Assembly: GCF_014522205.1 (NCBI RefSeq) | Contig: NZ_CP046884.1 | Span: 1,860,001 to 1,924,000 of the forward strand | Length of the DNA stretch: 64,000 bases | DNA from: Corynebacterium poyangense | GTDB lineage: Bacteria > Actinomycetota > Actinomycetes > Mycobacteriales > Mycobacteriaceae | Reading direction: 5' to 3' | Shown here: positions 1-64,000 of the stretch, one piece after another | Position numbering within the stretch: position 1 is the stretch's first letter | Layout of the letters: every line of letters starts with the position of its first letter | Translations under genes and position numbers: made by a program | Notes under the pieces: model-generated | Told to the model about the DNA's origin: nothing | The model's database searches: none | Seen by the model: only the letters and a program-made list of their open reading frames with translations

Positions 1-32
1 GTTTAGCTTTGCTCCGGCCTGAAATGAAAGAA

Positions 33-60
33 AACCCCCTTTCAAGAGGAAAGGGGGGTT
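33..60 (-). terminator. Intrinsic terminator, leftward
   Basis: An 11-bp stem of A/C and G/T runs closes on a 5-6 nt loop. Read leftward it is followed by a T-rich tract (TTTTCTTTCATTTC); read rightward there is no T-run. It would end a leftward transcript crossing the hairpin array at 59-244, which supports that array being transcribed leftward. Confidence 0.6.
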
Positions 61-244
61 GATACCTCCGCTTAGCGCGGAGAAAGTAGCGTGGGGATTA
101 GTACGGTACAAGAAATACCTCCGCCTAGCGCGGAGAAGATAAGTCCGGGATTAACCCGATGCTGGAAATACCTCCACGCAAACGCGGAGAAATAAAATCG
201 GGTAGCTAACCCCTACAAGAACTACCTCCGCTTAGCGCGGAGAA
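59..244 (-). repeat. Tandem CRISPR-repeat-like hairpin array (phage end)
   Basis: Four copies of a roughly 26-bp element start near 59, 112, 165 and 219 (period 53-54 bp). Each holds a CTCCGC/GCGGAG-type stem and, read leftward, ends in GTATTTC or a close variant. The same stem and end occur in the 28-bp repeats of the large array at 39,856-43,179, but the host repeat's CAA start is missing. The intervening 27-28 bp are not independent spacers: each has a GGG-TTA-CCC-like inner palindrome, for example CGGGTTAATCCCG. A leftward terminator follows at 33-60. I read this as a repeat mimic or structured RNA locus rather than an ordinary CRISPR array; an eroded array is the alternative. Confidence 0.7.
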
Positions 245-276
245 GTGTCTCACGGCTACCCATTACCTTAGCACCC

Positions 277-447
277 ATGAAGCTCGATATCTACGATTCT
301 CGCGCATTTTTTTCTGGCACCCCCTCTGAGCTGCTAAAAGAAGCGCTAACTCTCCTTGGCGAAAAGGATCCCACGCCCCGGCTTCTTGCGGGCCTTTATG
401 CGACCATTTTCGACTGCGATCCGCTTGATATAAGGGTGGAAAACTAG
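277..447 (+). CDS. Small hypothetical protein (56 aa) next to the hairpin array
   Basis: An open frame from ATG to TAG encodes 56 residues beginning MKLDIYDSRAFFSG and ending DPLDIRVEN. It is acidic and predicted helical in the middle (LLKEALTLLGEK). It starts 33 bp after the last hairpin repeat, with no clear ribosome binding site, so it may be leaderless or read through the hairpins. It is the first gene of a rightward accessory block opposing the late operon, the position where temperate phages often carry defence or counter-defence genes. I do not recognise the family. Confidence 0.5.
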   Translation: MKLDIYDSRAFFSGTPSELLKEALTLLGEKDPTPRLLAGLYATIFDCDPLDIRVEN

Positions 448-497
448 CCCTAAATTACCCCCGATCTTTTGTAAACCGCCAGGTTAAAGCATATCGA

Positions 498-572
498 CTA
501 CCCCCGTTTGAGTTACTGTATTCCATTTTTCGAGGGTGTCGTATATAGTCATAAGTGTCAGCAAGAAAGAAA
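498..572 (+). promoter_or_regulatory. Conserved promoter/5' leader, copy 1
   Basis: CTACCCCCGTTTGAGT, a TATTCCA box, a -10-like TATATAGT and then AAGTGTCAGCAAGAAAGAAA stand just upstream of the gene at 583. The same blocks at the same spacing (54-55 bp) recur at 1107-1180. Conservation of both upstream box and leader suggests one regulator controls both genes, or that both are constitutively expressed from the prophage. Confidence 0.6.
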
Positions 573-582
573 GGAAAAGAAA

Positions 583-1053
583 ATGACCACCGCAACCACC
601 GCCCAGATCAATTACATCAACTCCTTACGAGCAAGCCGCACCTTGCCAGACATGGACATCGCGGCCAAGAACATCGAGCTCTGCCTCGACAGCGTTGCCA
701 GAAACGCGGTCGCTTCACAAGCAACCGCCATCCGCGCACAGCTCAAAGAAGAAGGCCTTCGCCCCCTTTGTGATAGAGAGCGCTACGACGCACGCTTCGA
801 AGAGCTGTACGCCCCGGTTTTCGATGCCGCAAAAGACACCATGCGCGCTCGGCTGGAGAGCCTGGCTGCTGAGGAAGCTAAGAAAATCACTTTCGCTATG
901 ACCGTAGACCTTGGCACCATTACCAAGGCTGAGGCTTCCAAGATCATTGGTATGCTCAAGGCGCCGGTAATGATCTTCGCCGTCAATGGTGAACAGCTTG
1001 GAGTGCGGGGCATCCTTTTTGGCATTGACCCTCAGCTCTTTACCCTTGATTAA
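583..1053 (+). CDS. Hypothetical phage protein with DUF3072-like motifs
   Basis: 156 aa starting MTTATTAQINYINSL, preceded by AAAGGAAAAG, which decides this start over longer alternatives. The N-terminal Q-x-x-Y-I-N-S-L segment and the late TITKAEASKIIGML segment (about residues 108-121) resemble the 'T-x-Q … LTKAEAS-x-x-I' pattern of small actinobacterial DUF3072 proteins. That is pattern recognition, not a search result. It has its own conserved promoter at 498-572. Function unknown. Its position in the accessory block makes it a candidate counter-defence gene, by inference only. Confidence 0.65.
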   Translation: MTTATTAQINYINSLRASRTLPDMDIAAKNIELCLDSVARNAVASQATAIRAQLKEEGLRPLCDRERYDARFEELYAPVFDAAKDTMRARLESLAAEEAKKITFAMTVDLGTITKAEASKIIGMLKAPVMIFAVNGEQLGVRGILFGIDPQLFTLD

Positions 1054-1106
1054 CCCTCATTGGCTACCCCCGCTCATTTATAACAATGCAGTTCAGGGGG
1101 TATACG

Positions 1107-1180
1107 CTACCCCCGTTTGAGTCAATATATTCCACTAATCCTCACCCTGTGTTATATTAAAAGTGTCAGCAAGAAAGAAA
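1107..1180 (+). promoter_or_regulatory. Conserved promoter/5' leader, copy 2
   Basis: Repeats the 498-572 arrangement: CTACCCCCGTTTGAGT, then TATTCCA, then the -10-like GTTATATTAA, then AAGTGTCAGCAAGAAAGAAA. A third partial CTACCCCCG box lies near 1063. It drives the gene at 1202. Confidence 0.6.
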
Positions 1181-1201
1181 CAAACTGAAAAGGAAAAGAA
1201 A

Positions 1202-1576
1202 ATGGCACTCGCAAAACTCTCCCAGATCCGCAAGACCGAGCAAGGCTACATCTTCACCGCGACCTTCACCGATGAATTCGCTTCCAATGAAGAGTACACC
1301 GTGACCTACCACACCGATGAGGATGGTGCCGGGCTGTGGGTAGAGTACCAAGAGCACGTCAGCAATGACCCCGAAACCGGGTTGGCGCAGTATGCGACCG
1401 GTCTTCGCCAAATCCTTGGTGCCACCCAGTTCGATCTTACCGTTTCGGATAAGCGCGGCACCGTGTTGGCTTACCTGCTTGCCGATGACCTCGGTTTTGA
1501 ATCTTTCCTTACCTCCGAGGGCCGATCCGCTTCCAAGGCCGCTGCTAAGGAATATGCCAAGCATCAAGGGATCTGA
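1202..1576 (+). CDS. Hypothetical small acidic phage protein
   Basis: 124 aa starting MALAKLSQIRKTEQGY after the ribosome binding site AAAGGAAAAG. Acidic and soluble, with no membrane segment. The N-terminal half looks beta-rich (YIFTATFTDEF … EYTVTYHTDED) and the C-terminus helical (SASKAAAKEYAKHQ). It is followed by a GC-rich hairpin at 1583-1606. Family not recognised. Size, acidity and its own conserved promoter fit a moron or anti-defence gene, but nothing proves this. Confidence 0.65.
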   Translation: MALAKLSQIRKTEQGYIFTATFTDEFASNEEYTVTYHTDEDGAGLWVEYQEHVSNDPETGLAQYATGLRQILGATQFDLTVSDKRGTVLAYLLADDLGFESFLTSEGRSASKAAAKEYAKHQGI

Positions 1577-1582
1577 ACCTTT

Positions 1583-1606
1583 CCCCGGCTATATATAGGG
1601 CCGGGG
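1583..1606 (+). terminator. GC-rich hairpin after the 1202 gene
   Basis: CCCCGGC and GCCGGGG pair around TATATATAGG directly after the stop codon. There is no T-run, so it is a weak intrinsic terminator or transcript-stabilising hairpin. CRISPR spacer 49 (42,814-42,846) is a similar CCCCGGCTAT palindrome, suggesting a related phage terminator was captured. Confidence 0.4.
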
Positions 1607-1625
1607 TTCATAATAAGGGGAATTT

Positions 1626-2192
1626 ATGGAAATAATTACGAAGCCGGAAAAGGACCCGGAAACCGGGTGGTGGCAATGGAAAGTCGGAGAAACCACATAC
1701 CGGACTGACACTCGAGGACAAGGGTTATGGGAATGGATCGCGGATCCTGAAATTGTTGAAGTGTATTCCGGCCCTACCCCTATGATCTGGCGGCAAATTC
1801 GCGGAACCGGCCAATTCGCCCTCCCCAACCGGGACAAGCACCAATCGGTGGTCATGAGATGGCTAGGCGATACCCGAGGATGGAGAGAATACGCTGCGAG
1901 GAAGCACCTACGCCCCGATGATGTTATAGGCTGCTACCAGTACTATTTGGAATGGTTTGAAGCCCAAAAGGTTAAATTTTCAGAAGATTTGGCTTCTATT
2001 CGCTCCATTACGCGGGAGATTGAAGAGCTTGAGGGCCGCTTAGCCATGCTGAAAGCGAATCGCGAGGCCTATATGATGAGCGCCCATCGGGGCCATATCC
2101 CTTATGCGGAAATAGGCCGCCATGCGGGGATGAGCGGGCAAAAGGTGAGGTACACCATAAATCGGATGAAGGATGAGGGGGCGTGGGCTTGA
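1626..2192 (+). CDS. Hypothetical protein with C-terminal helix-turn-helix
   Basis: 188 aa starting MEIITKPEKDPETGWW, preceded by AAGGGGAATTT. The N-terminal half is Trp-rich. A coiled-coil stretch (SITREIEELEGRLAMLKANR, about residues 122-141) leads into IPYAEIGRHAGMSGQKVRYT, which has the shape of a helix-turn-helix. A DNA-binding role is likely. It is the last rightward gene before the convergent lysis block and shares terminator 2196-2226 with it. Confidence 0.7.
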   Translation: MEIITKPEKDPETGWWQWKVGETTYRTDTRGQGLWEWIADPEIVEVYSGPTPMIWRQIRGTGQFALPNRDKHQSVVMRWLGDTRGWREYAARKHLRPDDVIGCYQYYLEWFEAQKVKFSEDLASIRSITREIEELEGRLAMLKANREAYMMSAHRGHIPYAEIGRHAGMSGQKVRYTINRMKDEGAWA

Positions 2193-2195
2193 ATT

Positions 2196-2226
2196 GCCCC
2201 CGCCGGGGGTTAATCCAGCGGGGGCT
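2196..2226. terminator. Bidirectional hairpin between convergent genes
   Basis: GCCCCCGC (2196-2203) pairs with GCGGGGGC (2219-2226), flanked by AATT and TATCAA. It separates the rightward accessory block from the end of the leftward late operon and could stop transcription from both sides. Confidence 0.5.
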
Positions 2227-2227
2227 A

Positions 2228-2794
2228 TCAATCCAGGCTACCGGCAGCGGGCGGCTCGCGCGGGTAGGCATCACGTCGAGGGGTAAAGCGCTGCTCCCAC
2301 TCATAAAAGGATTCCCAGCGGGGCGGGGGTAGCTCTAGGCCGCGTGATTTTGCCCACACCCCGATCCGGTGCGCCCACTCGGTCGCATATTGAATATAGG
2401 TGGTGGCACGGTCTAGACGTTGCTCTAGGTGGCTGATCTTTTGATCGCGGGTTTCATCCCTTTCCCTTAGCTCTTCCCGAAGATCATCGATCCGGCCTTG
2501 GAGGTAATCCTTTTCCTCCAGGGCGTTCTTTTGAATGCTCTCCACGCGGGCTTGGAGTGCTGCTATCGCTGCTGCTTCACGGGCGGTATCTTCCTCCAAG
2601 GCTTCGCGCTTCCACCGGGCACGCAGCCCCGGCAATGCTTTCAGGCCGCTAAATTTTGTGGTGAGTGTTTGCATGGAAAGGATCGCGGGCCCGCCAAAAA
2701 TTAGCACAATCAGCAAAGCCACGATGGTCCATGCCCCGCCTTGTGGTATGAGATTAATCACATCATGCACGTGTGCCCCGCTCCCTATACTCAC
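2228..2794 (-). CDS. Membrane-anchored coiled-coil protein of the lysis region
   Basis: 188 aa. One hydrophobic segment at about residues 22-41 (WTIVALLIVLIFGGPAIL) precedes a long charged coiled coil (about 60-135) and a Pro/Arg-rich tail. It overlaps the upstream gene by 32 bp, so it belongs to the lysis transcript. Position and topology suit a late envelope-disruption or holin-accessory protein; the family is not recognised. Confidence 0.7.
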   Translation of the reverse strand: MSIGSGAHVHDVINLIPQGGAWTIVALLIVLIFGGPAILSMQTLTTKFSGLKALPGLRARWKREALEEDTAREAAAIAALQARVESIQKNALEEKDYLQGRIDDLREELRERDETRDQKISHLEQRLDRATTYIQYATEWAHRIGVWAKSRGLELPPPRWESFYEWEQRFTPRRDAYPREPPAAGSLD

Positions 2795-3215
2795 GATCTA
2801 AACGCCGTCGCCACGTGGTACCCACCGCGATGAGTGCCCATACTCCGGCCATCATGAGGAAGTGGACCGGGGTTCTCCACCCGCTCCACGGCTCCCCGCG
2901 CTCTAGGAATTTGAGGAAAAGTCCCCATGATAGGGCGGCATAAATCCCAGCGGCCCATAAGCTACCCAGCACAATCCCTACGTGCTGTTTTGTGAGAATT
3001 CCCACAATCACGGTGATTCCAGCTATCAAGCATAAGGCCCCCCAAGCGGGCAAAGGCATAGCTTCCTCCACGATGGTGAGGGAGTTAGTTACGCCGGGGG
3101 GATCGCCAAGGGCGTAATCTACACCCCGGTCCAGGATTTCTAAGGCTAAAAGCCATATCACGAGCCTAGAAACCGGGGCGGGGAGGCCGGGTCGCCAATC
3201 GCCGCGTAAGCTCAT
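2763..3215 (-). CDS. Small multi-pass membrane protein of the lysis cassette
   Basis: 150 aa with about four hydrophobic segments (LVIWLLALEIL, GALCLIAGITVIVGIL, IVLGSLWAAGIYAALS, FLMMAGVWALIAVG) and a basic C-terminus (TWRRRLDREYRERG). Overlaps the holin by 4 bp. Corynephage lysis regions often carry a second membrane protein; a holin partner or antiholin is plausible but unproven. Confidence 0.7.
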   Translation of the reverse strand: MSLRGDWRPGLPAPVSRLVIWLLALEILDRGVDYALGDPPGVTNSLTIVEEAMPLPAWGALCLIAGITVIVGILTKQHVGIVLGSLWAAGIYAALSWGLFLKFLERGEPWSGWRTPVHFLMMAGVWALIAVGTTWRRRLDREYRERGTRA

Positions 3216-3460
3216 AGCGAATGCCTACCCGCCGTATTTTCGCCGGTAGGGAGCATGGCAGCGGTGTCACGATCACCAATCCCGGCGCTACCAATCGAGG
3301 TGAGGATAGAAAGCACCGCTGCTGTGGCCGCTACGCCGATACCGCTTTGCCAATCAATGGCGAAGATCGGGGTGCCTACCGCAATAGTGGCAATGAGTGC
3401 TTGAGCGAAAGTTTTTATAGCCCTTTCCGCTAAATCAATCCCGAATTGCTTGGTAAACAC
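3212..3460 (-). CDS. Holin, r1t-like
   Basis: 82 aa from a GTG start (FTKQFGIDLAERAIKTF) that overlaps the endolysin stop as TAGTG. Two hydrophobic helices (QALIATIAVGTPIF, IGVAATAAVLSILTSIG) are joined by a short turn. The residues DLAERAIKTFAQAL before helix 1 are typical of r1t-family actinophage holins. It forms membrane lesions that release the endolysin. A longer upstream start would lie inside the endolysin gene and is rejected. Confidence 0.8.
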   Translation of the reverse strand: MFTKQFGIDLAERAIKTFAQALIATIAVGTPIFAIDWQSGIGVAATAAVLSILTSIGSAGIGDRDTAAMLPTGENTAGRHSL

Positions 3461-5058
3461 TACGCCCCCTTTAACGCTTGCACTTCTGCGCGTAGCGCTT
3501 TGATTTCTTGCAGACACACGGCCACCATCTCAACCATTGTGGCACGCCCGCCACGCTTATTTGCGGCTTCTACCAGCTGCTTTACATCCCAGCCCTCAAG
3601 ACCAGGGCCACGGAATTGCACTTGATTATCACGGGTAATAGCTAGATCACTTGCCGCAATCTCCACCATCGTGCCTCGGTCACCATTGCGCTGCGACATG
3701 GCGTTGACCAGGGAATTGACCTCCCAGCCGGACAACTCCGGGCCGCGCAATTGGACCTGATTATCGCGCATAATTGATTCACTCATACTATTAATCTCCA
3801 TTCCTTTCGATGGGGCATTAGAAAATGCATAGCCCTTTCCGGCTATGAGGGAGGCGGTTTGCTCAAGTGTGACCCAGCACCCATAAGGGGCAAAGCCGGA
3901 GTCAGCCCACCAGATGTGACGCCCGCCACGCGAGTCCACCGCATAGCCCATCAAAGCTATGTAGTGGTAAACGGTGCCACCCCCATAATTAAGGGCCTGG
4001 CTAGCCACATATGAGGGCCGAGGATAATTCGAGGGCGGGGCAATAATATTCGCCGCGACCCCGTGACCAGCATCAATGGAGCCGATCAGGTTCTCCCACA
4101 GAGCATTAACCTGTTCACGTGAGGGTGGATCATTCGGGATCGTCACCACCCGATAATCACCCCCTGGCACATGCTGATTCAGGGCATTAGCCAATAATCC
4201 AATGTGATCTGTGCCATTAGCCGTGGTGCCCATTTCCCTAGCAAGCTGAGCTTCCCCGATCAGCTCCCCGGTCGCGGCACGAATGATAGTTTGGGTGCTT
4301 GCCGGGCCACAATTATAAAAAGTATCCTGCGTCACTTGGTCCCGTGGGTAATCCAGCACCCGCTCAATAGGGGCCATACTCTCAACCTCCGACTGTGTGT
4401 TCGAATAGCCTAAAAGTTTCTTGAAATCATCGACGCTGCCCCGGAATGCGTTCACATCGACAGCGCGCCCCGCTAAAAGGCCATTGGAGCCGTATTGCAG
4501 CACGTCAGGGCGTTTATTACCAAGTGGGTAATCCCACCTGGAGCTACTATCACCGGGGTAAAGCTCCCGATACGGCGCGATCTTATTCGAACCATAGTTC
4601 GATACCCACAACGCACCCAAGCCGTCCATGCCCGGCTCACCTCCGGGCATATTCTCCCAATACCACGCGCCCGAATACACACCAGCCACCCTGAGACCGC
4701 GTGATTCCAGCTCCCTTTTCGCGGTGTGAACATGCTCGCCTGTGAGCAATTTCACACCCGCGCGGTCCACGCTTTCCACATCAATCCAGATGGGAATATC
4801 TTTCCGGCCTTGCAGCTGCTCACACACGGTATTGACCTGCTCGGGAATGGTGGTCCCCTCGGAGGGGGCGCGCAAATACCAATAAGCGCTCACGATAAGC
4901 CCGGCTTCTTCTGCATCCTCCAAATGTGAGCTAAATAACTTGTCTTTGTAGGTTCCGTCACATAAGCGGATGATCGCAAAATCTACGCCCTCATCACGTG
5001 CTGCTTTAAGCGAGTAATCGAATTGATGTTCGGACACATCCACGCCAAAAATTGTCAC
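3460..5058 (-). CDS. Endolysin: GH25 muramidase plus C39-like peptidase
   Basis: 532 aa. Residues about 1-215 are a GH25 lysozyme domain (FGVDVSEHQ at the start, later IWIDVES with the acidic catalytic residues). Residues about 235-420 resemble a papain-like C39 peptidase with Cys in YNCGPASTQT, His in YHYIALMGY and Asp in WWADSGF. The C-terminus has two related 40-residue repeats beginning RDNQVQLRGPEL and RDNQVQFRGPGL, likely wall-binding. It cleaves both glycan and peptide bonds of peptidoglycan at lysis. Immediately upstream of the holin. Confidence 0.9.
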   Translation of the reverse strand: MTIFGVDVSEHQFDYSLKAARDEGVDFAIIRLCDGTYKDKLFSSHLEDAEEAGLIVSAYWYLRAPSEGTTIPEQVNTVCEQLQGRKDIPIWIDVESVDRAGVKLLTGEHVHTAKRELESRGLRVAGVYSGAWYWENMPGGEPGMDGLGALWVSNYGSNKIAPYRELYPGDSSSRWDYPLGNKRPDVLQYGSNGLLAGRAVDVNAFRGSVDDFKKLLGYSNTQSEVESMAPIERVLDYPRDQVTQDTFYNCGPASTQTIIRAATGELIGEAQLAREMGTTANGTDHIGLLANALNQHVPGGDYRVVTIPNDPPSREQVNALWENLIGSIDAGHGVAANIIAPPSNYPRPSYVASQALNYGGGTVYHYIALMGYAVDSRGGRHIWWADSGFAPYGCWVTLEQTASLIAGKGYAFSNAPSKGMEINSMSESIMRDNQVQLRGPELSGWEVNSLVNAMSQRNGDRGTMVEIAASDLAITRDNQVQFRGPGLEGWDVKQLVEAANKRGGRATMVEMVAVCLQEIKALRAEVQALKGA

Positions 5059-5134
5059 TGCTTCACCTCACTTCCCACGCTCATTATCCCCCATGCTTAC
5101 CCGGTAGGTGGTGGTTGTAGCCACCCCCTACTAG

Positions 5135-5656
5135 CTAGGCAATCGGATACCGAATATGGCCTTTTATGCTAGATAATTCTTGGTCCAGCGTGTACCCAGG
5201 ATTAGCCGGGATACCCGACCCGGTGCCATAGCGGCCATCCCATATCCGCATTTCAGCCTGGGTATCATCACCACCCGACTTATGCACGAGAAACCGCATT
5301 TCTTTCGACCCTGCACGCACAAAAGGATTAATCACCATAGCGAAGCCACCACCCTGGCTCCAGTACGAGCCGACCCCGACAGCTTCGATACCATTCGGGG
5401 CATAAGGGACCGTGATCCTTAAGGAGCCTCCACGGCTGGACGCTCCACGCCCCCAAGTAATATCGAACCAATATTCGAAAATGCCCCTATCGACCCGCCA
5501 GAAGTAATTTTGCTTACCCCCGGTGCCTAGATTGATCGCCCCATCATCTCTGAGGGGGCCTCCTCCTCGCTGCCAGGCTGGCACGGCGTAATCTTTACCC
5601 GCCGTGCCAGCGGGGCCGGGCGGGCCTTGTAGACTTCCTTTTTTAACCCACGCCAT
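5135..5656 (-). CDS. Tail tip protein with short collagen-like N-terminus
   Basis: 173 aa beginning MAWVKKGSLQGPPGPAG. The first 17 residues match the start of the next gene ([14 protein letters not shown]), so the two share an attachment module. A few Gly-X-Y triplets follow, then a predicted beta-rich head rich in Gly and Trp (YFWRVDRGIFEYWFDITWG). It probably forms part of the receptor-binding tip; the head family is not recognised. Confidence 0.75.
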   Translation of the reverse strand: MAWVKKGSLQGPPGPAGTAGKDYAVPAWQRGGGPLRDDGAINLGTGGKQNYFWRVDRGIFEYWFDITWGRGASSRGGSLRITVPYAPNGIEAVGVGSYWSQGGGFAMVINPFVRAGSKEMRFLVHKSGGDDTQAEMRIWDGRYGTGSGIPANPGYTLDQELSSIKGHIRYPIA

Positions 5657-5669
5657 TAATCAACCTCCC

Positions 5670-6224
5670 CTATTGTAGCTGGTAGAACACGCCGGTTTGG
5701 TTATCTAGGTACCAATCCCCGGCCTGAGCGGTCTCTACAGCACCCGGGACCCCATCACCGCTGAACCATGCCGAGCCGCGCGGCCCAGCAGGGCCTTGAG
5801 GGCCTACTTCACCCCTGGCACCGGCGGGGCCTTGGGATCCCTGTGGGCCACGGTCACCGGCAGGCCCTACGGGGCCGGCGGGGCCTTGGGGGCCTACAAA
5901 ATCAACACCACTCCCCTTCGGAGGGAATGACCGACCCGTCCATACATAAAGATCCCCATCAGCATTATTGATATAACCCTTGCCGGCGTCCTGCTCTCCT
6001 AGCCCTTTTGGCAAATCCTCATAAGTATTTACCTGACCAGCAACTTCAATACCTTTCCCATCAACACCGCGGGGGCCTTGCGGGCCGGTAGGGCCGGGTG
6101 GGCCTTGCTCTCCACGCTCACCACGCGGACCCTGCTCGCCCTGCACACCGGGGGGGCCTTGCACACCCTGAGCACCAGTATCCCCTTTAGGGCCTTTAAG
6201 ACTGCCACGCTGTACCCATGCCAT
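5670..6224 (-). CDS. Collagen-like tail fibre protein
   Basis: 184 aa starting [19 protein letters not shown], with GAAAGGAAAAG upstream fixing the start. Two Gly-X-Y blocks (about residues 10-58 and 116-160) flank a globular insert ([19 protein letters not shown]) and end in a [13 protein letters not shown] module. Triple-helical fibre stalk, trimeric by analogy with phage collagen-like fibres. A spacer in the mini-array at 38,096 resembles the WYLDNQTG coding region. Confidence 0.85.
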
Positions 6225-6238
6225 TATGCTTTTCCTTT

Positions 6239-6478
6239 CTATCTCAATTCGTATATGTCGCCGGTCACAGTATCTAGCCAGGAATCCCCCGGCTTCGCCC
6301 CTGGAATGAATTCCGGGGGTGACCCCGGCCCGCTCCACATCGCCGGGAAATTATTCGCGGGGCCTACGGGGCCGGGGTCGCCTTTAGGTCCCGGCGGCCC
6401 GGCGGGGCCAGCCACCGGGGTAAGGATCACATCCCCAGCGATTAATTGCCCAAGGCCGTGCCGATTAATCGAGGTCAT
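6239..6478 (-). CDS. Short collagen-containing tail protein
   Basis: 79 aa with one Gly-X-Y run (about residues 24-40) and an ending SWLDTVTGDIYEL that parallels the [13 protein letters not shown] ending of the neighbouring fibre. It overlaps the upstream gene by 14 bp. Probably a small tail-tip or fibre-linker protein. Confidence 0.7.
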   Translation of the reverse strand: MTSINRHGLGQLIAGDVILTPVAGPAGPPGPKGDPGPVGPANNFPAMWSGPGSPPEFIPGAKPGDSWLDTVTGDIYELR

Positions 6479-6758
6479 TTGCTTCTTCTTTCACTACATG
6501 CCCCCGCGCGAGCACCTCCCAGCCAGCACCGGTATTCACCATCAGGACCGCGCTTGCACGATCCGGAATCACGGTGACCGCATCACTCGGAATAATAATT
6601 TCCGCCGAGTTTTTTGTGACCGCAGCGGGGTAGATTTTATCGCTTCCTATACGCGCTTCTAGGCCTAATAAATCGCCTGTGATCTGGAACGTTAGCCTAA
6701 AACGCTCCCCTTGCGTAAGGACCGGCTGCCACCTGTAAGGCCTAAAATTCTTAAGCAT
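6465..6758 (-). CDS. Small tail-tip protein, beta-rich
   Basis: 97 aa (MLKNFRPYRWQPVLTQGERF) with alternating hydrophobic strands and no catalytic motif seen. It lies between the large minor tail protein and the collagen-like proteins in one transcript. It resembles small LtfC-type immunoglobulin-like actinophage tail proteins in size and position; that assignment is tentative. Confidence 0.7.
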   Translation of the reverse strand: MLKNFRPYRWQPVLTQGERFRLTFQITGDLLGLEARIGSDKIYPAAVTKNSAEIIIPSDAVTVIPDRASAVLMVNTGAGWEVLARGHVVKEEANDLD

Positions 6759-6760
6759 TT

Positions 6761-7867
6761 TTAGACATCCTCCACCGGGTAAGAAAGATGCATTGTATAC
6801 ACGCTTCCTACGGGGTAGCCGCTTGCCAGCTGCGGGATACCCTCATTACCGAATCCCATAATGTGCGGTTTTAAATTGTTATATGCGCCACTCACGGGAG
6901 TATAGAGAACTCCCCGCCGCCATGAACTCTTGATCAATACCTCAAGCATGAAATCAAGGTCCTGGTCAGCGCCATTTTGCGTCGAAATGAAGATATGTCC
7001 CTTGCTCCACGTGTCCGGCATCGAGTTAGCACACGGTAGTGGTAAGTCTACGCTTATTTGGCCTGTTCCAAAGTGGTTTCCCGGCCCCGTGGTGACTGAC
7101 ACAAAACCATCAAGCATACCGTCTACGACACGGTATTTTCCAATATATGTTCCAGCTGTGCCGAGCCGGACCTCTGTCCCCCCTTCCGTGCCTCCTTTGT
7201 ACCAATCGTTCCCGTAGTATCGCATGGTTGGGGTCCAGGTTTTCCACGGATTTGACGCGGTTCCGACATCTCGCCATACGCCGTCATCATCCAGGCGTTT
7301 TGTGTTTGCGTTGCGGTCTGTGGTAATCATCGTGCCTTTACGGCAATCCAAGTGTGAGCAATTCGCTAAGCCATCAGGGGTGACTCTGAAGGGCCCGCCG
7401 TCACCGCCCCACATGCGCATATCGAAAATTTGGTCAATGCTGCTACGCCCCGCCGTGACCTTAACAATTGCTAGCAAAGCGTCGTATTTTGTGCCAGGAA
7501 TCCGGTTGATGTTATTTGTCACACCTGCGCCGCTTGACACCACGCTAGGGATCGTGCTCGCATTGCCTTGGATCGCGATAATCTCGGCTTCTGGCTTCTG
7601 CCACTCCACCCTGACAACAATCGCATCCCACCGGCTCCCACTTGACGGGGCACTAATTACAACCTGCTCGGTGGCTGTGGAATTTACCCTTGCACCTGCA
7701 GCAAAGCCGCTCCCCTGCGCCACTGACACCCGCAACCCTGAGCCTTTTTCCGGCTTAAAATCGGCCGGGGAATCCACCTTAAACCGCGCCGTCAAGCACT
7801 GCACCATATCCGCATACTGCGACGGGCCAATAATGGTATTTGCGGTTCCTAGCGCGCTTATCGCCAT
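6761..7867 (-). CDS. Minor tail protein
   Basis: 368 aa. The N-terminal half (MAISALGTANTIIGPSQYAD) is typical of actinophage tail-tip proteins that sit after the Gp37-like protein. The middle has KGTMITTDRNANTKRLDDDG and the C-terminus is beta-rich. Spacer 28 matches its 5' part at 7813-7845 with three mismatches. Probably part of the baseplate or receptor-binding assembly. Confidence 0.8.
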   Translation of the reverse strand: MAISALGTANTIIGPSQYADMVQCLTARFKVDSPADFKPEKGSGLRVSVAQGSGFAAGARVNSTATEQVVISAPSSGSRWDAIVVRVEWQKPEAEIIAIQGNASTIPSVVSSGAGVTNNINRIPGTKYDALLAIVKVTAGRSSIDQIFDMRMWGGDGGPFRVTPDGLANCSHLDCRKGTMITTDRNANTKRLDDDGVWRDVGTASNPWKTWTPTMRYYGNDWYKGGTEGGTEVRLGTAGTYIGKYRVVDGMLDGFVSVTTGPGNHFGTGQISVDLPLPCANSMPDTWSKGHIFISTQNGADQDLDFMLEVLIKSSWRRGVLYTPVSGAYNNLKPHIMGFGNEGIPQLASGYPVGSVYTMHLSYPVEDV

Positions 7868-7881
7868 GCTTTCCTCCTTAA

Positions 7882-9027
7882 TTATTCCCCATTATGGGGG
7901 GTAGCGACTTTCGGGGTCACGGTTAAAGCCATCGGAGTATATTCCACCACAACCTCGGTGATGACCTGCTCAAATGCGCCAATAGGAAGCTCTAGAGTGA
8001 CAATATCCCCCACCTGATATTGGTGCGTGTGTTTATTATCACTCCCGAACTCCCACACGCTCGATGGTGTGACCTCCACCTCAATCTCGCGGGTTCCTGC
8101 GTGCTCTGCAAGTAGCGCTTCTGCTACTTGCTTCGCTTCTTCTTCCGGGGGCTTATATTCCCCCTGTGCTAAGCGCCTAATCCACCTACCGGAATCCCCA
8201 TCGGTAAAGCTGTGAATCTCCTGCTCAGGGTGCTTTTTATCATCATGCACGAAAATATGGGTGGCGGTAGGCCTAGTGGCTTTAATTTTCCAGGAAGTTA
8301 TATCCTCCCCGGCTGTGGACCACACCAACCCGTCTACTCGTCTATATTTTCGAACATCAGCAACCACAACCGGCGTACTCGAACTCACCCCATCAAGCAC
8401 CGGATCACCGGGTAACCACGGCTCTAAACTCACCCACAAATTCGTGTCAGCCAATGCCTTTTTAACCAGGTCAGAGACTTTATCCAGGCGTGCCGCGATA
8501 CTCCGATTAGGGCCCTTTGGGTTATCAGGAAGGACCACGATAGGGTGTCCAAGAATCTCGACCCCTGCTCGAATGATCTTTCGAATAACTTCATCCGCGC
8601 TGCCTTTAGCGGTAAAGAATTCCGTGGTCTTTTGCTCCACACTATTAATCGGCCATTGCCTAGGTGCCGGGGGGATGATCTCACCATCAAGCAAGGACCA
8701 CGGCGACGCTGTAACAATCCTTACGCGCACATCATTTGGGGCCTGATCCTCCGCATAGACCGTAGCCTCCACTGGGATCGACACATGCCGAAGCCCATTA
8801 AAACCCACCACCAGCAAGTATTTTCCGTCAATTGATGTTAATAGCCCCGTAGTTTGAGTTAGGGGAGCTTCAAGAACCGCCGTTCCTGATCCGGTCATCT
8901 CCCACGTGACTTCAAGCTTTTCCGGCTGCTCTACACGCCCTACCGGCCCATCACCATCGACAGGCCATACCTCGGCATAAATCGGGTCATAAGTCAAGCC
9001 GCGCGGCGTATTAAATACCGTATCCAT
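7882..9027 (-). CDS. Tail protein, Gp37-like (tail hub)
   Basis: 381 aa. The order of segments (LEVTWEMTGSGTAVLEAPL, later the RIVTASPWSLLDGEIIPPA region, and a C-terminal YQVGDIVTLELPIG followed by VVVEYTP) is that of the 'ReqiPepy6 Gp37-like' siphovirus family found after Dit in Gram-positive phages. It forms the tail hub beneath the tape measure. It follows the Dit-like gene without a gap. Confidence 0.8.
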   Translation of the reverse strand: MDTVFNTPRGLTYDPIYAEVWPVDGDGPVGRVEQPEKLEVTWEMTGSGTAVLEAPLTQTTGLLTSIDGKYLLVVGFNGLRHVSIPVEATVYAEDQAPNDVRVRIVTASPWSLLDGEIIPPAPRQWPINSVEQKTTEFFTAKGSADEVIRKIIRAGVEILGHPIVVLPDNPKGPNRSIAARLDKVSDLVKKALADTNLWVSLEPWLPGDPVLDGVSSSTPVVVADVRKYRRVDGLVWSTAGEDITSWKIKATRPTATHIFVHDDKKHPEQEIHSFTDGDSGRWIRRLAQGEYKPPEEEAKQVAEALLAEHAGTREIEVEVTPSSVWEFGSDNKHTHQYQVGDIVTLELPIGAFEQVITEVVVEYTPMALTVTPKVATPHNGE

Positions 9028-9939
9028 CTAAAACGGCCTCCGATACTGTGGACGGCCTGTAACCTCAATCGCACTATCGGAAGTCATACCCTCAGCACTC
9101 ACTACGAGCCTGATTTTCTCCCCTACCGGTACCGGGGCGTAAGCCCCTCCCACCTTGGAAAATCTCGAATCGCCCGTGTGTTCCTCGATCACAGTGCGCT
9201 CGCCGGGCCGGGTTGTGATTACCACTACTTCACCGGCTGCTATCTCCCCCTTATAAACCAACACCGAATCACCCACCCCTATATGGGGGTTCACCATCGG
9301 GCCAACCAGCCGCCACGTAACCCACATAGGGCCCTGACCGGAATTAGTCAAATAGGCATTACCTTTACCCGCCGTGACCTCCGGCTGAGAGATATACAGC
9401 GGCCATCCGTGCCCCTCGGGGCCGAAGAAAGGGATCGCGGCCTTTTTATCCCCCTGAGCAATATCAATCCCAAAAGTAGTGGATTGTGGCGCGCCCTCCC
9501 AATAGGGGGTGCTACCTGCAAGAATCCACGCCTCCACCCGGTCCTTACTCTCACAAAACGGGGCCCCCGGATCATAGGTCCAGGTGGTTTCCGGGGTTTT
9601 ATTCAGGCGTGCTCTAAGCTCACGCACCATCCCATCAGGCCGGGTAAAGCGCAATATCCCCTCCTTTTCCGGGGAATTCGCCAAGCTCCACCACTCCTCA
9701 GCCAGGGAATAATACTCTTGGCCCGTGAGCGTACCACCAACCTCAATTTTTAGGGTGGGCTCAGCGCGTCTAATGCTTACCCCCGCCCATTGTGATTCTC
9801 CTCTCACGAAGGTGTGTTCGTGCTGGCTTGCTTCTAGGCCTTCTTGCCCCTCTGCAAGGATCACACCCTCAGCACCGCCGGTTAAATCCCATACTTTTCC
9901 GCGCGGATCGATCCACTCACATATTAGCTGTTCAGGCAC
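9028..9939 (-). CDS. Distal tail protein (Dit-like)
   Basis: 303 aa, directly after the tape measure gene (1-bp overlap) as expected for Dit. An N-terminal ring-type half (ICEWIDPRGKVWDLTGGAEG) is followed by PYWEGAPQST, the usual domain junction, and a galectin-like second half. It builds the ring joining tail tube and tip. Spacer 23 matches 9713-9746 with three mismatches and the AA motif. Confidence 0.8.
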   Translation of the reverse strand: MPEQLICEWIDPRGKVWDLTGGAEGVILAEGQEGLEASQHEHTFVRGESQWAGVSIRRAEPTLKIEVGGTLTGQEYYSLAEEWWSLANSPEKEGILRFTRPDGMVRELRARLNKTPETTWTYDPGAPFCESKDRVEAWILAGSTPYWEGAPQSTTFGIDIAQGDKKAAIPFFGPEGHGWPLYISQPEVTAGKGNAYLTNSGQGPMWVTWRLVGPMVNPHIGVGDSVLVYKGEIAAGEVVVITTRPGERTVIEEHTGDSRFSKVGGAYAPVPVGEKIRLVVSAEGMTSDSAIEVTGRPQYRRPF

Positions 9940-12884
9940 TATTTTTCACCCTCTCTAATCCGCCGCTTCAGGTCCAGAAGTTCAAGCTCCCTAATTGGCC
10001 GCGTAGGATCCGCTGCCACAATCGTGCCAACCGTGATACCGCCTGAATTTTGCGCATCGAAACCATGCCCGCTACCCCTGCTTGCGATAGTGCTTACATC
10101 AGCTTGGTAGCCATCCAAATTGCCTTGCACCGCTTTCGCCATGCGGTAAGAAGCCTGCACCGCCTGGCCGGTCGTATCCTCAATGCCAGCCGCAAAGGCT
10201 GCACCAACTGACCGGCCCGAGTACAATACCCAGCCCCGGCCTGAGAAAGGGCCCTCCTTCGCCGGAGAGAAAGGGAAGAGATTACGCGCGGCCTGAACAA
10301 CGCGCCCAACCGCGCTGATTACCGCGCCAATCATCGAGGTAATACCGCTAATAAAGCCTTGGATAAGCGCCCGGCCCGAAGCCACCAAAAGCCCGCCAAG
10401 ATTCCCTAGCGCGCTCATCGCCATGCCCGGAAGCCTACCAACCCAGCTCACAGCCTGCGACACACCCGCGGAAAAGATCGCTACCGCGCGATTCCACATG
10501 CCAGTAAAGAAATTAATAACGCTATTAACCATTCCGCTAATCGCATTACTAACCCCACTTACAAAGCCCGTGATCGCGGCAATCACGCTTGCGACCATGT
10601 TCACAAAACCAGCAATCACACTAGCGACAAAGCTCACAATCGCCGCCAGCACGCTACCCACAAAGCCTAAGATCACGGCTACCAAGCTCAAGAATGCCGC
10701 CGCCACATTTGCCACCACTTGCAGCACCGGGGCAAGCGCCATCACAATCGATCCGATAATAGCTACTAGCGCGCTAATCGCCGGCATAAGCGCGGTAATA
10801 ACCGGCATAAGAGCGCTAATAATCGTGGCTGCAAGCTGCAAAATCACCGTGATAATCGGCATAGCCGCCGCCACAATTTGCGCAATCACCTGAATGATCT
10901 GAATCACAACCGGAACTAGGGCGGTGATCGCTGGCATAAGAGCCGCCATAATCTGCGAAGCCACCTGCTGCAACACCGGGAATAGCGGCTGAATTGCCTG
11001 CACAACCCCCATAAACGCACCCATGATCCCATCCATAGCGCCCGGAATCTGGGTGAACGCCGCCATGAGCAAGCCAATTCCAGCCACCACCAAACCCACC
11101 GGGGAAGTGAGCAAACCAAGGGCGGTTCCTACCCCCTGCACAATGCCCACAACCGGCCTGAACAGCGCAAACGCGCCTGCCGCTGCTGCCACCACCGGAG
11201 CCATGCTAGAAAGCGCATTAGCGAAAGTCTCTAAGTAGGGTGCTACCGCTTGCATAGCGGAAGCCAAGGCGCCACCAATCACGCCCGCGATTTGCCCAAT
11301 CGCCGGTAAAAGCGGGCTCACAGCGGAAAGAATCGCGCCAAAAGCGGCGCCCAAAGGCCCCATAACCGGGGCGATCTGCTGCAACCCAGACCCTAGCGCA
11401 TCCACAAAGGTCGATAATCCAGGGCCGATAGCTTGAATAAAATCAGCAATCGCAGGGGCCAAGGTTTGGCCTATAATCCCAGCTAATTGGCCTACAATCG
11501 GAAGTACAGCACCCACCGCGCCACTCATAGCTTCAAAGAAGCTCACCAGGGTTTGCATCCCCTGAGCGGAATTCACCCACTGATTTGTGTGCTCGATCAC
11601 TTGCCCAAGAGTGCCAAGAAAAGGCGCGCCAGCGGTGCTCATCGCGGACCATACCCCGGAGGTTATGCCGCCTAGCTGCTGCATAACCCCCCAAAATTCC
11701 TGCACCTTGGCAATCGAGGCATTAAGCGAAGCCTCTAGCTCACCGCTTTCAAATCCGGCCACGAGCTTATTGCTCCAGGCTTCGGCCATGCTGGAAATAT
11801 GGCCGGTCATTCTTTCCAGGATCGGAGCACCAGCCGCGCCTAAAGCCACAATACCGGGCACGGATCCGGCGATAGCCTGTACCAAATTACCCGCCGCGCG
11901 GCTGGAATTTTCCAGTAGGCTAGTGGTCATTTTAAGCCCCTGACCATTGGAAACAAAAGCAACAACCCCGGCCGCGGCATTCCCCATATCCATAGCAAGG
12001 CCGGTAATCGCGCTACGCACCGGCTCCACCAAATTCTTCAAATCCCCAATATTTGAGAGATTCGCCCAGAAGCTTTGCTGCACCTCCTCGCCAAGGCCGC
12101 TAAAGGATTCTTTCAGCCCGCGCATAGCGGTAGCGGCTTCCTGAGCCGCCGGGGGCATCTTCGAAATTGCATTCGAGAAATCCTCAGCGGATTCCGCTTT
12201 CAGCGCTTCACCCATGCCCTTAAAAGCGGATTTAAGCACCCCTATAGCCATAGCCGCACCCGTAAAGAAGCCAGGGGCCATAGCCCCCGCTAAGCTCCCC
12301 AAAGCTGCCACAAAACCCCACGTAGCGGTGGCTGCAGCAGCAAAGGTAGGCGCCATACCAGCCAGCCCCACGGTAGCTACAGCAATAGTACCCATCATTT
12401 GAGGGATCATGCGAAGATTCGTGAGCAAATGCCCGCCAAAGAACCGGGAAGCGACTTTCGCCGTAGCAAGAGCCGCATAAAATGCCTTAGTATCGAGCTT
12501 TAATTGCGCATGAATATCAGGCCTACCAGCGGCTTTAACCGTAGCTTTCACCGCCATAAGGAAGCGATTATTATTCACATCAATATCAGCTTTAATGTGA
12601 TCTAGGGCATTTTCCGCCTTATTTTTTGCCCGCCGCGCCTGCTCCACCATGTGAGCACTATTGACCTCGGCGCCTACTTTGAAATCTTTCACCGCTGCTT
12701 CGGCTGCTTTGACCGCCTTTTGAGCGCTCATAATAAGCTCGCGCTCTTTTACCTCAGCCCCAATATGCGCGGTAAGAGTATCCTCAATCCGATTAAGGTA
12801 AGCCTCTAACTTATGGCGAAATTCCTTTGTGTTAGGCATGATTTTAACATTCGCGGCGCCTACGGTTTTGCCCATGCCTGACAT
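9939..12884 (-). CDS. Tape measure protein
   Basis: 981 aa from ATG at 12,884, preceded by GGGAGTAAAAG, which is better than a start 10 codons upstream. The N-terminus is a charged coiled coil (about 1-115); the centre is very long, hydrophobic and Ala/Gly/Ile-rich with many membrane-like helices; the C-terminus has FPFSPAKEGPFSGRGW, typical of tape measures. It sets tail length and helps DNA enter the cell. Longest gene of the prophage, with no sign of decay. Confidence 0.95.
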   Translation of the reverse strand: MSGMGKTVGAANVKIMPNTKEFRHKLEAYLNRIEDTLTAHIGAEVKERELIMSAQKAVKAAEAAVKDFKVGAEVNSAHMVEQARRAKNKAENALDHIKADIDVNNNRFLMAVKATVKAAGRPDIHAQLKLDTKAFYAALATAKVASRFFGGHLLTNLRMIPQMMGTIAVATVGLAGMAPTFAAAATATWGFVAALGSLAGAMAPGFFTGAAMAIGVLKSAFKGMGEALKAESAEDFSNAISKMPPAAQEAATAMRGLKESFSGLGEEVQQSFWANLSNIGDLKNLVEPVRSAITGLAMDMGNAAAGVVAFVSNGQGLKMTTSLLENSSRAAGNLVQAIAGSVPGIVALGAAGAPILERMTGHISSMAEAWSNKLVAGFESGELEASLNASIAKVQEFWGVMQQLGGITSGVWSAMSTAGAPFLGTLGQVIEHTNQWVNSAQGMQTLVSFFEAMSGAVGAVLPIVGQLAGIIGQTLAPAIADFIQAIGPGLSTFVDALGSGLQQIAPVMGPLGAAFGAILSAVSPLLPAIGQIAGVIGGALASAMQAVAPYLETFANALSSMAPVVAAAAGAFALFRPVVGIVQGVGTALGLLTSPVGLVVAGIGLLMAAFTQIPGAMDGIMGAFMGVVQAIQPLFPVLQQVASQIMAALMPAITALVPVVIQIIQVIAQIVAAAMPIITVILQLAATIISALMPVITALMPAISALVAIIGSIVMALAPVLQVVANVAAAFLSLVAVILGFVGSVLAAIVSFVASVIAGFVNMVASVIAAITGFVSGVSNAISGMVNSVINFFTGMWNRAVAIFSAGVSQAVSWVGRLPGMAMSALGNLGGLLVASGRALIQGFISGITSMIGAVISAVGRVVQAARNLFPFSPAKEGPFSGRGWVLYSGRSVGAAFAAGIEDTTGQAVQASYRMAKAVQGNLDGYQADVSTIASRGSGHGFDAQNSGGITVGTIVAADPTRPIRELELLDLKRRIREGEK

Positions 12885-12888
12885 TCTT

Positions 12889-13305
12889 TTACTCCCATCC
12901 TCCGGCTGCTGCACGCGCCTTAGCTAAAATCGCGTTATTGCTTTTCTTTTTCTTTAATTTATTAAAAGCTTCATAGCCAGGATAATTTTCCCAATTATTA
13001 AACTCAATCGGCCTGGAACCTTTTTTACGCTTAGAATTAGCTTCTCCACACCGCCACGCCTCAACGATATTCCGCAAATCCATAAGCAACCAATCCGAGC
13101 GAGTGAAGCTCTGCCCGTCGGGTTCTCCCAGTAAACGGGCCATAAAGCGGGAATTTTCCGGCAATCCCTCCACGAGCAATAGCACCTCGGTAGCGGGCCA
13201 CTCCTGAACAACCTCGACCAGCCGCAAATTATAAAATTGTTGAAAATCAGGGACCAACGCGCTGCCAAATTTATCTATATGCTCATAAAGGGTGATTATT
13301 TTCCC
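12889..13305 (-). CDS. Tail assembly chaperone T part, reached by -1 frameshift
   Basis: Open frame with no convincing start of its own. In the -1 frame it continues from the slippery site of the upstream gene as LGKIITLYEHIDKFGSALVP, then LVPDFQQFYNLRLVEVVQEW, and ends 4 bp before the tape measure start. The basic C-terminus (KLKKKKSNNAILAKARAAAG) is typical of T extensions. The G-T fusion binds the tape measure during tail assembly. Confidence 0.85.
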   Translation of the reverse strand, partial: GKIITLYEHIDKFGSALVPDFQQFYNLRLVEVVQEWPATEVLLLVEGLPENSRFMARLLGEPDGQSFTRSDWLLMDLRNIVEAWRCGEANSKRKKGSRPIEFNNWENYPGYEAFNKLKKKKSNNAILAKARAAAGGWE

Positions 13306-13748
13306 AAGCGCTCCGAAATCTCACTAAAAGCGGCGAATAGCGCGGTTTCCGGGTCTTTGTGATTAATAAGCCACTCCCGCATATCATTAGGGTTTTTAGC
13401 GATATTAATGACAAATTCCTCGATCTTTTCCACCGCATTGGTTAATTTTTCAAAATCTTCCGGGGTTAGGTTCTCGGCATTAATCTCGGATTCTTCACCG
13501 GTAAGGCTTTCAGGGAATGCCGCTTTAATAGCAACCAGGCTTTTTTGCACTTTCAGCCGCGCGCTTGGTAGCTCATGGGCAAATGATCGAATCTCCGGCA
13601 TACCATCCAAAGTGGGATCAGCATTTTCCGGGGTGAATTCCGGCGCCACGCCCGCTAGCACGGGGCTAGAATCCTCCACAGGGGCAGGGGTATCAGGCTC
13701 AATCGGGGCCGGGGCGGGAAGATCAAATTCGGAAACATTTTCGACCAT
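13296..13748 (-). CDS. Tail assembly chaperone G part
   Basis: 150 aa from ATG at 13,748 (MVENVSEFDLPAPAPIEPD). The N-terminus is Pro/Glu-rich and disordered; a helical domain follows (about 75-150), ending EISERLGK then TAA. The last codons TTG GGA AAA TAA hold the slippery heptamer that gives the G-T fusion. It is between the major tail protein and the tape measure, as in lambda-type tails. Confidence 0.85.
   Translation of the reverse strand: MVENVSEFDLPAPAPIEPDTPAPVEDSSPVLAGVAPEFTPENADPTLDGMPEIRSFAHELPSARLKVQKSLVAIKAAFPESLTGEESEINAENLTPEDFEKLTNAVEKIEEFVINIAKNPNDMREWLINHKDPETALFAAFSEISERLGK
13299..13305 (-). other. Programmed -1 ribosomal frameshift site
   Basis: GGGAAAA read leftward, directly before the TAA of the G gene. 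Slipping back one base opens the T frame. The heptamer, the overlap and the position upstream of the tape measure are the classical tail-chaperone arrangement. Confidence 0.85.
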
Positions 13749-13823
13749 CGGACAAATCCTCTCCACAAAAGAAAACGGTGCTCGGGATCAAGTATCCCAG
13801 CACCGCCTCTCCGTGAAGTGATT

Positions 13824-14429
13824 CTAGCCACCAACACCAGGGGCTACAGCCTTTTTCAGTGCTGAATGGCCAATACGGCCGCGCGGCTCGCCTGCTTGAT
13901 TCAGCACGGTATACACCACGGGAATGCCCAAGAATTTCTCGGGATCCATCTCGATCCCATCACCCGGAGCGGACGCCGCCTTGGGGTACTGGAAAGCAAG
14001 GAAGTTTGTGCCATCAATCACAATCACTAGCACAGCAATCTCGGTTGCGGTATAAGCCGGTGGAATATGAAAATACCCATCTTCCCCAATGCTGCCATTA
14101 GCCCCGAAGCGGTGCTTAAGCGGCACCTCAGAGAACTGCACCGGGGTGATAGTGACAGTATCCACGGTCTTAACGGCGGTGGTTCTAAAGCTCGGATTCT
14201 CCCATACTCCGACAACTTCGCCACCCTCAGTGTCACCCCCGATTTGGGGTAGCTCGTCCAGTGAGGTATATCCCACTGGCACATAGCTACCAATCGCGGC
14301 TGTAGTGTCCTTGCTCAGCCAGGTCTTGATCTCCTCCATAGTAGGGGGCTTGGTGCCTACAGGGGCGATCAGCACAGCACCCCGGCCCGGCATAAATACC
14401 GCTGAATCCTGATATGCGGTCTCGGCCAT
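13824..14429 (-). CDS. Major tail protein
   Basis: 201 aa. The segments AETAYQDSAVFMPGRGAVLI, then SFRTTAVKTVDTVTITPVQF, then MDPEKFLGIPVVYTVLNQAG are typical of actinophage tail-tube subunits. It polymerises into the tail tube. Spacer 37 (duplicated as spacer 41) matches 13,916-13,948 exactly, covering the DPEKFLGIPVV codons; the flanking motif there is CA rather than AA. Confidence 0.85.
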   Translation of the reverse strand: MAETAYQDSAVFMPGRGAVLIAPVGTKPPTMEEIKTWLSKDTTAAIGSYVPVGYTSLDELPQIGGDTEGGEVVGVWENPSFRTTAVKTVDTVTITPVQFSEVPLKHRFGANGSIGEDGYFHIPPAYTATEIAVLVIVIDGTNFLAFQYPKAASAPGDGIEMDPEKFLGIPVVYTVLNQAGEPRGRIGHSALKKAVAPGVGG

Positions 14430-14831
14430 TTAGCTCACTCTCCTAAGAAATAATGTATAGCTCGACATACACGACTCCGCGCCTGAGGGTGTGTGCGGCG
14501 CCATAAGAGTAGGCTCACTCTCACAGACAACACTAGAGACTTTCACATCATTAACCCCGGTTAGCGCCAAAATAGCGGCATGGGCTTCATCATGCCCAGC
14601 TGCGACACTATCCCAATCAGGGCCACTAGTAAGTAGGGTTACTCTAATCCGGTAGGCCCATCTTTGCCCCGGCATGCCACCGACCGACTCCCATAATGGG
14701 ACCTGCACCACGGTCACCAGATCCCCATCATAGGTCGCATCGCGGGCTAAGCACACCTCATGACCAACCCCTTTTAGGCCCTCTACCAGCACTAATAGTG
14801 GGTCAAAGCGCTTGTGCTCCGGCTGAATCAT
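14430..14831 (-). CDS. Tail terminator-like protein
   Basis: 133 aa (MIQPEHKRFDPLLVLVEGLK). It abuts the major tail protein and overlaps the upstream gene by 4 bp. Size and place between the gp10-like and major tail genes are those of the tail terminator that caps the tube. No specific motif beyond position. Confidence 0.7.
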   Translation of the reverse strand: MIQPEHKRFDPLLVLVEGLKGVGHEVCLARDATYDGDLVTVVQVPLWESVGGMPGQRWAYRIRVTLLTSGPDWDSVAAGHDEAHAAILALTGVNDVKVSSVVCESEPTLMAPHTPSGAESCMSSYTLFLRRVS

Positions 14832-15145
14832 GCTCCCAGCCCCTTATGTAAATTGAATTGCCCTGGCACGAATCTTCCAGGGTTCCCATCCCGATTTTCG
14901 GCAAAATGCCCATACTCAATAGCCAGGGCCGCATGATGGTCATTGTAGACATAACGATCCACCACGCCCTTTTTCCCAGGCGCTTTACCGATCCTAAAAT
15001 TACCGGAATAGCGGCTCGTTTTCTTATGCGTAGCCGCTGCTGCCTCAGCGCGGGCTTTAATCTTCGCAGCGGCTTCATCAAGCACCGCGGATTTTGACGC
15101 CAGCCGCGCCATATCGGTGCCACAGCTCTTATATACTTTAGCCAT
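14828..15145 (-). CDS. HK97 gp10-like head-tail protein
   Basis: 105 aa, strongly basic (AAAKIKARAEAAAATHKKTS), with YNDHHAALAIEYGHF near the centre, matching small HK97-gp10-type neck proteins. It overlaps both neighbours by a few bases, so the neck genes are translationally coupled. Confidence 0.75.
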   Translation of the reverse strand: MAKVYKSCGTDMARLASKSAVLDEAAAKIKARAEAAAATHKKTSRYSGNFRIGKAPGKKGVVDRYVYNDHHAALAIEYGHFAENRDGNPGRFVPGQFNLHKGLGA

Positions 15146-15500
15146 TTCTTACCCCTCTTTTTACTGCTGTTTGGGTGAGGTTCACGACGTCACGGGCGGT
15201 CCTTCTGGACCCCCGGTGCCTTTTAGGCTCTCCCACCACCCGGTAAGTGATCCCTTCCTCATCAATCACGAGGGAGAGGTCATCGCCTGGAAAATTACGG
15301 CAATAAAACCGCTTGAGATTCAAAACCCCCTTTTCACCAGCGCTAATGTAGGTTTGTATATCTTCGGTGGATCCTTGCTGCAAGCGCCCCAGCACGGTCA
15401 CATGGCCGATTTCAGTGGGTATCATGCGCCCGTGCTCGCCCATGCGCATTTCCCGCAGGACCACGGTCACCATATCTTTTGCGGCAGTACTTCGTAGCAT
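15138..15500 (-). CDS. Head-closure-like neck protein
   Basis: 120 aa from ATG at 15,500 (MLRSTAAKDMVTVVLREMRM). A longer start would run into the upstream gene. Beta-rich middle with a basic C-terminus (KRHRGSRRTARDVV). Between connector and gp10-like genes, the usual place of the head-closure (stopper) protein. Assigned by synteny. Confidence 0.7.
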   Translation of the reverse strand: MLRSTAAKDMVTVVLREMRMGEHGRMIPTEIGHVTVLGRLQQGSTEDIQTYISAGEKGVLNLKRFYCRNFPGDDLSLVIDEEGITYRVVGEPKRHRGSRRTARDVVNLTQTAVKRGVRNG

Positions 15501-15508
15501 GATTTTTC

Positions 15509-15955
15509 TCACCCCTCCGCATACCAAGGGAAGCCGTAGCGGGTCCCATCGGGCACATAGCCGGTGGATAAGCCGTATCCATCGCCCCGGCGGGTATGGA
15601 TAACCCCGAGGCCTTGTGGTCGCTTATGTGTTCGAAAGTCAGCGAGAGTTCGCATCTCAGCCGGGGTGAAAATATCAGCCTTGGTCACCGTAGCGTCAAG
15701 GCCATAGGAATAATCCCCCTCAGCTTCACGGGTGAACCGGTCCGGGTTCGTGTACAGCCTACGGGTCGCTAAACCTATCACTGCCAGGGCCGCAGGGGGA
15801 ACATCATCCGGGTGAACCCAGTTTTGCCCGGTAATCTGCAAGGCTGTAGCGCTCACGGTCTCAATCGCCCATAATGCTAAGCCCTCATCAAGCGGCCCGT
15901 GATCTGAGGAAAGCGAGCGCTCCAAATCGGCGGTTTCTAGCAAACGTGTTCGCAT
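15509..15955 (-). CDS. Head-tail connector protein, gp6-like
   Basis: 148 aa starting MRTRLLETADLERSLSSDHG. GGGAGG stands 8 nt upstream, which favours this ATG over the one 6 bp earlier. The segments DDVPPAALAVIGLATRRLYT and YSYGLDA are typical of actinophage gp6-type adaptor proteins that ring the portal. Confidence 0.8.
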   Translation of the reverse strand: MRTRLLETADLERSLSSDHGPLDEGLALWAIETVSATALQITGQNWVHPDDVPPAALAVIGLATRRLYTNPDRFTREAEGDYSYGLDATVTKADIFTPAEMRTLADFRTHKRPQGLGVIHTRRGDGYGLSTGYVPDGTRYGFPWYAEG

Positions 15956-16023
15956 AATCATTACCTCCCATAAATAATGCCCCACCCCGAAAATCCAGGG
16001 CGGGGCTTAAATCCGAACCACCT

Positions 16024-17105
16024 TTAGGCAGCACCAGCCGGAGTTGCGGTAGCCGGGGCTTCCTCAATGCCAGCCTTGCCGGTAAGCTTCACAATCCGCT
16101 GTGGGTCAAGCACACTGGCACCAGCGAAAATATCAATCACAGCCCGATCTTGGAGGTGATCCGGGTCGTAATCGTGCAGGTAGCGCAAGGTGAAGCCATC
16201 AGCGGAAGCCGTGGACGAGAAAGCTGCACCACGCGGCGCAACCGGAACACGAGTGGCGAGTGTCACAGCGTCACGCTGCAAAGCGTAAGCCGCATAGGGG
16301 TCAATCGCGTAATCTTCCACCACGGTAAAGCCGTATAGCCTACCAAGCGTTGCGTCACGGAGTAGGCCGTCAGTACCGGCTTCATTTACCTTGAAAAGAT
16401 TCGGCTGCGAAAGTAGAGCACCGGCCCAGCCAGAACCCACTACCAGATAACGGCCTTGCATGGGCACACCACGCAACCCCAATAGGCGATGAGCTGCACG
16501 AATAGCGGACAACACCTCCCGTGGGTATTGGCGGTGAGGTGAGCGTCCTTAACCGCTGCCTGAGCACCGCTCAACCCAAGGCCGGTCGCAATCGGGAATT
16601 TTTTGGCGGCGCGAAGTGCTGCAATATCCGCATGCACCCCTCCCTCGGAATCCACAATCTTCCCTTTATCGGCCTTATCGGCTACGGAAAGACCAGCCTT
16701 CACGGTATCGAATGCGGCTCCGACGATCTCATTGAGCTTCTCAGCCACGGATTCAGCCATAGGCGCTACTACTTGCTGCTCCATGCTAAGCAAAGTAAAG
16801 GTGGCGAAATCGTCCGGGAGCTTTACCGCTTGGTACACCTGATCAGTGAGCTTGATCGAAGTGAAAGGCTCATAAAGGTCGCTGTAGGTAATAGCCTTTT
16901 CCGCGGCCCGATCCTCGGCGGTATAAACCCGCGCTTTATCGATCCGAACAGGGGATTTCACGGTGACGGTCGCGCCCCGGCCTGGGACGAATTCCTTGGA
17001 ATAATCCTGATTGATGATCCGCGCCAAGGTGGAGCGATTACGCAGCGCTGCCAGAGTGGAAGTAGCGAGCTGCTCAGGGGTGTAAAGCATGTGATTCACA
17101 GCCAT
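16024..17105 (-). pseudogene. Major capsid protein, one frameshift
   Basis: HK97-type major capsid. The N-terminal part (MAVNHMLYTPEQLATSTLAA to HLTANTHG) and the C-terminal part (VLSAIRAAHRLLGLRGVPMQ to the stop at 16,024) lie in different frames. Adding one G to the GGG run at 16,518-16,520 joins them as THGEVLSAIR, giving about 360 aa. It is either an inactivating deletion or a consensus error. Spacers 25 (three mismatches) and 50 (one mismatch) match this gene, both with AA flanks. Confidence 0.8.
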
Positions 17106-17116
17106 GTGATTTTCTC

Positions 17117-17653
17117 CTATCGCTTGTAAATTCTTTCACCGATCTTTGTGAGATCGGTCTCATCTTCGGGTCGGTTTCCGGCAGTGGCGCGCTTCACACC
17201 GTCATCTGGGTAGGATCCCGGCGCGCGGCGGCGCAAATGCACTAGCTCTAAAAGCGCTTCGGCGTCCTTTTCTAGCTCTTCTTTTGTGCCACCCACCAGG
17301 CGCTTCGCTAAATCCATTGGTAAGCCTTTTTCCACGGCTACCTGGAGCCGCGTAAGCTCACCTTCTGCTGCTAGGGCCCGCTCGCGCAGCCGCTTATTTT
17401 CGCTGCTCTTCTTGCGGAGCCTAGCCAGGATTCGGCGCGTAGATTCGGGCTGATCTTCTGATTCTTCCTCGGTATCAGAGTGATCTTCCTCTTCTACTTC
17501 TTCGACCTGGGTATGATTTTCGTCGTTTTCCTGCCCCATTTTTTCCTGCTTTTCCTCCACGTCAGCGGCGGGGGTTGCATTCTCGGGGGCTTCCTGCTCC
17601 ACATCCTCAACAGGGCCGTGGTCAGCGGAAATGTTGCTTTCACTACCGGACAA
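17117..17653 (-). CDS. Capsid scaffolding protein
   Basis: 178 aa from a TTG start with AAAGGAAC upstream. Very acidic N-terminal half (EEVEEEDHSDTEEESED), then a coiled coil (RRILARLRKKSSENKRLRER), directly before the capsid gene: the signature of a phage scaffold, removed during procapsid maturation. Spacer 33 matches 17,506-17,538 exactly, with a GA flank. Confidence 0.8.
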   Translation of the reverse strand: MSGSESNISADHGPVEDVEQEAPENATPAADVEEKQEKMGQENDENHTQVEEVEEEDHSDTEEESEDQPESTRRILARLRKKSSENKRLRERALAAEGELTRLQVAVEKGLPMDLAKRLVGGTKEELEKDAEALLELVHLRRRAPGSYPDDGVKRATAGNRPEDETDLTKIGERIYKR

Positions 17654-17704
17654 ATTCGGTTCCTTTCACTCATGGCGGTAGGATACTAACCCCGCATGGG
17701 GGTG

Positions 17705-18838
17705 TTACTTGTCCATTGTGTCAGCAAAATCCTGATAGGCCTTGATTCTAGCCACCAGCCTTTTTTGCTCTTCTTTCAAAGCCAGGACCGGAATCTCATC
17801 ATTCTTCTTCCCCATCTTCCGGAATTCCGCTAATTCGCGCGCGACCTCATCCGCGCGGGTCTTGTACTGCTTCGCCCATTTTCGATAATCGGAGGCGGTA
17901 AAGTCTTTCTTTTTCTGCTCCCCGGCGCGCTCTCTCCGAGTGTGAGGGGTGAGGTCTTTTCCGCGGCGCGGGGGTTTAGGCCGGGGCCTTTTCTTTTCCC
18001 CCTCTAAAATCTCTCCATCAAAGTGGTCTGGGAGGGTGCCTGAATCCCACCAGCGGCGCCATGCTGCCAGGGGGTCCTTTTCTCCTGACGCTACCCGCGC
18101 CCAAGCGCGGGCCAGTTCATCGCCCCTGCCAGGGAGCTTAATCTTTCCTGCCACTTTATATACCGGCTCTAGGGTGCATTGGCACCCATCATGGACTTTG
18201 AACTTTCCGCCCCCGCTAAAGCGCGCATTGGACTCTATAAAGGAATCACTGCGGTAAAGGCCCTCTCCCTCGCCCATGAGCCCGGTATAGGACACCCCGC
18301 GTGAGGCAAGCATGGCGCAAAAGGCGCATGGATCCGCATCTACGACCCGCGCGTAGCCAATCGGGCCCTGACCTCGCTCTATATCGCCCTCTATGACTTT
18401 CCTCCCACCATCAGCCACTATCCGGGTGGCGCGCCCGGTGATAGCGCTTTCACCTGCCTTTTTAATCTCTTCCTGCGTATAGCCCTTTTTGCTAGCTTGC
18501 AGCATGGCAATTCGGGAGGTGTCGTGCAGATCTTCGAAAATATCTTCTACACCGTAATCATCTTCCACGATGTGAATTGGTTCACGCTTAGGTTCTGGCA
18601 CCTCCGCATCCCGGAATGCTTCAAGGTATCCTATTGAGGTTTCACGGCTCATGCGCCGGAATTCATGCACGATGGGGGCCGCTTTGAGGGCGAAGCTTTG
18701 CGAAGACCGCCTAATCTCTTTCGGATCAGCTTCACTCCGATACAAACCTAGAATGAGTGCGAGCATGCGTTTTACCAGGCCAGCTTGCTTTTTTCTGTGC
18801 TCTTCGGTTAGTCTGCGTCCCGCGCTAGTTCTCGCCAT
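17705..18838 (-). CDS. MuF-like minor capsid protein
   Basis: 377 aa. The central block has CAFCAMLASRGVSYTG and, about 40 residues on, HDGCQCTLEPVY, the Cys/His-rich ending of SPP1-gp7/MuF minor head proteins. A basic linker (KKRPRPKPPRRGKDLT) and a C-terminal coiled coil follow. Lies between portal and scaffold as usual. Spacers 26, 29 and 20 match its two ends with one, one and five mismatches. Confidence 0.85.
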   Translation of the reverse strand: MARTSAGRRLTEEHRKKQAGLVKRMLALILGLYRSEADPKEIRRSSQSFALKAAPIVHEFRRMSRETSIGYLEAFRDAEVPEPKREPIHIVEDDYGVEDIFEDLHDTSRIAMLQASKKGYTQEEIKKAGESAITGRATRIVADGGRKVIEGDIERGQGPIGYARVVDADPCAFCAMLASRGVSYTGLMGEGEGLYRSDSFIESNARFSGGGKFKVHDGCQCTLEPVYKVAGKIKLPGRGDELARAWARVASGEKDPLAAWRRWWDSGTLPDHFDGEILEGEKKRPRPKPPRRGKDLTPHTRRERAGEQKKKDFTASDYRKWAKQYKTRADEVARELAEFRKMGKKNDEIPVLALKEEQKRLVARIKAYQDFADTMDK

Positions 18839-20216
18839 TGTTACTCACATCACTAACCGTGTCCCAGGAATTTTTACGCAGCATGTGATTAAGCGGATCC
18901 GCTTCCGCTTCACTATCGGCTTGGCGCTCCCACTCTGCAAGCTCCGAGCGCTCCACCCCGGAATCCGGCCCCATAGACACCGCGCGGGGACCCCAAGCAT
19001 AGTGGCAATCTTTCCGAGTGCATCCGCTGCTTGCGACATCGACCGAATCTCCATATCTTGCCAGGTCACGCGCAGGAATTCATCATCAGCAATCGTGTCA
19101 TCACCGATAATTGCGCCCGCTGTACGGATAAGCCGCGAGTAGCTTGCGGCGGCGCTCATTTGCCGCTCATACACCTTTTGGGTCAAGGGCGAGCGGGCCG
19201 CCGCAAGGGCTTCGGCATTGAGATTCACGAGCTGGCCCGTGAGCGCATGGGCGGGGGTTTGTGATACTGCTGCGAGCGCTTCTATATCACTTCGCCACGC
19301 ATTCACGAAAGGATCTAGCAAAGTGGCGTCAAGCACACCGAATTTCACTTCCGGATCTTCCGCCACGAGAATGTCATCTTGCGCGAGCTTGAGTTTTAGC
19401 TGCTCAGCGGCCATTTCATCAAGCTCATCAGTGCTCATGCCGTCCTCATCCAGCTTGTAGGAAGCTCTAACCCTGTGACAGTTTTCACTTTCCACGAATT
19501 GAAATGCTGTGCAAGCAAGCGGTCATACGCGGTTTTATTAATCCGCTGAGCCGTAGGGATAAAGGGGCAACCTCACCAACAACACGCCCATCAAGATCGC
19601 GCTGATTAGCGAATTGCACCACCGGAACCCAATCGACGGGGCTTTCTACCACGCTATCAATGACCAGACCACCCAAATCGCTATCCGCATAGGTGTCTCG
19701 CTCTATGAGACGATAAACCAAGCCGGGGGTATAGAAATGGTATGTGTTTTTGCCGATCTCCTCCAAAGCATAGGCGGGGTATAGGCCATCCAAATCATCG
19801 AATTCGACCGCCATGCGCTGGGGCGATGCGAACCGAACGCGGGGCTTATTTTCCCAGGTAGGCGACACAATCCCGTAAGAATGGCCGTAGGCAATCATCG
19901 CCCGATGATTAGCGACCTGCCTAGAATTAAGGCCATTATCAAGCCAGATCGACCACGCCGGACGGCATGGCCCATCCTCAGAATTAATGCTATCCACATA
20001 CATAGCTTGGACAACATTATCCACTACCAGCTTTAACCAGGGGGTTCGACTCAAAGCCGCCAATCCCCGGTGCTCCATCGTAGCCTTACGCGGGAGCGAG
20101 AATCCAGCCACCAATTCCGGGCGAAGCCACGAATCAATGGTCTCACACTCCCCCTGCTGTGCGATCAGCTTGCTCTTTAACCGATCGAACGTTTGTTTTA
20201 ATTCCTGAAAATCCAT
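18825..20216 (-). pseudogene. Portal protein, three apparent frameshifts
   Basis: Starts MDFQELKQTFDRLKSKLIAQ with ATG overlapping the terminase stop. The frame breaks near 19,565, 19,472 and 18,957, each next to a G/C run. Adding one base at each gives a continuous reading: GEVAPFIPTAQRINK, then TVTGVRASYKLDEDG, then RIPGVERSELAEWE, ending 14 bp into the next gene. The restored protein is about 463 aa, normal for a portal. It is the DNA gate of the capsid. Spacer 36 matches 19,341-19,373 with one mismatch. Confidence 0.8.
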
Positions 20217-21717
20217 TAAATAACACGCCTCTCTCTTCTTTTTCGCGATAGGCTCCATACTCAACCCAGCCACCGCTAAAGTTATCGCCCTTAATGGCTC
20301 AACATCGACCTCACCGAACTTCTCCCAGGTCCACGCCGTTTTTGACGCGCCGACCAGCCTCCGCCGCGCCGTATAAGCCGCATCATCAAGCCTAGGGTGA
20401 CTAGAGTGCAGCAATTGCGGATAGGGATCACCATTTTCGGTATAACTCAGCCTATCGAAAACCTCTTCGGTAGCGCGGGTAAGGTCCTTAGTCACCGCTA
20501 AAGAAACCGGGATACCGTGATTAGCAAGCTGCATACCGATACTCGCCGCGCCCGAAAGGGAATCCACAACCACCCCGGCATCAGGCCGGTTGCGTTTCAC
20601 CATGCGAGAAACTTCATCCTGCACCCAAGCCACACCATCATGCGCGCCGATCAGGTCAACCACTACGCGACCATCTTTCAGCAAAGCCGCGCCCGCCAAG
20701 TATGCCCTGCTCCGATCCGCCGTGACCTCCAAAGCTAAAGATCTTCTTATGATCTTCGCCCCAAGCATAACCTCCGGGGTAGCGCGCGCCGCATTCCACA
20801 AATCCACCCCGATAGCGGCATCAATACTCGCTTCATGCCACACCCCAAGCGCTCACGCTTATAGGCTTCCTCCTCCATCGAGCGCAAATCGACCTCTTTA
20901 ATCCACTCCCACGCCTGCACATACCCAAGCGATGGATTCGACTGGACCACAGCCTCCCTAGAATCCCAGGGAGTCGTACTTAAATCCGCGTGCCACTCAA
21001 AGAAAGCCAAATGCCGATTTTCTTCCGGCTCCTCTACCGCCCGATCACGCACTTTCCTTAAGGCGGTGGAATAATCGAAACCGGTTGAGCTTGTGTACCA
21101 CACTTGCGGGGAAGGCCGCGCCGAAAGGGTCGGCAAAAGGTCACTGACCAGCGTTTCTGAGAGCTGAAAAGCCTCATCCAGAATCACCAAATCCCCGACA
21201 ACCCACGACCACCACCACCCGCGCGCGCGAGAAAATCAATACGCCCGCCCCCCTTTTTAAGGGTAATCGCCGTATTACCACTCGAATGCGAGATAGACTG
21301 CACATTTTCCATCAAATCCGGCGATTTCTCAATTATGTTACGCAGATCACGAAACGCGCTTACGGCGGTCTTGAAAAGGTGCGCCGTATGGATGATCTGC
21401 TCTTCCCCAAAAAGGAAAAGGCCCGCCAACTCCCGCGCCATGACCACGACATTCTTACCATTCTGCCTAGGCACAATCAGCCCAACCTCGAAAGCTTCCC
21501 ACCGCCCGGTCACGCTCTCCCCGAGAGAATTCCTCAATACCAGCTTCTGCCAGGGCAAAAGGCGCAGCCCCACCGCTTCCGCCAAATCAATAGCGTCATC
21601 CCCTGCCGTAGTATTCCACAAGGGTGCAACAAAATTCGTAGGAACCTGACAACCCAAAGGTGAACTTTGCACAGGGAAAGTCGTATCAGGGACTTCCAAC
21701 CGGTAATCAGTGCTCAC
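20216..21717 (-). pseudogene. Terminase large subunit, four apparent frameshifts
   Basis: N-terminal ATPase with a Walker A-like LIVPRQNGKNVVV (about residue 80) and Walker B LVILDEAFQL. The frame breaks at about 21,194, 20,844, 20,266 and 20,228, all in G/C runs. Restoring one base at each gives GLSGDLVILDEA, then RLGVWHEASIDAA, then VAGVEYGAYREKEERGRVI and a TAA that overlaps the portal ATG as TAATG. The nuclease domain is in the second half (GAAIGVDLW … DSLSGAAS). It translocates DNA into capsids. Spacer 22 matches 20,562-20,594 with one mismatch. Confidence 0.85.
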
Positions 21718-22175
21718 TTAGCCTCCTCCTTACTCTCTTGCGCCCCCGCAATCCTCGCTTTACGCCGCTCAGCCAGCTGATCCAGCACATTGACCCGCTG
21801 ATCTTCCTTAGGCTTGATCTTCGGCAAGGCACCGATCTTCGCCAGGGTGGTAGCAAGCGCCGCCTGGCTAGCACGGGCTTCGCCGATCATGGAATTAACC
21901 ACAATTTGAATTTCAACCCCGCCCGAATCCAAATCCGACGGCTCTCCAAGCTCGAACCACAGGGTTTTCTTCGAAGAAAGCGCCGCCGCCATACGCTCAC
22001 ACCGATCCGCCAGCCTGCACGCTTCCACCACTAGCTCACGGGACACTCCATCCACCTCATAGGCCTTATGGACTTCCTCCCACAGCACGCGCCCCCGCGC
22101 GCGCAAGAACTTCGGCTCCGTCGGATCATACCCAGCCGCCGGAGGCTTCTTTACGGACCTTCCTTGCTTTTCCAC
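21714..22175 (-). CDS. Terminase small subunit, P27-like
   Basis: 153 aa from GTG, overlapping the large subunit start by 4 bp. It has FLRARGRVLWEEVHKAYEVD and LVVEACRLADRCERMAAALS, as in P27-family small terminases of actinophages. It recognises the packaging site. Spacer 48 matches 21,868-21,900 with four mismatches. No strong ribosome binding site is visible, so the start is uncertain. Confidence 0.75.
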   Translation of the reverse strand: MEKQGRSVKKPPAAGYDPTEPKFLRARGRVLWEEVHKAYEVDGVSRELVVEACRLADRCERMAAALSSKKTLWFELGEPSDLDSGGVEIQIVVNSMIGEARASQAALATTLAKIGALPKIKPKEDQRVNVLDQLAERRKARIAGAQESKEEAK

Positions 22176-22201
22176 CGTAGGCTTAGCCGGCTCACCATGC
22201 G

Positions 22202-22429
22202 CTAAGGCTTCAATCTCAGCCCCCTAGCTTCATCCCTTTTCCTCTTCTCAGCCGCCGGAACGCGGGTCGGTTTCCCCTCGCGCCGCTTAGCCCGATACGC
22301 CCGAAAATACTCCGAGTGGGCTTTCTTGCACTCCTCGCACGGCTCTTCGCCAGCCTGCATGTGCGCCTGATAGCCGCCATTAGTGCCGCATTTTACCCGC
22401 TTTCGCGGGGGCTTCTTTTTAGCCGCCAT
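22202..22429 (-). CDS. Small basic Cys-containing protein
   Basis: 75 aa, very basic (MAAKKKPPRKRVKCGTNGG), with Cys at about residue 14 and a C-x2-C (EEPCEECKKAHSEYFRAYRA). This type of short zinc-binding protein is common next to actinophage terminases and may bind DNA near the packaging site. Confidence 0.65.
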   Translation of the reverse strand: MAAKKKPPRKRVKCGTNGGYQAHMQAGEEPCEECKKAHSEYFRAYRAKRREGKPTRVPAAEKRKRDEARGLRLKP

Positions 22430-22740
22430 AGATCAAATCACCACCTCATGCCCATAAAATTAGCCGACCAAAACCCCTTTTTGTGAAAATAGCCACAAAC
22501 GGAAACACCCCCAAGAAAATCCCCAAAGGTAAAAGGACCCCGGCCCCACCACCCCGGACGGACGTCTCGCATCACCGGGAGGTGGGTGGGGTTGTGGGGG
22601 GGTGGGGGTGGTGCCCCCCTGGGGGTGTTTGGTTGTGGGTGGTTTGTGTGTTTGTTTGTGTTGTTTTGTGTTGTTTTGTAGTTGTTTGAAACGACTTTTC
22701 TTGTAGTTGTTTATTACTATTGTTTGTTGTGTGTTGTGGT
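22430..22740. other. Gene-free G/T-rich interval, candidate cos region
   Basis: About 310 bp without a credible gene, between HNH nuclease and terminase genes. 22,580-22,740 is almost purely G and T on the + strand, with long G runs then TTTGTTTG-type repeats; 22,540-22,580 has a GC-rich stretch around CCGGACGGACGTCTCGC. An HNH gene beside terminase is a known mark of cos phages, so the cos site probably lies here. Spacer 46 matches 22,618-22,650 with four mismatches. The open frame on the minus strand is low-complexity and rejected. Confidence 0.5.
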
Positions 22741-23022
22741 TCACCATTGGATTAAGGTTTGTCCTGCTTGCTTCGCTTCGGCTTTGCTTCGGGCTGAGTT
22801 GCAGTCTCTATGTGCTGGTCGCGTTTCACCGTGAAGGCTTCCGCCGCGTGCGAGTGGTGTTACGTGGTCGAGGGTGAAAGCTCTTCCGTGTGTTGGAGGT
22901 AGGCTCATGTCGATTGGCTCGCCGCATAGCCAGCACACGGCTTTCTCTGGGTTATGTTCTAGATCTCTTCTAACCCTGGCAACATGCTTGCGCCATCGCC
23001 AGTCGATCTCCCGTTTTGGCAT
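22741..23022 (-). CDS. HNH endonuclease (packaging-associated)
   Basis: 93 aa with a complete small HNH core: CWLCGEPID, then FTLDHVTPLARGGS, then RPAHRDCNSARS. Such proteins act with the terminase to cut cos ends in many siphophages. Overlaps the upstream gene by 64 bp. Confidence 0.85.
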   Translation of the reverse strand: MPKREIDWRWRKHVARVRRDLEHNPEKAVCWLCGEPIDMSLPPTHGRAFTLDHVTPLARGGSLHGETRPAHRDCNSARSKAEAKQAGQTLIQW

Positions 23023-23360
23023 GTGATGTTCCTCTCATATTGTTGTTTAGCTTGTTGGTCTTTGAGGTGCTCCCAAGTTTGTGACTTGACCCACGTTGTG
23101 CCGCCGTTGAGTATGTTGCGGATTACATCTTTTGATAGTCCTATGCGTCGTGATAGGGCCCGGATGGATTCGCCGGGTTGTTGTAGGGTGGTGAGTATTT
23201 TCCGTGCTTCACCTGCGGGAATATCTTCGCCCCGGGTGTTGATGTCGCGGCCTATGGTGCCTGCCTTGAAAAGGTGGTTATGGTATGCGCATAGGCCTAG
23301 TCCGTAGGGGTCGGGGTTTTCTTTTTCGCGGTGGCAACCGCACCTAGCACATTGTGACAT
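22959..23360 (-). CDS. Zinc-ribbon/helix-turn-helix phage protein
   Basis: 133 aa. The N-terminus has CARCGCHREKENPDPYG and GLCAYHNHL (a Cys/His cluster that should bind zinc). The middle has ESIRALSRRIGLSKDVIRNI, a good helix-turn-helix. Probably a late regulator or packaging accessory. Spacer 1 matches a segment here with five mismatches. Its 5' end is partly duplicated at 24,047-24,103, on the far side of hicAB. Confidence 0.7.
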   Translation of the reverse strand: MSQCARCGCHREKENPDPYGLGLCAYHNHLFKAGTIGRDINTRGEDIPAGEARKILTTLQQPGESIRALSRRIGLSKDVIRNILNGGTTWVKSQTWEHLKDQQAKQQYERNITCQNGRSTGDGASMLPGLEEI

Positions 23361-23370
23361 TTCTCACTCT
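23314..23370. repeat. Direct repeat flanking hicAB, left copy
   Basis: Starts GGGTTTTCTTTTT and runs through CTAGCACATTGTGACATTTC. It covers the 5' end of the zinc-ribbon gene. The second copy is at 24,047-24,103, about 80% identical and in the same orientation. Confidence 0.6.
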
Positions 23371-23424
23371 ACTTTAAGTATACTTGAGTTGACTATTTTA
23401 GTCCCCTTGGGTTATCATTATCAC

Positions 23425-23622
23425 GTGGCAAAAAGAAATGACATCCTCAAGGAGATTAGGAAATATGCAAAGAAACATGGCCTACACCTCGAAATGCGGG
23501 AAGGAGCAAATCACACGCTGATCCGCCTGGGAAACCGACGTTCTGTTATCGGGCGTCACACCGAAATCAACGAAATCACCGCTAGAGAAATACGTAAGCA
23601 ATTAGGAATAAGGAGAAAATGA
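23425..23622 (+). CDS. hicA: HicA-type mRNA interferase toxin
   Basis: 65 aa from GTG (AKRNDILKEIRKYAKKHG). It has the HicA double-stranded-RNA-binding fold: EMREGANHTLIRLGNRR with the catalytic His, then GRHTEINEITAREIRKQLG. A promoter TTGACT–17 bp–TATCAT lies so close that the mRNA starts at or next to the GTG (leaderless). It overlaps hicB by 4 bp. Confidence 0.85.
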   Translation: MAKRNDILKEIRKYAKKHGLHLEMREGANHTLIRLGNRRSVIGRHTEINEITAREIRKQLGIRRK

Positions 23623-23990
23623 AAACCGTAACCGCCTATGCCACCCGCTGTGAAGGGTGGTGGGCTGTCCGGGTTCCCGAAATTGATGGCCTCTTCACTC
23701 AGGCTCGAAGATTAGACCAAATCCCTAAAATGGTTCGCGACGCCGCAAATCTTCTTGATGGGATACCGCCCACTGAGCTTGAAGTTGATGTCGAGATAGA
23801 CGGCGACCTGGAGCCCCAAATTCGAAAAGTGCAGGAAGCTAGGAGAGCTGCTGAGGTCTCCCAGCGGGCAGCTACCGATATTAGCCGAGCCACAGTAAAG
23901 GCCCTCGCTCATCAAGGCGTCTGCTATCGAGATATTGGCCAGCTCTTAGGGGTGAGCTATCAGTACACCCAAAAGTTAGCCAAGTCATAG
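23619..23990 (+). CDS. hicB: HicB-like antitoxin
   Basis: 123 aa. The N-terminal half (WAVRVPEIDGLFTQARRLDQ) is the partly degraded RNase H-like HicB fold. The C-terminal half (ATVKALAHQGVCYRDIGQLL then GVSYQYTQKLAKS) is a helix-turn-helix for DNA binding and autoregulation. Coupled to hicA. Together they form an addiction module that could stabilise the prophage. Confidence 0.85.
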   Translation: MKTVTAYATRCEGWWAVRVPEIDGLFTQARRLDQIPKMVRDAANLLDGIPPTELEVDVEIDGDLEPQIRKVQEARRAAEVSQRAATDISRATVKALAHQGVCYRDIGQLLGVSYQYTQKLAKS

Positions 23991-24019
23991 TTTTGCCACT
24001 TCTTTTTCTGAGGATGCCT

Positions 24020-24059
24020 CCCACTCGATATAGAGCTTTATCGGGTGGGTTTTCTTTTT
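24020..24059 (+). terminator. Intrinsic terminator of hicAB
   Basis: CCCACTCGATA pairs with TATCGGGTGGG across a short loop and is followed by TTTTCTTTTT, a strong rightward terminator. Confidence 0.85.
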
Positions 24060-24103
24060 GCGGCGATAGTCGCATCTAGCAAATTGTGATATTTCTCACC
24101 CTA
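24047..24103. repeat. Direct repeat flanking hicAB, right copy
   Basis: Matches 23,314-23,370 (GGGTTTTCTTTTT … CTAGCAAATTGTGATATTTC). Read leftward it would encode SQFARCDYRRKK, a decayed copy of the SQCARCGCHREK start of the zinc-ribbon protein. The hicAB cassette therefore sits between a gene start and its degenerate duplicate. Confidence 0.6.
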
Positions 24104-24113
24104 TATAACGTTG

Positions 24114-24128
24114 CGCGTTATTAACGCG
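24114..24128 (+). promoter_or_regulatory. Palindromic operator upstream of higBA
   Basis: CGCGTTA-T-TAACGCG is a perfect 15-bp inverted repeat just before a -10-like TAATATAAT and the higB start. It is the probable HigA or HigBA autoregulation site. Confidence 0.65.
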
Positions 24129-24146
24129 TACAGTAATATAATAATT

Positions 24147-24428
24147 GTGATTGAGAGTTTTAAAGGAAAGATCGCCCCTCAGATCTGGAACCGGGAAGCG
24201 CCTAAAAAGTTTGACTCCCGGCTTCATCGGCGGACCTACATTAAGCTCGTCTCAATCCACCAGGCACGATCCCTGCAAGATATTGCCCTTACCCCTGGCA
24301 CCAATCTTGAAGCCTTAAAAGGGGATCGAAAAGGTCAGTACAGTATCCGCATTAATTCCCAGTGGAGGATCTGCTTCACGTGGGAAGATGGCAAAGCTAG
24401 GGAGGTTGAGGTAGTTGACTACCACTAA
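24147..24428 (+). CDS. higB: HigB-type toxin (RelE superfamily)
   Basis: 93 aa from GTG (IESFKGKIAPQIWNREAPKK). It has typical HigB segments: RTYIKLVSIHQARSLQDIAL, then NLEALKGDRKGQYSIRINSQ and WRICFTWEDGKAREVEVVDY. It is a ribosome-dependent mRNA endonuclease. The stop is 1 bp before higA; the toxin-first order is usual for HigBA. Confidence 0.9.
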   Translation: MIESFKGKIAPQIWNREAPKKFDSRLHRRTYIKLVSIHQARSLQDIALTPGTNLEALKGDRKGQYSIRINSQWRICFTWEDGKAREVEVVDYH

Positions 24429-24429
24429 G

Positions 24430-24720
24430 ATGCCCCCGGTTCATCCGGGGGAGGTTCTTGTCCAGGAATTTCTTGAGCCGCTGGGAATGACCCAGCATAA
24501 GCTCGCCGTGAGGATAGGTGTCCCTCCACGGCGCGTTAATGAAATCGTGCATGGCAAGCGTGGCATTTCCGCCGATACCGCTGTACGGCTGCAAAGATTT
24601 TTTGGAGTGTCGGCAGAGTATTGGATGGGGCTTCAATCCCAGTATGAGCTCATGTGCGCTGAGGATCGCATGGAGGAAGCCGTCGAAAAGATCGTCCCAT
24701 TCTCTGATAGGGCCGCTTAG
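24430..24720 (+). CDS. higA: HigA-type antitoxin
   Basis: 96 aa from ATG at 24,430 (MPPVHPGEVLVQEFLEPLGM); a TTG five codons upstream is possible. The XRE-type helix-turn-helix is MTQHKLAVRIGVPPRRVNEI, followed by VHGKRGISADTAVRLQRFFG, the standard HigA core. It neutralises HigB and represses from the 24,114 palindrome. Second toxin-antitoxin pair in tandem with hicAB. Confidence 0.9.
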   Translation: MPPVHPGEVLVQEFLEPLGMTQHKLAVRIGVPPRRVNEIVHGKRGISADTAVRLQRFFGVSAEYWMGLQSQYELMCAEDRMEEAVEKIVPFSDRAA

Positions 24721-24737
24721 CCGCTCTTCACGCCGCA

Positions 24738-25169
24738 TTATTCCATGCCCCGGTTGCCTTTTTGGGTATCCGGGGCTTCTTCTTGCCATTCTATATAGAG
24801 CTTGAGCTCGGCGGGTTTGCGGGGGGTGTGAATTATGGGCATTATCTTTTCCATGTATTCCGGCGTGTCGTCTTTTACTATCCCGTAATCCACTAATCCG
24901 TCACATAATGCTTTAAGGGTCGGCACTAAGTTATCCGCGTCTCTTCGGCGTTTATTTTGTGGGTAATAGTGGAGTTCTACCCGTATTTTCTTTAAGCATT
25001 TTGGTAATTGTTTTTCACGCGCTTTATACCGGGCCATATTACGGGTTTCTTTCACTATTTGTGCGCGCCGGGCCCAGTGGTGGCGTTGGTTGGCGGTGAG
25101 CGGCGGGGTGGCCCAGGGTAAGGGTATCCAGGCGTATAGAATCCGCCCGTTTTGGTGTCTAGCGTCCAT
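24738..25169 (-). CDS. RusA-like Holliday junction resolvase
   Basis: 143 aa. It has RRRDADNLVPTLKALCDGLV with the metal-binding Asp residues, followed by YGIVKDDTPEYM, the RusA core. It resolves recombination or replication intermediates beside RecT and YqaJ. Spacer 2 matches the LKALCDGLVDYG codons with about four mismatches. Confidence 0.85.
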   Translation of the reverse strand: MDARHQNGRILYAWIPLPWATPPLTANQRHHWARRAQIVKETRNMARYKAREKQLPKCLKKIRVELHYYPQNKRRRDADNLVPTLKALCDGLVDYGIVKDDTPEYMEKIMPIIHTPRKPAELKLYIEWQEEAPDTQKGNRGME

Positions 25170-25229
25170 TCTCCCGCCCTTTCATTGCCTGTCGGGTAGT
25201 CGTACCCATTGATGGTGTTTTCATGCCGT

Positions 25230-25706
25230 CTACGCCCACTTATTTTGCGTTTTATGGAATATCCCCAGCTCATTGAGCATGCGTACCCGCTCATCTCGGC
25301 ACGATCGGGGCTGGAATTCCGCCGGTTTTGCCCCTATTCCCGCTGGTAGCTCCCGGTTTGGATGCAATCCCTGAGCGATCCTCCGGTCCCTCTCGGCCGC
25401 ACGCTCAGCCCTCACCCGCTGCAATTCCCGGCGCTTTTCCGGATCACTTTCCCAGCGTGCGATCACAATTTTCACGCATTTCAGCAGGTCACCCGGCCCG
25501 CACATGCCGGTTGTGGTGGGGGCCACTTCGCCTAGCCATAGGTCCATTGCTTCTGGCCACATTTTCCCTGGCACACGGCGTTTTTTAAGCACTCTGTGCC
25601 AGGCTACGGCGGTTTCATGGCTCGGTTTCGGAAAGCGGTCAGGGAGTGCCGCTTTTCCTTGAGTGAGTAGCCATTTTACCTGGTCAAGGGTTATTTCGTA
25701 AATCAT
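25230..25706 (-). CDS. Hypothetical replication-block protein
   Basis: 158 aa starting MIYEITLDQVKWLLTQGKAA. Helical, with a charged coiled-coil stretch (KRRELQRVRAERAAERDRRI). Overlaps the replication-protein stop by 1 bp. It resembles small actinophage proteins that accompany the replication initiator, possibly a helicase-loader type; not proven. Spacer 24 matches 25,548-25,580 with one mismatch and the flank AAA. Confidence 0.7.
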   Translation of the reverse strand: MIYEITLDQVKWLLTQGKAALPDRFPKPSHETAVAWHRVLKKRRVPGKMWPEAMDLWLGEVAPTTTGMCGPGDLLKCVKIVIARWESDPEKRRELQRVRAERAAERDRRIAQGLHPNRELPAGIGAKPAEFQPRSCRDERVRMLNELGIFHKTQNKWA

Positions 25707-26593
25707 TACATATCCCTATGTTCGATAACTTGCACATTGTCGTGGCGGTTCCAATCAGGCAAGCTTCCGCTTCGATCCCACGCTTCACGCCCCGAAAGGG
25801 GTGTTTGTACTGCTTGTTGTGGGTTTTTACTAGGAAGTGGTTCGTCATCCCAGCCATCCCGATTAAGCCAGGTAGCCGGGTGCGGGATGTACTGCTTTTC
25901 CGGTAAATTTGGGTCGCTGGCCAGGCGTTTCGCCCCGGCAAAGATCGCTTCAGGCGTAGCACGCTTGCAAGCCGCCTGGTACTTCGCCCGGGCGGTCTTT
26001 TTGCCCACCTTGCGCGGGTAAGCCCCCCAGAATTCCTCGAACCCCGGCGCCTCCAGCTTCGACTTCGACTTCATGATGTGATCTGGGCCACCCTCAAATC
26101 GGGATTTGAGGGAGATCCCGTTAGGGATCGATATATCTATATGGTCGGGTCGGGTCGGGTCGGGGTAAGGCGAACGTTCCCGTAATGCATCTGAGCGAAC
26201 TTCCCCCGAACGTTCGCCGTTTGTTCGCGCGAACTTTTCGGCGTTTTCCCTAGCCTTGGCTCTTTTGGCCCGCGCTTTAGCCATTCGGTCGCGGGCTTCT
26301 TGGCGCTTCGATAGCACTTCCGCGCGCGTTGGCTGGAAGTCCCGCCAATCGTCGAAGGCGTAGCGGCGGGCGTTCGGCGGCGCTTCGTCACGCGTCCAAA
26401 GCCCTATTTTCACGAGCTTTTCGGCTTGGTTAATGGTGCCACCAATTGCCCGAATTTGCGCACCTGTAATTATCCCGTCGGTTAAATGGCGGGCGCAATA
26501 TGCCCCGGCTGAAACCCATAGCCCGCGCGCGGCCATGTCCAAGCCAAGCACTTTAGGGTGGTCATAGAATCCGTCATCGACCTTGAACCACAT
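25706..26593 (-). CDS. Phage replication initiation-like protein
   Basis: 295 aa. The N-terminus (MWFKVDDGFYDHPKVLGLDM) is a winged-helix replication-protein domain. The middle is basic and low-complexity (RMAKARAKRAKARENAEKFA). The C-terminus has FEEFWGAYPRKVGKKTARAK and YIPHPATWLNRDGW, shared by many phage replisome organisers. A run of GGGTC repeats lies near 26,140 in its linker. Spacer 15 weakly matches the end of the ATWLNR region. Confidence 0.8.
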   Translation of the reverse strand: MWFKVDDGFYDHPKVLGLDMAARGLWVSAGAYCARHLTDGIITGAQIRAIGGTINQAEKLVKIGLWTRDEAPPNARRYAFDDWRDFQPTRAEVLSKRQEARDRMAKARAKRAKARENAEKFARTNGERSGEVRSDALRERSPYPDPTRPDHIDISIPNGISLKSRFEGGPDHIMKSKSKLEAPGFEEFWGAYPRKVGKKTARAKYQAACKRATPEAIFAGAKRLASDPNLPEKQYIPHPATWLNRDGWDDEPLPSKNPQQAVQTPLSGREAWDRSGSLPDWNRHDNVQVIEHRDM

Positions 26594-26595
26594 TT

Positions 26596-26793
26596 TTATT
26601 CTTCGCCTTTTCCGAGAATTTTTACCCTGAAGCGTTTATAGGATTCGAGAATTGCGGGTTCCTCCATATTGAATATGAACATCCCAAATAGAAAATCTTC
26701 ACATTCGCTAAATGCGCTTAGACCATCGTAATTTTCGATAATCAATTTCCTGTAGGCATCGAGCGCTTCGCTCTGGTAGTCCCTAATATCCAT
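26596..26793 (-). CDS. Small acidic hypothetical protein
   Basis: 65 aa from ATG at 26,793 (MDIRDYQSEALDAYRKLIIE), with AAAAGGAGAAAACA upstream, a strong site that decides the start. Helical and acidic (SECEDFLFGMFIFNMEEPAI). Function unknown. The frame stays open to an ATG at 26,862, so a longer form is possible. Confidence 0.65.
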   Translation of the reverse strand: MDIRDYQSEALDAYRKLIIENYDGLSAFSECEDFLFGMFIFNMEEPAILESYKRFRVKILGKGEE

Positions 26794-26924
26794 TGTTTTC
26801 TCCTTTTGGTTGGTTTCGTTAAATTCTTGGGTTAATTCTTGTAATTCTTTTTTAATACTCATTTTTAAAGTGCTTTTATTAATGGGGGTTTCCACGGGGG
26901 GGCTAATCCCCTGTGGCTGGCTGT

Positions 26925-27368
26925 TTAGAATGGGCAATCGCCGGGGTTGGTGTTTTGTGCCACACCACCCCACGGGTCACCGTTGCCCTGTGGTTGCGGC
27001 CCGGCCTGTGGTGTGCTACCGCTTCCTTGGCCGGTCTTGGGGATCGCCGCGAGGGTGTCAGCCTGGATTACCGCTTGCGCGCCGGGGGTGCCGTCTTTGG
27101 TGGTGTAGGTTTGGAGCTCCGCGCGCCCGCTTACGATCACGAATTGCCCTTTGGTGAATTGTTCTTGCAGGTCGTATGGGTTTTTCTCCCACATCGTGCA
27201 GGCCCAAAAGGTCGTATTAATCGTCTCCCACTCCCCGGTGGCGTCGTTTTTCCGGTTTCGGTTGTGAGCCACGGTGAAGTGCAGGCCCGTGGTCCCGTTG
27301 CGGGTGGAAAAGACTTCCGGTTGGCCTGTGAGGTTCCCAGTAACAGTGATATGGTTCACATTTTTCAC
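26925..27368 (-). CDS. ssb: Single-stranded DNA-binding protein
   Basis: 147 aa. OB-fold start (VNHITVTGNLTGQPEVFSTR), core WACTMWEKNPYDLQEQFTKG and IVSGRAELQTYTTKDG, a Gly/Pro/Gln tail and an acidic tip ending GDCPF, the interaction peptide variant of SSB. Overlaps RecT by 4 bp. Coats single strands during recombination. Confidence 0.9.
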   Translation of the reverse strand: MKNVNHITVTGNLTGQPEVFSTRNGTTGLHFTVAHNRNRKNDATGEWETINTTFWACTMWEKNPYDLQEQFTKGQFVIVSGRAELQTYTTKDGTPGAQAVIQADTLAAIPKTGQGSGSTPQAGPQPQGNGDPWGGVAQNTNPGDCPF

Positions 27369-28201
27369 TGGTTGTCACCCCCGTTTTGGGCTAGTTGCTC
27401 CCATCGCGTATTAGCTACGGCCCGGATTTTTTCGCGGTGCTCTTCTTCCATGTCGGGGAGATTTTGCATAATCTCGCTGATTATTTCCTGGCTCTCAGCG
27501 GCTTCAATCCGCTCTAGAATAGAGTCGTATTCGCCCTGGCCATCAGCGGTTTTGGTCGCTTCGAGTTGGCGGGCTAGGCGTTGTGTTGGCGATTCGGTAT
27601 CCCGTACCACGCGGCGCGCGGTTGCTCTTACCGGGGCGGGTTCGAGTTCTAGCTCTTCAGCCGAGTAGGTCACCCCGAGTAGCACATCGGGGGCAAGCTT
27701 CCTACATACCTCGCTCGCGGCCTTGGCGTAGAGCATAGCCTGGGGGTCGGTCTGGTACTTTTCATTGCTCTTTGTGTAGCCAGCCCGTTTTGCCCGTTCC
27801 AAGGTCCAGCGGGCCTCTTCGGTCTCTCCGCTCGGGCTGGTACCCCTTACGGTCACGGCCTCTGGAGTGTCCTCCACTGTGCTAAAGGTGTAGCCTTTCG
27901 CTTTAAGTAGAGCCACCATCGTGCGGGCGTAGATGGCGGGCTTGCCGCGCACTACGAAAATTTGCTGCAAGGCTTGCAAGGGTTTTAGTCCCAGCTCAGC
28001 GCCATAAAGTATTGCAGCCGCCCCGTCATCCGGCTTATCTCTGTAGGTGCTTGGCACCATTTGAGTTGCGCATAGGCCTGTGGCTAGCTGGTGGGCGGAT
28101 TGCATAGCTTCCGCCTGCATTTTGAGCAATTCCAACCCGTTGTCGGTTACATCCGGGGTGCTCATAATTTCCCCCTCCACGGGGGTAAGGTCATTACTCA
28201 T
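27365..28201 (-). CDS. recT: RecT-family single-strand annealing protein
   Basis: 278 aa. The core AAAILYGAELGLKPLQALQQ, then VRGKPAIYARTMVALLKAKG, then YAKAASEVCRKLAPDVLLGV is characteristic of RecT/Bet-like phage annealing proteins. It pairs with the YqaJ exonuclease 10 bp upstream. The C-terminus is acidic. Confidence 0.9.
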   Translation of the reverse strand: MSNDLTPVEGEIMSTPDVTDNGLELLKMQAEAMQSAHQLATGLCATQMVPSTYRDKPDDGAAAILYGAELGLKPLQALQQIFVVRGKPAIYARTMVALLKAKGYTFSTVEDTPEAVTVRGTSPSGETEEARWTLERAKRAGYTKSNEKYQTDPQAMLYAKAASEVCRKLAPDVLLGVTYSAEELELEPAPVRATARRVVRDTESPTQRLARQLEATKTADGQGEYDSILERIEAAESQEIISEIMQNLPDMEEEHREKIRAVANTRWEQLAQNGGDNQ

Positions 28202-28211
28202 TGTCTTCCTC

Positions 28212-29138
28212 CTATTTCGTGGTCATGCGTAGCTGTATGCCGCGCTTGGTCATGGACCTTTTAGCAATTACCCCCATTGAGGGGGTGCTGATTGTTTCCG
28301 TGTTTTTTGCTAGATCCAGCACTTTCGCCGCTAAAGCATTGGCTTTTCCATCTGCTTCACGCTTGGCTCGCCCGGCTTCGGCGGCTTCTTTTTTCGCCTC
28401 TAGGAATGATTCCGCCAGTTCATCCGGTATTTCCGTGTCGGTATTTGGTTCTAGCTCCGGGTATGCTTTCCTGGCTATCGCCGCATCAGCCGGTGAGCTA
28501 GGCTCTGGTGCTTCACCACTCAGACTGTGTTCAAACTCACATACTCGCCGTTCTAGGCCTTCTGCAAATTCCGCGTCGTATGAGATTTCAATAATTTTCC
28601 AGTCGTAGTAGGGGCCTGCCACCATGATTTGTGTCGGGTGGTGGATTAGGCCGCTTATGTGCATTTCCCAGGTGACCTGCACCACCCATTCTGGGGGCAA
28701 GGTGTCCAGGTCGAGGTCTTTATATTGCTCCCAGTCGGAGACCGTTTTGAACTGCACATTCCACGAGTTTTTTGGCCCTCTAGCTTTGCCTTTAGGGGTA
28801 GCGATCCGGTCCAGGCTTGCCGCATACTTGCCCCCCATATCGGGGTGGAAGCACTGAACCTCACCCCTAGAAAGGGTGATCTCGGGGTTTTTGATCTTGT
28901 AGTAGGTGGCTAAGGCTTCTTCCATCGCATGGCCGGTGGCCCAGCGGTCTTCTAGCTGCTCGGAGGGCTCCGGGGGCTCCAGGCCATTCATTTCGTGCCA
29001 GATCCTATAGGGGGTGGTGTAGTGGCTCATGCCCGCGATCCCAGGTACCTTTGAGGCGGTGATCATTTCCCGCCATTCTTTACTACCCGGTTTTGCCGGG
29101 CGTTTATTTATATAAAGCCTTTCGGGTGGCTGTGTCAT
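28212..29138 (-). CDS. YqaJ-family viral exonuclease
   Basis: 308 aa from ATG at 29,138 (MTQPPERLYINKRPAKPGSK) with AAAGGAAAAGAAG upstream. Nuclease motifs are SKVPGIAGMSHYTTPYRIWH, EDRWATGHAMEEALATYYK with the catalytic Glu, and WNVQFKTVSDWEQYKD. It resects double-stranded ends for RecT. Four-base overlap with the next upstream gene. Confidence 0.9.
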   Translation of the reverse strand: MTQPPERLYINKRPAKPGSKEWREMITASKVPGIAGMSHYTTPYRIWHEMNGLEPPEPSEQLEDRWATGHAMEEALATYYKIKNPEITLSRGEVQCFHPDMGGKYAASLDRIATPKGKARGPKNSWNVQFKTVSDWEQYKDLDLDTLPPEWVVQVTWEMHISGLIHHPTQIMVAGPYYDWKIIEISYDAEFAEGLERRVCEFEHSLSGEAPEPSSPADAAIARKAYPELEPNTDTEIPDELAESFLEAKKEAAEAGRAKREADGKANALAAKVLDLAKNTETISTPSMGVIAKRSMTKRGIQLRMTTK

Positions 29139-29407
29139 TTTCTTCTTTTCCTTTCTTGAAATTCTTCCCAGTCTTGCTGCAAAATATTCGACCCCCACCT
29201 GGTGATTTCGAGCATGGTTTGATTGAGGGTGACCCGCTTTTTATTTAAAGCCACAAGCCCCAAATTTATTAACCGGTCCACGTCTTTATCCCACTCGATA
29301 GGCTCTTCATTCATAATCGAATTCAAGCGCATAAGCTGCGTCGCTGTGAGTGATCGGTGGATTCTTACCCTTTCAGCCCTGCTCAGGGCTGCTCCCTGCC
29401 TTGCCAA
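29135..29407 (-). CDS. Small hypothetical protein, winged-helix-like
   Basis: 90 aa from TTG with GGAGGAG 2 nt upstream. Helical, with LVALNKKRVTLNQTMLEITR resembling a winged-helix repeat and a basic end (QDWEEFQERKRRK). It overlaps both neighbours, so it belongs to the early transcript. Function unknown. Confidence 0.65.
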   Translation of the reverse strand: MARQGAALSRAERVRIHRSLTATQLMRLNSIMNEEPIEWDKDVDRLINLGLVALNKKRVTLNQTMLEITRWGSNILQQDWEEFQERKRRK

Positions 29408-29712
29408 TGCTCCTCCATGAGTGCTCTAATTAGCTCTTCGCTAATGCCGGTATCTTCAACCAATTGCCGGAAAATATCCTTTTCTTCACCCCCTAAATAA
29501 ATTAGTGTTTGATACTCTTCGATTATGTATTCATAATCGCCTTGTAATTTCGCTATAAACCGCCCTATGGTGGCGGGTTTACACTGAGCACCATTTTCAA
29601 TGAGATCTATAGTACGATTACTCATTCTCGCTATTTTGCCTATTTGCCGCTTTGAATGTGTGGCTTTATATTTAGCGAGCAATTCCCGGGCCCTGATCGC
29701 GGGATCATCCAC
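29383..29712 (-). CDS. Helix-turn-helix early protein
   Basis: 109 aa. THSKRQIGKIARMSNRTIDL is a good XRE-type helix-turn-helix, followed by IENGAQCKPATIGRFIAKLQ. Probably a DNA-binding early regulator. Spacer 7 matches 29,560-29,592 exactly with the AAA flank, within the CKPATIGRF codons, so this is one of the two clearest self-targets. Confidence 0.75.
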   Translation of the reverse strand: MDDPAIRARELLAKYKATHSKRQIGKIARMSNRTIDLIENGAQCKPATIGRFIAKLQGDYEYIIEEYQTLIYLGGEEKDIFRQLVEDTGISEELIRALMEEHWQGREQP

Positions 29713-29718
29713 CTCGCC

Positions 29719-30321
29719 CTACTCCACTTTGAGGTATGCGGCGTATTCTTTGGAGCAAAATTCTAGGTAGGGGGCAAGTAGGTAGAGCGCCTTTTCACGG
29801 GTGGGATTCTCCGGCAATATTCGCCCTTTTTCACCGCTTTTCGCTGCCTCGAGTAAATCTTCAAGGGTGCCGGCACAGACCCCATCTGCGTGGATGACAT
29901 ACCCCTCTCCTGTGTGGTACATCACTACCTCCTGGGGCCCGATCTCCACCTTTACAGCATTAAAATTGGCCAGCGTCAAGCGCACGCTATCGAAATTGGT
30001 GCCAGTAAGATTTGCGTCACACAGATTGGTGTCTTTAAGCCGGGAGCCTGAAAAGTCTGCGCCCGCTAAATTAGCGCCCTGAAAAGATGCTCTCCAAGCG
30101 AAAGTCTCATTTAATGAAGCTCCTGAAAGATCACTATGGCGAAAGTCACACCGCACGATCTCGGAGCCTTGAAAATTCGCCCCTTGCAGCTTCGCCCCCG
30201 CGAAGTCAAGGTCCTGTAAATCAAGCCATGAAAGATCCTCTCTCTCAAGATGGATTACTCTTTCATTGGCCTTGCACTCTTCCAGGTAATCGGATACCTT
30301 TTCGCGCGTCCATTTAGTCAT
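29719..30321 (-). CDS. Pentapeptide repeat protein 1
   Basis: 200 aa. From about residue 35 to 115 it follows the A(D/N)LXX pattern, for example DFAGAKLQGANFQGSEIVRC and GANLAGADFSGSRLKDTNLC, forming a right-handed beta helix. A C-terminal domain (TREKALYLLAPYLEFCSKEY) is shared with its upstream neighbour. Some members of this fold bind DNA gyrase as DNA mimics; function here unknown. Confidence 0.85.
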   Translation of the reverse strand: MTKWTREKVSDYLEECKANERVIHLEREDLSWLDLQDLDFAGAKLQGANFQGSEIVRCDFRHSDLSGASLNETFAWRASFQGANLAGADFSGSRLKDTNLCDANLTGTNFDSVRLTLANFNAVKVEIGPQEVVMYHTGEGYVIHADGVCAGTLEDLLEAAKSGEKGRILPENPTREKALYLLAPYLEFCSKEYAAYLKVE

Positions 30322-30940
30322 TTTTGCTCCATGCTTCTTGTATCGCCGTAAGAAAATGATGATATTTTTTAGAGAAAAGCTCTAGGTAGGGTGCGAGGGC
30401 AAGTAGCTCTTCCATTTGGGCCTCTCTCCCCGGTATTGGCCGATTTTCCATCTCGCCCTTTGCTATCTCGAGTAGTATTTCAAGGGTGGTAGCCAATTCC
30501 CCATCGGCGTAAATCATCCACCCATCAAGCGTGGGATACATCACTAATTTAAACCGATCCTGAATGGCGATTTTCAGGGCATTCAGCTTCGCAAGTTCCA
30601 AAGATGTTTTATCAAGGAACGCCCACGTGAGATTCGCGAGATAAAAATCAGCACCCTTGAAATTTGCCCATGTTAGATCGGCGTGATCTAAATTCGCGTG
30701 AGTAAAGTGTGCGGATATTGCATTTACTTTCGATAGATCCGCGCCGGAAAGATCGCAATTAATAAAGCTACACTCATTTAGTATTGACCTGCTTAGATTG
30801 GCTCCCCGCAGATTCGCACCAAAGAAATTTATTCCTGTCAAGTAGAGATCGGAAAGATCCTCCCCGCGCAAATCTGGCTGGGCCACTTTTGTGTTGCAAA
30901 GCGTCAAGTATTCTTTGATTTTCTCGCGTGTCCATGTCAT
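30314..30940 (-). CDS. Pentapeptide repeat protein 2
   Basis: 208 aa, a diverged tandem paralogue of the previous gene: same start style (TWTREKIKEYLTLCNTKVAQ), repeats such as GANLRGANLSRSILNECSFI, and the same C-terminal module (MEELLALAPYLELFSKKYHH). The overlap of 8 bp suggests the pair arose by duplication and is co-translated. Confidence 0.85.
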   Translation of the reverse strand: MTWTREKIKEYLTLCNTKVAQPDLRGEDLSDLYLTGINFFGANLRGANLSRSILNECSFINCDLSGADLSKVNAISAHFTHANLDHADLTWANFKGADFYLANLTWAFLDKTSLELAKLNALKIAIQDRFKLVMYPTLDGWMIYADGELATTLEILLEIAKGEMENRPIPGREAQMEELLALAPYLELFSKKYHHFLTAIQEAWSKND

Positions 30941-31143
30941 AGGATTCTGAGCTCCTTTTTTGCTAGGTGTACAAGGTATTTACCCAGGTCAAGGGCGTTA
31001 TCGGGGGTGAGGCTGAGCGATGCGGTTGCGCCTCTCCCTTCGGCCTGTATCATGATGAGCCGGTTTCCGCCACGTGGGTTCGGCCACACCCCGACCGTGA
31101 GGTTCAGGTCATCTTGGGGGGCTTCTTCTTTTGCTTTGATCAT
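30937..31143 (-). CDS. Small hypothetical early protein
   Basis: 68 aa (MIKAKEEAPQDDLNLTVGVW). Alternating beta strands and an ALDLGKYLVHLAKKELRIL helix at the end. Overlaps the pentapeptide gene by 4 bp. No family recognised. Confidence 0.65.
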   Translation of the reverse strand: MIKAKEEAPQDDLNLTVGVWPNPRGGNRLIMIQAEGRGATASLSLTPDNALDLGKYLVHLAKKELRIL

Positions 31144-31419
31144 TTATTTTCCTTCTAGGTAGTGGTGCATTTCCGCTGGTGATGGGGCATTACTGATAAT
31201 TGCGGCCATGCGCATATCAGCGGTTATCCACCACACCGCAATGACTGCGATAAGGATCCCGATAGCGGCGAATAGTATGATTATTTTCACCATTTCCTGT
31301 TTGCCGCGTTCATACCCTTCACGGTAGGGGTCATGGGTTTTTCGAGGTGGTGCCTTATACACCCCGGTGATTTTCGCGATTTTTGTCAATTCGTCATCCA
31401 AGTGTGTGTTTTTTGTCAC
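31144..31419 (-). CDS. Single-pass membrane early protein
   Basis: 91 aa from GTG at 31,419 (TKNTHLDDELTKIAKITGVY), with GGAGAC 5 nt upstream. A longer upstream frame is Arg-rich readthrough and rejected. Hydrophobic helix at about residues 44-68 (IIILFAAIGILIAVIAVWW). Possibly a membrane-located early or exclusion protein; function unknown. Confidence 0.65.
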   Translation of the reverse strand: MTKNTHLDDELTKIAKITGVYKAPPRKTHDPYREGYERGKQEMVKIIILFAAIGILIAVIAVWWITADMRMAAIISNAPSPAEMHHYLEGK

Positions 31420-31421
31420 TT

Positions 31422-31598
31422 TTAGTCTCCTGCTATCCAATCCAGGTAGATTTCTTGCACAGTGCCGTGGCGGTCGAGGTAATCTGCGCGGCATTCTTGC
31501 AGCTCTTCTCGGAGCTTTTCCGCTTTCTCTGGATCTTCGGCTTCTTCGATTTCCGCCTTGAGCCGCCGTATAGCTTTTAGGTGGCGTGCTGCTTGCAT
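31422..31598 (-). CDS. Small coiled-coil protein (58 aa)
   Basis: ATG at 31,598 with AAGGAATCACC upstream; stops 2 bp before the next gene. The sequence begins MQAARHLKAIRRLKAEIEEA and ends IYLDWIAGD: a charged amphipathic helix rich in Glu, Lys and Arg. Too short for most gene callers, but site, spacing and codon pattern support it. Function unknown. Confidence 0.6.
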   Translation of the reverse strand: MQAARHLKAIRRLKAEIEEAEDPEKAEKLREELQECRADYLDRHGTVQEIYLDWIAGD

Positions 31599-31650
31599 GG
31601 TGATTCCTTTTCGTCAATTGACGCTATTCCAGCCTGGTTCAGGTATAGGG

Positions 31651-31863
31651 TCATGCCACCCGCATTATTTTTTGCTTCATAAGGCTTACTTCTTTTTTGC
31701 ACCATTCCTCCACCTCATCCGGGTCAAATGTGTAGCGCGCCCCTAGCCGATACGCTGGCAAAGGCCGCTTTTTACGATTCGCTAGCTTGTAGATCAGATT
31801 CCGGCTCACTCCGAGCCTTTTAGCGAGCTCCTTGGCATCCACCCGCTCTACGTTCGTGTCCAT
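31651..31863 (-). CDS. Excisionase-like helix-turn-helix protein
   Basis: 70 aa. It has VDAKELAKRLGVSRNLIYKL, ANRKKRPLPAYRLGARYTFD, and EVEEWCKKE, the layout of the MerR/AlpA-type 'helix_turn_helix_17' excisionase family. It could direct excision or act as an early regulator. Far from the integrase (5 kb), so regulation is as likely as excision. Confidence 0.75.
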   Translation of the reverse strand: MDTNVERVDAKELAKRLGVSRNLIYKLANRKKRPLPAYRLGARYTFDPDEVEEWCKKEVSLMKQKIMRVA

Positions 31864-32263
31864 TAGAACTCCTTTTCGAATTTCAGGTTATTTAAGGGCC
31901 TGTGTACACAGCTTTCCTCTCACCACGGGAAGGCTTGGGGTCATGGAGGCGCTTTGCCACCAATCCAAATGGCTTTCATGCACACGGCCCGGTGGTCACA
32001 TGAGGAATCGAACCCCATTAAAAACCGTTGTGACCTGGTATTTATATTCGCGCCCTGGGTTCCCTCCTGCCGGCACCACCCGGTAAGGTTCCAACGCCCG
32101 CGCGGGATCATGGAGGCACATTAAGGCTGCTATCCTCTACCCGCCGGTAAGTATCTTCAGGCGCTATGCACTATGAAATTTTCAAATATCACAAAACCAA
32201 ACATGTGTTCGGTTTTTCGTGTCTAGTGGTGCGGTTGAAACACCATCCCCGGCCCGGCCCGGT
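31864..32263. other. Gene-free early regulatory interval
   Basis: About 400 bp with no convincing gene upstream of the excisionase-like gene. It holds a tRNA-acceptor/T-arm-like hairpin (31,994-32,035), two copies of TCATGGAGGC (31,951 and 32,109), and an imperfect palindrome ACCAAACATGTGTTCGGT near 32,196 that looks like an operator. Probably a long untranslated leader or regulatory region of the leftward early operon. Confidence 0.5.
31994..32035 (-). other. tRNA minihelix-like hairpin
   Basis: Read leftward: GGTCACA, an 11-nt linker, TGGGG-TTCGATT-CCTCA (a 5-bp stem with a 7-nt T-loop-like loop), then TGTGACC followed by ACC. The outer 7 bp are perfect and the stacked order is that of a tRNA T-arm plus acceptor stem, without D or anticodon arms. 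Not a tRNA; possibly a tRNA-like element or the remnant of one. Confidence 0.4.
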
Positions 32264-32374
32264 CTAGACCCCGCCGCCCACGTAGGCGGCGATCCCATGC
32301 AAGGCTTCTAGATCTGGCTCCACACCCACTCCCATGAGGGCGTGAATTGTGTCACTAATTTCTTCCGGTGTCAT
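32264..32374 (-). CDS. Tiny hypothetical protein (36 aa)
   Basis: ATG with GGAGGAACA directly upstream, an ideal ribosome binding site. It begins MTPEEISDTIHALMGVGVEP and ends AAYVGGGV. Its start overlaps the previous small gene as ATGA. It shares the phrase GVEP-x2-x-LEAL with that neighbour, suggesting the two arose by duplication. Confidence 0.55.
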   Translation of the reverse strand: MTPEEISDTIHALMGVGVEPDLEALHGIAAYVGGGV

Positions 32375-32493
32375 TGTTCCTCCCGGTCAGCGGTGACCAC
32401 GCTTGCCAAGGCTTCTAGCAGCTTTTCGCTAGGCTCCACGCCCGCCGCCCGGTAAGCGGCTTCCCACTGCTCCACCAACCCACAATCTGTCAT
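32371..32493 (-). CDS. Tiny hypothetical protein (40 aa)
   Basis: Begins MTDCGLVEQWEAAYRAAGVE and ends SVVTADREEQ, overlapping the next gene by 4 bp. The AGVEPSEKLLEALA segment resembles GVEPDLEALHGIA of the neighbour. Upstream CAGGGAGTGAG gives a plausible binding site. Confidence 0.55.
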   Translation of the reverse strand: MTDCGLVEQWEAAYRAAGVEPSEKLLEALASVVTADREEQ

Positions 32494-32503
32494 GTGATAA
32501 AAC

Positions 32504-32899
32504 TCACTCCCTGAAAAGGTCAGCCATTGAATCAATCACACCATGACGGATGAGCACCGCTGCCGCTTCCTTGATTTCCTGCGCTGGCAAGATTTTCGCA
32601 GTATCACCGCAAGGCCATTGGACCGGCGCACTTTCCTGGATTACCGCTTCATATCCGGCATCTCTCAAGATTTTCAGCCTTACATGTGCAGATGAGCGTG
32701 ATTTGAACCACTTATTCGGATTTGGTCTAAGCCATTTTGTGGTTCCGAATCGTTTGCAATAATCTTCGCTCGGGGTCCATCCGATCGGCCTAAGGGCTTC
32801 CACTTCTTCGGCGCGGTCCCCTTTCATGACTATGGCGGTGTACTCCACAAATTCCGGCTCCGAGATCACATGAACCCGGTACATAGGCTGGCTTTCCAT
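32504..32899 (-). CDS. Hypothetical early protein
   Basis: 131 aa (MESQPMYRVHVISEPEFVEY), preceded by GAAAGGAAAGAAAA. Mixed alpha/beta with FKSRSSAHVRLKILRDAGYE. Not recognised. Spacer 47 matches 32,710-32,742 exactly, with flank GAA, over the TKWLRPNPNK codons: the second clear self-target. Confidence 0.7.
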   Translation of the reverse strand: MESQPMYRVHVISEPEFVEYTAIVMKGDRAEEVEALRPIGWTPSEDYCKRFGTTKWLRPNPNKWFKSRSSAHVRLKILRDAGYEAVIQESAPVQWPCGDTAKILPAQEIKEAAAVLIRHGVIDSMADLFRE

Positions 32900-32912
32900 T
32901 TTTCTTTCCTTT

Positions 32913-33701
32913 CTATGCTGCTTCGATCCCTGGCTTCGGCTCGTGTGCCCATTTCTTCACGGCTTTGACCACTGCTTCCGCCCCGCGCGGCGTGAGCTTG
33001 AGGGTTTGTTGTACTTCCCCGCTAATCCGGGGTGCCTCATGGCACGGGATCAGCCGGAAAAGGTGCTTTTTATTCGCATAGGCCCGATATTGACAAACGC
33101 TAATAATCCGATTTTTCTTGTTTGACCAGCGATTTCCCTCAATCCTGTAGATCCATTTATGATCTATCAAGATTTGCCGTAATTCCGCTTCCTTGACCTG
33201 CAACTGATTAGCGAGAGTACGGAATTGAATCAAATCCTCATCGGCCACGAATTCATCAAAATAATCCGCCTTGGGTCGCAATTCAGCATTCACTGCTTCT
33301 AGCTGCTCATGGACATTGGCCAACTCCCTCAGCGCCTCGGGTAAAGATTGAGGGAGCCTGAAGGCGGGGGTAGCTAGCCGCCTTTCCATCACGACAAAAG
33401 CTTTAATGAGATTCTTTTTGAAGCTCCGCACTACCGGAGTATTTCTCATATAGGTCATCAGAAGCATCGCATGCTCACGATTCAACACCGCGTACTCGGT
33501 TGCTTTGGCGAATCCGCCCTGTGGAAGTGGTTTACCCTTTCGGATTTCAAATCCGACTGGGCCGAACTCCTCAAAATCCTTGAGATTGTTGCGTACTAGC
33601 TTCAGTACGCTTCCGTGCTGATTCTCCGTACCCTCTGCGATGATGAGGGATGTTGTTGTGGGTACCCCTGTAGAGGAAGCCTGAACTAAATTCATTTCCA
33701 T
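32913..33701 (-). CDS. Phage antirepressor (Rha/ANT type)
   Basis: 262 aa. The N-terminal Rha-like domain (NLKDFEEFGPVGFEIRKGKP, EYAVLNREHAMLLMTYMRNT) is followed by a coiled-coil linker and a KilAC/ANT C-terminal domain (LIQFRTLANQLQVKEAELRQ, LKLTPRGAEAVVKAVKKWAH). It probably antagonises the lytic repressor. Confidence 0.85.
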   Translation of the reverse strand: MEMNLVQASSTGVPTTTSLIIAEGTENQHGSVLKLVRNNLKDFEEFGPVGFEIRKGKPLPQGGFAKATEYAVLNREHAMLLMTYMRNTPVVRSFKKNLIKAFVVMERRLATPAFRLPQSLPEALRELANVHEQLEAVNAELRPKADYFDEFVADEDLIQFRTLANQLQVKEAELRQILIDHKWIYRIEGNRWSNKKNRIISVCQYRAYANKKHLFRLIPCHEAPRISGEVQQTLKLTPRGAEAVVKAVKKWAHEPKPGIEAA

Positions 33702-33704
33702 CGC

Positions 33705-34079
33705 TTAAAACTCCTTTTTCCACCCGTCGATAGCGACTTTTTCCATGACCCCATTGAGGCCGGGTTTGTCAATAATGTTGTACAGAATGCCGGCAATTCC
33801 CCTGAACGCGTGCGCAAATAAAATCCCAGCTAGTTCAGGTGATTTAGTCGCTGACATGACAGCGTCCAGCCATTCATCGACGTCCTCATCGGTGCGAATA
33901 TGCGCTAAGAACTCATAGCCGAATTTCATTGCTACGATGGAAAGTTCATCCATATCGGGAAGAGTTAGGAAGCCTGCTGGCAGACCGTCTTCCCCGTATC
34001 CAAGGACAGCATTCCTTTTCGGGTCAAATGGGTGCTCTGCAAGATATTTTTCACGAGCTTCGACAATTTCAGGATTCAT
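33705..34079 (-). CDS. Hypothetical early protein
   Basis: 124 aa (MNPEIVEAREKYLAEHPFDP), acidic and helical (ELAGILFAHAFRGIAGILYN). First gene after cro in the leftward early transcript, with AAGGAGATTG upstream. No recognised family. A CCCCGCC/GGCGGGG hairpin at 34,114-34,136 separates it from cro. Confidence 0.65.
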   Translation of the reverse strand: MNPEIVEAREKYLAEHPFDPKRNAVLGYGEDGLPAGFLTLPDMDELSIVAMKFGYEFLAHIRTDEDVDEWLDAVMSATKSPELAGILFAHAFRGIAGILYNIIDKPGLNGVMEKVAIDGWKKEF

Positions 34080-34136
34080 GTGCTACAATCTCCTTACTCA
34101 TTGGTGTTATCCCCCCGCCCTAGTGGCGGGGTTTTC

Positions 34137-34403
34137 TCATGCCGCGATAGTCTTGACCATTCGAGCGCGTCGAACCTGAACCTTTTCCTCGGTGACGTCA
34201 AACGCCTCCTGAAAAGAGACCGGGTAATGCGCCAGCACTGCTCCAATAAACCGGGGGCTAGCTTCCGCCTGCCGCCTCGCATGTCGACTCACGGTGGACT
34301 TAGTGACGCCGACTTTGCTAGCGAAGCGCTCTAAGGTGCCCTCTCGCTTGATTGCACTATCGAGCCAATCGCGGTTCACGCGGACTGTATTCACCGTCTG
34401 CAT
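34137..34403 (-). CDS. Cro-like helix-turn-helix protein
   Basis: 88 aa from ATG at 34,403 (MQTVNTVRVNRDWLDSAIKR), with GGAGG upstream. TLERFASKVGVTKSTVSRHA is a helix-turn-helix. It is divergent from the repressor across a 141-bp control region, as expected for the lytic-side repressor. Confidence 0.75.
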   Translation of the reverse strand: MQTVNTVRVNRDWLDSAIKREGTLERFASKVGVTKSTVSRHARRQAEASPRFIGAVLAHYPVSFQEAFDVTEEKVQVRRARMVKTIAA

Positions 34404-34544
34404 TGGAACCTCCATTGTTTTAGAACTTCTTACTGTTGTTTTGTTACAACCTGAAGCTAACACACAATGGTGCTCCTGCGCAACTTTTAATTGGAATGGG
34501 CCAACACCTTGCACCGTTGCGCGTGTGCAACTATAATTAATGGC
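34404..34544. promoter_or_regulatory. Genetic switch region
   Basis: A rightward promoter TTGCAC–17 bp–TATAAT (34,509-34,537) ends 7 bp before the repressor ATG, so the repressor mRNA is probably leaderless. The inverted repeats TTGCAC…GTGCAA and GTTGC…GCAAC overlap it, and a further TGCGCAAC half-site lies near 34,476. These are the likely repressor/Cro operators. Confidence 0.7.
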
Positions 34545-35174
34545 ATGACAAACACGCGTTGGTGGAACTACGTAACCGAGGTAATCGGTGGCTCCACATA
34601 CAGAGAAGCTGCAGACCGAGCTGGATTCGACAAATCCGCATTTACCCGGTGGAAGAAAGGTGCCCGTGCTGACCCTGACTTTGTGGTCAAGCTCGCCCGA
34701 GCCTATAACACCAACGTTATAGAAGCCCTGGTAGAAGCTGAATTTATCACTAAGGAAGAGGCTAAGAATACCCCATATGGCAGCGGGTGGTCATACATAG
34801 CGCCTCAACAAGTCAGCGCGCTAGATGAGACAATGCGGCGCATCTTTGATGCGCAAAATGAAATCACTAGGCAATGGGATGGGTTTAATGCTTCCCTCAA
34901 GAGAGTTAAAGAGGCTTTGAGGAAAATTGAGGAAGAGAATCCATATTCAAGTAAAGAGATTGCCCATATAGTTAAAGCCTTTAATAGGGGTGACTTAAGC
35001 GAGGATGCTACAGAAGAGCAAATCGATGAATGGCTGGCTAACAACCCGCCGGTAGATGAACTTGCCGAGCGGCGCGAGCGGCGCGAGGGTGGATTTAATT
35101 TTGATGAGGCGGTGGCTAATAGCGCCCCTGATGAGCCAGGCCCCGGCGATGAGGGATACCATGATGGCCCCTAG
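34545..35174 (+). CDS. Phage repressor
   Basis: 209 aa from ATG at 34,545 (MTNTRWWNYVTEVIGGSTYR). N-terminal XRE-like helix-turn-helix (EAADRAGFDKSAFTRWKKGA) and VVKLARAYNTNVIEALVEAE typical of actinophage immunity repressors. The C-terminus is acidic, with no peptidase motif, so induction probably depends on the ImmA-like protease downstream. Confidence 0.75.
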   Translation: MTNTRWWNYVTEVIGGSTYREAADRAGFDKSAFTRWKKGARADPDFVVKLARAYNTNVIEALVEAEFITKEEAKNTPYGSGWSYIAPQQVSALDETMRRIFDAQNEITRQWDGFNASLKRVKEALRKIEEENPYSSKEIAHIVKAFNRGDLSEDATEEQIDEWLANNPPVDELAERRERREGGFNFDEAVANSAPDEPGPGDEGYHDGP

Positions 35175-35365
35175 CCGGGGGAGGATGGGGGTAATGATTG
35201 ATTCCGGCTACTACAACATTTGGCGGGCGGTAAGTTACGCGCTATGCTCCAAGCATCAGCCCGAGCCGTTGACCCTCCGCGATAAGGAGAGTGCCGATGA
35301 CTCGGGCCATAACACGGGGGTGGTCGGGGGTGGTCGTGTCCATCCCGCCGACTATAAATTTTGCC

Positions 35366-35761
35366 ATGAGTACTGACGATCTTTTCGCCCTTGCTGAGAG
35401 CATGGGGCTAAAAATTGAGTGGCACTCAGGCCGCGCAAGCGGCTACTACCACCACCACGAAGGCGTAATATCCCTCAGAGAGGGCTTGACTGATCCCATG
35501 CTTCGCTGCACCTTAGCACATGAAATTGCTCACGCTATCAGGGGCGATAACCCTTGCGATACCGAATGGGCAAATCGGCGCATGGAGCGGGCCGCTGATC
35601 TTTTGGCCGCTTCGCTCCTGATCAGCGTGGAAGATTACGCCCAGGCTGAGATCCTGCACGGCCCTACCCCCGCCGCTATCGCCCAAGAACTCGGCGTGAC
35701 CAGGCACATCCTCGAAACATGGCAAACATCACACCGGAATTTTCAGGTGCAAAATTACTAA
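35366..35761 (+). CDS. ImmA/IrrE-type metallopeptidase
   Basis: 131 aa from ATG at 35,366, 7 bp after a TATAAA box (probably leaderless). The zinc motif is LAHEIAHAIRG, with RMERAADLLAASLLI supplying the third ligand region. In related phages such proteases cleave the repressor on DNA damage. It follows the repressor gene directly. Confidence 0.85.
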   Translation: MSTDDLFALAESMGLKIEWHSGRASGYYHHHEGVISLREGLTDPMLRCTLAHEIAHAIRGDNPCDTEWANRRMERAADLLAASLLISVEDYAQAEILHGPTPAAIAQELGVTRHILETWQTSHRNFQVQNY

Positions 35762-35812
35762 TCTCCCTAGAGCAAGATAGCCTGAAACTCAGGCCCTAAA
35801 AGGAAGGAAAAT

Positions 35813-36238
35813 ATGGATACGATCAAAAATACTTTTATCTACTTAAAGAATCGCCCCCGGCTTCTCGCCTATATCTCAATAGGCTTCGGAATCATGGGGG
35901 CCATATCCAGCTTTACGCTTCTAACCATTGGCTTTATAAGCTTTCTTGGCTATTTTATGGCTTCCATTGCGCTCGGAATCCCCGGCGCGTGGTGGCTACA
36001 CTGCGATAGGAAGGACCGCGCGATAGTGGCGAAGGAAGCCGAAGTCAAAGGCTATTATCAGTACCTCACGGAGGAAGAAAAGGATCTTTTGGGAGGACCC
36101 GCCCCGATCAAAAAGACCCCCCGCAGGTGGAAGAGTGTGTTAATTATCACATTTATCGTGTTCTTCGTCGGGGCTGCACTCATGCCACAAGATCTCGCAA
36201 AATTACCCACTTACGGTGTGCAGTACCAGCCAAAATAA
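35813..36238 (+). CDS. Lysogeny-region membrane protein
   Basis: 141 aa. Two hydrophobic segments in the N-terminal half (LAYISIGFGIMGAISSFTLL, LGYFMASIALGIPGAWWL), a charged cytosolic loop and a third near the C-terminus (LIITFIVFFVGAALM). The upstream AAGGAAGGAAAAT is shared with the lipoprotein gene. A superinfection-exclusion role is plausible from its place between repressor and integrase. Confidence 0.7.
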   Translation: MDTIKNTFIYLKNRPRLLAYISIGFGIMGAISSFTLLTIGFISFLGYFMASIALGIPGAWWLHCDRKDRAIVAKEAEVKGYYQYLTEEEKDLLGGPAPIKKTPRRWKSVLIITFIVFFVGAALMPQDLAKLPTYGVQYQPK

Positions 36239-36286
36239 GCTATTTTTAGGCTAAATATTTTTCTATTTTAAGGAAGGAAAATCCGT

Positions 36287-36805
36287 ATGCGTACCCAGCG
36301 CCTATTAGCCGGCATCGCCGCTACCATAATGCTCCCCACTCTCTTAGCGGGCTGCTCAGGTGATAGCGACACCACCAGCACATCTACTACTACCAGCACA
36401 AAGGCATCTAGTAGCACGACATCTTCCACTTCGAGCGCTGCCAGCTCCACTACTTCCCCGGCTGATCCGGCCCCGGTAGAGCCGAATCAGGTCCAGCAAA
36501 ATAGCGGGGGTGGCCAGCATGGATTTGTGGCACCACCACCTGCCCCGGCCCCTGCACCAGCACCGGCGGGCGGTAATGACGCGCCCGCACCTGCCCCGGC
36601 ACCTGCTCCTGAGAATCCCCCGGTAGCCGAGAATCCTCCCGCACCGGCACCCGCACCTGATCCAGGCCCGGCCCCAGCGGATGTCTACTACGCAAATTGC
36701 GATGAAGTACGAGCCGCTGGCAAGGCCCCACTACGGGTGGGTGACCCAGGCTATCGGCCTAAGCTAGACCGCAATAACAACGGCTTGGCCTGCGAAGATG
36801 ACTAA
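36287..36805 (+). CDS. Lipoprotein with excalibur calcium-binding domain
   Basis: 172 aa. Lipoprotein signal with LPTLLAGCSG lipobox, a Ser/Thr-rich linker, a long Pro/Ala-rich rod, and a C-terminal excalibur motif (YANCDEVRAAGKAPL and DRNNNGLACEDD). Exported and surface-anchored. Prophage lipoproteins of this design are often exclusion or host-modifying (conversion) factors. Strong terminator follows. Confidence 0.85.
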   Translation: MRTQRLLAGIAATIMLPTLLAGCSGDSDTTSTSTTTSTKASSSTTSSTSSAASSTTSPADPAPVEPNQVQQNSGGGQHGFVAPPPAPAPAPAPAGGNDAPAPAPAPAPENPPVAENPPAPAPAPDPGPAPADVYYANCDEVRAAGKAPLRVGDPGYRPKLDRNNNGLACEDD

Positions 36806-36814
36806 ATATTAAAA

Positions 36815-36840
36815 GACCCCCTAGCCAGGCTAGAGGGGTC
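36815..36840 (+). terminator. Hairpin terminator after the lipoprotein gene
   Basis: GACCCCCTAGCC pairs with a GGCTAGAGGGGTC strand around a short loop. It separates the lysogeny genes from the integrase; the T-run is weak. Confidence 0.6.
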
Positions 36841-36891
36841 AGTGTCAGCAAGTGGAAACAAAGATCACACTCGCAAGAAAGAGGATAGCAC

Positions 36892-38022
36892 ATGGCTGTG
36901 CAAAAGAGAATTCGGGGTGGCAAAGCGCGGTGGGTTGCCCGCTACCGCTCGCCTTCAGGAAAAGAGCACTCTAAGACCTTCGATACCAGGCGGGAAGCAA
37001 CCGCGTGGCTTGCAGAGCGTGAAAGAGAGCTACGCCGAGGTGAATGGATAGACCCAAATGAGAGAAATATCACTCTCCTAGAGCTTGTGGAGGAAATCGG
37101 TAGCACTTTCACCCGTGAGAGCACCCGCAATAGCTATGACTTTTTGGCCCGGAATCTTGGCCCCTTAGCTGATATGCCTTTGCGCGCTATTAGGCGCTCT
37201 GATCTGGAGAAATGGCAGGCGCAGTTGCTCTCGGGCAGGCCGTGGCAAGGGGGTAAGCCTTTGTACCAAAGTACCGTGAATGGCATGCGAGGAAGGCTAA
37301 ATAACTCGCTCAAAATTGCGATTAATGACGGACTCCTTACCCATAACCCCTTGGCCAAGGTGAGCCGGATTGAGCCTGAGCGCCGTACTATCGCGCCCCG
37401 TGATATACCTGACGAAAACTGGATTGAGATATTTATCACAAATATTAAGAATCCAGCATTACTGCTCATGGTGAAAATCGCGGTAGCTACCGGCATGCGA
37501 GCCAGCGAAATAGCCGGGCTATCCACCACAGATATTGACCCGGCCGGGTGCTCTATTCATGTGAGCTATCAGGCCCATCGGCGTAAAGGGCATTTGCTGC
37601 CACTGAAGACCCCATCCTCCTACCGTGTGATCCTTATTACTCCGGATCTTATGGGCGAAATTAGGGAATGGATTGCTGAGCACCCTCACCCGAGCGGCAG
37701 GCTTTTTGTGACCCGCACCGGTCGGCCTATGAGCTATGACGCAATGCAAAAGGCGTGGGAGACGGCGGTGGAAAGATCCGGGCTTCAGGGTGGCTTCACG
37801 TGGCACTCACTACGGCATTATCACGCTACAAAGCTGATTAGGGCGGGGGTACCGATTAAGACCGTGCAGGCCCGATTAGGGCATGCCAGCGCTGCTATGA
37901 CCCTGGATATTTATCTTCATGCGATCCCTGGGGATGATGAGCTTGCTGCGCGAGTGGCGGGTGATCTTCTTCCGCATGCGGGACCAGCGCGGGACGGGGA
38001 TAAACGATTAAAGGCTATATAA
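36892..38022 (+). CDS. int: Tyrosine integrase
   Basis: 376 aa. N-terminal arm-binding domain (MAVQKRIRGGKARWVARYRS), core-binding domain, and catalytic residues: Arg in ATGMRASEIAGL, HSLRH, and the LGHASAAMTLDIYLH end with the Tyr nucleophile. The leader repeats AGTGTCAGCAAG, seen upstream of the 583 and 1202 genes. The att site should lie just beyond 38,022, where CRISPR-like repeats begin. Confidence 0.95.
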   Translation: MAVQKRIRGGKARWVARYRSPSGKEHSKTFDTRREATAWLAERERELRRGEWIDPNERNITLLELVEEIGSTFTRESTRNSYDFLARNLGPLADMPLRAIRRSDLEKWQAQLLSGRPWQGGKPLYQSTVNGMRGRLNNSLKIAINDGLLTHNPLAKVSRIEPERRTIAPRDIPDENWIEIFITNIKNPALLLMVKIAVATGMRASEIAGLSTTDIDPAGCSIHVSYQAHRRKGHLLPLKTPSSYRVILITPDLMGEIREWIAEHPHPSGRLFVTRTGRPMSYDAMQKAWETAVERSGLQGGFTWHSLRHYHATKLIRAGVPIKTVQARLGHASAAMTLDIYLHAIPGDDELAARVAGDLLPHAGPARDGDKRLKAI

Positions 38023-38067
38023 CACCTCTGAACTGCCATTATTCCCCCGTATTTTTTGCCATTCCGC

Positions 38068-38156
38068 TGTTTTACCGCGTGCGCGGAGGTATTTCTGCGC
38101 AAGCCGGGGATTGGTACTTGGACTCCCACAATTCTCCGCACACGCGGAAGTATTTC
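38068..38156 (+). CRISPR. Inverted two-repeat CRISPR remnant
   Basis: A degenerate repeat (38,068-38,095), a 33-nt spacer (38,096-38,128) and a near-consensus repeat (38,129-38,156, with CAATTCTCCG at the start and GTATTTC at the end). The orientation is opposite to the main array. The spacer resembles a tail-fibre segment of this prophage near 5,700 over its last part (TACCAATCCCCGGC shared). Confidence 0.8.
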
Positions 38157-38228
38157 TTCCACTATAATATATACTGAAGGTATTTAATGTTGTGGAGTGG
38201 AGCTATTAAACCAACGGAAGGCAGCAAC

Positions 38229-38776
38229 ATGAAAAAGGTCAAAAAACCTTGCAGCTCTCCTCATAGCGACTATTGGAAACACAACCCCAGCTCACGCAGC
38301 CGCGGTTGCCTAAGTACTCACGTACGCTATTGCATAAGCAGGAGAAAATGGCACCAGATCTACTAAAACTCCAACGGCAGGTTGACAAGCTCGATACTCA
38401 GCTAACACGACTCATCCAGATTCTGGACCCAGAGCGGACCCCATACTCATATTATCGTGAAGCCGCGTTATTCTGCAGTCTGACCTTTGAAGAAGAAATA
38501 CTGACACGGAATCTCCTTGCGAGTATCGACCAGATAAACAACGAGGGTATGGGAGATTTGCTTGAAGGAATAATCCCTATGCCTGAAGAAACTAAAAAAC
38601 TGTTTGCCGAATATAGCAAGAAAGGATCTATCACTGAGGAAGAAGAAAAGGCCTTAACGGAGACAATAGTCACAAACGGAGGTATTATTCAGAAAAAGTT
38701 AAGAGCAGCTGTTAATAAAACGCACGAAGTTATACGACAACGAAACGAAAAGAATCCGAAAAGCTATTCTCCGTAG
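38229..38776 (+). pseudogene. Small secreted protein, damaged signal peptide
   Basis: A frame from ATG at 38,229 would give MKKVKNLAALLIATIGNTTP then AHAAAVA, a good signal peptide, if one A were removed from the A6 run. A second shift at about 38,310 joins it to KYSRTLLHKQEKMAPDLLKL and a 140-residue helical, Glu/Lys-rich domain ending NPKSYSP. A shorter intact reading starts at 38,348 (142 aa). Its stop lies inside a degenerate CRISPR repeat (38,764-38,791). Family not recognised. Confidence 0.5.
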
Positions 38777-38791
38777 GTGCGGAAGTCGATT
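38764..38791 (+). repeat. Degenerate CRISPR repeat, inverted orientation
   Basis: CTATTCTCCG … GCGGAAGT matches about 18 of 28 positions of the inverted repeat unit. With 38,891-38,918 it forms an imperfect inverted repeat around 100 bp. It overlaps the stop codon of the secreted-protein gene. Confidence 0.5.
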
Positions 38792-38890
38792 AGCTTTTGA
38801 GCAACGATTGATTGAGTAACGTTTTCTTCTTCAACCTTCCTAATCAGAGATAACAGTCTCTCACTGAGAATAGGACGAGCTTCCATAGCG

Positions 38891-38978
38891 GACCTAACTT
38901 CGCACCCACGGAGAATAGGCCGGGGAGGTTACTGCATACCCGGTATAAATGAAATACCTCCGCGCACGCGGAGAATTG
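38891..38978 (-). CRISPR. Outlying repeat-spacer-repeat unit
   Basis: A degenerate repeat (38,891-38,918, about 20/28 matches), a 32-nt spacer (38,919-38,950) and a near-perfect repeat (38,951-38,978), in the same orientation as the main array. It is separated from the main array by 877 bp of gene-bearing DNA. Confidence 0.8.
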
Positions 38979-39231
38979 TGGGTGAGAACCATACCATAAA
39001 CCCTGTTGGGGCTGGTCTTACTATTCCGGGTGTCCATTCTGGAAGGCTGTCTGCGGAATAGGTAGCAAGCCTGGTCATATCACGAGACACCCACCATAGC
39101 CCGCTTTTCTTCAGGCTTTTAATGTGCTGGCTGATAATAGGATCTTGAACCTGGGTAGTGGCGCGGCGTTCAGCGCGTATGATAGTGCGCCGAACCTCAG
39201 GGACCATGATCGCGGGAATGGTCAGGGTCAT
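38979..39231 (-). pseudogene. Gene fragment cut off by a CRISPR repeat
   Basis: Starts MTLTIPAIMVPEVRRTIIRA with ATGA overlap to the upstream helix-turn-helix gene and reads about 84 residues (SKKSGLWWVSRDMTRLATY-like centre, then PEWTPGIVRP) before entering the repeat at 38,978, where the frame spells ILRVRGGIS. The natural C-terminus is missing. It looks like a plasmid or phage gene pair member; family not recognised. Confidence 0.6.
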
Positions 39232-39452
39232 TTCTTCTTCTTTCCTAAGATAATTTCATTAACCCTCGCGCGGGATATTCCCAGGGCTCGGCTGACTTCT
39301 GATTGGCTGATACCCATATCAACTGCTTTTTTAATCAGCTCGATCCGCTGGGCTTGCAGTACTTCTAGCTCTTTTTGTGTTTCTTTGAGCCGGGCTCCGC
39401 ATTCTTTGATAGCAAGGAGTGTTGTGATGGCTTCGGGGGAATATTTACTCAT
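39228..39452 (-). CDS. Small helix-turn-helix protein inside the CRISPR locus
   Basis: 74 aa from ATG at 39,452 (MSKYSPEAITTLLAIKECGA). A coiled coil (ARLKETQKELEVLQAQRIEL) precedes GISQSEVSRALGISRARVNE, a clear helix-turn-helix. Translationally coupled to the truncated downstream gene. It is the only gene in the 877-bp inter-repeat segment that appears complete. Confidence 0.7.
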   Translation of the reverse strand: MSKYSPEAITTLLAIKECGARLKETQKELEVLQAQRIELIKKAVDMGISQSEVSRALGISRARVNEIILGKKKK

Positions 39453-39516
39453 GATCAAAAATGTAGCCCCCTCTTACCGCTTCGGTGAAAGGGAGCAGAT
39501 TACAAGGCGGGGGGTG

Positions 39517-39855
39517 TTAGTCTTCCCAGGTTCGCTCCGCAATAATAAGTACTTCTTCTTCACCAGTATTTACCTCCCCGGTTAAGGTGAGTGCCACTTG
39601 CTGCTTTGTGACTGTGATGTTTGTGACCTCGAAAGGGATAACTAGGCCGGTCTCCTGCACGCTGTGCTCATTGAGGAAATGAAGCACATCGGTAAGAAGC
39701 TCGTAGAGTGATTCCGGGTTATTCGTGCCGATGACGCTTTCTTGTCCTACATAATAAGCGCGAAAGTCATAGGCATCTGCGGTAATCGTGGTGAGGTCAA
39801 TCGTGGAGGTTTTACCAAAGCCCCTTCGGTGAAGTTGCGGGCGAAGGTATTGAGG
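39517..39855 (-). pseudogene. Gene fragment lacking its 5' end
   Basis: The frame has no start before running into the first repeat at 39,856. The protein-like part reads GFGKTSTIDLTTITADAYDF and continues about 95 residues to RTWED. Open reading continues into the array only as repeat translation. It is therefore the 3' part of a gene whose beginning was replaced by the array. Function not recognised; an alternative start inside the fragment is possible. Confidence 0.55.
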
Positions 39856-42800
39856 GAAATACCTCCGCACACGCGGAGAATTGGCTTCACCTGCGGGAAT
39901 GTCCTCCCCCTTGGTGGAAATACCTCCGCACACGCGGAGAATTGAATCCACCAATCCATCACATAATGCTTTGAGAGGAAATACCTCCGCACACACGGAG
40001 AATTGGGTGACGGCGTTGCTGTTCTCGCTCAGCTTTCAGAAATACCTCCGCACACACGGAGAATTGGCGGATATGCCCCGGGAGAATACTAATGACAAGG
40101 AAATACCTCCGCGTGCGCGGAGAATTGTTGGTGAAAAAGGCGCTAGTTGGCACAGACCTGGAAATACCTCCGCGTGCGCGGAGAATTGAGCTACTAATGC
40201 CTGATCGTCGTGCGGCTTCTGGAAATACCTCCGCGTGCGCGGAGAATTGGGTGCTCAGTGTAAACCCGCCACCATAGGGCGGGAAATACCTCCGCGTGCG
40301 CGGAGAATTGTCGGTAAAGTTTAGGGGGGAACCCCCGGCTATGGAAATACCTCCGCGTGCGCGGAGAATTGTCGGCACGGTCGCCGGATCAGACATTAGA
40401 GAAGGAAATACCTCCGCGTGCGCGGAGAATTGGTACAAAGGCGACTACACGGGGCTGCCGTTTGGGAAATACCTCCGCGTGCGCGGAGAATTGGCAATCG
40501 GTAAATGCGCGGCCACTAAGCTACCGGAAATACCTCCGCGTGCGCGGAGAATTGTGGGTATGTGGGGTGGAGAATTCCTTTATGATGGAAATACCTCCGC
40601 GTGCGCGGAGAATTGGGAGTGGGGTTGGTGCGGTAGTCGGGTGATGGGGAAATACCTCCGCGTGCGCGGAGAATTGAGAAACGCGTCTCGCACGGCCACA
40701 CAATCCGGGGAAATACCTCCGCGTGCGCGGAGAATTGATTAAGCCAGGTCGCCGGGTGAGGAATAAATTGGAAATACCTCCGCGTGCGCGGAGAATTGAG
40801 ACCGTCCATGCTGGGTTCGCCGCCCGGCATGGAAATACCTCCGCGTGCGCGGAGAATTGCGTCCCAGGTACATTCCAGCCGGTTAATATCGGGAAATACC
40901 TCCGCGTGCGCGGAGAATTGAAATATATTGTAAGTGGTGACTTGACATACATGGAAATACCTCCGCGTGCGCGGAGAATTGAGAATCAACACTAATAGCA
41001 CACCAATAATCGAGGAAATACCTCCGCGTGCGCGGAGAATTGTATGCTCTTCGGTCAGCCTACGGCCCGCGCTAGGAAATACCTCCGCGTGCGCGGAGAA
41101 TTGCCACGGGGGATTAGCCCCCCGTGGAAACCCCCAGAAATACCTCCGCGTGCGCGGAGAATTGATCCACCACCACCCCGGCATCAGGCCGGTTGCGGAA
41201 ATACCTCCGCGTGCGCGGAGAATTGTTGAGGTAGGGGGTACGCTCACCGGCCAAGAGTAGAAATACCTCCGCGTGCGCGGAGAATTGTGCTTCTGGCCAC
41301 ATTTTCCCTGGCACGCGGCGGAAATACCTCCGCGTGCGCGGAGAATTGTGCAGCGTGACGCTGTGACCCTCGCCACGCGGGGAAATACCTCCGCGTGCGC
41401 GGAGAATTGTGGGGGTGTTATTTGTCCATTGTGTCAGCAAAAGAAATACCTCCGCGTGCGCGGAGAATTGCTGTTAACCCCCACCCAGCTAACGCACCTG
41501 TGAGAAATACCTCCGCGTGCGCGGAGAATTGCATACTGCGACGGCCCGATGATGGTATTTGCGGGAAATACCTCCGCGTGCGCGGAGAATTGCCAGGCCG
41601 GCTTGCTTTTTTCTGTGCTCTTCGGGAAATACCTCCGCGTGCGCGGAGAATTGCCTATCTGTTCGGCTCACGGCCACCAGTAATGGGAAATACCTCCGCG
41701 TGCGCGGAGAATTGGCGGTGTCGGAGTTTCTACCTGGAGCGCGTATGGAAATACCTCCGCGTGCGCGGAGAATTGTTCTAGTGTGCGGATGTATCCCTTG
41801 AACTTAAGGAAATACCTCCGCGTGCGCGGAGAATTGTGGGGCAGGAAAACGACGAAAATCATACCCAGGGAAATACCTCCGCGTGCGCGGAGAATTGCGG
41901 GGTTGAGTTGGTCAGCGCATTCGCTTACTGGAAATACCTCCGCGTGCGCGGAGAATTGTGGGGGCTGTACGCACTCGATGTAGAAAGGATGTGAAATACC
42001 TCCGCGTGCGCGGAGAATTGAATTTCACTTCTGGATCTTCCGCCACGAGAATGGAAATACCTCCGCGTGCGCGGAGAATTGTGGATCCCGAGAAATTCTT
42101 GGGCATTCCCGTGGGAAATACCTCCGCGTGCGCGGAGAATTGACGTGGAGTCAGCGATGAAGTTACCAACCTTTGGAAATACCTCCGCGTGCGCGGAGAA
42201 TTGAGGGAACCCCGGTTGTTGTTTTCCGGTTTGTTGGAAATACCTCCGCGTGCGCGGAGAATTGCGCAAAAATCAAGCTCACTCACAACCTGAGCAGGAA
42301 ATACCTCCGCGTGCGCGGAGAATTGTGGATCCCGAGAAATTCTTGGGCATTCCCGTGGGAAATACCTCCGCGTGCGCGGAGAATTGACGTGGAGTCAGCG
42401 ATGAAGTTACCAACCTTTGGAAATACCTCCGCGTGCGCGGAGAATTGCTATCTTGATCGAGTCCAAATAGGTGGACAACGGAAATACCTCCGCGTGCGCG
42501 GAGAATTGCTGTGACACTTCAGGCGCGGAAATAACTCCCGGGAAATACCTCCGCGTGCGCGGAGAATTGACGTCGGAAGCGACCCAGCGGGCTTCGCCGT
42601 CGGAAATACCTCCGCGTGCGCGGAGAATTGCGGGGTGGTGTTTGGTTGTGGGGGGTTTGTGTGGAAATACCTCCGCGTGCGCGGAGAATTGACTTATTCG
42701 GATTTGGTCTAAGCCATTTTGTGGGAAATACCTCCGCGTGCGCGGAGAATTGGGTGAATTCCATGATTAGTGAAGCCCGTGCTAGGAAATACCTCCGCGT

Positions 42801-43179
42801 GCGCGGAGAATTGGAAGCCCCCGGCTATCTCGAACATAGCCGGGGGGAAATACCTCCGCGTGCGCGGAGAATTGCTGATCACCTCCAAGATCGGGCTGTG
42901 ATTGATAGAAATACCTCCGCGTGCGCGGAGAATTGCTCGGGAATAGGTCAAAACTTTCTCAGTAGCCAGAAATACCTCCGCGTGCGCGGAGAATTGCAGC
43001 AGAGTTTACGTGGGAGCCCGCCCAGGCGGGAAATACCTCCGCGTGCGCGGAGAATTGCCAACAAAACGATAATAACCGTGGCCTTTGTTGGAAATACCTC
43101 CGCGTGCGCGGAGAATTGCGTTCACCGGGGCTTGCCTGCACGCCGTGCGTGGAAATACCTCCGCGTGCGCGGAGAATTG
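39856..43179 (-). CRISPR. CRISPR array, 55 repeats / 54 spacers, type I-E-like
   Basis: 28-bp repeats with a CTCCGCG/CGCGGAG stem alternate with 33-nt spacers (two of 34 nt), period 61. The left four repeats carry CACACG/CACACA variants; the rest are identical. Five bases precede the stem and seven follow when read leftward, as in known I-E repeats, and the base after the repeat is mostly C. So transcription is probably leftward with the leader right of 43,179. Spacers 37-38 recur as 41-42. At least 20 spacers match the prophage in this window. No cas genes are present here. Confidence 0.97.
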
Positions 43180-43775
43180 ACCACTTTACCTGCGAGATTA
43201 ACCACCGGATGCTTCGTAAAAGACCATTTCAGGGTCTGGAATCATTGGCTTTCACCTCTCAATGGTGCTGTGGGCACAATCCTTATTAAATCATCTTTGT
43301 TGATGCTTTGTTCAAGTCTCCACCCCATAGGATGATCGGTGGTGGGTCTGTTCGTATTCGGTGTGTCTTTGTATCAGAGAGCACTTAATGCGCCTTTATA
43401 CGTCGGGCATCTCCTTTCGGAGGGGTGTTTTGTTCTCATTGGCCCGCAGTATCCCGCTTATGCCTCGTTGTTCATTTCTACTGGCTCCAAGGCTAGGAGC
43501 TAAGTTGTTCAAAGGGTGCACTAAAGAAAAGGCACTAGAAGGGTGCGCTAAAGACTGTGTTGTGTGGTATTTCGCACGAGCTCTTACTGGGACTCTGAGT
43601 TGGAAGCGTTGTCTGCACGCAGGCAAACCCTCATTAGTAGTTAGGTTTCTTAGACCAGTTTTGAAGCTGCTGCTATGCTCTCGCTACAGCCAGGAATGAT
43701 TGCTACCACAGCTTCTTTGATAGTTCTTAATTGGTATTCCCAGTCCTCTTAGCGCCAGAACAAACATGCTTTTTC
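43180..43775. other. Gene-free interval, probable leader side of the array
   Basis: About 600 bp without a credible gene. It abuts the uniform, presumably leader-proximal end of the array. Short direct repeats GGGTGC-x-CTAAAG occur at 43,516 and 43,540. A + strand frame of 112 codons is Cys/Leu/Arg-rich with no recognisable domain and no good start site, and I do not support it. No cas gene fragment is visible. Confidence 0.6.
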
Positions 43776-45590
43776 TTAGAGGGGTCGGCGAACCACTAGT
43801 CGCGCTGAGTTGAGGATAAATATGCTTTCGCTGCTGACATGGATCAATGCTGCTACTACTGGGCCAATAAGACCGGTCGCTGCAAGAAGCATCCCTATCG
43901 CATCAACCACGATGGTTCCGACGAAATTCGCCGTGATGATGTTTCGTGCTCGGCGCGCTACTCGGATAGTGGCTAGGAGATCGTTGAGATCGGAACTCAC
44001 TAACACCACGTCAGCAGTATCTTGAGCTACATCAGTCGCACTCCCCATAGCCACCCCTACATCTGCTCTCGCCAGCGACGGCGCGTCATTGACACCATCG
44101 CCAACCATCACCAGCGTCGCGGAATGAGACTCGCTATGGAGGTTGTCTCTAAATTTGTCGATCTCCAGGAGTTTGTCTTCTGGCAGCAATCCGGCCCTTA
44201 CGTCATCAAGACCTATTTCTTTTGCTAATTCTTCTGCCGCTTCCCGTTGGTCTCCAGTAATCATCGCCACCGGGATATAGTCTCGGTGGAGGCCCTCTAA
44301 AAATTCGCTGGCTGAGGGTCGTACTGTATCAGCAAGAACAAGTGTCCCTAATATTGACTCGCCCTCACTGACTTGGATTTCTCCTCGTCGCGCTCCCTTA
44401 GATATCCGAATGAGGCGGCCACCTACCTGGGCTTCTACTCCTTTCCCATGAATCGCTCGGAAAGAATCCGGCGGTGCCACTGAAATGTTTTCTTGCTGTG
44501 CCACAAGAACCACAGCTTTACCCAAAGGATGTTCAGAGTAATACTCCGCGCTTGCCGCCAAACCCAAAAGCTCTTTCTCACTTATCCCTGGAGCGGGATT
44601 GATTTCTTGTACTTCAAGAGCACCCGTAGTCAAGGTTCCTGTTTTATCTAGTGCCACCATCCCGACGTGCGACAACGCCTCCATGTGGGCCCCATCCTTA
44701 ACAAAGGCACCATTGCGCGCAGCTTGGCCAATAGCTCCAAGCAAGGCCAAAGGAGTACCTGCAGCGATCCCGCACGCACCTGCAACGATAATCACCGAAA
44801 TAGTGGCACGCATATCACGGGTAATAAGGAATGTAAGCAGAGCAGCACCTAACGCCATTGTTACTAGCCATGCAGCATAGCGGTCCGCTAAACGTTGCAC
44901 CGGCGCCTGGGAGTCACGAGCTTCCTTCAAGACGGCAAGGATCCGCCCATAGGAAGACTCCTCCCCCACCTTCGTGGCTTGGATCTCTAACCCTCCCGAC
45001 TGGTTCACGGAACCGGCATGTACTTCGGTTCCTGGTTGCACCTCTACGGGAAGAGACTCTCCTGTTAATCGCGACGTATCTAGCGTGGAATGCCCTCGCA
45101 CGACGACGCCGTCAACTGGGACTTTCCCACCTGGACCGATGATCACCACATCACCGGCTTCGATCTCTGCTAGAGGTAGCTCCTGTTCTTGGCTCCGCCT
45201 AACTCGAACAGTCGTGGGGAGGAAGGACATCAAATCTTCCAAAGCGTCATGACCTCGGTTAAGACACAGATCTTCTAGGATTTCAGCGATCAAAGCAAAG
45301 GTGGTGATAACCAACGCAGTCACCAGCTCTTCTACCGCAGCAGCAGCAACTACAGCAAGGAGCATAGACATTTCCATGCTCATTTTGCGGCGGCGCATAT
45401 CCTGCCAGGATTGTTGGGCCAACGGCCAACAGCAGTAGATGAGGGCTAAAGACCCCGCTACAGTGCAAAGCCACACCAACCCGGAACTATCGGCTTTGAG
45501 GCGAGATAATCCGACAACGATCATGGCCAGAACGGCCACGATGACTCGGTAAACACTGTGACGATTCATTTTCGACAAGGTGCTAATCAT
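43776..45590 (-). CDS. Heavy-metal P-type ATPase with unusual TM6 motif
   Basis: About 604 aa. It has phosphorylation site DKTGTLTTG, SEHPLGKA (HP motif), TGDQREAAEELAKEIG and GDGVNDAPSLARAD, hence a P1B-type pump. There is no N-terminal metal-binding domain; it begins directly with membrane helices. The usual CPC/SPC metal site of helix 6 is replaced by VAGACGIAAGTPL, so the substrate cannot be read off. It follows and overlaps an ArsR regulator, suggesting metal-inducible efflux. Confidence 0.85.
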   Translation of the reverse strand: MISTLSKMNRHSVYRVIVAVLAMIVVGLSRLKADSSGLVWLCTVAGSLALIYCCWPLAQQSWQDMRRRKMSMEMSMLLAVVAAAAVEELVTALVITTFALIAEILEDLCLNRGHDALEDLMSFLPTTVRVRRSQEQELPLAEIEAGDVVIIGPGGKVPVDGVVVRGHSTLDTSRLTGESLPVEVQPGTEVHAGSVNQSGGLEIQATKVGEESSYGRILAVLKEARDSQAPVQRLADRYAAWLVTMALGAALLTFLITRDMRATISVIIVAGACGIAAGTPLALLGAIGQAARNGAFVKDGAHMEALSHVGMVALDKTGTLTTGALEVQEINPAPGISEKELLGLAASAEYYSEHPLGKAVVLVAQQENISVAPPDSFRAIHGKGVEAQVGGRLIRISKGARRGEIQVSEGESILGTLVLADTVRPSASEFLEGLHRDYIPVAMITGDQREAAEELAKEIGLDDVRAGLLPEDKLLEIDKFRDNLHSESHSATLVMVGDGVNDAPSLARADVGVAMGSATDVAQDTADVVLVSSDLNDLLATIRVARRARNIITANFVGTIVVDAIGMLLAATGLIGPVVAALIHVSSESIFILNSARLVVRRPL

Positions 45591-45598
45591 GAGCGGTG

Positions 45599-45958
45599 TC
45601 AATTCTCCCAATGAGGATGGAGAGGGTTATCCTCTACTGCATGTTGGGCCTGGTAGACCGCCTGCATAACAAGCGTGCGGGCATGTTCATTCACCAAGCT
45701 ATAGAACATTTTTCGGCCCTCTTGACGGGCTTGAACAATTCTGCCTAAGCGCATCTTCGCTAGGTGCTGAGAAACCACCGTGGGTGTCTTTCCGACGATC
45801 TCGGCAAGTTCTCCTACCGGACGTTCGCAGTCACGAAGAGCCAAAATAATCCGCACTCTCGTGGCATCGGCTAACAGGGAAAACACTTCGACCGCGAGGT
45901 CAATATAGGGGCTTTCTTCCGCAAAGCCATATTCTTCGTTATCTTCACACATGTACAT
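45599..45958 (-). CDS. ArsR-family metal-responsive repressor
   Basis: 119 aa. Winged helix with FSLLADATRVRIILALRDCE and VGELAEIVGKTPTVVSQHLA, RQEGRKMFYSLVNEHARTLV. N-terminal MYMCEDNEE and the C-terminal HPHW offer Cys/His/Asp ligands. First gene of the operon with the P-type ATPase, which it most likely represses until metal binds. Confidence 0.9.
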   Translation of the reverse strand: MYMCEDNEEYGFAEESPYIDLAVEVFSLLADATRVRIILALRDCERPVGELAEIVGKTPTVVSQHLAKMRLGRIVQARQEGRKMFYSLVNEHARTLVMQAVYQAQHAVEDNPLHPHWEN

Positions 45959-46224
45959 ATATTAACTCGACGGAAGAACTTTGTCTATTTTTCTTCCACT
46001 CAAGATCCAACTCTTTTACCCCCCACCCTTTCCTCCCCGAAGAAACCCCTTACTGCTGGTCATAGTCTTTATTTTGTAGCCCAAAAACACTTAATCCCTA
46101 TTACTCCACTACAGTGACAGGGATTAGGAAAAATCGAAGAACTTTCGTGGTCTACTGTCTTCACCGCCGGGGAGCCAGCGGATGAGCGGTTACCTACCTG
46201 GGGTCCGGAAACACCGCAACCAAG

Positions 46225-48072
46225 CTATTCTCCATCAGTGCTTAGAGCAGCCACAAAAGCTTCCTGCGGAACAGAAACAGATCCGATGCTCTTCATCCGT
46301 TTCTTTCCAGCCTTTTGCTTTTCTAGCAACTTCCGCTTACGAGAAATATCGCCACCATAGCACTTCGAAAGCACGTCTTTGCGCAAGGCACGGATATTTT
46401 CCCGGGCGATAATCTTTGAACCGATAGCAGCCTGGACGGGCACCTCAAACTGTTGGCGTGGAATCAGCTGCTTTAGCTTCACCGTCATCTTATTGCCATA
46501 ATGCTGGGCGTGGTCACGATGCACAATCGCGCTGAAAGCATCCACCGGGTCACCTTGCAAAAGAATGTCGACCTTTACCAGGTCTGCCAACTGCTCCCCG
46601 GCTTCTTCATAGTTCAAGGAAGCATAACCCTTGGTGCGTGACTTCAGCATGTCAAAGAAATCAAAAATGATCTCACCTAGTGGCATGGTGTAGCGCAGTT
46701 CCACGCGGTCTTCCGACAGGTAATCCATGCCGCCCATTTGGCCACGTTTAGATTGGCACAGTTCCATCGTAGGTCCGACGAAGTCAGCTGGAACAATCAC
46801 TGTCATTTTCACAATCGGTTCATAAACTTCCCGCAGTTTCCCACCCGGCCAATCGGAGGGATTATGCACCACGGTTTCCGATCCGTCTTCGGCAATAACT
46901 CGGTAGTTCACCGAAGGAGCAGTAGAAATGAGATCTAAGTCAAACTCGCGCTGCAACCTGTCACGCGTGATCTCCATGTGAAGCAAACCCAAAAATCCAC
47001 AGCGGAAGCCAAAACCTAGCGCCACTGACGTTTCCGGCTCATAGGTTAGCGAAGCATCATTGAGCTGTAGCTTTTCTAAGGCGTCACGCAGATCAGGGAA
47101 ATCTGCCTGGGAGATGGGGAACAGTCCCGAATACACCATAGGTTTCGGTTCTTCATACCCTTTAAGCGGACTCTCGGCTCCGCCCTTTGCCCAGGTTACT
47201 GTGTCTCCTACCTTGGTTTCACGGACGTCCTTCACGCCGGTAATAAGGTAACCTACCTCGCCCGGCCCTAATCCATCACAAGGTTTTGGCGTCGGAGAAA
47301 CCACCCCTATTTCGAGGATTTCATAATCGACACCAGTAGCCATCATCTTCACCCGCTGCCGCGGTTTGAGCGTGCCGTCCATGACTCTGATATAGGTAAC
47401 AACACCCCGGTAGGTGTCATAGACAGAATCGAAAATCATCGCCCGGGCTGGGGCGTCGCTCCCATAATCAGACCGCGGTGGTGGAACTAGCTCACACACC
47501 TTATCGAGAAGCTCAGGAACCCCCTCGCCTGTCTTACCTGACACCCGCAAGACTTCTTCAGGCTCGCAACCAATAATATTGGCTATCTCTAAAGCGTATT
47601 TCTCTGGATCGGCCGCGGGCAGATCAATTTTATTGAGAACCGGAATAATTTCCAGATCATTTTCCATGGCCAAGTAGAGGTTAGCGAGAGTTTGAGCCTC
47701 AATACCCTGGGCGGCATCCACCAATAAAATCGCGCCCTCGCACGCCTCCAAAGCCCGCGAAACCTCATAGGTAAAATCCACGTGGCCAGGGGTATCAATA
47801 AGATGCATCACGATCTTGTCGCCAGCGGCAGAACCCGTGCGCGGCACCCACGGCAACCGCACATTCTGTGCCTTAATGGTAATTCCGCGCTCGCGTTCAA
47901 TATCCATGTTGTCCAGATATTGATCCCGCATATCGCGCTCATCTACCACCTGAGATAGCTGCAATATACGATCCGCCAAGGTGGATTTACCATGGTCAAT
48001 ATGAGCGATGATGCAGAAATTCCGGATCCGTGATGGATCCGTAAAAGTTTTCTCCGCGTAATTCTCCGGCAT
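46225..48072 (-). CDS. lepA: Elongation factor 4 (LepA)
   Basis: 615 aa, full length. GTPase motifs [28 protein letters not shown] and NKIDLP; the C-terminal LepA-specific domain ends with [20 protein letters not shown]. Ribosomal back-translocation GTPase. Conserved corynebacterial neighbour of rpsT and holA, and the nearest unambiguous core gene to the mobile region. Confidence 0.97.
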
Positions 48073-48166
48073 GGGAATGAAGAGGGCCCTTTCTTACTCC
48101 AGTACGATCCACTACCCTACCTGATAGGACACCAGAACCAGCCACCCCATAAGGACAGACACCACG

Positions 48167-48745
48167 ATGGAAACCGCAGAGTCCACCCGGCGCGGCGATC
48201 ATCCTCGCCTTCAGCGCTGGAAAGATAAACTGAACCGGCTGCTGGGGACCCCACCGGCGAATCCGCTAGAGGCCGGGCTGCACGAACTTAATGAACGCTT
48301 AGGGCTCCATGCCGACAGCGAGGAAGAAGAAGGCACTCACGCCGAATCAGCGGTAGTGGTGGAACACACTGATCGACTGTCTCGAAGTATCTATTATGCC
48401 CCGGACATGGACGGCCAGGCAGAGCCAGGAGAAATAGTGTGGATATGGGTGCTCTGCGACGGGCCAGACAATCCAGCTCGAGAACGCGCGATACTTGTTG
48501 TAGGTCGCACCCGGCACACCATTTTGGGACTACTGATTTCCCCCAACCCTGACCATGACACTGAAGAGGAATGGCTAGATATTGGCAGTGGTCAGTGGGA
48601 CAGCTCAGGCCGGCAGTGCTGGCTGCGCCTAGACCGAGTCATTGAGGTCAACGAATTAGATATCCGACGCCAAGGGGCGGTTCTACCCCGGCGCAGATTT
48701 GAGCGGGTGGCGAACCGCCTGCGTAAAGACTTTCAATGGGTTTAA
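48167..48745 (+). CDS. PemK/MazF-like protein
   Basis: 192 aa. A variable acidic N-terminal arm (about 1-75) leads into a MazF-like fold: PGEIVWIWVLCDGPDNPARE, AILVVGRTRHTILGLLISPN, CWLRLDRVIEVNELDIRRQG. No antitoxin gene lies beside it. Actinobacterial genomes often carry such a solitary gene next to lepA; toxin activity is uncertain. Confidence 0.75.
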   Translation: METAESTRRGDHPRLQRWKDKLNRLLGTPPANPLEAGLHELNERLGLHADSEEEEGTHAESAVVVEHTDRLSRSIYYAPDMDGQAEPGEIVWIWVLCDGPDNPARERAILVVGRTRHTILGLLISPNPDHDTEEEWLDIGSGQWDSSGRQCWLRLDRVIEVNELDIRRQGAVLPRRRFERVANRLRKDFQWV

Positions 48746-48930
48746 AGCCTGTGCTACAGTAGCTGCCGTTGTTCATCTACCTTTCCTCTGATCTGATTTT
48801 CCTCATGGAAATTAGTCAGCAGCCAGGACCTTGGGGTTGCTGGGGAAGGTGAGGACACACCAGGTTTTCAGGTTAATTCACTAACCATCTTGGGGCCTGG
48901 CGTCGACCACGAAAGTCTAAGAGGTTATCC

Positions 48931-49197
48931 ATGGCAAATATCAAGCAACAAAAAAAGCGCGTTCTGACTAACGAGAAGCGTCGGATTCGCAATAAGTCCA
49001 TCCGTTCTGAGGTTCGGACCGAGATCCGCAAATTCCGTGAGGCTGTTGACGCTGGCGACAAGTCAGCTGCTGAGTCTCAGCTTCGGGTCGCTTCCCGCAA
49101 ATTGGACAAGGCTGTGACCAAAGGCGTCTTCCACCGCAATAATGCGGCTAATAAGAAGTCCAAGATGGCTCACGCTTTGCACAAGTTGGAAAGCTAA
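48931..49197 (+). CDS. rpsT: 30S ribosomal protein S20
   Basis: 88 aa ([20 protein letters not shown]), basic helical protein of full length, preceded by AAGAGG. A long leader (from about 48,750) may allow autoregulation. Followed by a strong terminator. Confidence 0.97.
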
Positions 49198-49210
49198 AGC
49201 TCATGGTGAA

Positions 49211-49254
49211 AATCGGCTGCCGTCGCCCACAAGACGAAAGCAGCCGATTTTTTA
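49211..49254 (+). terminator. Intrinsic terminator of rpsT
   Basis: AATCGGCTGC pairs with GCAGCCGATT, followed by TTTTTA. Confidence 0.9.
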
Positions 49255-49275
49255 GTATCCCCCGACGTTAATTTT

Positions 49276-49920
49276 TTAAAGCAACATTGTCATTCCGTGG
49301 AAGACCAGTTCTATTCCGACAACCAGGAAGAATAATCCAGCGACCGCATCAATCCAGCCACTGCCGGCCAGGAACTTATCTCTGATTGCCCGCGTGGAAA
49401 TTGCCGCTGAAAGCAGGATGAATACCAGAACCGCGGAGCTGACCATACATACAATGACCAGGAGTACCGTTGACCACGACGGATTGGGCGGCATGAGCGG
49501 AGCAATGAGCGCAGCAAAAAACAAGATTGCTTTGGGGTTGGACAGATTGGTCATCAACCCTTGGACGTAGCAGCGGCCAGCTGATCCTACTACCGTGTCG
49601 ATGTCGGGAATCCCGCCCTGAGGTGAACGGATTTGGGAGATACCGGCGCGCAACATTTGTTGACCTAGCCATACCAACCATCCTCCACCGAGGAGTTGGA
49701 TAAAACCCATCATGCCGTCATGAGCATTTAAGATCGCGGCTGCGCCCACCACCGTCAACCCGACCCACACGATTAAGCCGGTAGCTATACCTGCAGTTGC
49801 TGCTAGTGCCCGGTGCCGGGAGCGGGTGGCTATTCTGATGATCAAGAAAACGTCAGGACCGGGAGTGGCTGCACCGGCAACGTTTAGCAGCATCAAGACA
49901 CCTAGTTGACCTACTGTCAC
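49276..49920 (-). CDS. LysE/RhtB-family exporter
   Basis: 214 aa with about six membrane helices. Signature GAATPGPDVFLIIRIATRSR and QGLMTNLSNPKAILFFAALI are typical of RhtB amino-acid exporters. Overlaps the ankyrin gene by 4 bp. Substrate unknown. Confidence 0.9.
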   Translation of the reverse strand: MTVGQLGVLMLLNVAGAATPGPDVFLIIRIATRSRHRALAATAGIATGLIVWVGLTVVGAAAILNAHDGMMGFIQLLGGGWLVWLGQQMLRAGISQIRSPQGGIPDIDTVVGSAGRCYVQGLMTNLSNPKAILFFAALIAPLMPPNPSWSTVLLVIVCMVSSAVLVFILLSAAISTRAIRDKFLAGSGWIDAVAGLFFLVVGIELVFHGMTMLL

Positions 49921-50345
49921 TCAGTTTCTCCTAGTTGTTCTAGCAAATCGTGTCGCCCAAACATTGTGGCACACTCCACAGCATTTGGTTGTCCGGCTGT
50001 CGGGCTGGCGCCTGCAGCTAAGAGCCGAGAAACCACTGCATCATCTTTCTTAAAGATCGCTCCGGCGAGGGGAGACTGCTGCCGATCATTGAGCGCATTG
50101 ACATCTGCCCCATGCTCAATGAGCACATCAAGAATATCTAGCTGACCGTTGTAGGCCGCCAGCATAAGAAAGGTATTGCCATCTTGGTTAGCTAAATCTA
50201 CTGGAAGACCAATGTTGAGATAGTTATGAAAAGTCTCTGCAGCGTTTTCTCCGCCGTGTCGGCAGAGATCAAAAAGTTCCGTCGCAAATTCCCGAACATC
50301 ATCGGGGATATCCTGGTGATCCGGATTTGTAGAGAACTGAGTCAT
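49917..50345 (-). CDS. Ankyrin repeat protein
   Basis: 142 aa with three ankyrin units, for example NQDGNTFLMLAAYNGQLDIL then DVLIEHGADVNALND, and RLLAAGASPTAGQPNAVECA. Protein-protein interaction role. Coupled to the LysE-like exporter. Confidence 0.9.
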   Translation of the reverse strand: MTQFSTNPDHQDIPDDVREFATELFDLCRHGGENAAETFHNYLNIGLPVDLANQDGNTFLMLAAYNGQLDILDVLIEHGADVNALNDRQQSPLAGAIFKKDDAVVSRLLAAGASPTAGQPNAVECATMFGRHDLLEQLGETE

Positions 50346-50362
50346 AAGGTCTCAGTTTACTT

Positions 50363-51328
50363 TTATCGTGAAGCTAGCTGTGACAGCCGTCGAACCGCAT
50401 CCTCAATTGTGAACTCAGGGTCGCCGCCTTGCCCTTTCACCGCAGCATCAACCTCGGCGACCAAAATTACTGCTTTGCTAATGGCGTCACCATTCCACAA
50501 CCGAGCCGCCTTCATGGTTTTTTCGACGACAAAGGGGTGCATCCCCAGCTCTCTGGCTAACTGTTGGCTACTTCCGCCTCCTCGGGTGGAATACACTCTG
50601 GCAAGCGCCCCCACCTTAGCGGCCAGGGCTGCGGCAAGCGAAACTGGATTAATTCCTAACTGCAAAGCGCGTCGCGTGGAAGCTAAGGCGCGGGCTGTGT
50701 CACCTGCACACGCTAAATCCGCAATGTCATAGCCGGATACCTCCGCAACCCCGGCATAGTATTCCCGAACCTTTTGGGTAGTGACGTCACCATTGGTATC
50801 AGCCACCAGCTGGCTAATAGCACTTGCAAGCTCTCTCAGATCAGACCCAACACCCTCAGCGACAGCCCGGCTAATGTCTGGGGTAACCCGGACCTTGTGC
50901 CGCCGAAACTCCTGAGTTACCCAATTGATAATCTCATGCCTTTTGACCGGAGCAACCTCATGCACCTGAGCAATCTTCTTCAATTTAGGGACCATCGCTT
51001 TTGTTCGCCCCCCACCGCTGTGCATAATGATTAGCCAGATTCCGGGGGCGGGATCCACAGCGGCGCGCAACAAAAGATCCGCGGGTTCTTTGCCTGCCTC
51101 CTGAGTGTGAGTAATCACGATAATGCGATCTTCGCCAAACAGTGAGGGGCTAAAAAGATCAATGAGTTCAGCGTTGGTGAGTTCTCCGGCGCGCAGACTA
51201 GAAATGGGAGTATTACTTCCCTCGGGGCTCTGCTCTCGGATGGCAGTGATTATCTCATGCCGGGCACGTTCAGCGAGAAATTCTTCATCTCCGAGGATGA
51301 GATGAAGCGAGGCGAGACTACGACTCAT
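50363..51328 (-). CDS. holA: DNA polymerase III subunit delta
   Basis: 321 aa from ATG at 51,328 (MSRSLASLHLILGDEEFLAE). Clamp-loader fold: FGEDRIIVITHTQEAGKEPA, GIWLIIMHSGGGRTKAM, EGVGSDLRELASAISQLVAD. Start chosen because the longer frame overlaps comEC. Part of the beta-clamp loader. Confidence 0.92.
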   Translation of the reverse strand: MSRSLASLHLILGDEEFLAERARHEIITAIREQSPEGSNTPISSLRAGELTNAELIDLFSPSLFGEDRIIVITHTQEAGKEPADLLLRAAVDPAPGIWLIIMHSGGGRTKAMVPKLKKIAQVHEVAPVKRHEIINWVTQEFRRHKVRVTPDISRAVAEGVGSDLRELASAISQLVADTNGDVTTQKVREYYAGVAEVSGYDIADLACAGDTARALASTRRALQLGINPVSLAAALAAKVGALARVYSTRGGGSSQQLARELGMHPFVVEKTMKAARLWNGDAISKAVILVAEVDAAVKGQGGDPEFTIEDAVRRLSQLASR

Positions 51329-51333
51329 AGCCA

Positions 51334-52749
51334 CTATGGTGCCATAGCTTTTCCCGCTCGACGCCGCCAGGACTGTGGTATCCAGTTCATCAACGCATAA
51401 AGAATCCACCCGTACCCGACGATGACCCAGGCTGGACCAAGAATGCCATCCGGAACCGCGACGGTGGCGTAAGGAAATGATTGACACCATGAAGCAACGT
51501 GGTGGATCCACCATGCGCACGGTTCAATGATTTTGAGGAGCGGATACTCTAGCGAACCGGGGAGCTGGGCTAGAAGGGCCGCCGCTAAACCCAGGACCGT
51601 AATAATCGGAACAACCGCCGTGACAAGCAGATTAGCTAGGACTGAAACCAAAGAAACCTTGCCGGCCATCAGAGCAATGATAGGCATCGTGACCACATCT
51701 GCGGCTAGTGCTACGGCCACAGCGTTGGTGAGGATGTGTGGCAGCCTGAGAAAACTCAGCTTGTGCACCAAGAGCGGCGAAAGCATGACGATTCCAGCAG
51801 TAGCAGCTACCGAAAGCGCGAAACCATAGGATAACGATAGATCTGGATCCCACAGCACCAAGCCAAGGACAGAAAGAGACAACGCGTGCATTGGTTCCAT
51901 GTATGCGGACCTCACCACAGCTAGTAATCCCACTAATCCAGTTACAGTTGCCCGAAGGACGCTAGGTTCCGTTCCTACCAGTGCTAGGAACACTACTAGC
52001 CCCATGAAGGCGGCTATGGACTGAAGAACGGGACCTTGTCCCACCGCTCGGAGCAAAAGCACCATTGCTGTAGTGACGATAGCAACATTCGCCCCGCTGA
52101 CTGCACTGAGATGGGATAACCCCGTGGTTATATAGAGCTGAGTTTCAGCCGCATCTTGGAGAGAGGTATCTCCTACCACCATCCCTGGGATGAGTCCTTG
52201 AGCATCTGGTCCAACAGTCATCAGTACGGCCTGCCGAAACTCCTCGCGCGCTAAAGCTGCCCACCGTTGTATCCCCTGTACGGGAGCAGTGACATCACAA
52301 TGTGGTGCGGTGAGAAGCACCTCGGCAATTCCCGGCCGATGAGAGGGTCCGAGACTAACTGGTGCGGAAATATAAGATCCAGGAAGGGCTTCAGGAGATA
52401 AGTTCTGGTTGCGGCAGATTAGTGTGACCTCTGCTGGATAACGAGGAACACTGACACGCAGGAGCCAACCGCCGTGGTCCAGGGCTTGAGGAGGGTGAGT
52501 TAATTGAGCAAGGAGCTGTCCTGGAAAAGAATAGTTGTGGGCTAGATGGATTTTGAGTTCTGCGAGGGCCCAGGCGACACAACCTAATCCGGTGTCGAAA
52601 ATGAGGTGGCCTGGTGAGCGGAAAAAGATTGCTAGAGCTGAGACCGTGACAACTAACGCAAAGATGATCCAACGAGGGGTATCGAGCAGCGTCATGGCAG
52701 TTAACATCCATACCAACAAGGCTGCTGGGATGAGACGAAACTCCCGCAT
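51334..52749 (-). CDS. comEC: ComEC/Rec2-family protein
   Basis: 471 aa from ATG at 52,749 (MREFRLIPAALLVWMLTAMT), 4 bp after comEA. The competence domain has GMVVGDTSLQDAAETQLYIT and GLSHLSAVSGANVAI, with about ten membrane helices. The C-terminal metallo-beta-lactamase domain of longer homologues is absent, as in many actinobacteria. DNA-uptake channel by family; competence not shown. Confidence 0.9.
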   Translation of the reverse strand: MREFRLIPAALLVWMLTAMTLLDTPRWIIFALVVTVSALAIFFRSPGHLIFDTGLGCVAWALAELKIHLAHNYSFPGQLLAQLTHPPQALDHGGWLLRVSVPRYPAEVTLICRNQNLSPEALPGSYISAPVSLGPSHRPGIAEVLLTAPHCDVTAPVQGIQRWAALAREEFRQAVLMTVGPDAQGLIPGMVVGDTSLQDAAETQLYITTGLSHLSAVSGANVAIVTTAMVLLLRAVGQGPVLQSIAAFMGLVVFLALVGTEPSVLRATVTGLVGLLAVVRSAYMEPMHALSLSVLGLVLWDPDLSLSYGFALSVAATAGIVMLSPLLVHKLSFLRLPHILTNAVAVALAADVVTMPIIALMAGKVSLVSVLANLLVTAVVPIITVLGLAAALLAQLPGSLEYPLLKIIEPCAWWIHHVASWCQSFPYATVAVPDGILGPAWVIVGYGWILYALMNWIPQSWRRRAGKAMAP

Positions 52750-52753
52750 GGTG

Positions 52754-53452
52754 TTATAACCGAATATGCGGGGAGATCGTGGCAAATTTCGCTGGGCCTA
52801 TCCCTTTGACATTGAGCAGTTCCTCCACACTGCGGAATCCACCTGATGCTTCTCGGTGAGCAATTATTGCCTCAGCAGTCTTCTTCCCCACCCCCGGTAA
52901 GCTTTCCAATTCAGCGAGAGTGGCGGAGTTTAGCGACACTGTCCCGTCGGAAGTAGTTGATCCTCCGGCAGCGGCAACACCGGGTTCCTGAGCACCTTCT
53001 TCCCCCTGACGTGGAACTTTAATCTGTTCCCCATCATTGAGCTTTTGCGCCAAATTGAGCGCCTCAATATTCGCATCCCCCACGGGGTGTGCCTTCTCTA
53101 GGGCATCGACGACTCTGGCCGTGGGACTAAGTGTATGAACACCAGGTTGTTCCACCGCACCCACCACGCTCACCACAATAGAGTTTTCAGCCGGTGAGGG
53201 TGAAGAATGACCTGATGAGATAGAACCGCTCCTCAGCTCAGAGGACATTCCAGAGGACGAGGGTGAGGACGAGTCCCAAAATAGCGAGAGAATTAGCCCG
53301 CTGACTACTACGCCTACCACCACCAACGCGGCAACAGCCTGCTTGAGAGTGATGTCGAACCGAGGCTTTGGATAAGCAATAGTAAGGAGATCTTCTTCTC
53401 CCGTGGGTCGACATAGCTCCTGCAACCGCTCTTTTACTTTCCCATCCCTCAT
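52754..53452 (-). CDS. comEA: ComEA-like DNA-binding protein
   Basis: 232 aa. Membrane anchor (AVAALVVVGVVVSGLILSLF), Ser-rich linker, SLBB-type domain (SVVGAVEQPGVHTLSPTARV) and a C-terminal helix-hairpin-helix pair (LAELESLPGVGKKTAEAIIA, VEELLNVKGIGPAKFATISP). In an operon with comEC. Confidence 0.93.
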   Translation of the reverse strand: MRDGKVKERLQELCRPTGEEDLLTIAYPKPRFDITLKQAVAALVVVGVVVSGLILSLFWDSSSPSSSGMSSELRSGSISSGHSSPSPAENSIVVSVVGAVEQPGVHTLSPTARVVDALEKAHPVGDANIEALNLAQKLNDGEQIKVPRQGEEGAQEPGVAAAGGSTTSDGTVSLNSATLAELESLPGVGKKTAEAIIAHREASGGFRSVEELLNVKGIGPAKFATISPHIRL

Positions 53453-53535
53453 AACCTGGAAAGCTAATAGAAAAGTAGAGAAAGAAAAGACGTCGAACCT
53501 GGGTATGTGGATAAGGGCAAAGTTTTAGTGACGCG

Positions 53536-54342
53536 TCATCTTAAAGATGTGGAAAAGTCGGAATCGACAACCGACACCCCGATAGCACCAGAGCCGCAGT
53601 GAGCTAGCAAAACATCTGGCAAGGGCACGATCATGATGCTGGTGCCCGGAGCCAATACCTGAGAAAACAAGTCGTAGAGCCGCTCAGCATTCTCGAGGGC
53701 ATCGGCGTGCTGGATACCAACAAACACCGGACGACCTTCGGCCTGCTCTTGGATAAGTTCCGCAAGTTTAGAAAAGGCCTTCGTGGGAGTACGAGTTTTG
53801 GCTGCGAGCTCAATACGTCCATCCCGGATATGCATGATGGGCCGACTAGCAAGAGTCGAAGAAATCACAGCCGTAGCTGTAGAAATCCGACCTGATCTGC
53901 GGATAGCGTCCACGTGATCAAGATAGAGCCATGTTCGAGAACGAGCTAAGGTACTCTCCGCAATCTCCTGACAATCATCCACGCTGGCTCCATCACGAGC
54001 CAGACGAGCGGCAGCCATGGCCGCTGCACCTACCGCCATGCCCACTGTTCCGGTTTCAACGACCCGCACTTTGTTATCAAAGATCGCTGCTGCCGTGAGC
54101 GCTGCACTCATGGTGGAGCTCAAGTTACGGCCCAGATGCAAGGCCACGACGCCATCATCTCCACCGCGCTCTAACTGACGGGCATAAGCAGCAGTTAGTT
54201 CCAAAGCATTCAGGCCGGCAGTGCCAGTAGGTACCTGCTCATCCTCAGACAATAAATGCAGATCTATGACCGTAATGCCCAGCTCATCTACGATATTTTC
54301 AGGGAGCCCCGAGGAAGAATCCGTGACAATTCGGACAGTCAA
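53536..54342 (-). CDS. DegV-family fatty-acid-binding protein
   Basis: 268 aa. VRIVTDSSSGLPENIVDELG at the start, HLGRNLSSTMSAALTAAAIF and VVETGTVGMAVGAAAMAAA, all DegV family marks. Lipid-binding EDD fold, probably a FakB-type protein. Confidence 0.92.
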   Translation of the reverse strand: MTVRIVTDSSSGLPENIVDELGITVIDLHLLSEDEQVPTGTAGLNALELTAAYARQLERGGDDGVVALHLGRNLSSTMSAALTAAAIFDNKVRVVETGTVGMAVGAAAMAAARLARDGASVDDCQEIAESTLARSRTWLYLDHVDAIRRSGRISTATAVISSTLASRPIMHIRDGRIELAAKTRTPTKAFSKLAELIQEQAEGRPVFVGIQHADALENAERLYDLFSQVLAPGTSIMIVPLPDVLLAHCGSGAIGVSVVDSDFSTSLR

Positions 54343-54507
54343 GCTCGCTTACCCTCCTGGCCATGCAATCAAGCCGTCAACATAAACAAGAATTTCAACG
54401 AATCCGAGCCTACCGTGTCTCCTGCGAAGTTTGTAACAAAAATACGTGAAACGATGCGTGGAAACTAAATACACCCCGACCATCTTGATCAGGGCTCACA
54501 TACACGT

Positions 54508-55833
54508 CTAGGATTCTTCCAAGCCATCTTCACTGAGCCGAGAATGTAAACCGAACAACGCTACCGCAGCTACGAGAACAGCAGCCGAAACAAGGCTATA
54601 AAGCCAGAATGGAGTCCAGCCGGCGTCCAGTAATCTACCTACTAGCATTGGGGCGAGGATAGCTCCTATCCGACCGACTCCAATCCCCCAACCTACACCG
54701 GATGATCTGAGCATTGCTGGATAAGAACCAGGAGTCACTGTGTACATTCCGGCGACGCATCCGTTGATTAACATCCCCACCAATACACCCAACAAGAAGG
54801 CGAGGGGTGGTAGGGATACGGAACTTATGAAGCAAAATAGAGCCACACCAGAAAACACAATAAAGATCTGGAGTAATATACGCTCATCAAATCTTATGGT
54901 CAGTGATCCGTAAACTAAAGAACCAAAGGTCCCTCCTAAAGTTAAAGCAAGACCGCCGATGATCCCCTGCCCTTCAGATAGTCCTTCTTCCACCAACAAC
55001 TTAGGGGTCCAACTGTTAGCGAAATAAAAACCAAACATCACGAAGAAGAAAGCAATCCAGAGTTTCAGAGTTGATCGGCTATTGCCTCCAGAAAATAAAT
55101 CTAATATACTTTTCCTTTTATCTGAGAATTGACCAGAAGTATCTCTATCAAAATCGACGTCCTCCAGGTCAAGCGAAATCTTTGAGGCTATAGTACTAAT
55201 CTGTTGACGGGCAGCAGAACCGCGGAGACTCATTAAATAATCCAGAGATTCGGGAATATAAATCCAGGTCAAAACAAGAGCGATAATAGTTAGTATAAAA
55301 CCAAGGAAGAAAACAGATTGCCAGCCGAATACGGGGATCATCTTAGCGGCTCCAGCACCACCCAGAGTAGCTCCGACACCATAGCCGGCAGTATAGATAC
55401 TGATCGCCATCCCACGTGACCTATGATTAGTAAACTCACTAATTATAACGGTAATTGTAGCCAATATTCCGCCAACGCCTATGCCGGTCAAAAACCTCCA
55501 AACACCTAATTGTAAAGAATTTTGAGCGGTAGCACTTAAAATAAGTCCGGCCCCGTTGATGATTAGTGATAAAAGCAGAAGCCTTCTTCTCCCGTACTTA
55601 TCCGCTAGAGGACCTAATATGAGAGATCCAGCAGCCATTCCAACTAGCCCAGCACTCAAGAGCAGGCCAAGTTGCGATCCATTAAGGCTAAAATCGTGTG
55701 ATACTGGATTTGCGGTGAACGCCATAGCAAGAACGTCAAAACCGTCGAGCGCATTAAGAAACGTCGCCACAAGAACAATTAACCACTGACGGAGAACCAT
55801 TGGCGAGTGATCGATTTTAGATCTTAGATTCAT
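54508..55833 (-). CDS. vanK: Aromatic acid transporter, VanK-like (MFS)
   Basis: 441 aa from ATG at 55,833 (MNLRSKIDHSPMVLRQWLIV). Twelve membrane helices; LNALDGFDVLAMAFTANPVS and GPLADKYGRRRLLLLSLIIN mark the aromatic acid:H+ symporter family. Downstream of vanAB, as in C. glutamicum vanABK, so it likely imports vanillate or related acids. Starts at 55,884/55,875 overlapping vanB are also possible. Confidence 0.88.
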   Translation of the reverse strand: MNLRSKIDHSPMVLRQWLIVLVATFLNALDGFDVLAMAFTANPVSHDFSLNGSQLGLLLSAGLVGMAAGSLILGPLADKYGRRRLLLLSLIINGAGLILSATAQNSLQLGVWRFLTGIGVGGILATITVIISEFTNHRSRGMAISIYTAGYGVGATLGGAGAAKMIPVFGWQSVFFLGFILTIIALVLTWIYIPESLDYLMSLRGSAARQQISTIASKISLDLEDVDFDRDTSGQFSDKRKSILDLFSGGNSRSTLKLWIAFFFVMFGFYFANSWTPKLLVEEGLSEGQGIIGGLALTLGGTFGSLVYGSLTIRFDERILLQIFIVFSGVALFCFISSVSLPPLAFLLGVLVGMLINGCVAGMYTVTPGSYPAMLRSSGVGWGIGVGRIGAILAPMLVGRLLDAGWTPFWLYSLVSAAVLVAAVALFGLHSRLSEDGLEES

Positions 55834-55864
55834 AGTAAAACCCGCTATTCTATTAGCATGATCC

Positions 55865-56860
55865 TCAACTGACATCCAAGACAATTCTAGCCTTGGAAAT
55901 AGAATCGCTTTTTACCGCTCTAGAAACACAGGAACACATTTTCTTATTAATTTTTTTCTGCGATTCTGATAAAAAAACGTCTCTATGGTCAATCTCTCCA
56001 TCAACTTCCAGAATATCAACCTGACATAGCCCACATTCTCCACGCTGGCAGTCATATACCATGTCGATTCCTTCACGCTGAAGAGCATCCAAGAGGGTCT
56101 CGTTTTCACCGACGCTTATAGACTTATTTAGCCGAGGTATATGAGCGTAAAACTGTTGAGCTTCAAACCAACCTGAATTTCCAAAAGTCTCATACCTTAA
56201 ATTGGTCGGGTCATTACCATTTTCTAACCACGATCTTTTAATTGCTTCCATCAATCTAATAGGACCGCACATGTAAAGTTCAGTACCTGTAGCTAAGTCA
56301 CTCGTTAGATTATTTAGATCTATGTATTGGTCATAGGAGTCAAAATAGAATTTTACTCGTTCGCCATGCCCTTCCTTTAAATCTTCATAAAAAGCCATTG
56401 CCTTTGGGCTTCTTGCGCAATAATGTATTTCATAATTCGCTTCTAAATTACGGAGTACGTTAGCCATATTGACAATCGGCGTAATACCTATACCTCCAGC
56501 AACAAGCAGATATTTTGGCGCTCCGATCCGAAGTGGGAAGTCTTGCAAAGGCTCTGTGATTTTCATAGTTTGACCAGGTTCAAGTGAGTGCATAAATAAT
56601 GAACCACCTCTTGAATTACGCGTTTTTAGCACAGCGATGTCAAGTTCAGTACCTTTTTTATTGGTCTCAGCTATTGAATAAGATCGAATATCTGCAGTGT
56701 TATTACTTCCCGTCGCAACTTTAATATGACTCCCTGCCGGTGCACTAATCACATGTGAAACCTGCAACCTTATTCGCTTAATATCCTCTGCTATCAGCGA
56801 TGTATCAACGATTTCAGCTTGAATCCATTTTTCATTTCTATTAGCTACCATTGACCTCAT
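55865..56860 (-). CDS. vanB: Vanillate O-demethylase reductase subunit
   Basis: 331 aa. FMN/NAD reductase half (ADIRSYSIAETNKKGTELDI, YLLVAGGIGITPIVNMANVL) and a C-terminal plant-type 2Fe-2S domain (YDCQRGECGLCQVDILE … MCSCVSRAV). Passes electrons from NADH to VanA. Starts 2 bp after the vanA stop. Confidence 0.92.
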   Translation of the reverse strand: MRSMVANRNEKWIQAEIVDTSLIAEDIKRIRLQVSHVISAPAGSHIKVATGSNNTADIRSYSIAETNKKGTELDIAVLKTRNSRGGSLFMHSLEPGQTMKITEPLQDFPLRIGAPKYLLVAGGIGITPIVNMANVLRNLEANYEIHYCARSPKAMAFYEDLKEGHGERVKFYFDSYDQYIDLNNLTSDLATGTELYMCGPIRLMEAIKRSWLENGNDPTNLRYETFGNSGWFEAQQFYAHIPRLNKSISVGENETLLDALQREGIDMVYDCQRGECGLCQVDILEVDGEIDHRDVFLSESQKKINKKMCSCVSRAVKSDSISKARIVLDVS

Positions 56861-56862
56861 CC

Positions 56863-57975
56863 TTATTTAGGAAATGTTGTTTCAATATCAATTCGCCCCT
56901 CTGCTTCCAAAGCTTTTTCCAATATGTGCCTGACCCACATTCCGCCGGCATCAATGTTGAGACTGTAAAACTCATGGCTAGGATTGGCATCAATCGCTTC
57001 TTGCTGTGCTTTAAGCATCATTTCGTCTTCACCGAATACCCCATGCACTCCGTTCCTGAGCCTGGTGGTTATCGACTGTTCGTCTAGATTCCAGTTTCTT
57101 GTGAAGGCCCAGAAGTAATGTGATGATCTGTCCGTTTCTGGACTAATAGTGTTCATTACGTATCCATTTACCCCATAATCTCGGCATCCTTCTGGCGCTC
57201 CGGTGCCTGCTTTGGCGACCCCTACGTCGATACAAATTGTGGACGGATAGTAATAATGGATTATCTGCCATCTATCAACATTCCCCTGGAAATCGGGATA
57301 TTTATCGGCCATGTTCTTCTGCCAAAATGGCGGAGCCTCCGTATCCAATATCCACCGGCTTAGAGTTACCGAGTTTTCGGTATGGGTTACTTCAAAGTCC
57401 GATTCACTCAACTCCGCCTGTCCTATCGATGAACTATGCACAAATTCCTCGTGGGTCAGGTCCATGAGGTTATCCAGTATTAATTGGTAATTACACTTGG
57501 CATATATTGTCTCCCCATCCCCAGCCCAGTACTTATCCTTCATCTGCTTCATGTCCGGGATTTTTCCTGGATCTGCTAATGCGGCTTCTCCGAGCCATAC
57601 CCACACAAATCGATGTCGTTCTACTACTGGATATGACGAGACAGAAGCGGACGGATTTAGAGTCTCTTGGGCGGGCATCTTCATGCAACGACCTGCCGAG
57701 TTATATTCCAATCCGTGGTAGGGACATTGAATACCGTCTTTCCCAACCAATTTTCCTTTGGATAGTGGGGCTAGTCTGTGCCAGCATGCGTCTGCAAGTG
57801 CAACTGGCCTTCCCTCTTTTGTCCTATAGAGAGCGAGAGGAGTGTTAGCGATAGTTCTTGCCAAAGGTTCAGTGTTGGTGACTTCATAATCCCACGCAGC
57901 CACATACCACCCATTAAGTGGATGAGGCAGGATCTTCGCAGCTTTAGAGCGTTGAGAACGGGTATGTTGAGGCAT
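56863..57975 (-). CDS. vanA: Vanillate O-demethylase oxygenase subunit
   Basis: 370 aa. Rieske centre DACWHRLAPLSKGKL and QCPYHGLEYNSAGRCM; mononuclear iron site DNLMDLTHEEFVHSSSIG. Demethylates vanillate to protocatechuate and formaldehyde. First gene of vanABK, controlled from the palindrome at 57,998. Confidence 0.92.
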   Translation of the reverse strand: MPQHTRSQRSKAAKILPHPLNGWYVAAWDYEVTNTEPLARTIANTPLALYRTKEGRPVALADACWHRLAPLSKGKLVGKDGIQCPYHGLEYNSAGRCMKMPAQETLNPSASVSSYPVVERHRFVWVWLGEAALADPGKIPDMKQMKDKYWAGDGETIYAKCNYQLILDNLMDLTHEEFVHSSSIGQAELSESDFEVTHTENSVTLSRWILDTEAPPFWQKNMADKYPDFQGNVDRWQIIHYYYPSTICIDVGVAKAGTGAPEGCRDYGVNGYVMNTISPETDRSSHYFWAFTRNWNLDEQSITTRLRNGVHGVFGEDEMMLKAQQEAIDANPSHEFYSLNIDAGGMWVRHILEKALEAEGRIDIETTFPK

Positions 57976-57997
57976 AGAATTTGATCCTCCATATTGG

Positions 57998-58042
57998 GTC
58001 GTACACTATCTCACTTCATAGTTATTTGAAGTGATGTACGAC
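57998..58042. promoter_or_regulatory. Divergent vanA/vanR operator
   Basis: GTCGTACA…CACTTC mirrors GAAGTG…TGTACGAC across about 45 bp between the two divergent starts. This is the probable PadR (VanR) binding site. Confidence 0.75.
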
Positions 58043-58113
58043 ACAATACAGAACTCCTCTCCCTTTTGAAAGTTTTTGATAGAAAATATTTTCCGGCACC
58101 AGAAAGGAAAGCG

Positions 58114-58749
58114 ATGAGCCTCAGAAATTCCCTGCTAGCTCTTTTAGCTTCCGGCCCCTTGACAGGTTATGACGCCTCCAAGCATTTCAGTGATTCGGTA
58201 GTCAACGTTTGGCATGCTTCAGATTCTCAGATTTACCCAGAACTACGTCGAATGGAAGCAGAAGGGCTGGTTGAGGCCCAGGAAGTCCCTTGGGGCCCTA
58301 ATGGTGCCACAAAAAACGAATATAACTTAACTCATAGTGGTTTTGCTGAGCTTGAGAACTGGCAGAGTGAACCTACGGAATACCCCACTACAAGAGATCC
58401 GATGAGGCTGAAAGCAGCTTATTTCGAATGGGGAGATGCTATTGCAAATATCGCCCGTTTGAGAGAGCACATTGATCATCACCAGAAAATTATTAATAGC
58501 GCGACCTTGATGATCGAGAAAATTAGCAAAGATCTTCATCCAACACTTGTCCGCAGGGTCAAGGGCTTGCAGGATCCAAGAATGGTTGAACATGTCGTGT
58601 GGACAAAAATCTATGCCTATGAGGGAATTATTTCCTCATCAGAAGCTGAGATCTCCTGGGCACAACGAGGAATTCGGCATCTAGAGCGCTACCGACACGT
58701 GGAACAAAAATTTAGAAATCCGCCAATAAACGAAACAAATCGTTTCTGA
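58114..58749 (+). CDS. vanR: PadR-family regulator (VanR-like)
   Basis: 211 aa from ATG at 58,114, with AGAAAGGAAAG upstream. N-terminal winged helix (RNSLLALLASGPLTGYDASK, SQIYPELRRMEAEGLVEAQ) and a helical C-terminal dimerisation domain. Divergent from vanABK, which it probably represses until an aromatic ligand binds. Confidence 0.88.
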   Translation: MSLRNSLLALLASGPLTGYDASKHFSDSVVNVWHASDSQIYPELRRMEAEGLVEAQEVPWGPNGATKNEYNLTHSGFAELENWQSEPTEYPTTRDPMRLKAAYFEWGDAIANIARLREHIDHHQKIINSATLMIEKISKDLHPTLVRRVKGLQDPRMVEHVVWTKIYAYEGIISSSEAEISWAQRGIRHLERYRHVEQKFRNPPINETNRF

Positions 58750-58807
58750 TCCGGATCTCCTCATTCCGCCCCATTCGCCTAAGAGAATTTACCCACACCC
58801 AGCGCAC

Positions 58808-59527
58808 CTATCCCTCCAGCACGCCGGCATTCCAGGCATCCAAATACCAACTAGCGTCCGGCATTGCGCCAGTTTCTCTAGCCACCTCCGCAAAAGCAAC
58901 TGCTCCGGTGGGATGTGCTGGATCAAAAACCGGACGTGCAGATAGCTGAGACCAACACGTATTTTTTAATCCGGACAGGAGTGGGTAGTGATCCACCGGA
59001 ACTCCGAGGAGTTTTGAGGTCAACGCGGAAATTGTCCCCCCATGCGCCACCACCAATACGGCATGAAAATCCCAAGCTGTAAATTCAGCCATAAGCTCAG
59101 TAATCACCGGCTGTGCGCGTCGGGCCACATCTACGCGGGATTCTCCGCCGGGCGGAGTCCAAGTAGCGTCGTGGCGCCATATCGCCCTAGCTCCTGGACT
59201 ATGACGATCCACTTCGTCACTGCTTTGCTCCTGCCAGTCTCCCAAATGGGTTTCTCGAAGCCTCGAATCAGTCGTTACCGGAAGCTGGAGTTCTTCAGCA
59301 ATGATCTCTGCGGTTTCTCGGGCTCTGGACAGATCAGAAGCAATTATTCGCCGAATCGGAAATTCTGCCGCCTGTCCTGCCTGCTGTTGCCGAGCAAAAT
59401 ACTGCCCCACCTTCGCGGCTTGTTCTCTGCCCAACGCAGATAACTCGGTATCTAGCTGGCCTTGCATCCGGCCGCTAGCGTTGTAGGTCGTTTGGCCGTG
59501 ACGAAGCAGAATCAGTCGGCGTGTCAT
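58808..59527 (-). CDS. Histidine phosphatase family protein
   Basis: 239 aa. LILLRHGQTTYNASGRMQGQ with the catalytic His, ETHLGDWQEQ, and VVAHGGTISALTSKLL with the second His. Phosphoglycerate-mutase-like fold; the corynebacterial neighbour of rsfS. Natural substrate unknown. Confidence 0.9.
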   Translation of the reverse strand: MTRRLILLRHGQTTYNASGRMQGQLDTELSALGREQAAKVGQYFARQQQAGQAAEFPIRRIIASDLSRARETAEIIAEELQLPVTTDSRLRETHLGDWQEQSSDEVDRHSPGARAIWRHDATWTPPGGESRVDVARRAQPVITELMAEFTAWDFHAVLVVAHGGTISALTSKLLGVPVDHYPLLSGLKNTCWSQLSARPVFDPAHPTGAVAFAEVARETGAMPDASWYLDAWNAGVLEG

Positions 59528-59995
59528 CTACAGTTCTCCTGTATCCGGAGCGTCCTCTGCTAAGGGCAGATCATCCAGGGATTCCGCGGTACGGGGATCA
59601 ATCTCATCTCCCCAGTCCCCAGGACGGTCCGGGGTAGGTATCCCGTCAAGATCAACCAGTGGACAGTCTCGGTACAGTCGGTCTAAGCCATAAAACTCTC
59701 GTTCTGCTTCACGCTGAACGTGAATTACCAGTCCGCTATAGTCCAACAACACCCACCGATTTTCCCGGTTACCTTCGCGCCGAAGTGGTTCTTTTCCTGC
59801 CTCAGTGAGGGCATCTTCAATCTCTTCCACAATGGCGCGAACCTGGCGTTCATTATCTGCTGAGCAGATCAGGAACACATCACTGATGGACATGACATCA
59901 GACACGTCGATAGCGGCAATATTTCCAGCGTGTTTCTCATCCGCAGCGCGCGCAGCTATGCCCGCTAAACGAATAGACTCCTGGGATGCAGTCAC
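59528..59995 (-). CDS. rsfS: Ribosomal silencing factor RsfS
   Basis: 155 aa with DVSDVMSISDVFLICSADNE, NRENRWVLLDYSGLVIHVQR and YGLDRLYRDCPLVDLDG. It binds uL14 and blocks subunit joining in starvation. Acidic C-terminal tail. Abuts the phosphatase gene. Confidence 0.95.
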   Translation of the reverse strand: MTASQESIRLAGIAARAADEKHAGNIAAIDVSDVMSISDVFLICSADNERQVRAIVEEIEDALTEAGKEPLRREGNRENRWVLLDYSGLVIHVQREAEREFYGLDRLYRDCPLVDLDGIPTPDRPGDWGDEIDPRTAESLDDLPLAEDAPDTGEL

Positions 59996-60048
59996 TCGAT
60001 TCCTTCTGTAGTTAGATCATGGTGCGATTACTCAATAAGTACTAGTCA

Positions 60049-60678
60049 CTACGATACCGTCCCCGTCCGATACAATCCGCGTTTGGCAATGTATTGCACC
60101 ACACCATCGGGCACCAAGTACCATACTGGGCGGCCAGTGGCGGCACGTCGCCGACAATCAGTAGAGGAAATAGCCATCGCCGGGATATCTACTAGTTTCA
60201 CCCTTTCCCGGTGCACTTCAGGGATGATATCCGCATGAAGCTCATAGCCTGGTCTTGTTACCCCGACGAAGTGGGCTAATTGAAACATTTTCTCCCAATC
60301 TCGCCAGGTAACGATGTTGCGAAGCGCATCTGCCCCGGTAATAAAATAGAGCTCTGCCTGAGGATATTTTTTTCGTAAATCATGCAGAGTATCAATGGTG
60401 TAGGTAGCGCCAGGGCGGTCAATATCCACCCTTGATACCGAAAACCGCGGGTTGGATGCCGTTGCAATCACCGTCATCAGGTAGCGGTCTTCTGCCGGAG
60501 TTACCTCGCGTCCAGATTTTTGCCAGGGCTGTCCGGTAGGCACAAAAATAACGTCATCAAGTTGGAACCGTGAGGCAACTTCGCTTGCCGCCACCAAGTG
60601 CCCGTGATGAATCGGATCAAAGGTTCCTCCCATCACGCCAATTCTTTGCGGTGCTGACTGTTGCGGCTGGCTGTTCAT
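60049..60678 (-). CDS. nadD: Nicotinate-mononucleotide adenylyltransferase
   Basis: 209 aa from ATG at 60,678 ([20 protein letters not shown]). Nucleotidyltransferase motifs [19 protein letters not shown] and the later [13 protein letters not shown] biosynthesis. Conserved order with rsfS. Confidence 0.95.
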
Positions 60679-60741
60679 GCGCCAAGATTTTACCCTGGCC
60701 TTGGTTGCAGTCCAGCTCAGAGGGCACGACAATGGAAAGGT

Positions 60742-63600
60742 ATGACAACACCAACCCGCCCGTTGCATCGTGACTCTTTAGACCGTATTGCTGCCACTGT
60801 GGGAGATCCCAGCCGAATCAGAACCCGTCTTATTGACCGTGTCGCTTATGCCTCGGATGCTTCCCACTATTTCAACACCCCGGACGCAGTGGTCATTGCC
60901 CAGGACGCTGCTGAAGTTGGTCGGCTCCTCCGCGCTGCTCGAGACAGCAACACACCGGTGACCTTGCGTTCTGGGGGAACTAGTTTATCCGGGCAAGCTT
61001 CTGGCGAAGGCCTAATGATAGATGTTCGGCGAAATTTCCGACGCATAGAGGTGCTCGACGCCGGTCAGCGGGTCCGCGTACAACCCGGCGCTACGGTTCG
61101 CCAAGTCAATATTCAACTTATGCCCTATGGCACAAAATTAGGTCCAGATCCCGCCAGCGAAAGCGCCTGCACCATCGGCGGTGTTATCGCCAACAATTCT
61201 TCTGGCATGGCCTGCGGCACGGAGCTTAATACCTACCGCACACTAGAATCCATGGTTTTTGTGCTTCCTTCCGGCACCGTCATTGATACCTCTTCTCCTA
61301 CCGCAGATCAGGACCTGGCGCACCAAGAACCAGAGTTAGTGGACACCTTACTTCGCCTCCAACGGCGGGTACGTGATAACCAGGAATCCGTCGCCATCAT
61401 CGAACGCCATTTCGCGCTCAAGAACACGATGGGCTACGGGCTCAATTCTTTCCTAGACTTTGACACCCCCGTCAAACTGCTAGAACATCTCATCATCGGG
61501 TCCGAAGGAACTCTCGCCTTTGTCGCTGAAGCAGTGTTCCGCACTGTCCCTATTTCTCCCCTGACCGCAACCACCGTCGCGGTATTTAACAACCTCGATG
61601 CCGCCACAACTGCTCTTCCAAGTTTGGTGCAGTCTGGCGCCGCGACCCTGGAACTCATGGATTCTACCTCTATTAGAGTGGGCCAGGCCCTAGGAAATGT
61701 TCCCCAAGCCATCACTGGTTTTGAGGTTGATCGCCAAGCCGCGCTGCTCATCGAATACTACGCTGACCAGGAAGAAGAATTGCGCACCACCATGAAAACG
61801 GGGGATGCCTTATTAGGTGATCTGCCGCTTTTCTCCTCGGCGCAGTTATCCACTGATCCTGCGGCGCGCACTCAAGCCTGGAATTTCCGCAAAGGACTAT
61901 ACGCATCCGTAGCAGAAGCTCGCCCCGCGGGCACCACGGCACTCTTGGAAGACGTGGTAGTACCCGTGGAGTCTCTCGCCCCTACCTGCGAAAGCCTCCA
62001 AGAGCTTTTTCAGCGCTACGGATATTCCGATTCCGTGATTTTCGGCCATGCGAAAGACGGCAATATTCACTTCATGCTCACTGATCGCTTTGAAGGGGCT
62101 GAAGCCCTGGGCCGCTATGACAAATTCAATGATCAGATGGTAGACATCATTCTCGGCGCCCATGGCAATCTGAAAGCTGAACACGGCACCGGCCGGGCTA
62201 TGGCACCCTATGTTCGACGCCAATATGGCGATGAACTGTATGAGGTCATGGTGCAGTTGAAATCTGCGTGTGACCCGACCTGGATGCTTAACCCAGGGGT
62301 GATCCTAGAAGAAACTCCCGGCGCGCACATGCGCAACATCAAGCTCATTGAACCAGTCGATGAGGAAACAAACCGCTGCGTGGAATGTGGTTATTGTGAG
62401 CCGGTATGCCCTAGCAAGAATCTGACGTTAACCCCGCGCCAAAGAATTGTGGTGCGACGTGCCTATGCCCGAGCTACCGAAGCCGGGGATCTTGATACGG
62501 CGAAGAAGTTAGCTCAGGACTATAACTATGACGGTATTGATACCTGCGCCGTTGATGGCATGTGCCTGACCGCGTGCCCGGTAGGAATCAATACTGGAGA
62601 TTTAATTCGTCGATTACGCAAAGAAGAACACGACAGCACTCCCGTGCTTTCTGCGGCGTGGACTGCCGCGGCGAAGAATTGGGGCCCTGCTAGCCGGGTG
62701 GGTTCAGTAGCTCTAAGCTCTGCCCATATCTTGCCTTCGAGTTTGGTGAGCAAGGTAACCGATGTCGCCAGGAAACTTGTCGACCAAGACACCATGCCCC
62801 GTTACAGCCGAGATTTGCCTGCTGGTGGGCATAATCGTCGGCAATTCTCCGGGGTGGTGGGTGCCCCGCTGGGGCGCATCATGGGTGTTTATCTCCCCGC
62901 TTGCGTTAACTCCATGTTTGGTGCCGCTGGTGACGGCCCGGGGGTGACCAACAGCTTCATTACCTTGTTGGAACATGCTGGAGTGGCCCTACGTGTCCCA
63001 GATAATATTGAGTGGTTATGCTGTGCCACCCCGTGGTCTTCTAAGGGATTTACCCGGGGCCGGGAGGCCATGGCTACCAGAGTCCACGAGGCCGTCCGGG
63101 AGTTGAGCAATAACGGTGAACTTCCCATTATCAGCGATGCCGTCAGCTGTACCGAAGGGTTCCATAAGATTCTGGAACCACTTGGTCTGAGGGTAGTTGA
63201 TTCGGTCAGCTTCACCGCCCAGCACCTACTCGACAAGCTGCAGATCACGCCGAAAATCAGTGACGTGGTTATACACCCCACCTGTTCATCTACCCATCTT
63301 GGGGTCACCCCAGACATGGAGAAAATCGCCTGGGCAGTCGTCGGGCCAGATGGGCACGTTTTTGTTCCCACAACCTGGGGATGCTGCGCCTTTGCTGGCG
63401 ACCGCGGGATGCTGCACCCAGAGTTAACGGCCTCAGCTACTCAAGCTGAAGCCGATGAGATTAAAGATCTTGAACGCCGCCTAGGCAAGCAACTGCACTA
63501 TGCGTCCTTGAATCGCACTTGTGAGTTAGGGATGTCTCGAGCCACCGGACAGGAATACCACCATATCCTGGAGTATCTAGCCGAGGCGTGCCAGGCCTAG
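60742..63600 (+). CDS. FAD-linked oxidase with Fe-S domain (D-lactate dehydrogenase-like)
   Basis: 952 aa from ATG at 60,742 ([20 protein letters not shown]). N-terminal FAD-binding domain ([40 protein letters not shown]), FAD-oxidase C domain ([20 protein letters not shown]), two 4Fe-4S clusters ([30 protein letters not shown]) and CCG-like motifs at the end. Probably a quinone-linked 2-hydroxyacid (lactate-type) dehydrogenase. Confidence 0.88.
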
Positions 63601-63630
63601 CTTTGCGCGCCGGTGGCCCCCACCTAGTTC

Positions 63631-64000
63631 TTAAGCCAACGCTCTAACCTTTTCTGACTGGGTTTCTTCCGTATCCTGGGCAAGCCGAGCTAGTTGGATG
63701 GAGCGGGCGTAAATAGAAATCCCGAGGAAGCAGAGGGTAAACATCCCAAGAACAATGATGCCTCGGTAGTAGACGCTATCGATATTGGCATCAACCGCAC
63801 GGATATAGGCGTCGCGAGCATAGCTCATGGGGTGGAAGGCGTGGAGCGCACGTAGCGGTCCGGGGGTGAGCTGGCTGGGCCAGACTCCACCAAAGCAGAA
63901 CACCCCGTAAGCGAAGAATCCGAGGGAGAAAGCGGCACCCACTAATTGTCCAAAGACAACTCGGAGCATCTGGAAACAGGCGGTGCCATTAGTGGCGATC
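63631..64000 (-). CDS. YhgE/Pip-family membrane protein, C-terminal part
   Basis: Partial: the frame is open to the window edge. It contains GGVWPSQLTPGPLRALHAFH and PMSYARDAYIRAV, typical of the C-terminus of YhgE/Pip proteins, and two membrane helices. The tail is charged (LARLAQDTEETQSEKVRALA). The remainder lies outside the window. Confidence 0.8.
   Translation of the reverse strand, partial: IATNGTACFQMLRVVFGQLVGAAFSLGFFAYGVFCFGGVWPSQLTPGPLRALHAFHPMSYARDAYIRAVDANIDSVYYRGIIVLGMFTLCFLGISIYARSIQLARLAQDTEETQSEKVRALA

Follow-up and report, generated by a model that had tools for sequence, protein, structure and literature searches.

A candidate phage-borne mimic of the CreR RNA and a frameshifted cas3 in a self-targeted lysogen of Corynebacterium poyangense

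Introduction

CreR, an RNA that resembles a crRNA, guides Cascade in repressing its own cas operon. Cas-regulating RNAs of this kind have been described for types I-B, I-E and V-A; in the available portions of these papers they comprise a pseudo-repeat with a 5′ handle and a short pseudo-spacer that partly matches the cas promoter region, beside the cognate cas operon (PMC13131331, PMC12737573). Racrs are phage-borne mimics of the host CRISPR repeat that are proposed to weaken CRISPR-Cas, with tested examples for type I-E. As the accessible text describes them, they are solitary repeats without a guide, RacrIF1 has no 5′ handle, and a rule for their discovery discards repeats with neighbours within 100 bp (PMC10651486). 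Viruses may also carry CRISPR mini-arrays of few repeats and short guides that use host Cas proteins; in the part of that work available, their repeats are identical to those of the host and they mostly target related viruses (PMC11656645). Our literature search, which covered no preprints and a minority of subscription papers, found these three systems and no phage-encoded CreR mimic, which is weak evidence of novelty. It is likewise a known situation that self-targeting is tolerated because a cas gene is broken or an inhibitor acts.

Here we analyse a window of 64,000 nucleotides from Corynebacterium poyangense (contig NZ_CP046884.1, positions 1,860,001 to 1,924,000), in which a type I-E CRISPR array stands beside a prophage that some of its spacers match exactly. 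Exact spacers tolerated against resident prophages are nothing different in kind, but the self-targeting load is high, with five distinct exact self-targets carrying an AA protospacer adjacent motif (PAM) in two prophages. At one prophage end lies a candidate RNA unit that shares with CreR the pseudo-repeat, the 5′ handle and the short pseudo-spacer, features also seen in the host and at nine related loci, where the host element itself belongs to the known kind. The phage unit differs in that it lies on a prophage away from the cas genes and copies the seed of the host CreR, and we therefore call it a CreR mimic and not a CreR. Nor is it a Racr by the published rule, as far as the available text gives it, since its four repeats are 53–54 nt apart and not solitary (PMC10651486); units of this type have clustered repeats, a handle and a guide seed, and their proposed action is RNA-guided repression. 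From the virus-borne mini-arrays it differs in its imperfect repeats and in a seed that matches the host cas promoter region. Positions below are those of the window unless marked as genome positions.

Results

The array and its targets in the window

39856..43179, minus strand (guide sense minus): type I-E CRISPR array, 55 repeats and 54 spacers
38951..38978, minus strand: lone repeat copy past the trailer end of the main array
29560..29592, plus strand: protospacer of spacer 7, exact, PAM AA
32710..32742, minus strand: protospacer of spacer 47, exact, PAM AA
17506..17538, plus strand: protospacer of spacer 33, exact, PAM GA
13916..13948, plus strand: protospacer of the identical spacers 37 and 41, exact, PAM CA

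The array repeat is 28 nt long and present in 55 copies, with spacers of 33 nt (n = 52) or 34 nt (n = 2). Degenerate repeat copies sit at the left end of the array, which suggests that the leader lies on the right. Part of the array is duplicated, as spacers 37–38 (42082–42175) recur as 41–42 (42326–42419). Spacer 49 (42814–42846) is itself an inverted repeat and resembles, with five mismatches, a hairpin near the end of cas5 (genome 1847387–1847419).

Outside the array, four distinct spacers (7, 33, 37=41 and 47) match the prophage in the window over all 33 bases, six (22, 24, 26, 29, 36 and 50) with one mismatch and ten (1, 2, 15, 20, 21, 23, 25, 28, 46 and 48) with three to seven. This amounts to 21 of the 54 spacers, 20 of them distinct, at seven mismatches or fewer, and spacer 16 follows with nine at its best match. 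The best matches of 1080 shuffled spacers had 10–15 mismatches, never fewer than ten, and those of the 54 reversed spacers 11–14. The preliminary description of this DNA had reported the exact and single-mismatch matches, all of which direct comparison reproduced, the exact ones at the same coordinates; its further claim of at least ten spacers with a few mismatches also held, in the form of the ten with three to seven. Read in the guide sense, the two bases before the spacer are AA in 13 of the 21 distinct matches (spacer 16 included), GA in four and another pair in four, and for this reason we take AA, together with GA, as the probable PAM. The expectation, stated in the same description, that a working system should destroy such a lysogen depends on a good PAM, and among the four distinct exact spacers against this prophage AA is found only at spacers 7 and 47.

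The mismatched spacers are most simply read as a memory of relatives of the prophage. Spacer 16 lies nearer to a prophage stretch of another genome, G120, with three mismatches, and is the sole spacer with a near match in phage records, to phage Stiles (94% over 34 bases), which appears there twice. A search of plasmid records with the spacers gave no match.

A second self-targeted prophage

The genome is a single contig of 2,617,997 bp. Spacers that match the window were compared with the window, and the genome-wide search covered those with no window match of nine mismatches or fewer, 30 of 31 distinct spacers; the exception, spacer 8, was compared with the window and with 2.02–2.08 Mb. This search, which the preliminary description had proposed, brought out further self-targets. 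At 2.046–2.054 Mb lie exact targets with AA for spacers 17, 34 and 51, along with a target preceded by GA that spacer 9 matches at all but one position. The stretch encodes matches to terminase, portal and integrase proteins and is therefore a second prophage. The exact AA-PAM self-targets are thus those of spacers 7, 47, 17, 34 and 51. No pseudo-repeat was found around the second prophage in a scan allowing up to three substitutions.

The prophage in the window and its borders

2228..38022, no strand assigned: prophage body, from lysis-side genes to the integrase (36892–38022)
583..1053, plus strand: ORFan and candidate accessory gene of 156 aa, with no record found besides its own
1202..1576, plus strand: ORFan of 124 aa, only its own record found
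1626..2192, plus strand: 188-aa frame with a weak helix-turn-helix match at its end, below the Pfam cut-offs
38068..38156, plus strand: remnant of a second array of opposite sense, with part of a repeat, a 33-nt spacer (38096–38128) and a repeat (38129–38156)

Comparison of the two prophage ends for attachment sites gave only an imperfect, gapped match, and the exact borders were not found. The spacer of the remnant, right after the integrase, matches the prophage at 5698–5730 with eight mismatches (next best 13); the prophage adjoins the remains of another array that once held a spacer against its family. A CRISPR repeat is possible as the attachment site of the prophage, given the broken repeat that follows the integrase, but no matching left end was found. 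The flanking genes showed no synteny with the relatives compared. Just upstream of the phage unit, and opposite to it in direction, begins a small open frame of 56 aa (277–447); in the viral stretch L035 and in genome G149 the start at this place is that of a larger gene.

The cas locus and its frameshifted cas3

According to the preliminary description, coexistence of array and lysogen implied that cas genes are missing or silent or that the prophage inhibits the system, and a complete type I-E operon was to be sought elsewhere. No gene is missing: all eight (cas8e, cas11, cas7, cas5, cas6e, cas3, cas1 and cas2) lie about 3.5–12.5 kb to the left of the window, cas8e-cas11-cas7-cas5 on the minus strand and cas6e-cas3-cas1-cas2 on the plus strand. 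The cas3 gene is frameshifted, and inhibition by the prophage finds support of an unexpected kind, at the level of sequence, in the candidate CreR-mimicking mini-array described below.

The frameshift falls after the helicase part and leaves an open frame of 722 aa, against single frames of 879–952 aa in the ten best relatives. In tblastn comparisons with Cas3 of six relatives, one frame aligned up to position 2679 of stretch L003 and another from about 2679–2682, the two alignments overlapping for three of the six. The out-of-frame C-terminal tail is still 44% identical to Cas3 of the related genome G225. No run of more than three identical letters occurs at the frame change, and about 15 bases earlier there are four A in a row. 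Type I-E interference requires an intact Cas3, which this assembly does not contain, and a sequencing error is possible; the break is either recent or an assembly error. As the C-terminal part is still conserved, the break may postdate the lysogenies. A real break should put an end to interference without keeping Cascade from binding, on the supposition that Cas3 needs its C-terminal domain. Provided the assembly is correct, the break suffices for coexistence with the prophages. The related genome G148 also has a broken cas3, with a break of its own.

There is no array after the cas2 gene, unlike in most of the relatives scanned. The 3 kb between cas2 and the prophage (L003 4548–8000, genome 1856548–1860000) contain a short match to a phage head protein and a tRNA-like 3′ half.

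CreR-like elements beside the cas genes

Pseudo-repeats with a short pseudo-spacer lie upstream of cas8e in this and in related genomes, the host element at genome 1851640–1851757 with the pseudo-repeat pattern at 1851734–1851756. Eleven loci were looked at; G109 was dropped for want of a clear pseudo-repeat, and the host and nine others were scored, with pseudo-spacer anchors picked by eye. At nine of the ten scored loci the pseudo-spacer matches a site 72–81 nt further on, upstream of cas8e, at 13–15 of 15 read positions, and second-best sites reach 8–10 of 15. Within these nine, positions 1–5 and 7–11 never mismatch and positions 6 and 12 mismatch in six of nine each; the pattern there had already been noticed on inspection when these two positions were left out of the score. 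Type I-E guides leave every sixth base unpaired, and the mismatches at 6 and 12 are therefore the expected trace of real binding. Pseudo-spacer and site co-vary between species across the genus, and the PAM-like bases at the nine sites are GA (four), TA (three) and AA (two). The host element, with its pseudo-repeat beside the cas operon, matches the cas promoter region at 15 of 15 read positions, with TA as its PAM and not AA. These elements presumably act as CreR in these bacteria.

At the tenth locus, that of G149, the pseudo-spacer has no match among the adjacent sites. About 80 nt upstream of the cas8e frame lies a site with AA that differs from it at one of ten read positions, a match that is weak when taken alone in a 30-kb search. 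By comparison with that of G225, the CreR element of G148 (stretch L098) has lost a unit.

A candidate CreR-mimic unit at the prophage end

30..250, minus strand: candidate CreR-mimic RNA unit of four pseudo-repeats, three pseudo-spacers and a terminator-like hairpin
191..218, minus strand: pseudo-spacer PS1, with 9 of 10 read seed positions in agreement with the host CreR and with the CreR site upstream of cas8e
137..164, minus strand: pseudo-spacer PS2, no target found
84..111, minus strand: pseudo-spacer PS3, no target found
35..57, minus strand: terminator-like hairpin with a T tail

The unit stands at the prophage end beyond the lysis genes, near an endolysin gene by PHROGs, and about 8.5 kb from the cognate cas operon. 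Because the left prophage border was not found, its ownership by this prophage can only be inferred. The stems of its pseudo-repeats start at 66, 119, 172 and 226 on the plus strand, and the repeats differ from those of the host array in loop and flanks. Each of the three stem gaps measures 36 nt, compared with 45 in the array; short, CreR-like gaps of 33 or 36 nt are general among the phage units described here, the L037 group excepted. The RNA folds better than its shuffles (z −5.27), and no sigma-70-like promoter was found at the unit.

The first unit has the same handle as the host CreR. Position 7 of PS1 is a mismatch to the target, and beyond the seed the two sequences diverge; PS2 and PS3 do not match the cas promoter region. 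The match of PS1 to the cas8e site is unremarkable in a free 100-kb search and counts only as an in-register comparison with one element. Scanned against about 100 kb of host sequence, PS1–PS3 had best matches with 9–11 mismatches of 28. A pattern combining CreR and PS1 occurs in one of 242 genomes of the genus, the host, at exactly these two places.

Similar units on other phages and in G149

Pseudo-repeat patterns hit 25 and 13 viral stretches in two scans, six of them shared; most look like chance matches, and we read only L032, L035, L037, L044 and L047 as CreR mimics. L035 and L047 have two pseudo-repeats followed by a GC-rich hairpin and a T run, and their seed equals that of the G149 CreR at 10 of 10 read positions. 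The seeds of L032, L037 and L044 match the G225 CreR at 9 of 10. Inspection by eye preceded the seed comparison, which retained as non-matching members PS2, PS3 and L034, whose repeat is solitary and lacks a CreR seed; four of 70 distinct seed–host pairs reach nine or more. In the controls, spacers of the host array scored at most 7 against the ten CreR seeds (540 pairs) and those of relatives' arrays at most 8 (2020 pairs), and shuffled seeds reached nine or more in 294 of 1,400,000 comparisons. Specific seed matches of this kind recur in two phage groups besides that of the window.

The units of L035 and L037 lie near an endolysin gene, as judged from translations, and a search of phage records with both units gave no match. 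No cas gene was found in the stretches of the five mimic contigs, four of them covered in part and with cas6e absent from the usable queries. The L037-type pattern was found in none of the 242 genomes. Scanned with up to three substitutions, seven related prophages of the genus (13 stretches) and three related viral contigs, with G099 and the viral contigs covered in part, gave a few scattered pattern matches and no convincing host-type pseudo-repeats. A lone full CRISPR repeat in a viral contig, noted at L034 5649–5673 and at L101 7111–7131 (genome G211), directly adjoins what looks like the end of a tRNA gene and may be a solitary repeat at an attachment site.

The L035 pattern occurs in one of the 242 genomes, G149, exactly at 2072211–2072238 and with three mismatches at the G149 CreR, 524 kb away. 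The G149 unit lies near an endolysin gene by PHROGs; its seed agrees with the CreR at 10 of 10 read positions, and with the site upstream of cas8e at all but one of ten. All eight cas genes have open frames, cas6e being assigned by position only. When the 30 array spacers of G149 were compared with 60 kb around the unit, spacer 18 had an exact target with AA, which falls in a dUTPase gene at a distance of 19 kb from the unit. Spacer 12 had one mismatch with GG before it, spacer 17 three with GA, and spacers 2 and 22 six each. Phage-like genes lie between unit and dUTPase, which suggests that both belong to one prophage. One chromosome, that of G149, thus holds a candidate mimic and the CreR that it matches, open frames for all eight cas genes, and a self-targeting spacer with an exact match and an AA PAM.

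Discussion

From sequence evidence, we read the unit as phage-borne CreR mimicry, an RNA-guided anti-CRISPR. With a probability of roughly 0.6, temperate corynephages carry mini-arrays that copy the seed of the host CreR and lead host Cascade to shut its own cas operon, the seed tracking the host in an arms race over the cas promoter sequence. In the cell analysed here, interference is probably off in two separate ways. By the frameshift, Cas3 would end after the helicase part with the conserved C-terminal domain in another frame, and function should be lost: Cascade may remain able to locate the prophages, but the enzyme that cuts them should be inactive. The second way would be the CRISPR-like unit of the prophage, whose first guide appears to copy the seed of the host's CreR-like RNA. 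Its RNA would be transcribed and processed by Cas6e, loaded by Cascade and led to the region upstream of cas8e; repression there would lower the supply of Cascade, and a targeted phage could lysogenise under this protection. Such a mimic would explain how targeted phage entered while cas3 still worked, and how G149 tolerates its prophage without a broken gene.

The mimic is not needed in the host genome, as the cas3 break already suffices. Weighing against it, too, are the failure to find a sigma-70-like promoter at the unit, the mismatch of PS1 at position 7 and its divergence beyond the seed, the lack of a target for PS2 and PS3, the presence of AA at no more than two of the nine adjacent CreR sites, the absence of the L037-type pattern from all 242 genomes and the seven related prophages in which the scan gave no convincing pseudo-repeats. 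That the frameshift at L003 about 2679–2682 acted alone, so that a host without interference was freely lysogenised by two remembered phages and the mini-array is idle in this strain, is a serious possibility to which we give somewhat less than even odds. Both prophages are self-targeted and the scan around the second, at up to three substitutions, found no pseudo-repeat; G148 likewise has a broken cas3. Yet loss of cas3 leaves unexplained why PS1 repeats the seed of the host CreR and why G149, with all eight cas frames open, carries its self-target, and, with its C-terminal part still conserved (44% to G225), cas3 may have broken after the lysogenies. G149, for its part, could be protected by other inhibitors.

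The four repeat mimics on a prophage, and the tested Racrs of type I-E, also raise the idea of a Racr-like sponge whose repeats titrate Cas6e or Cas7, with the seed match irrelevant. We regard this as unlikely: in three phage groups the seeds match the CreR of the phage's own host or of another genome, the published rule, in its available text, would discard repeats so closely spaced, and RacrIF1 is described there without the 5′ handle, whereas these units have handle and seed (PMC10651486).

Two further explanations are each rather improbable. ORFans followed by a helix-turn-helix gene are common in anti-CRISPR loci, and the frames at 583–1053 and 1202–1576, which have no relatives beyond their own record, precede such a possible gene; a protein anti-CRISPR encoded beside the unit might therefore do the work. 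Against it, there is no match in PHROGs or above the Pfam cut-offs, and the same genes were not found beside the units of other phages. Alternatively, an error in assembly or sequencing may have produced the cas3 frameshift in a system that is in fact intact. One sequencing error would indeed leave a single frame change ahead of a conserved tail, and the four A stand about 15 bases before it, but the frame change itself has no run of more than three letters, the chromosomal genes checked show no signs of broken domains, and an intact system would need to tolerate five exact AA-PAM self-targets.

That the pseudo-repeats at 61–245 descend from a host array, cut off when the prophage inserted and since decayed, as the true array remnant at the other end (38068–38156) might suggest, is very improbable given the opposite sense of that remnant, the stem gap of 36 nt three times against 45 in the array, the terminator-like hairpin, the seed match to CreR and the similar units already seen on other phages away from any array.

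On the preferred reading, a frameshifted cas3 together with a CreR-mimicking unit, the puzzle of a living, self-targeted lysogen would come down to two concrete causes. G149 makes the idea of a CreR mimic directly testable, with open cas frames, an exact self-targeting spacer and a mimic in one chromosome. If the idea is true, the units would be anti-CRISPRs that need no protein and that redirect Cascade rather than block it, and they would be predictable from sequence, as the seed of a host CreR would tell which phage unit to expect. Phages would then be exploiting the very feedback loop that keeps CRISPR-Cas low, turning the immune complex on its own genes.
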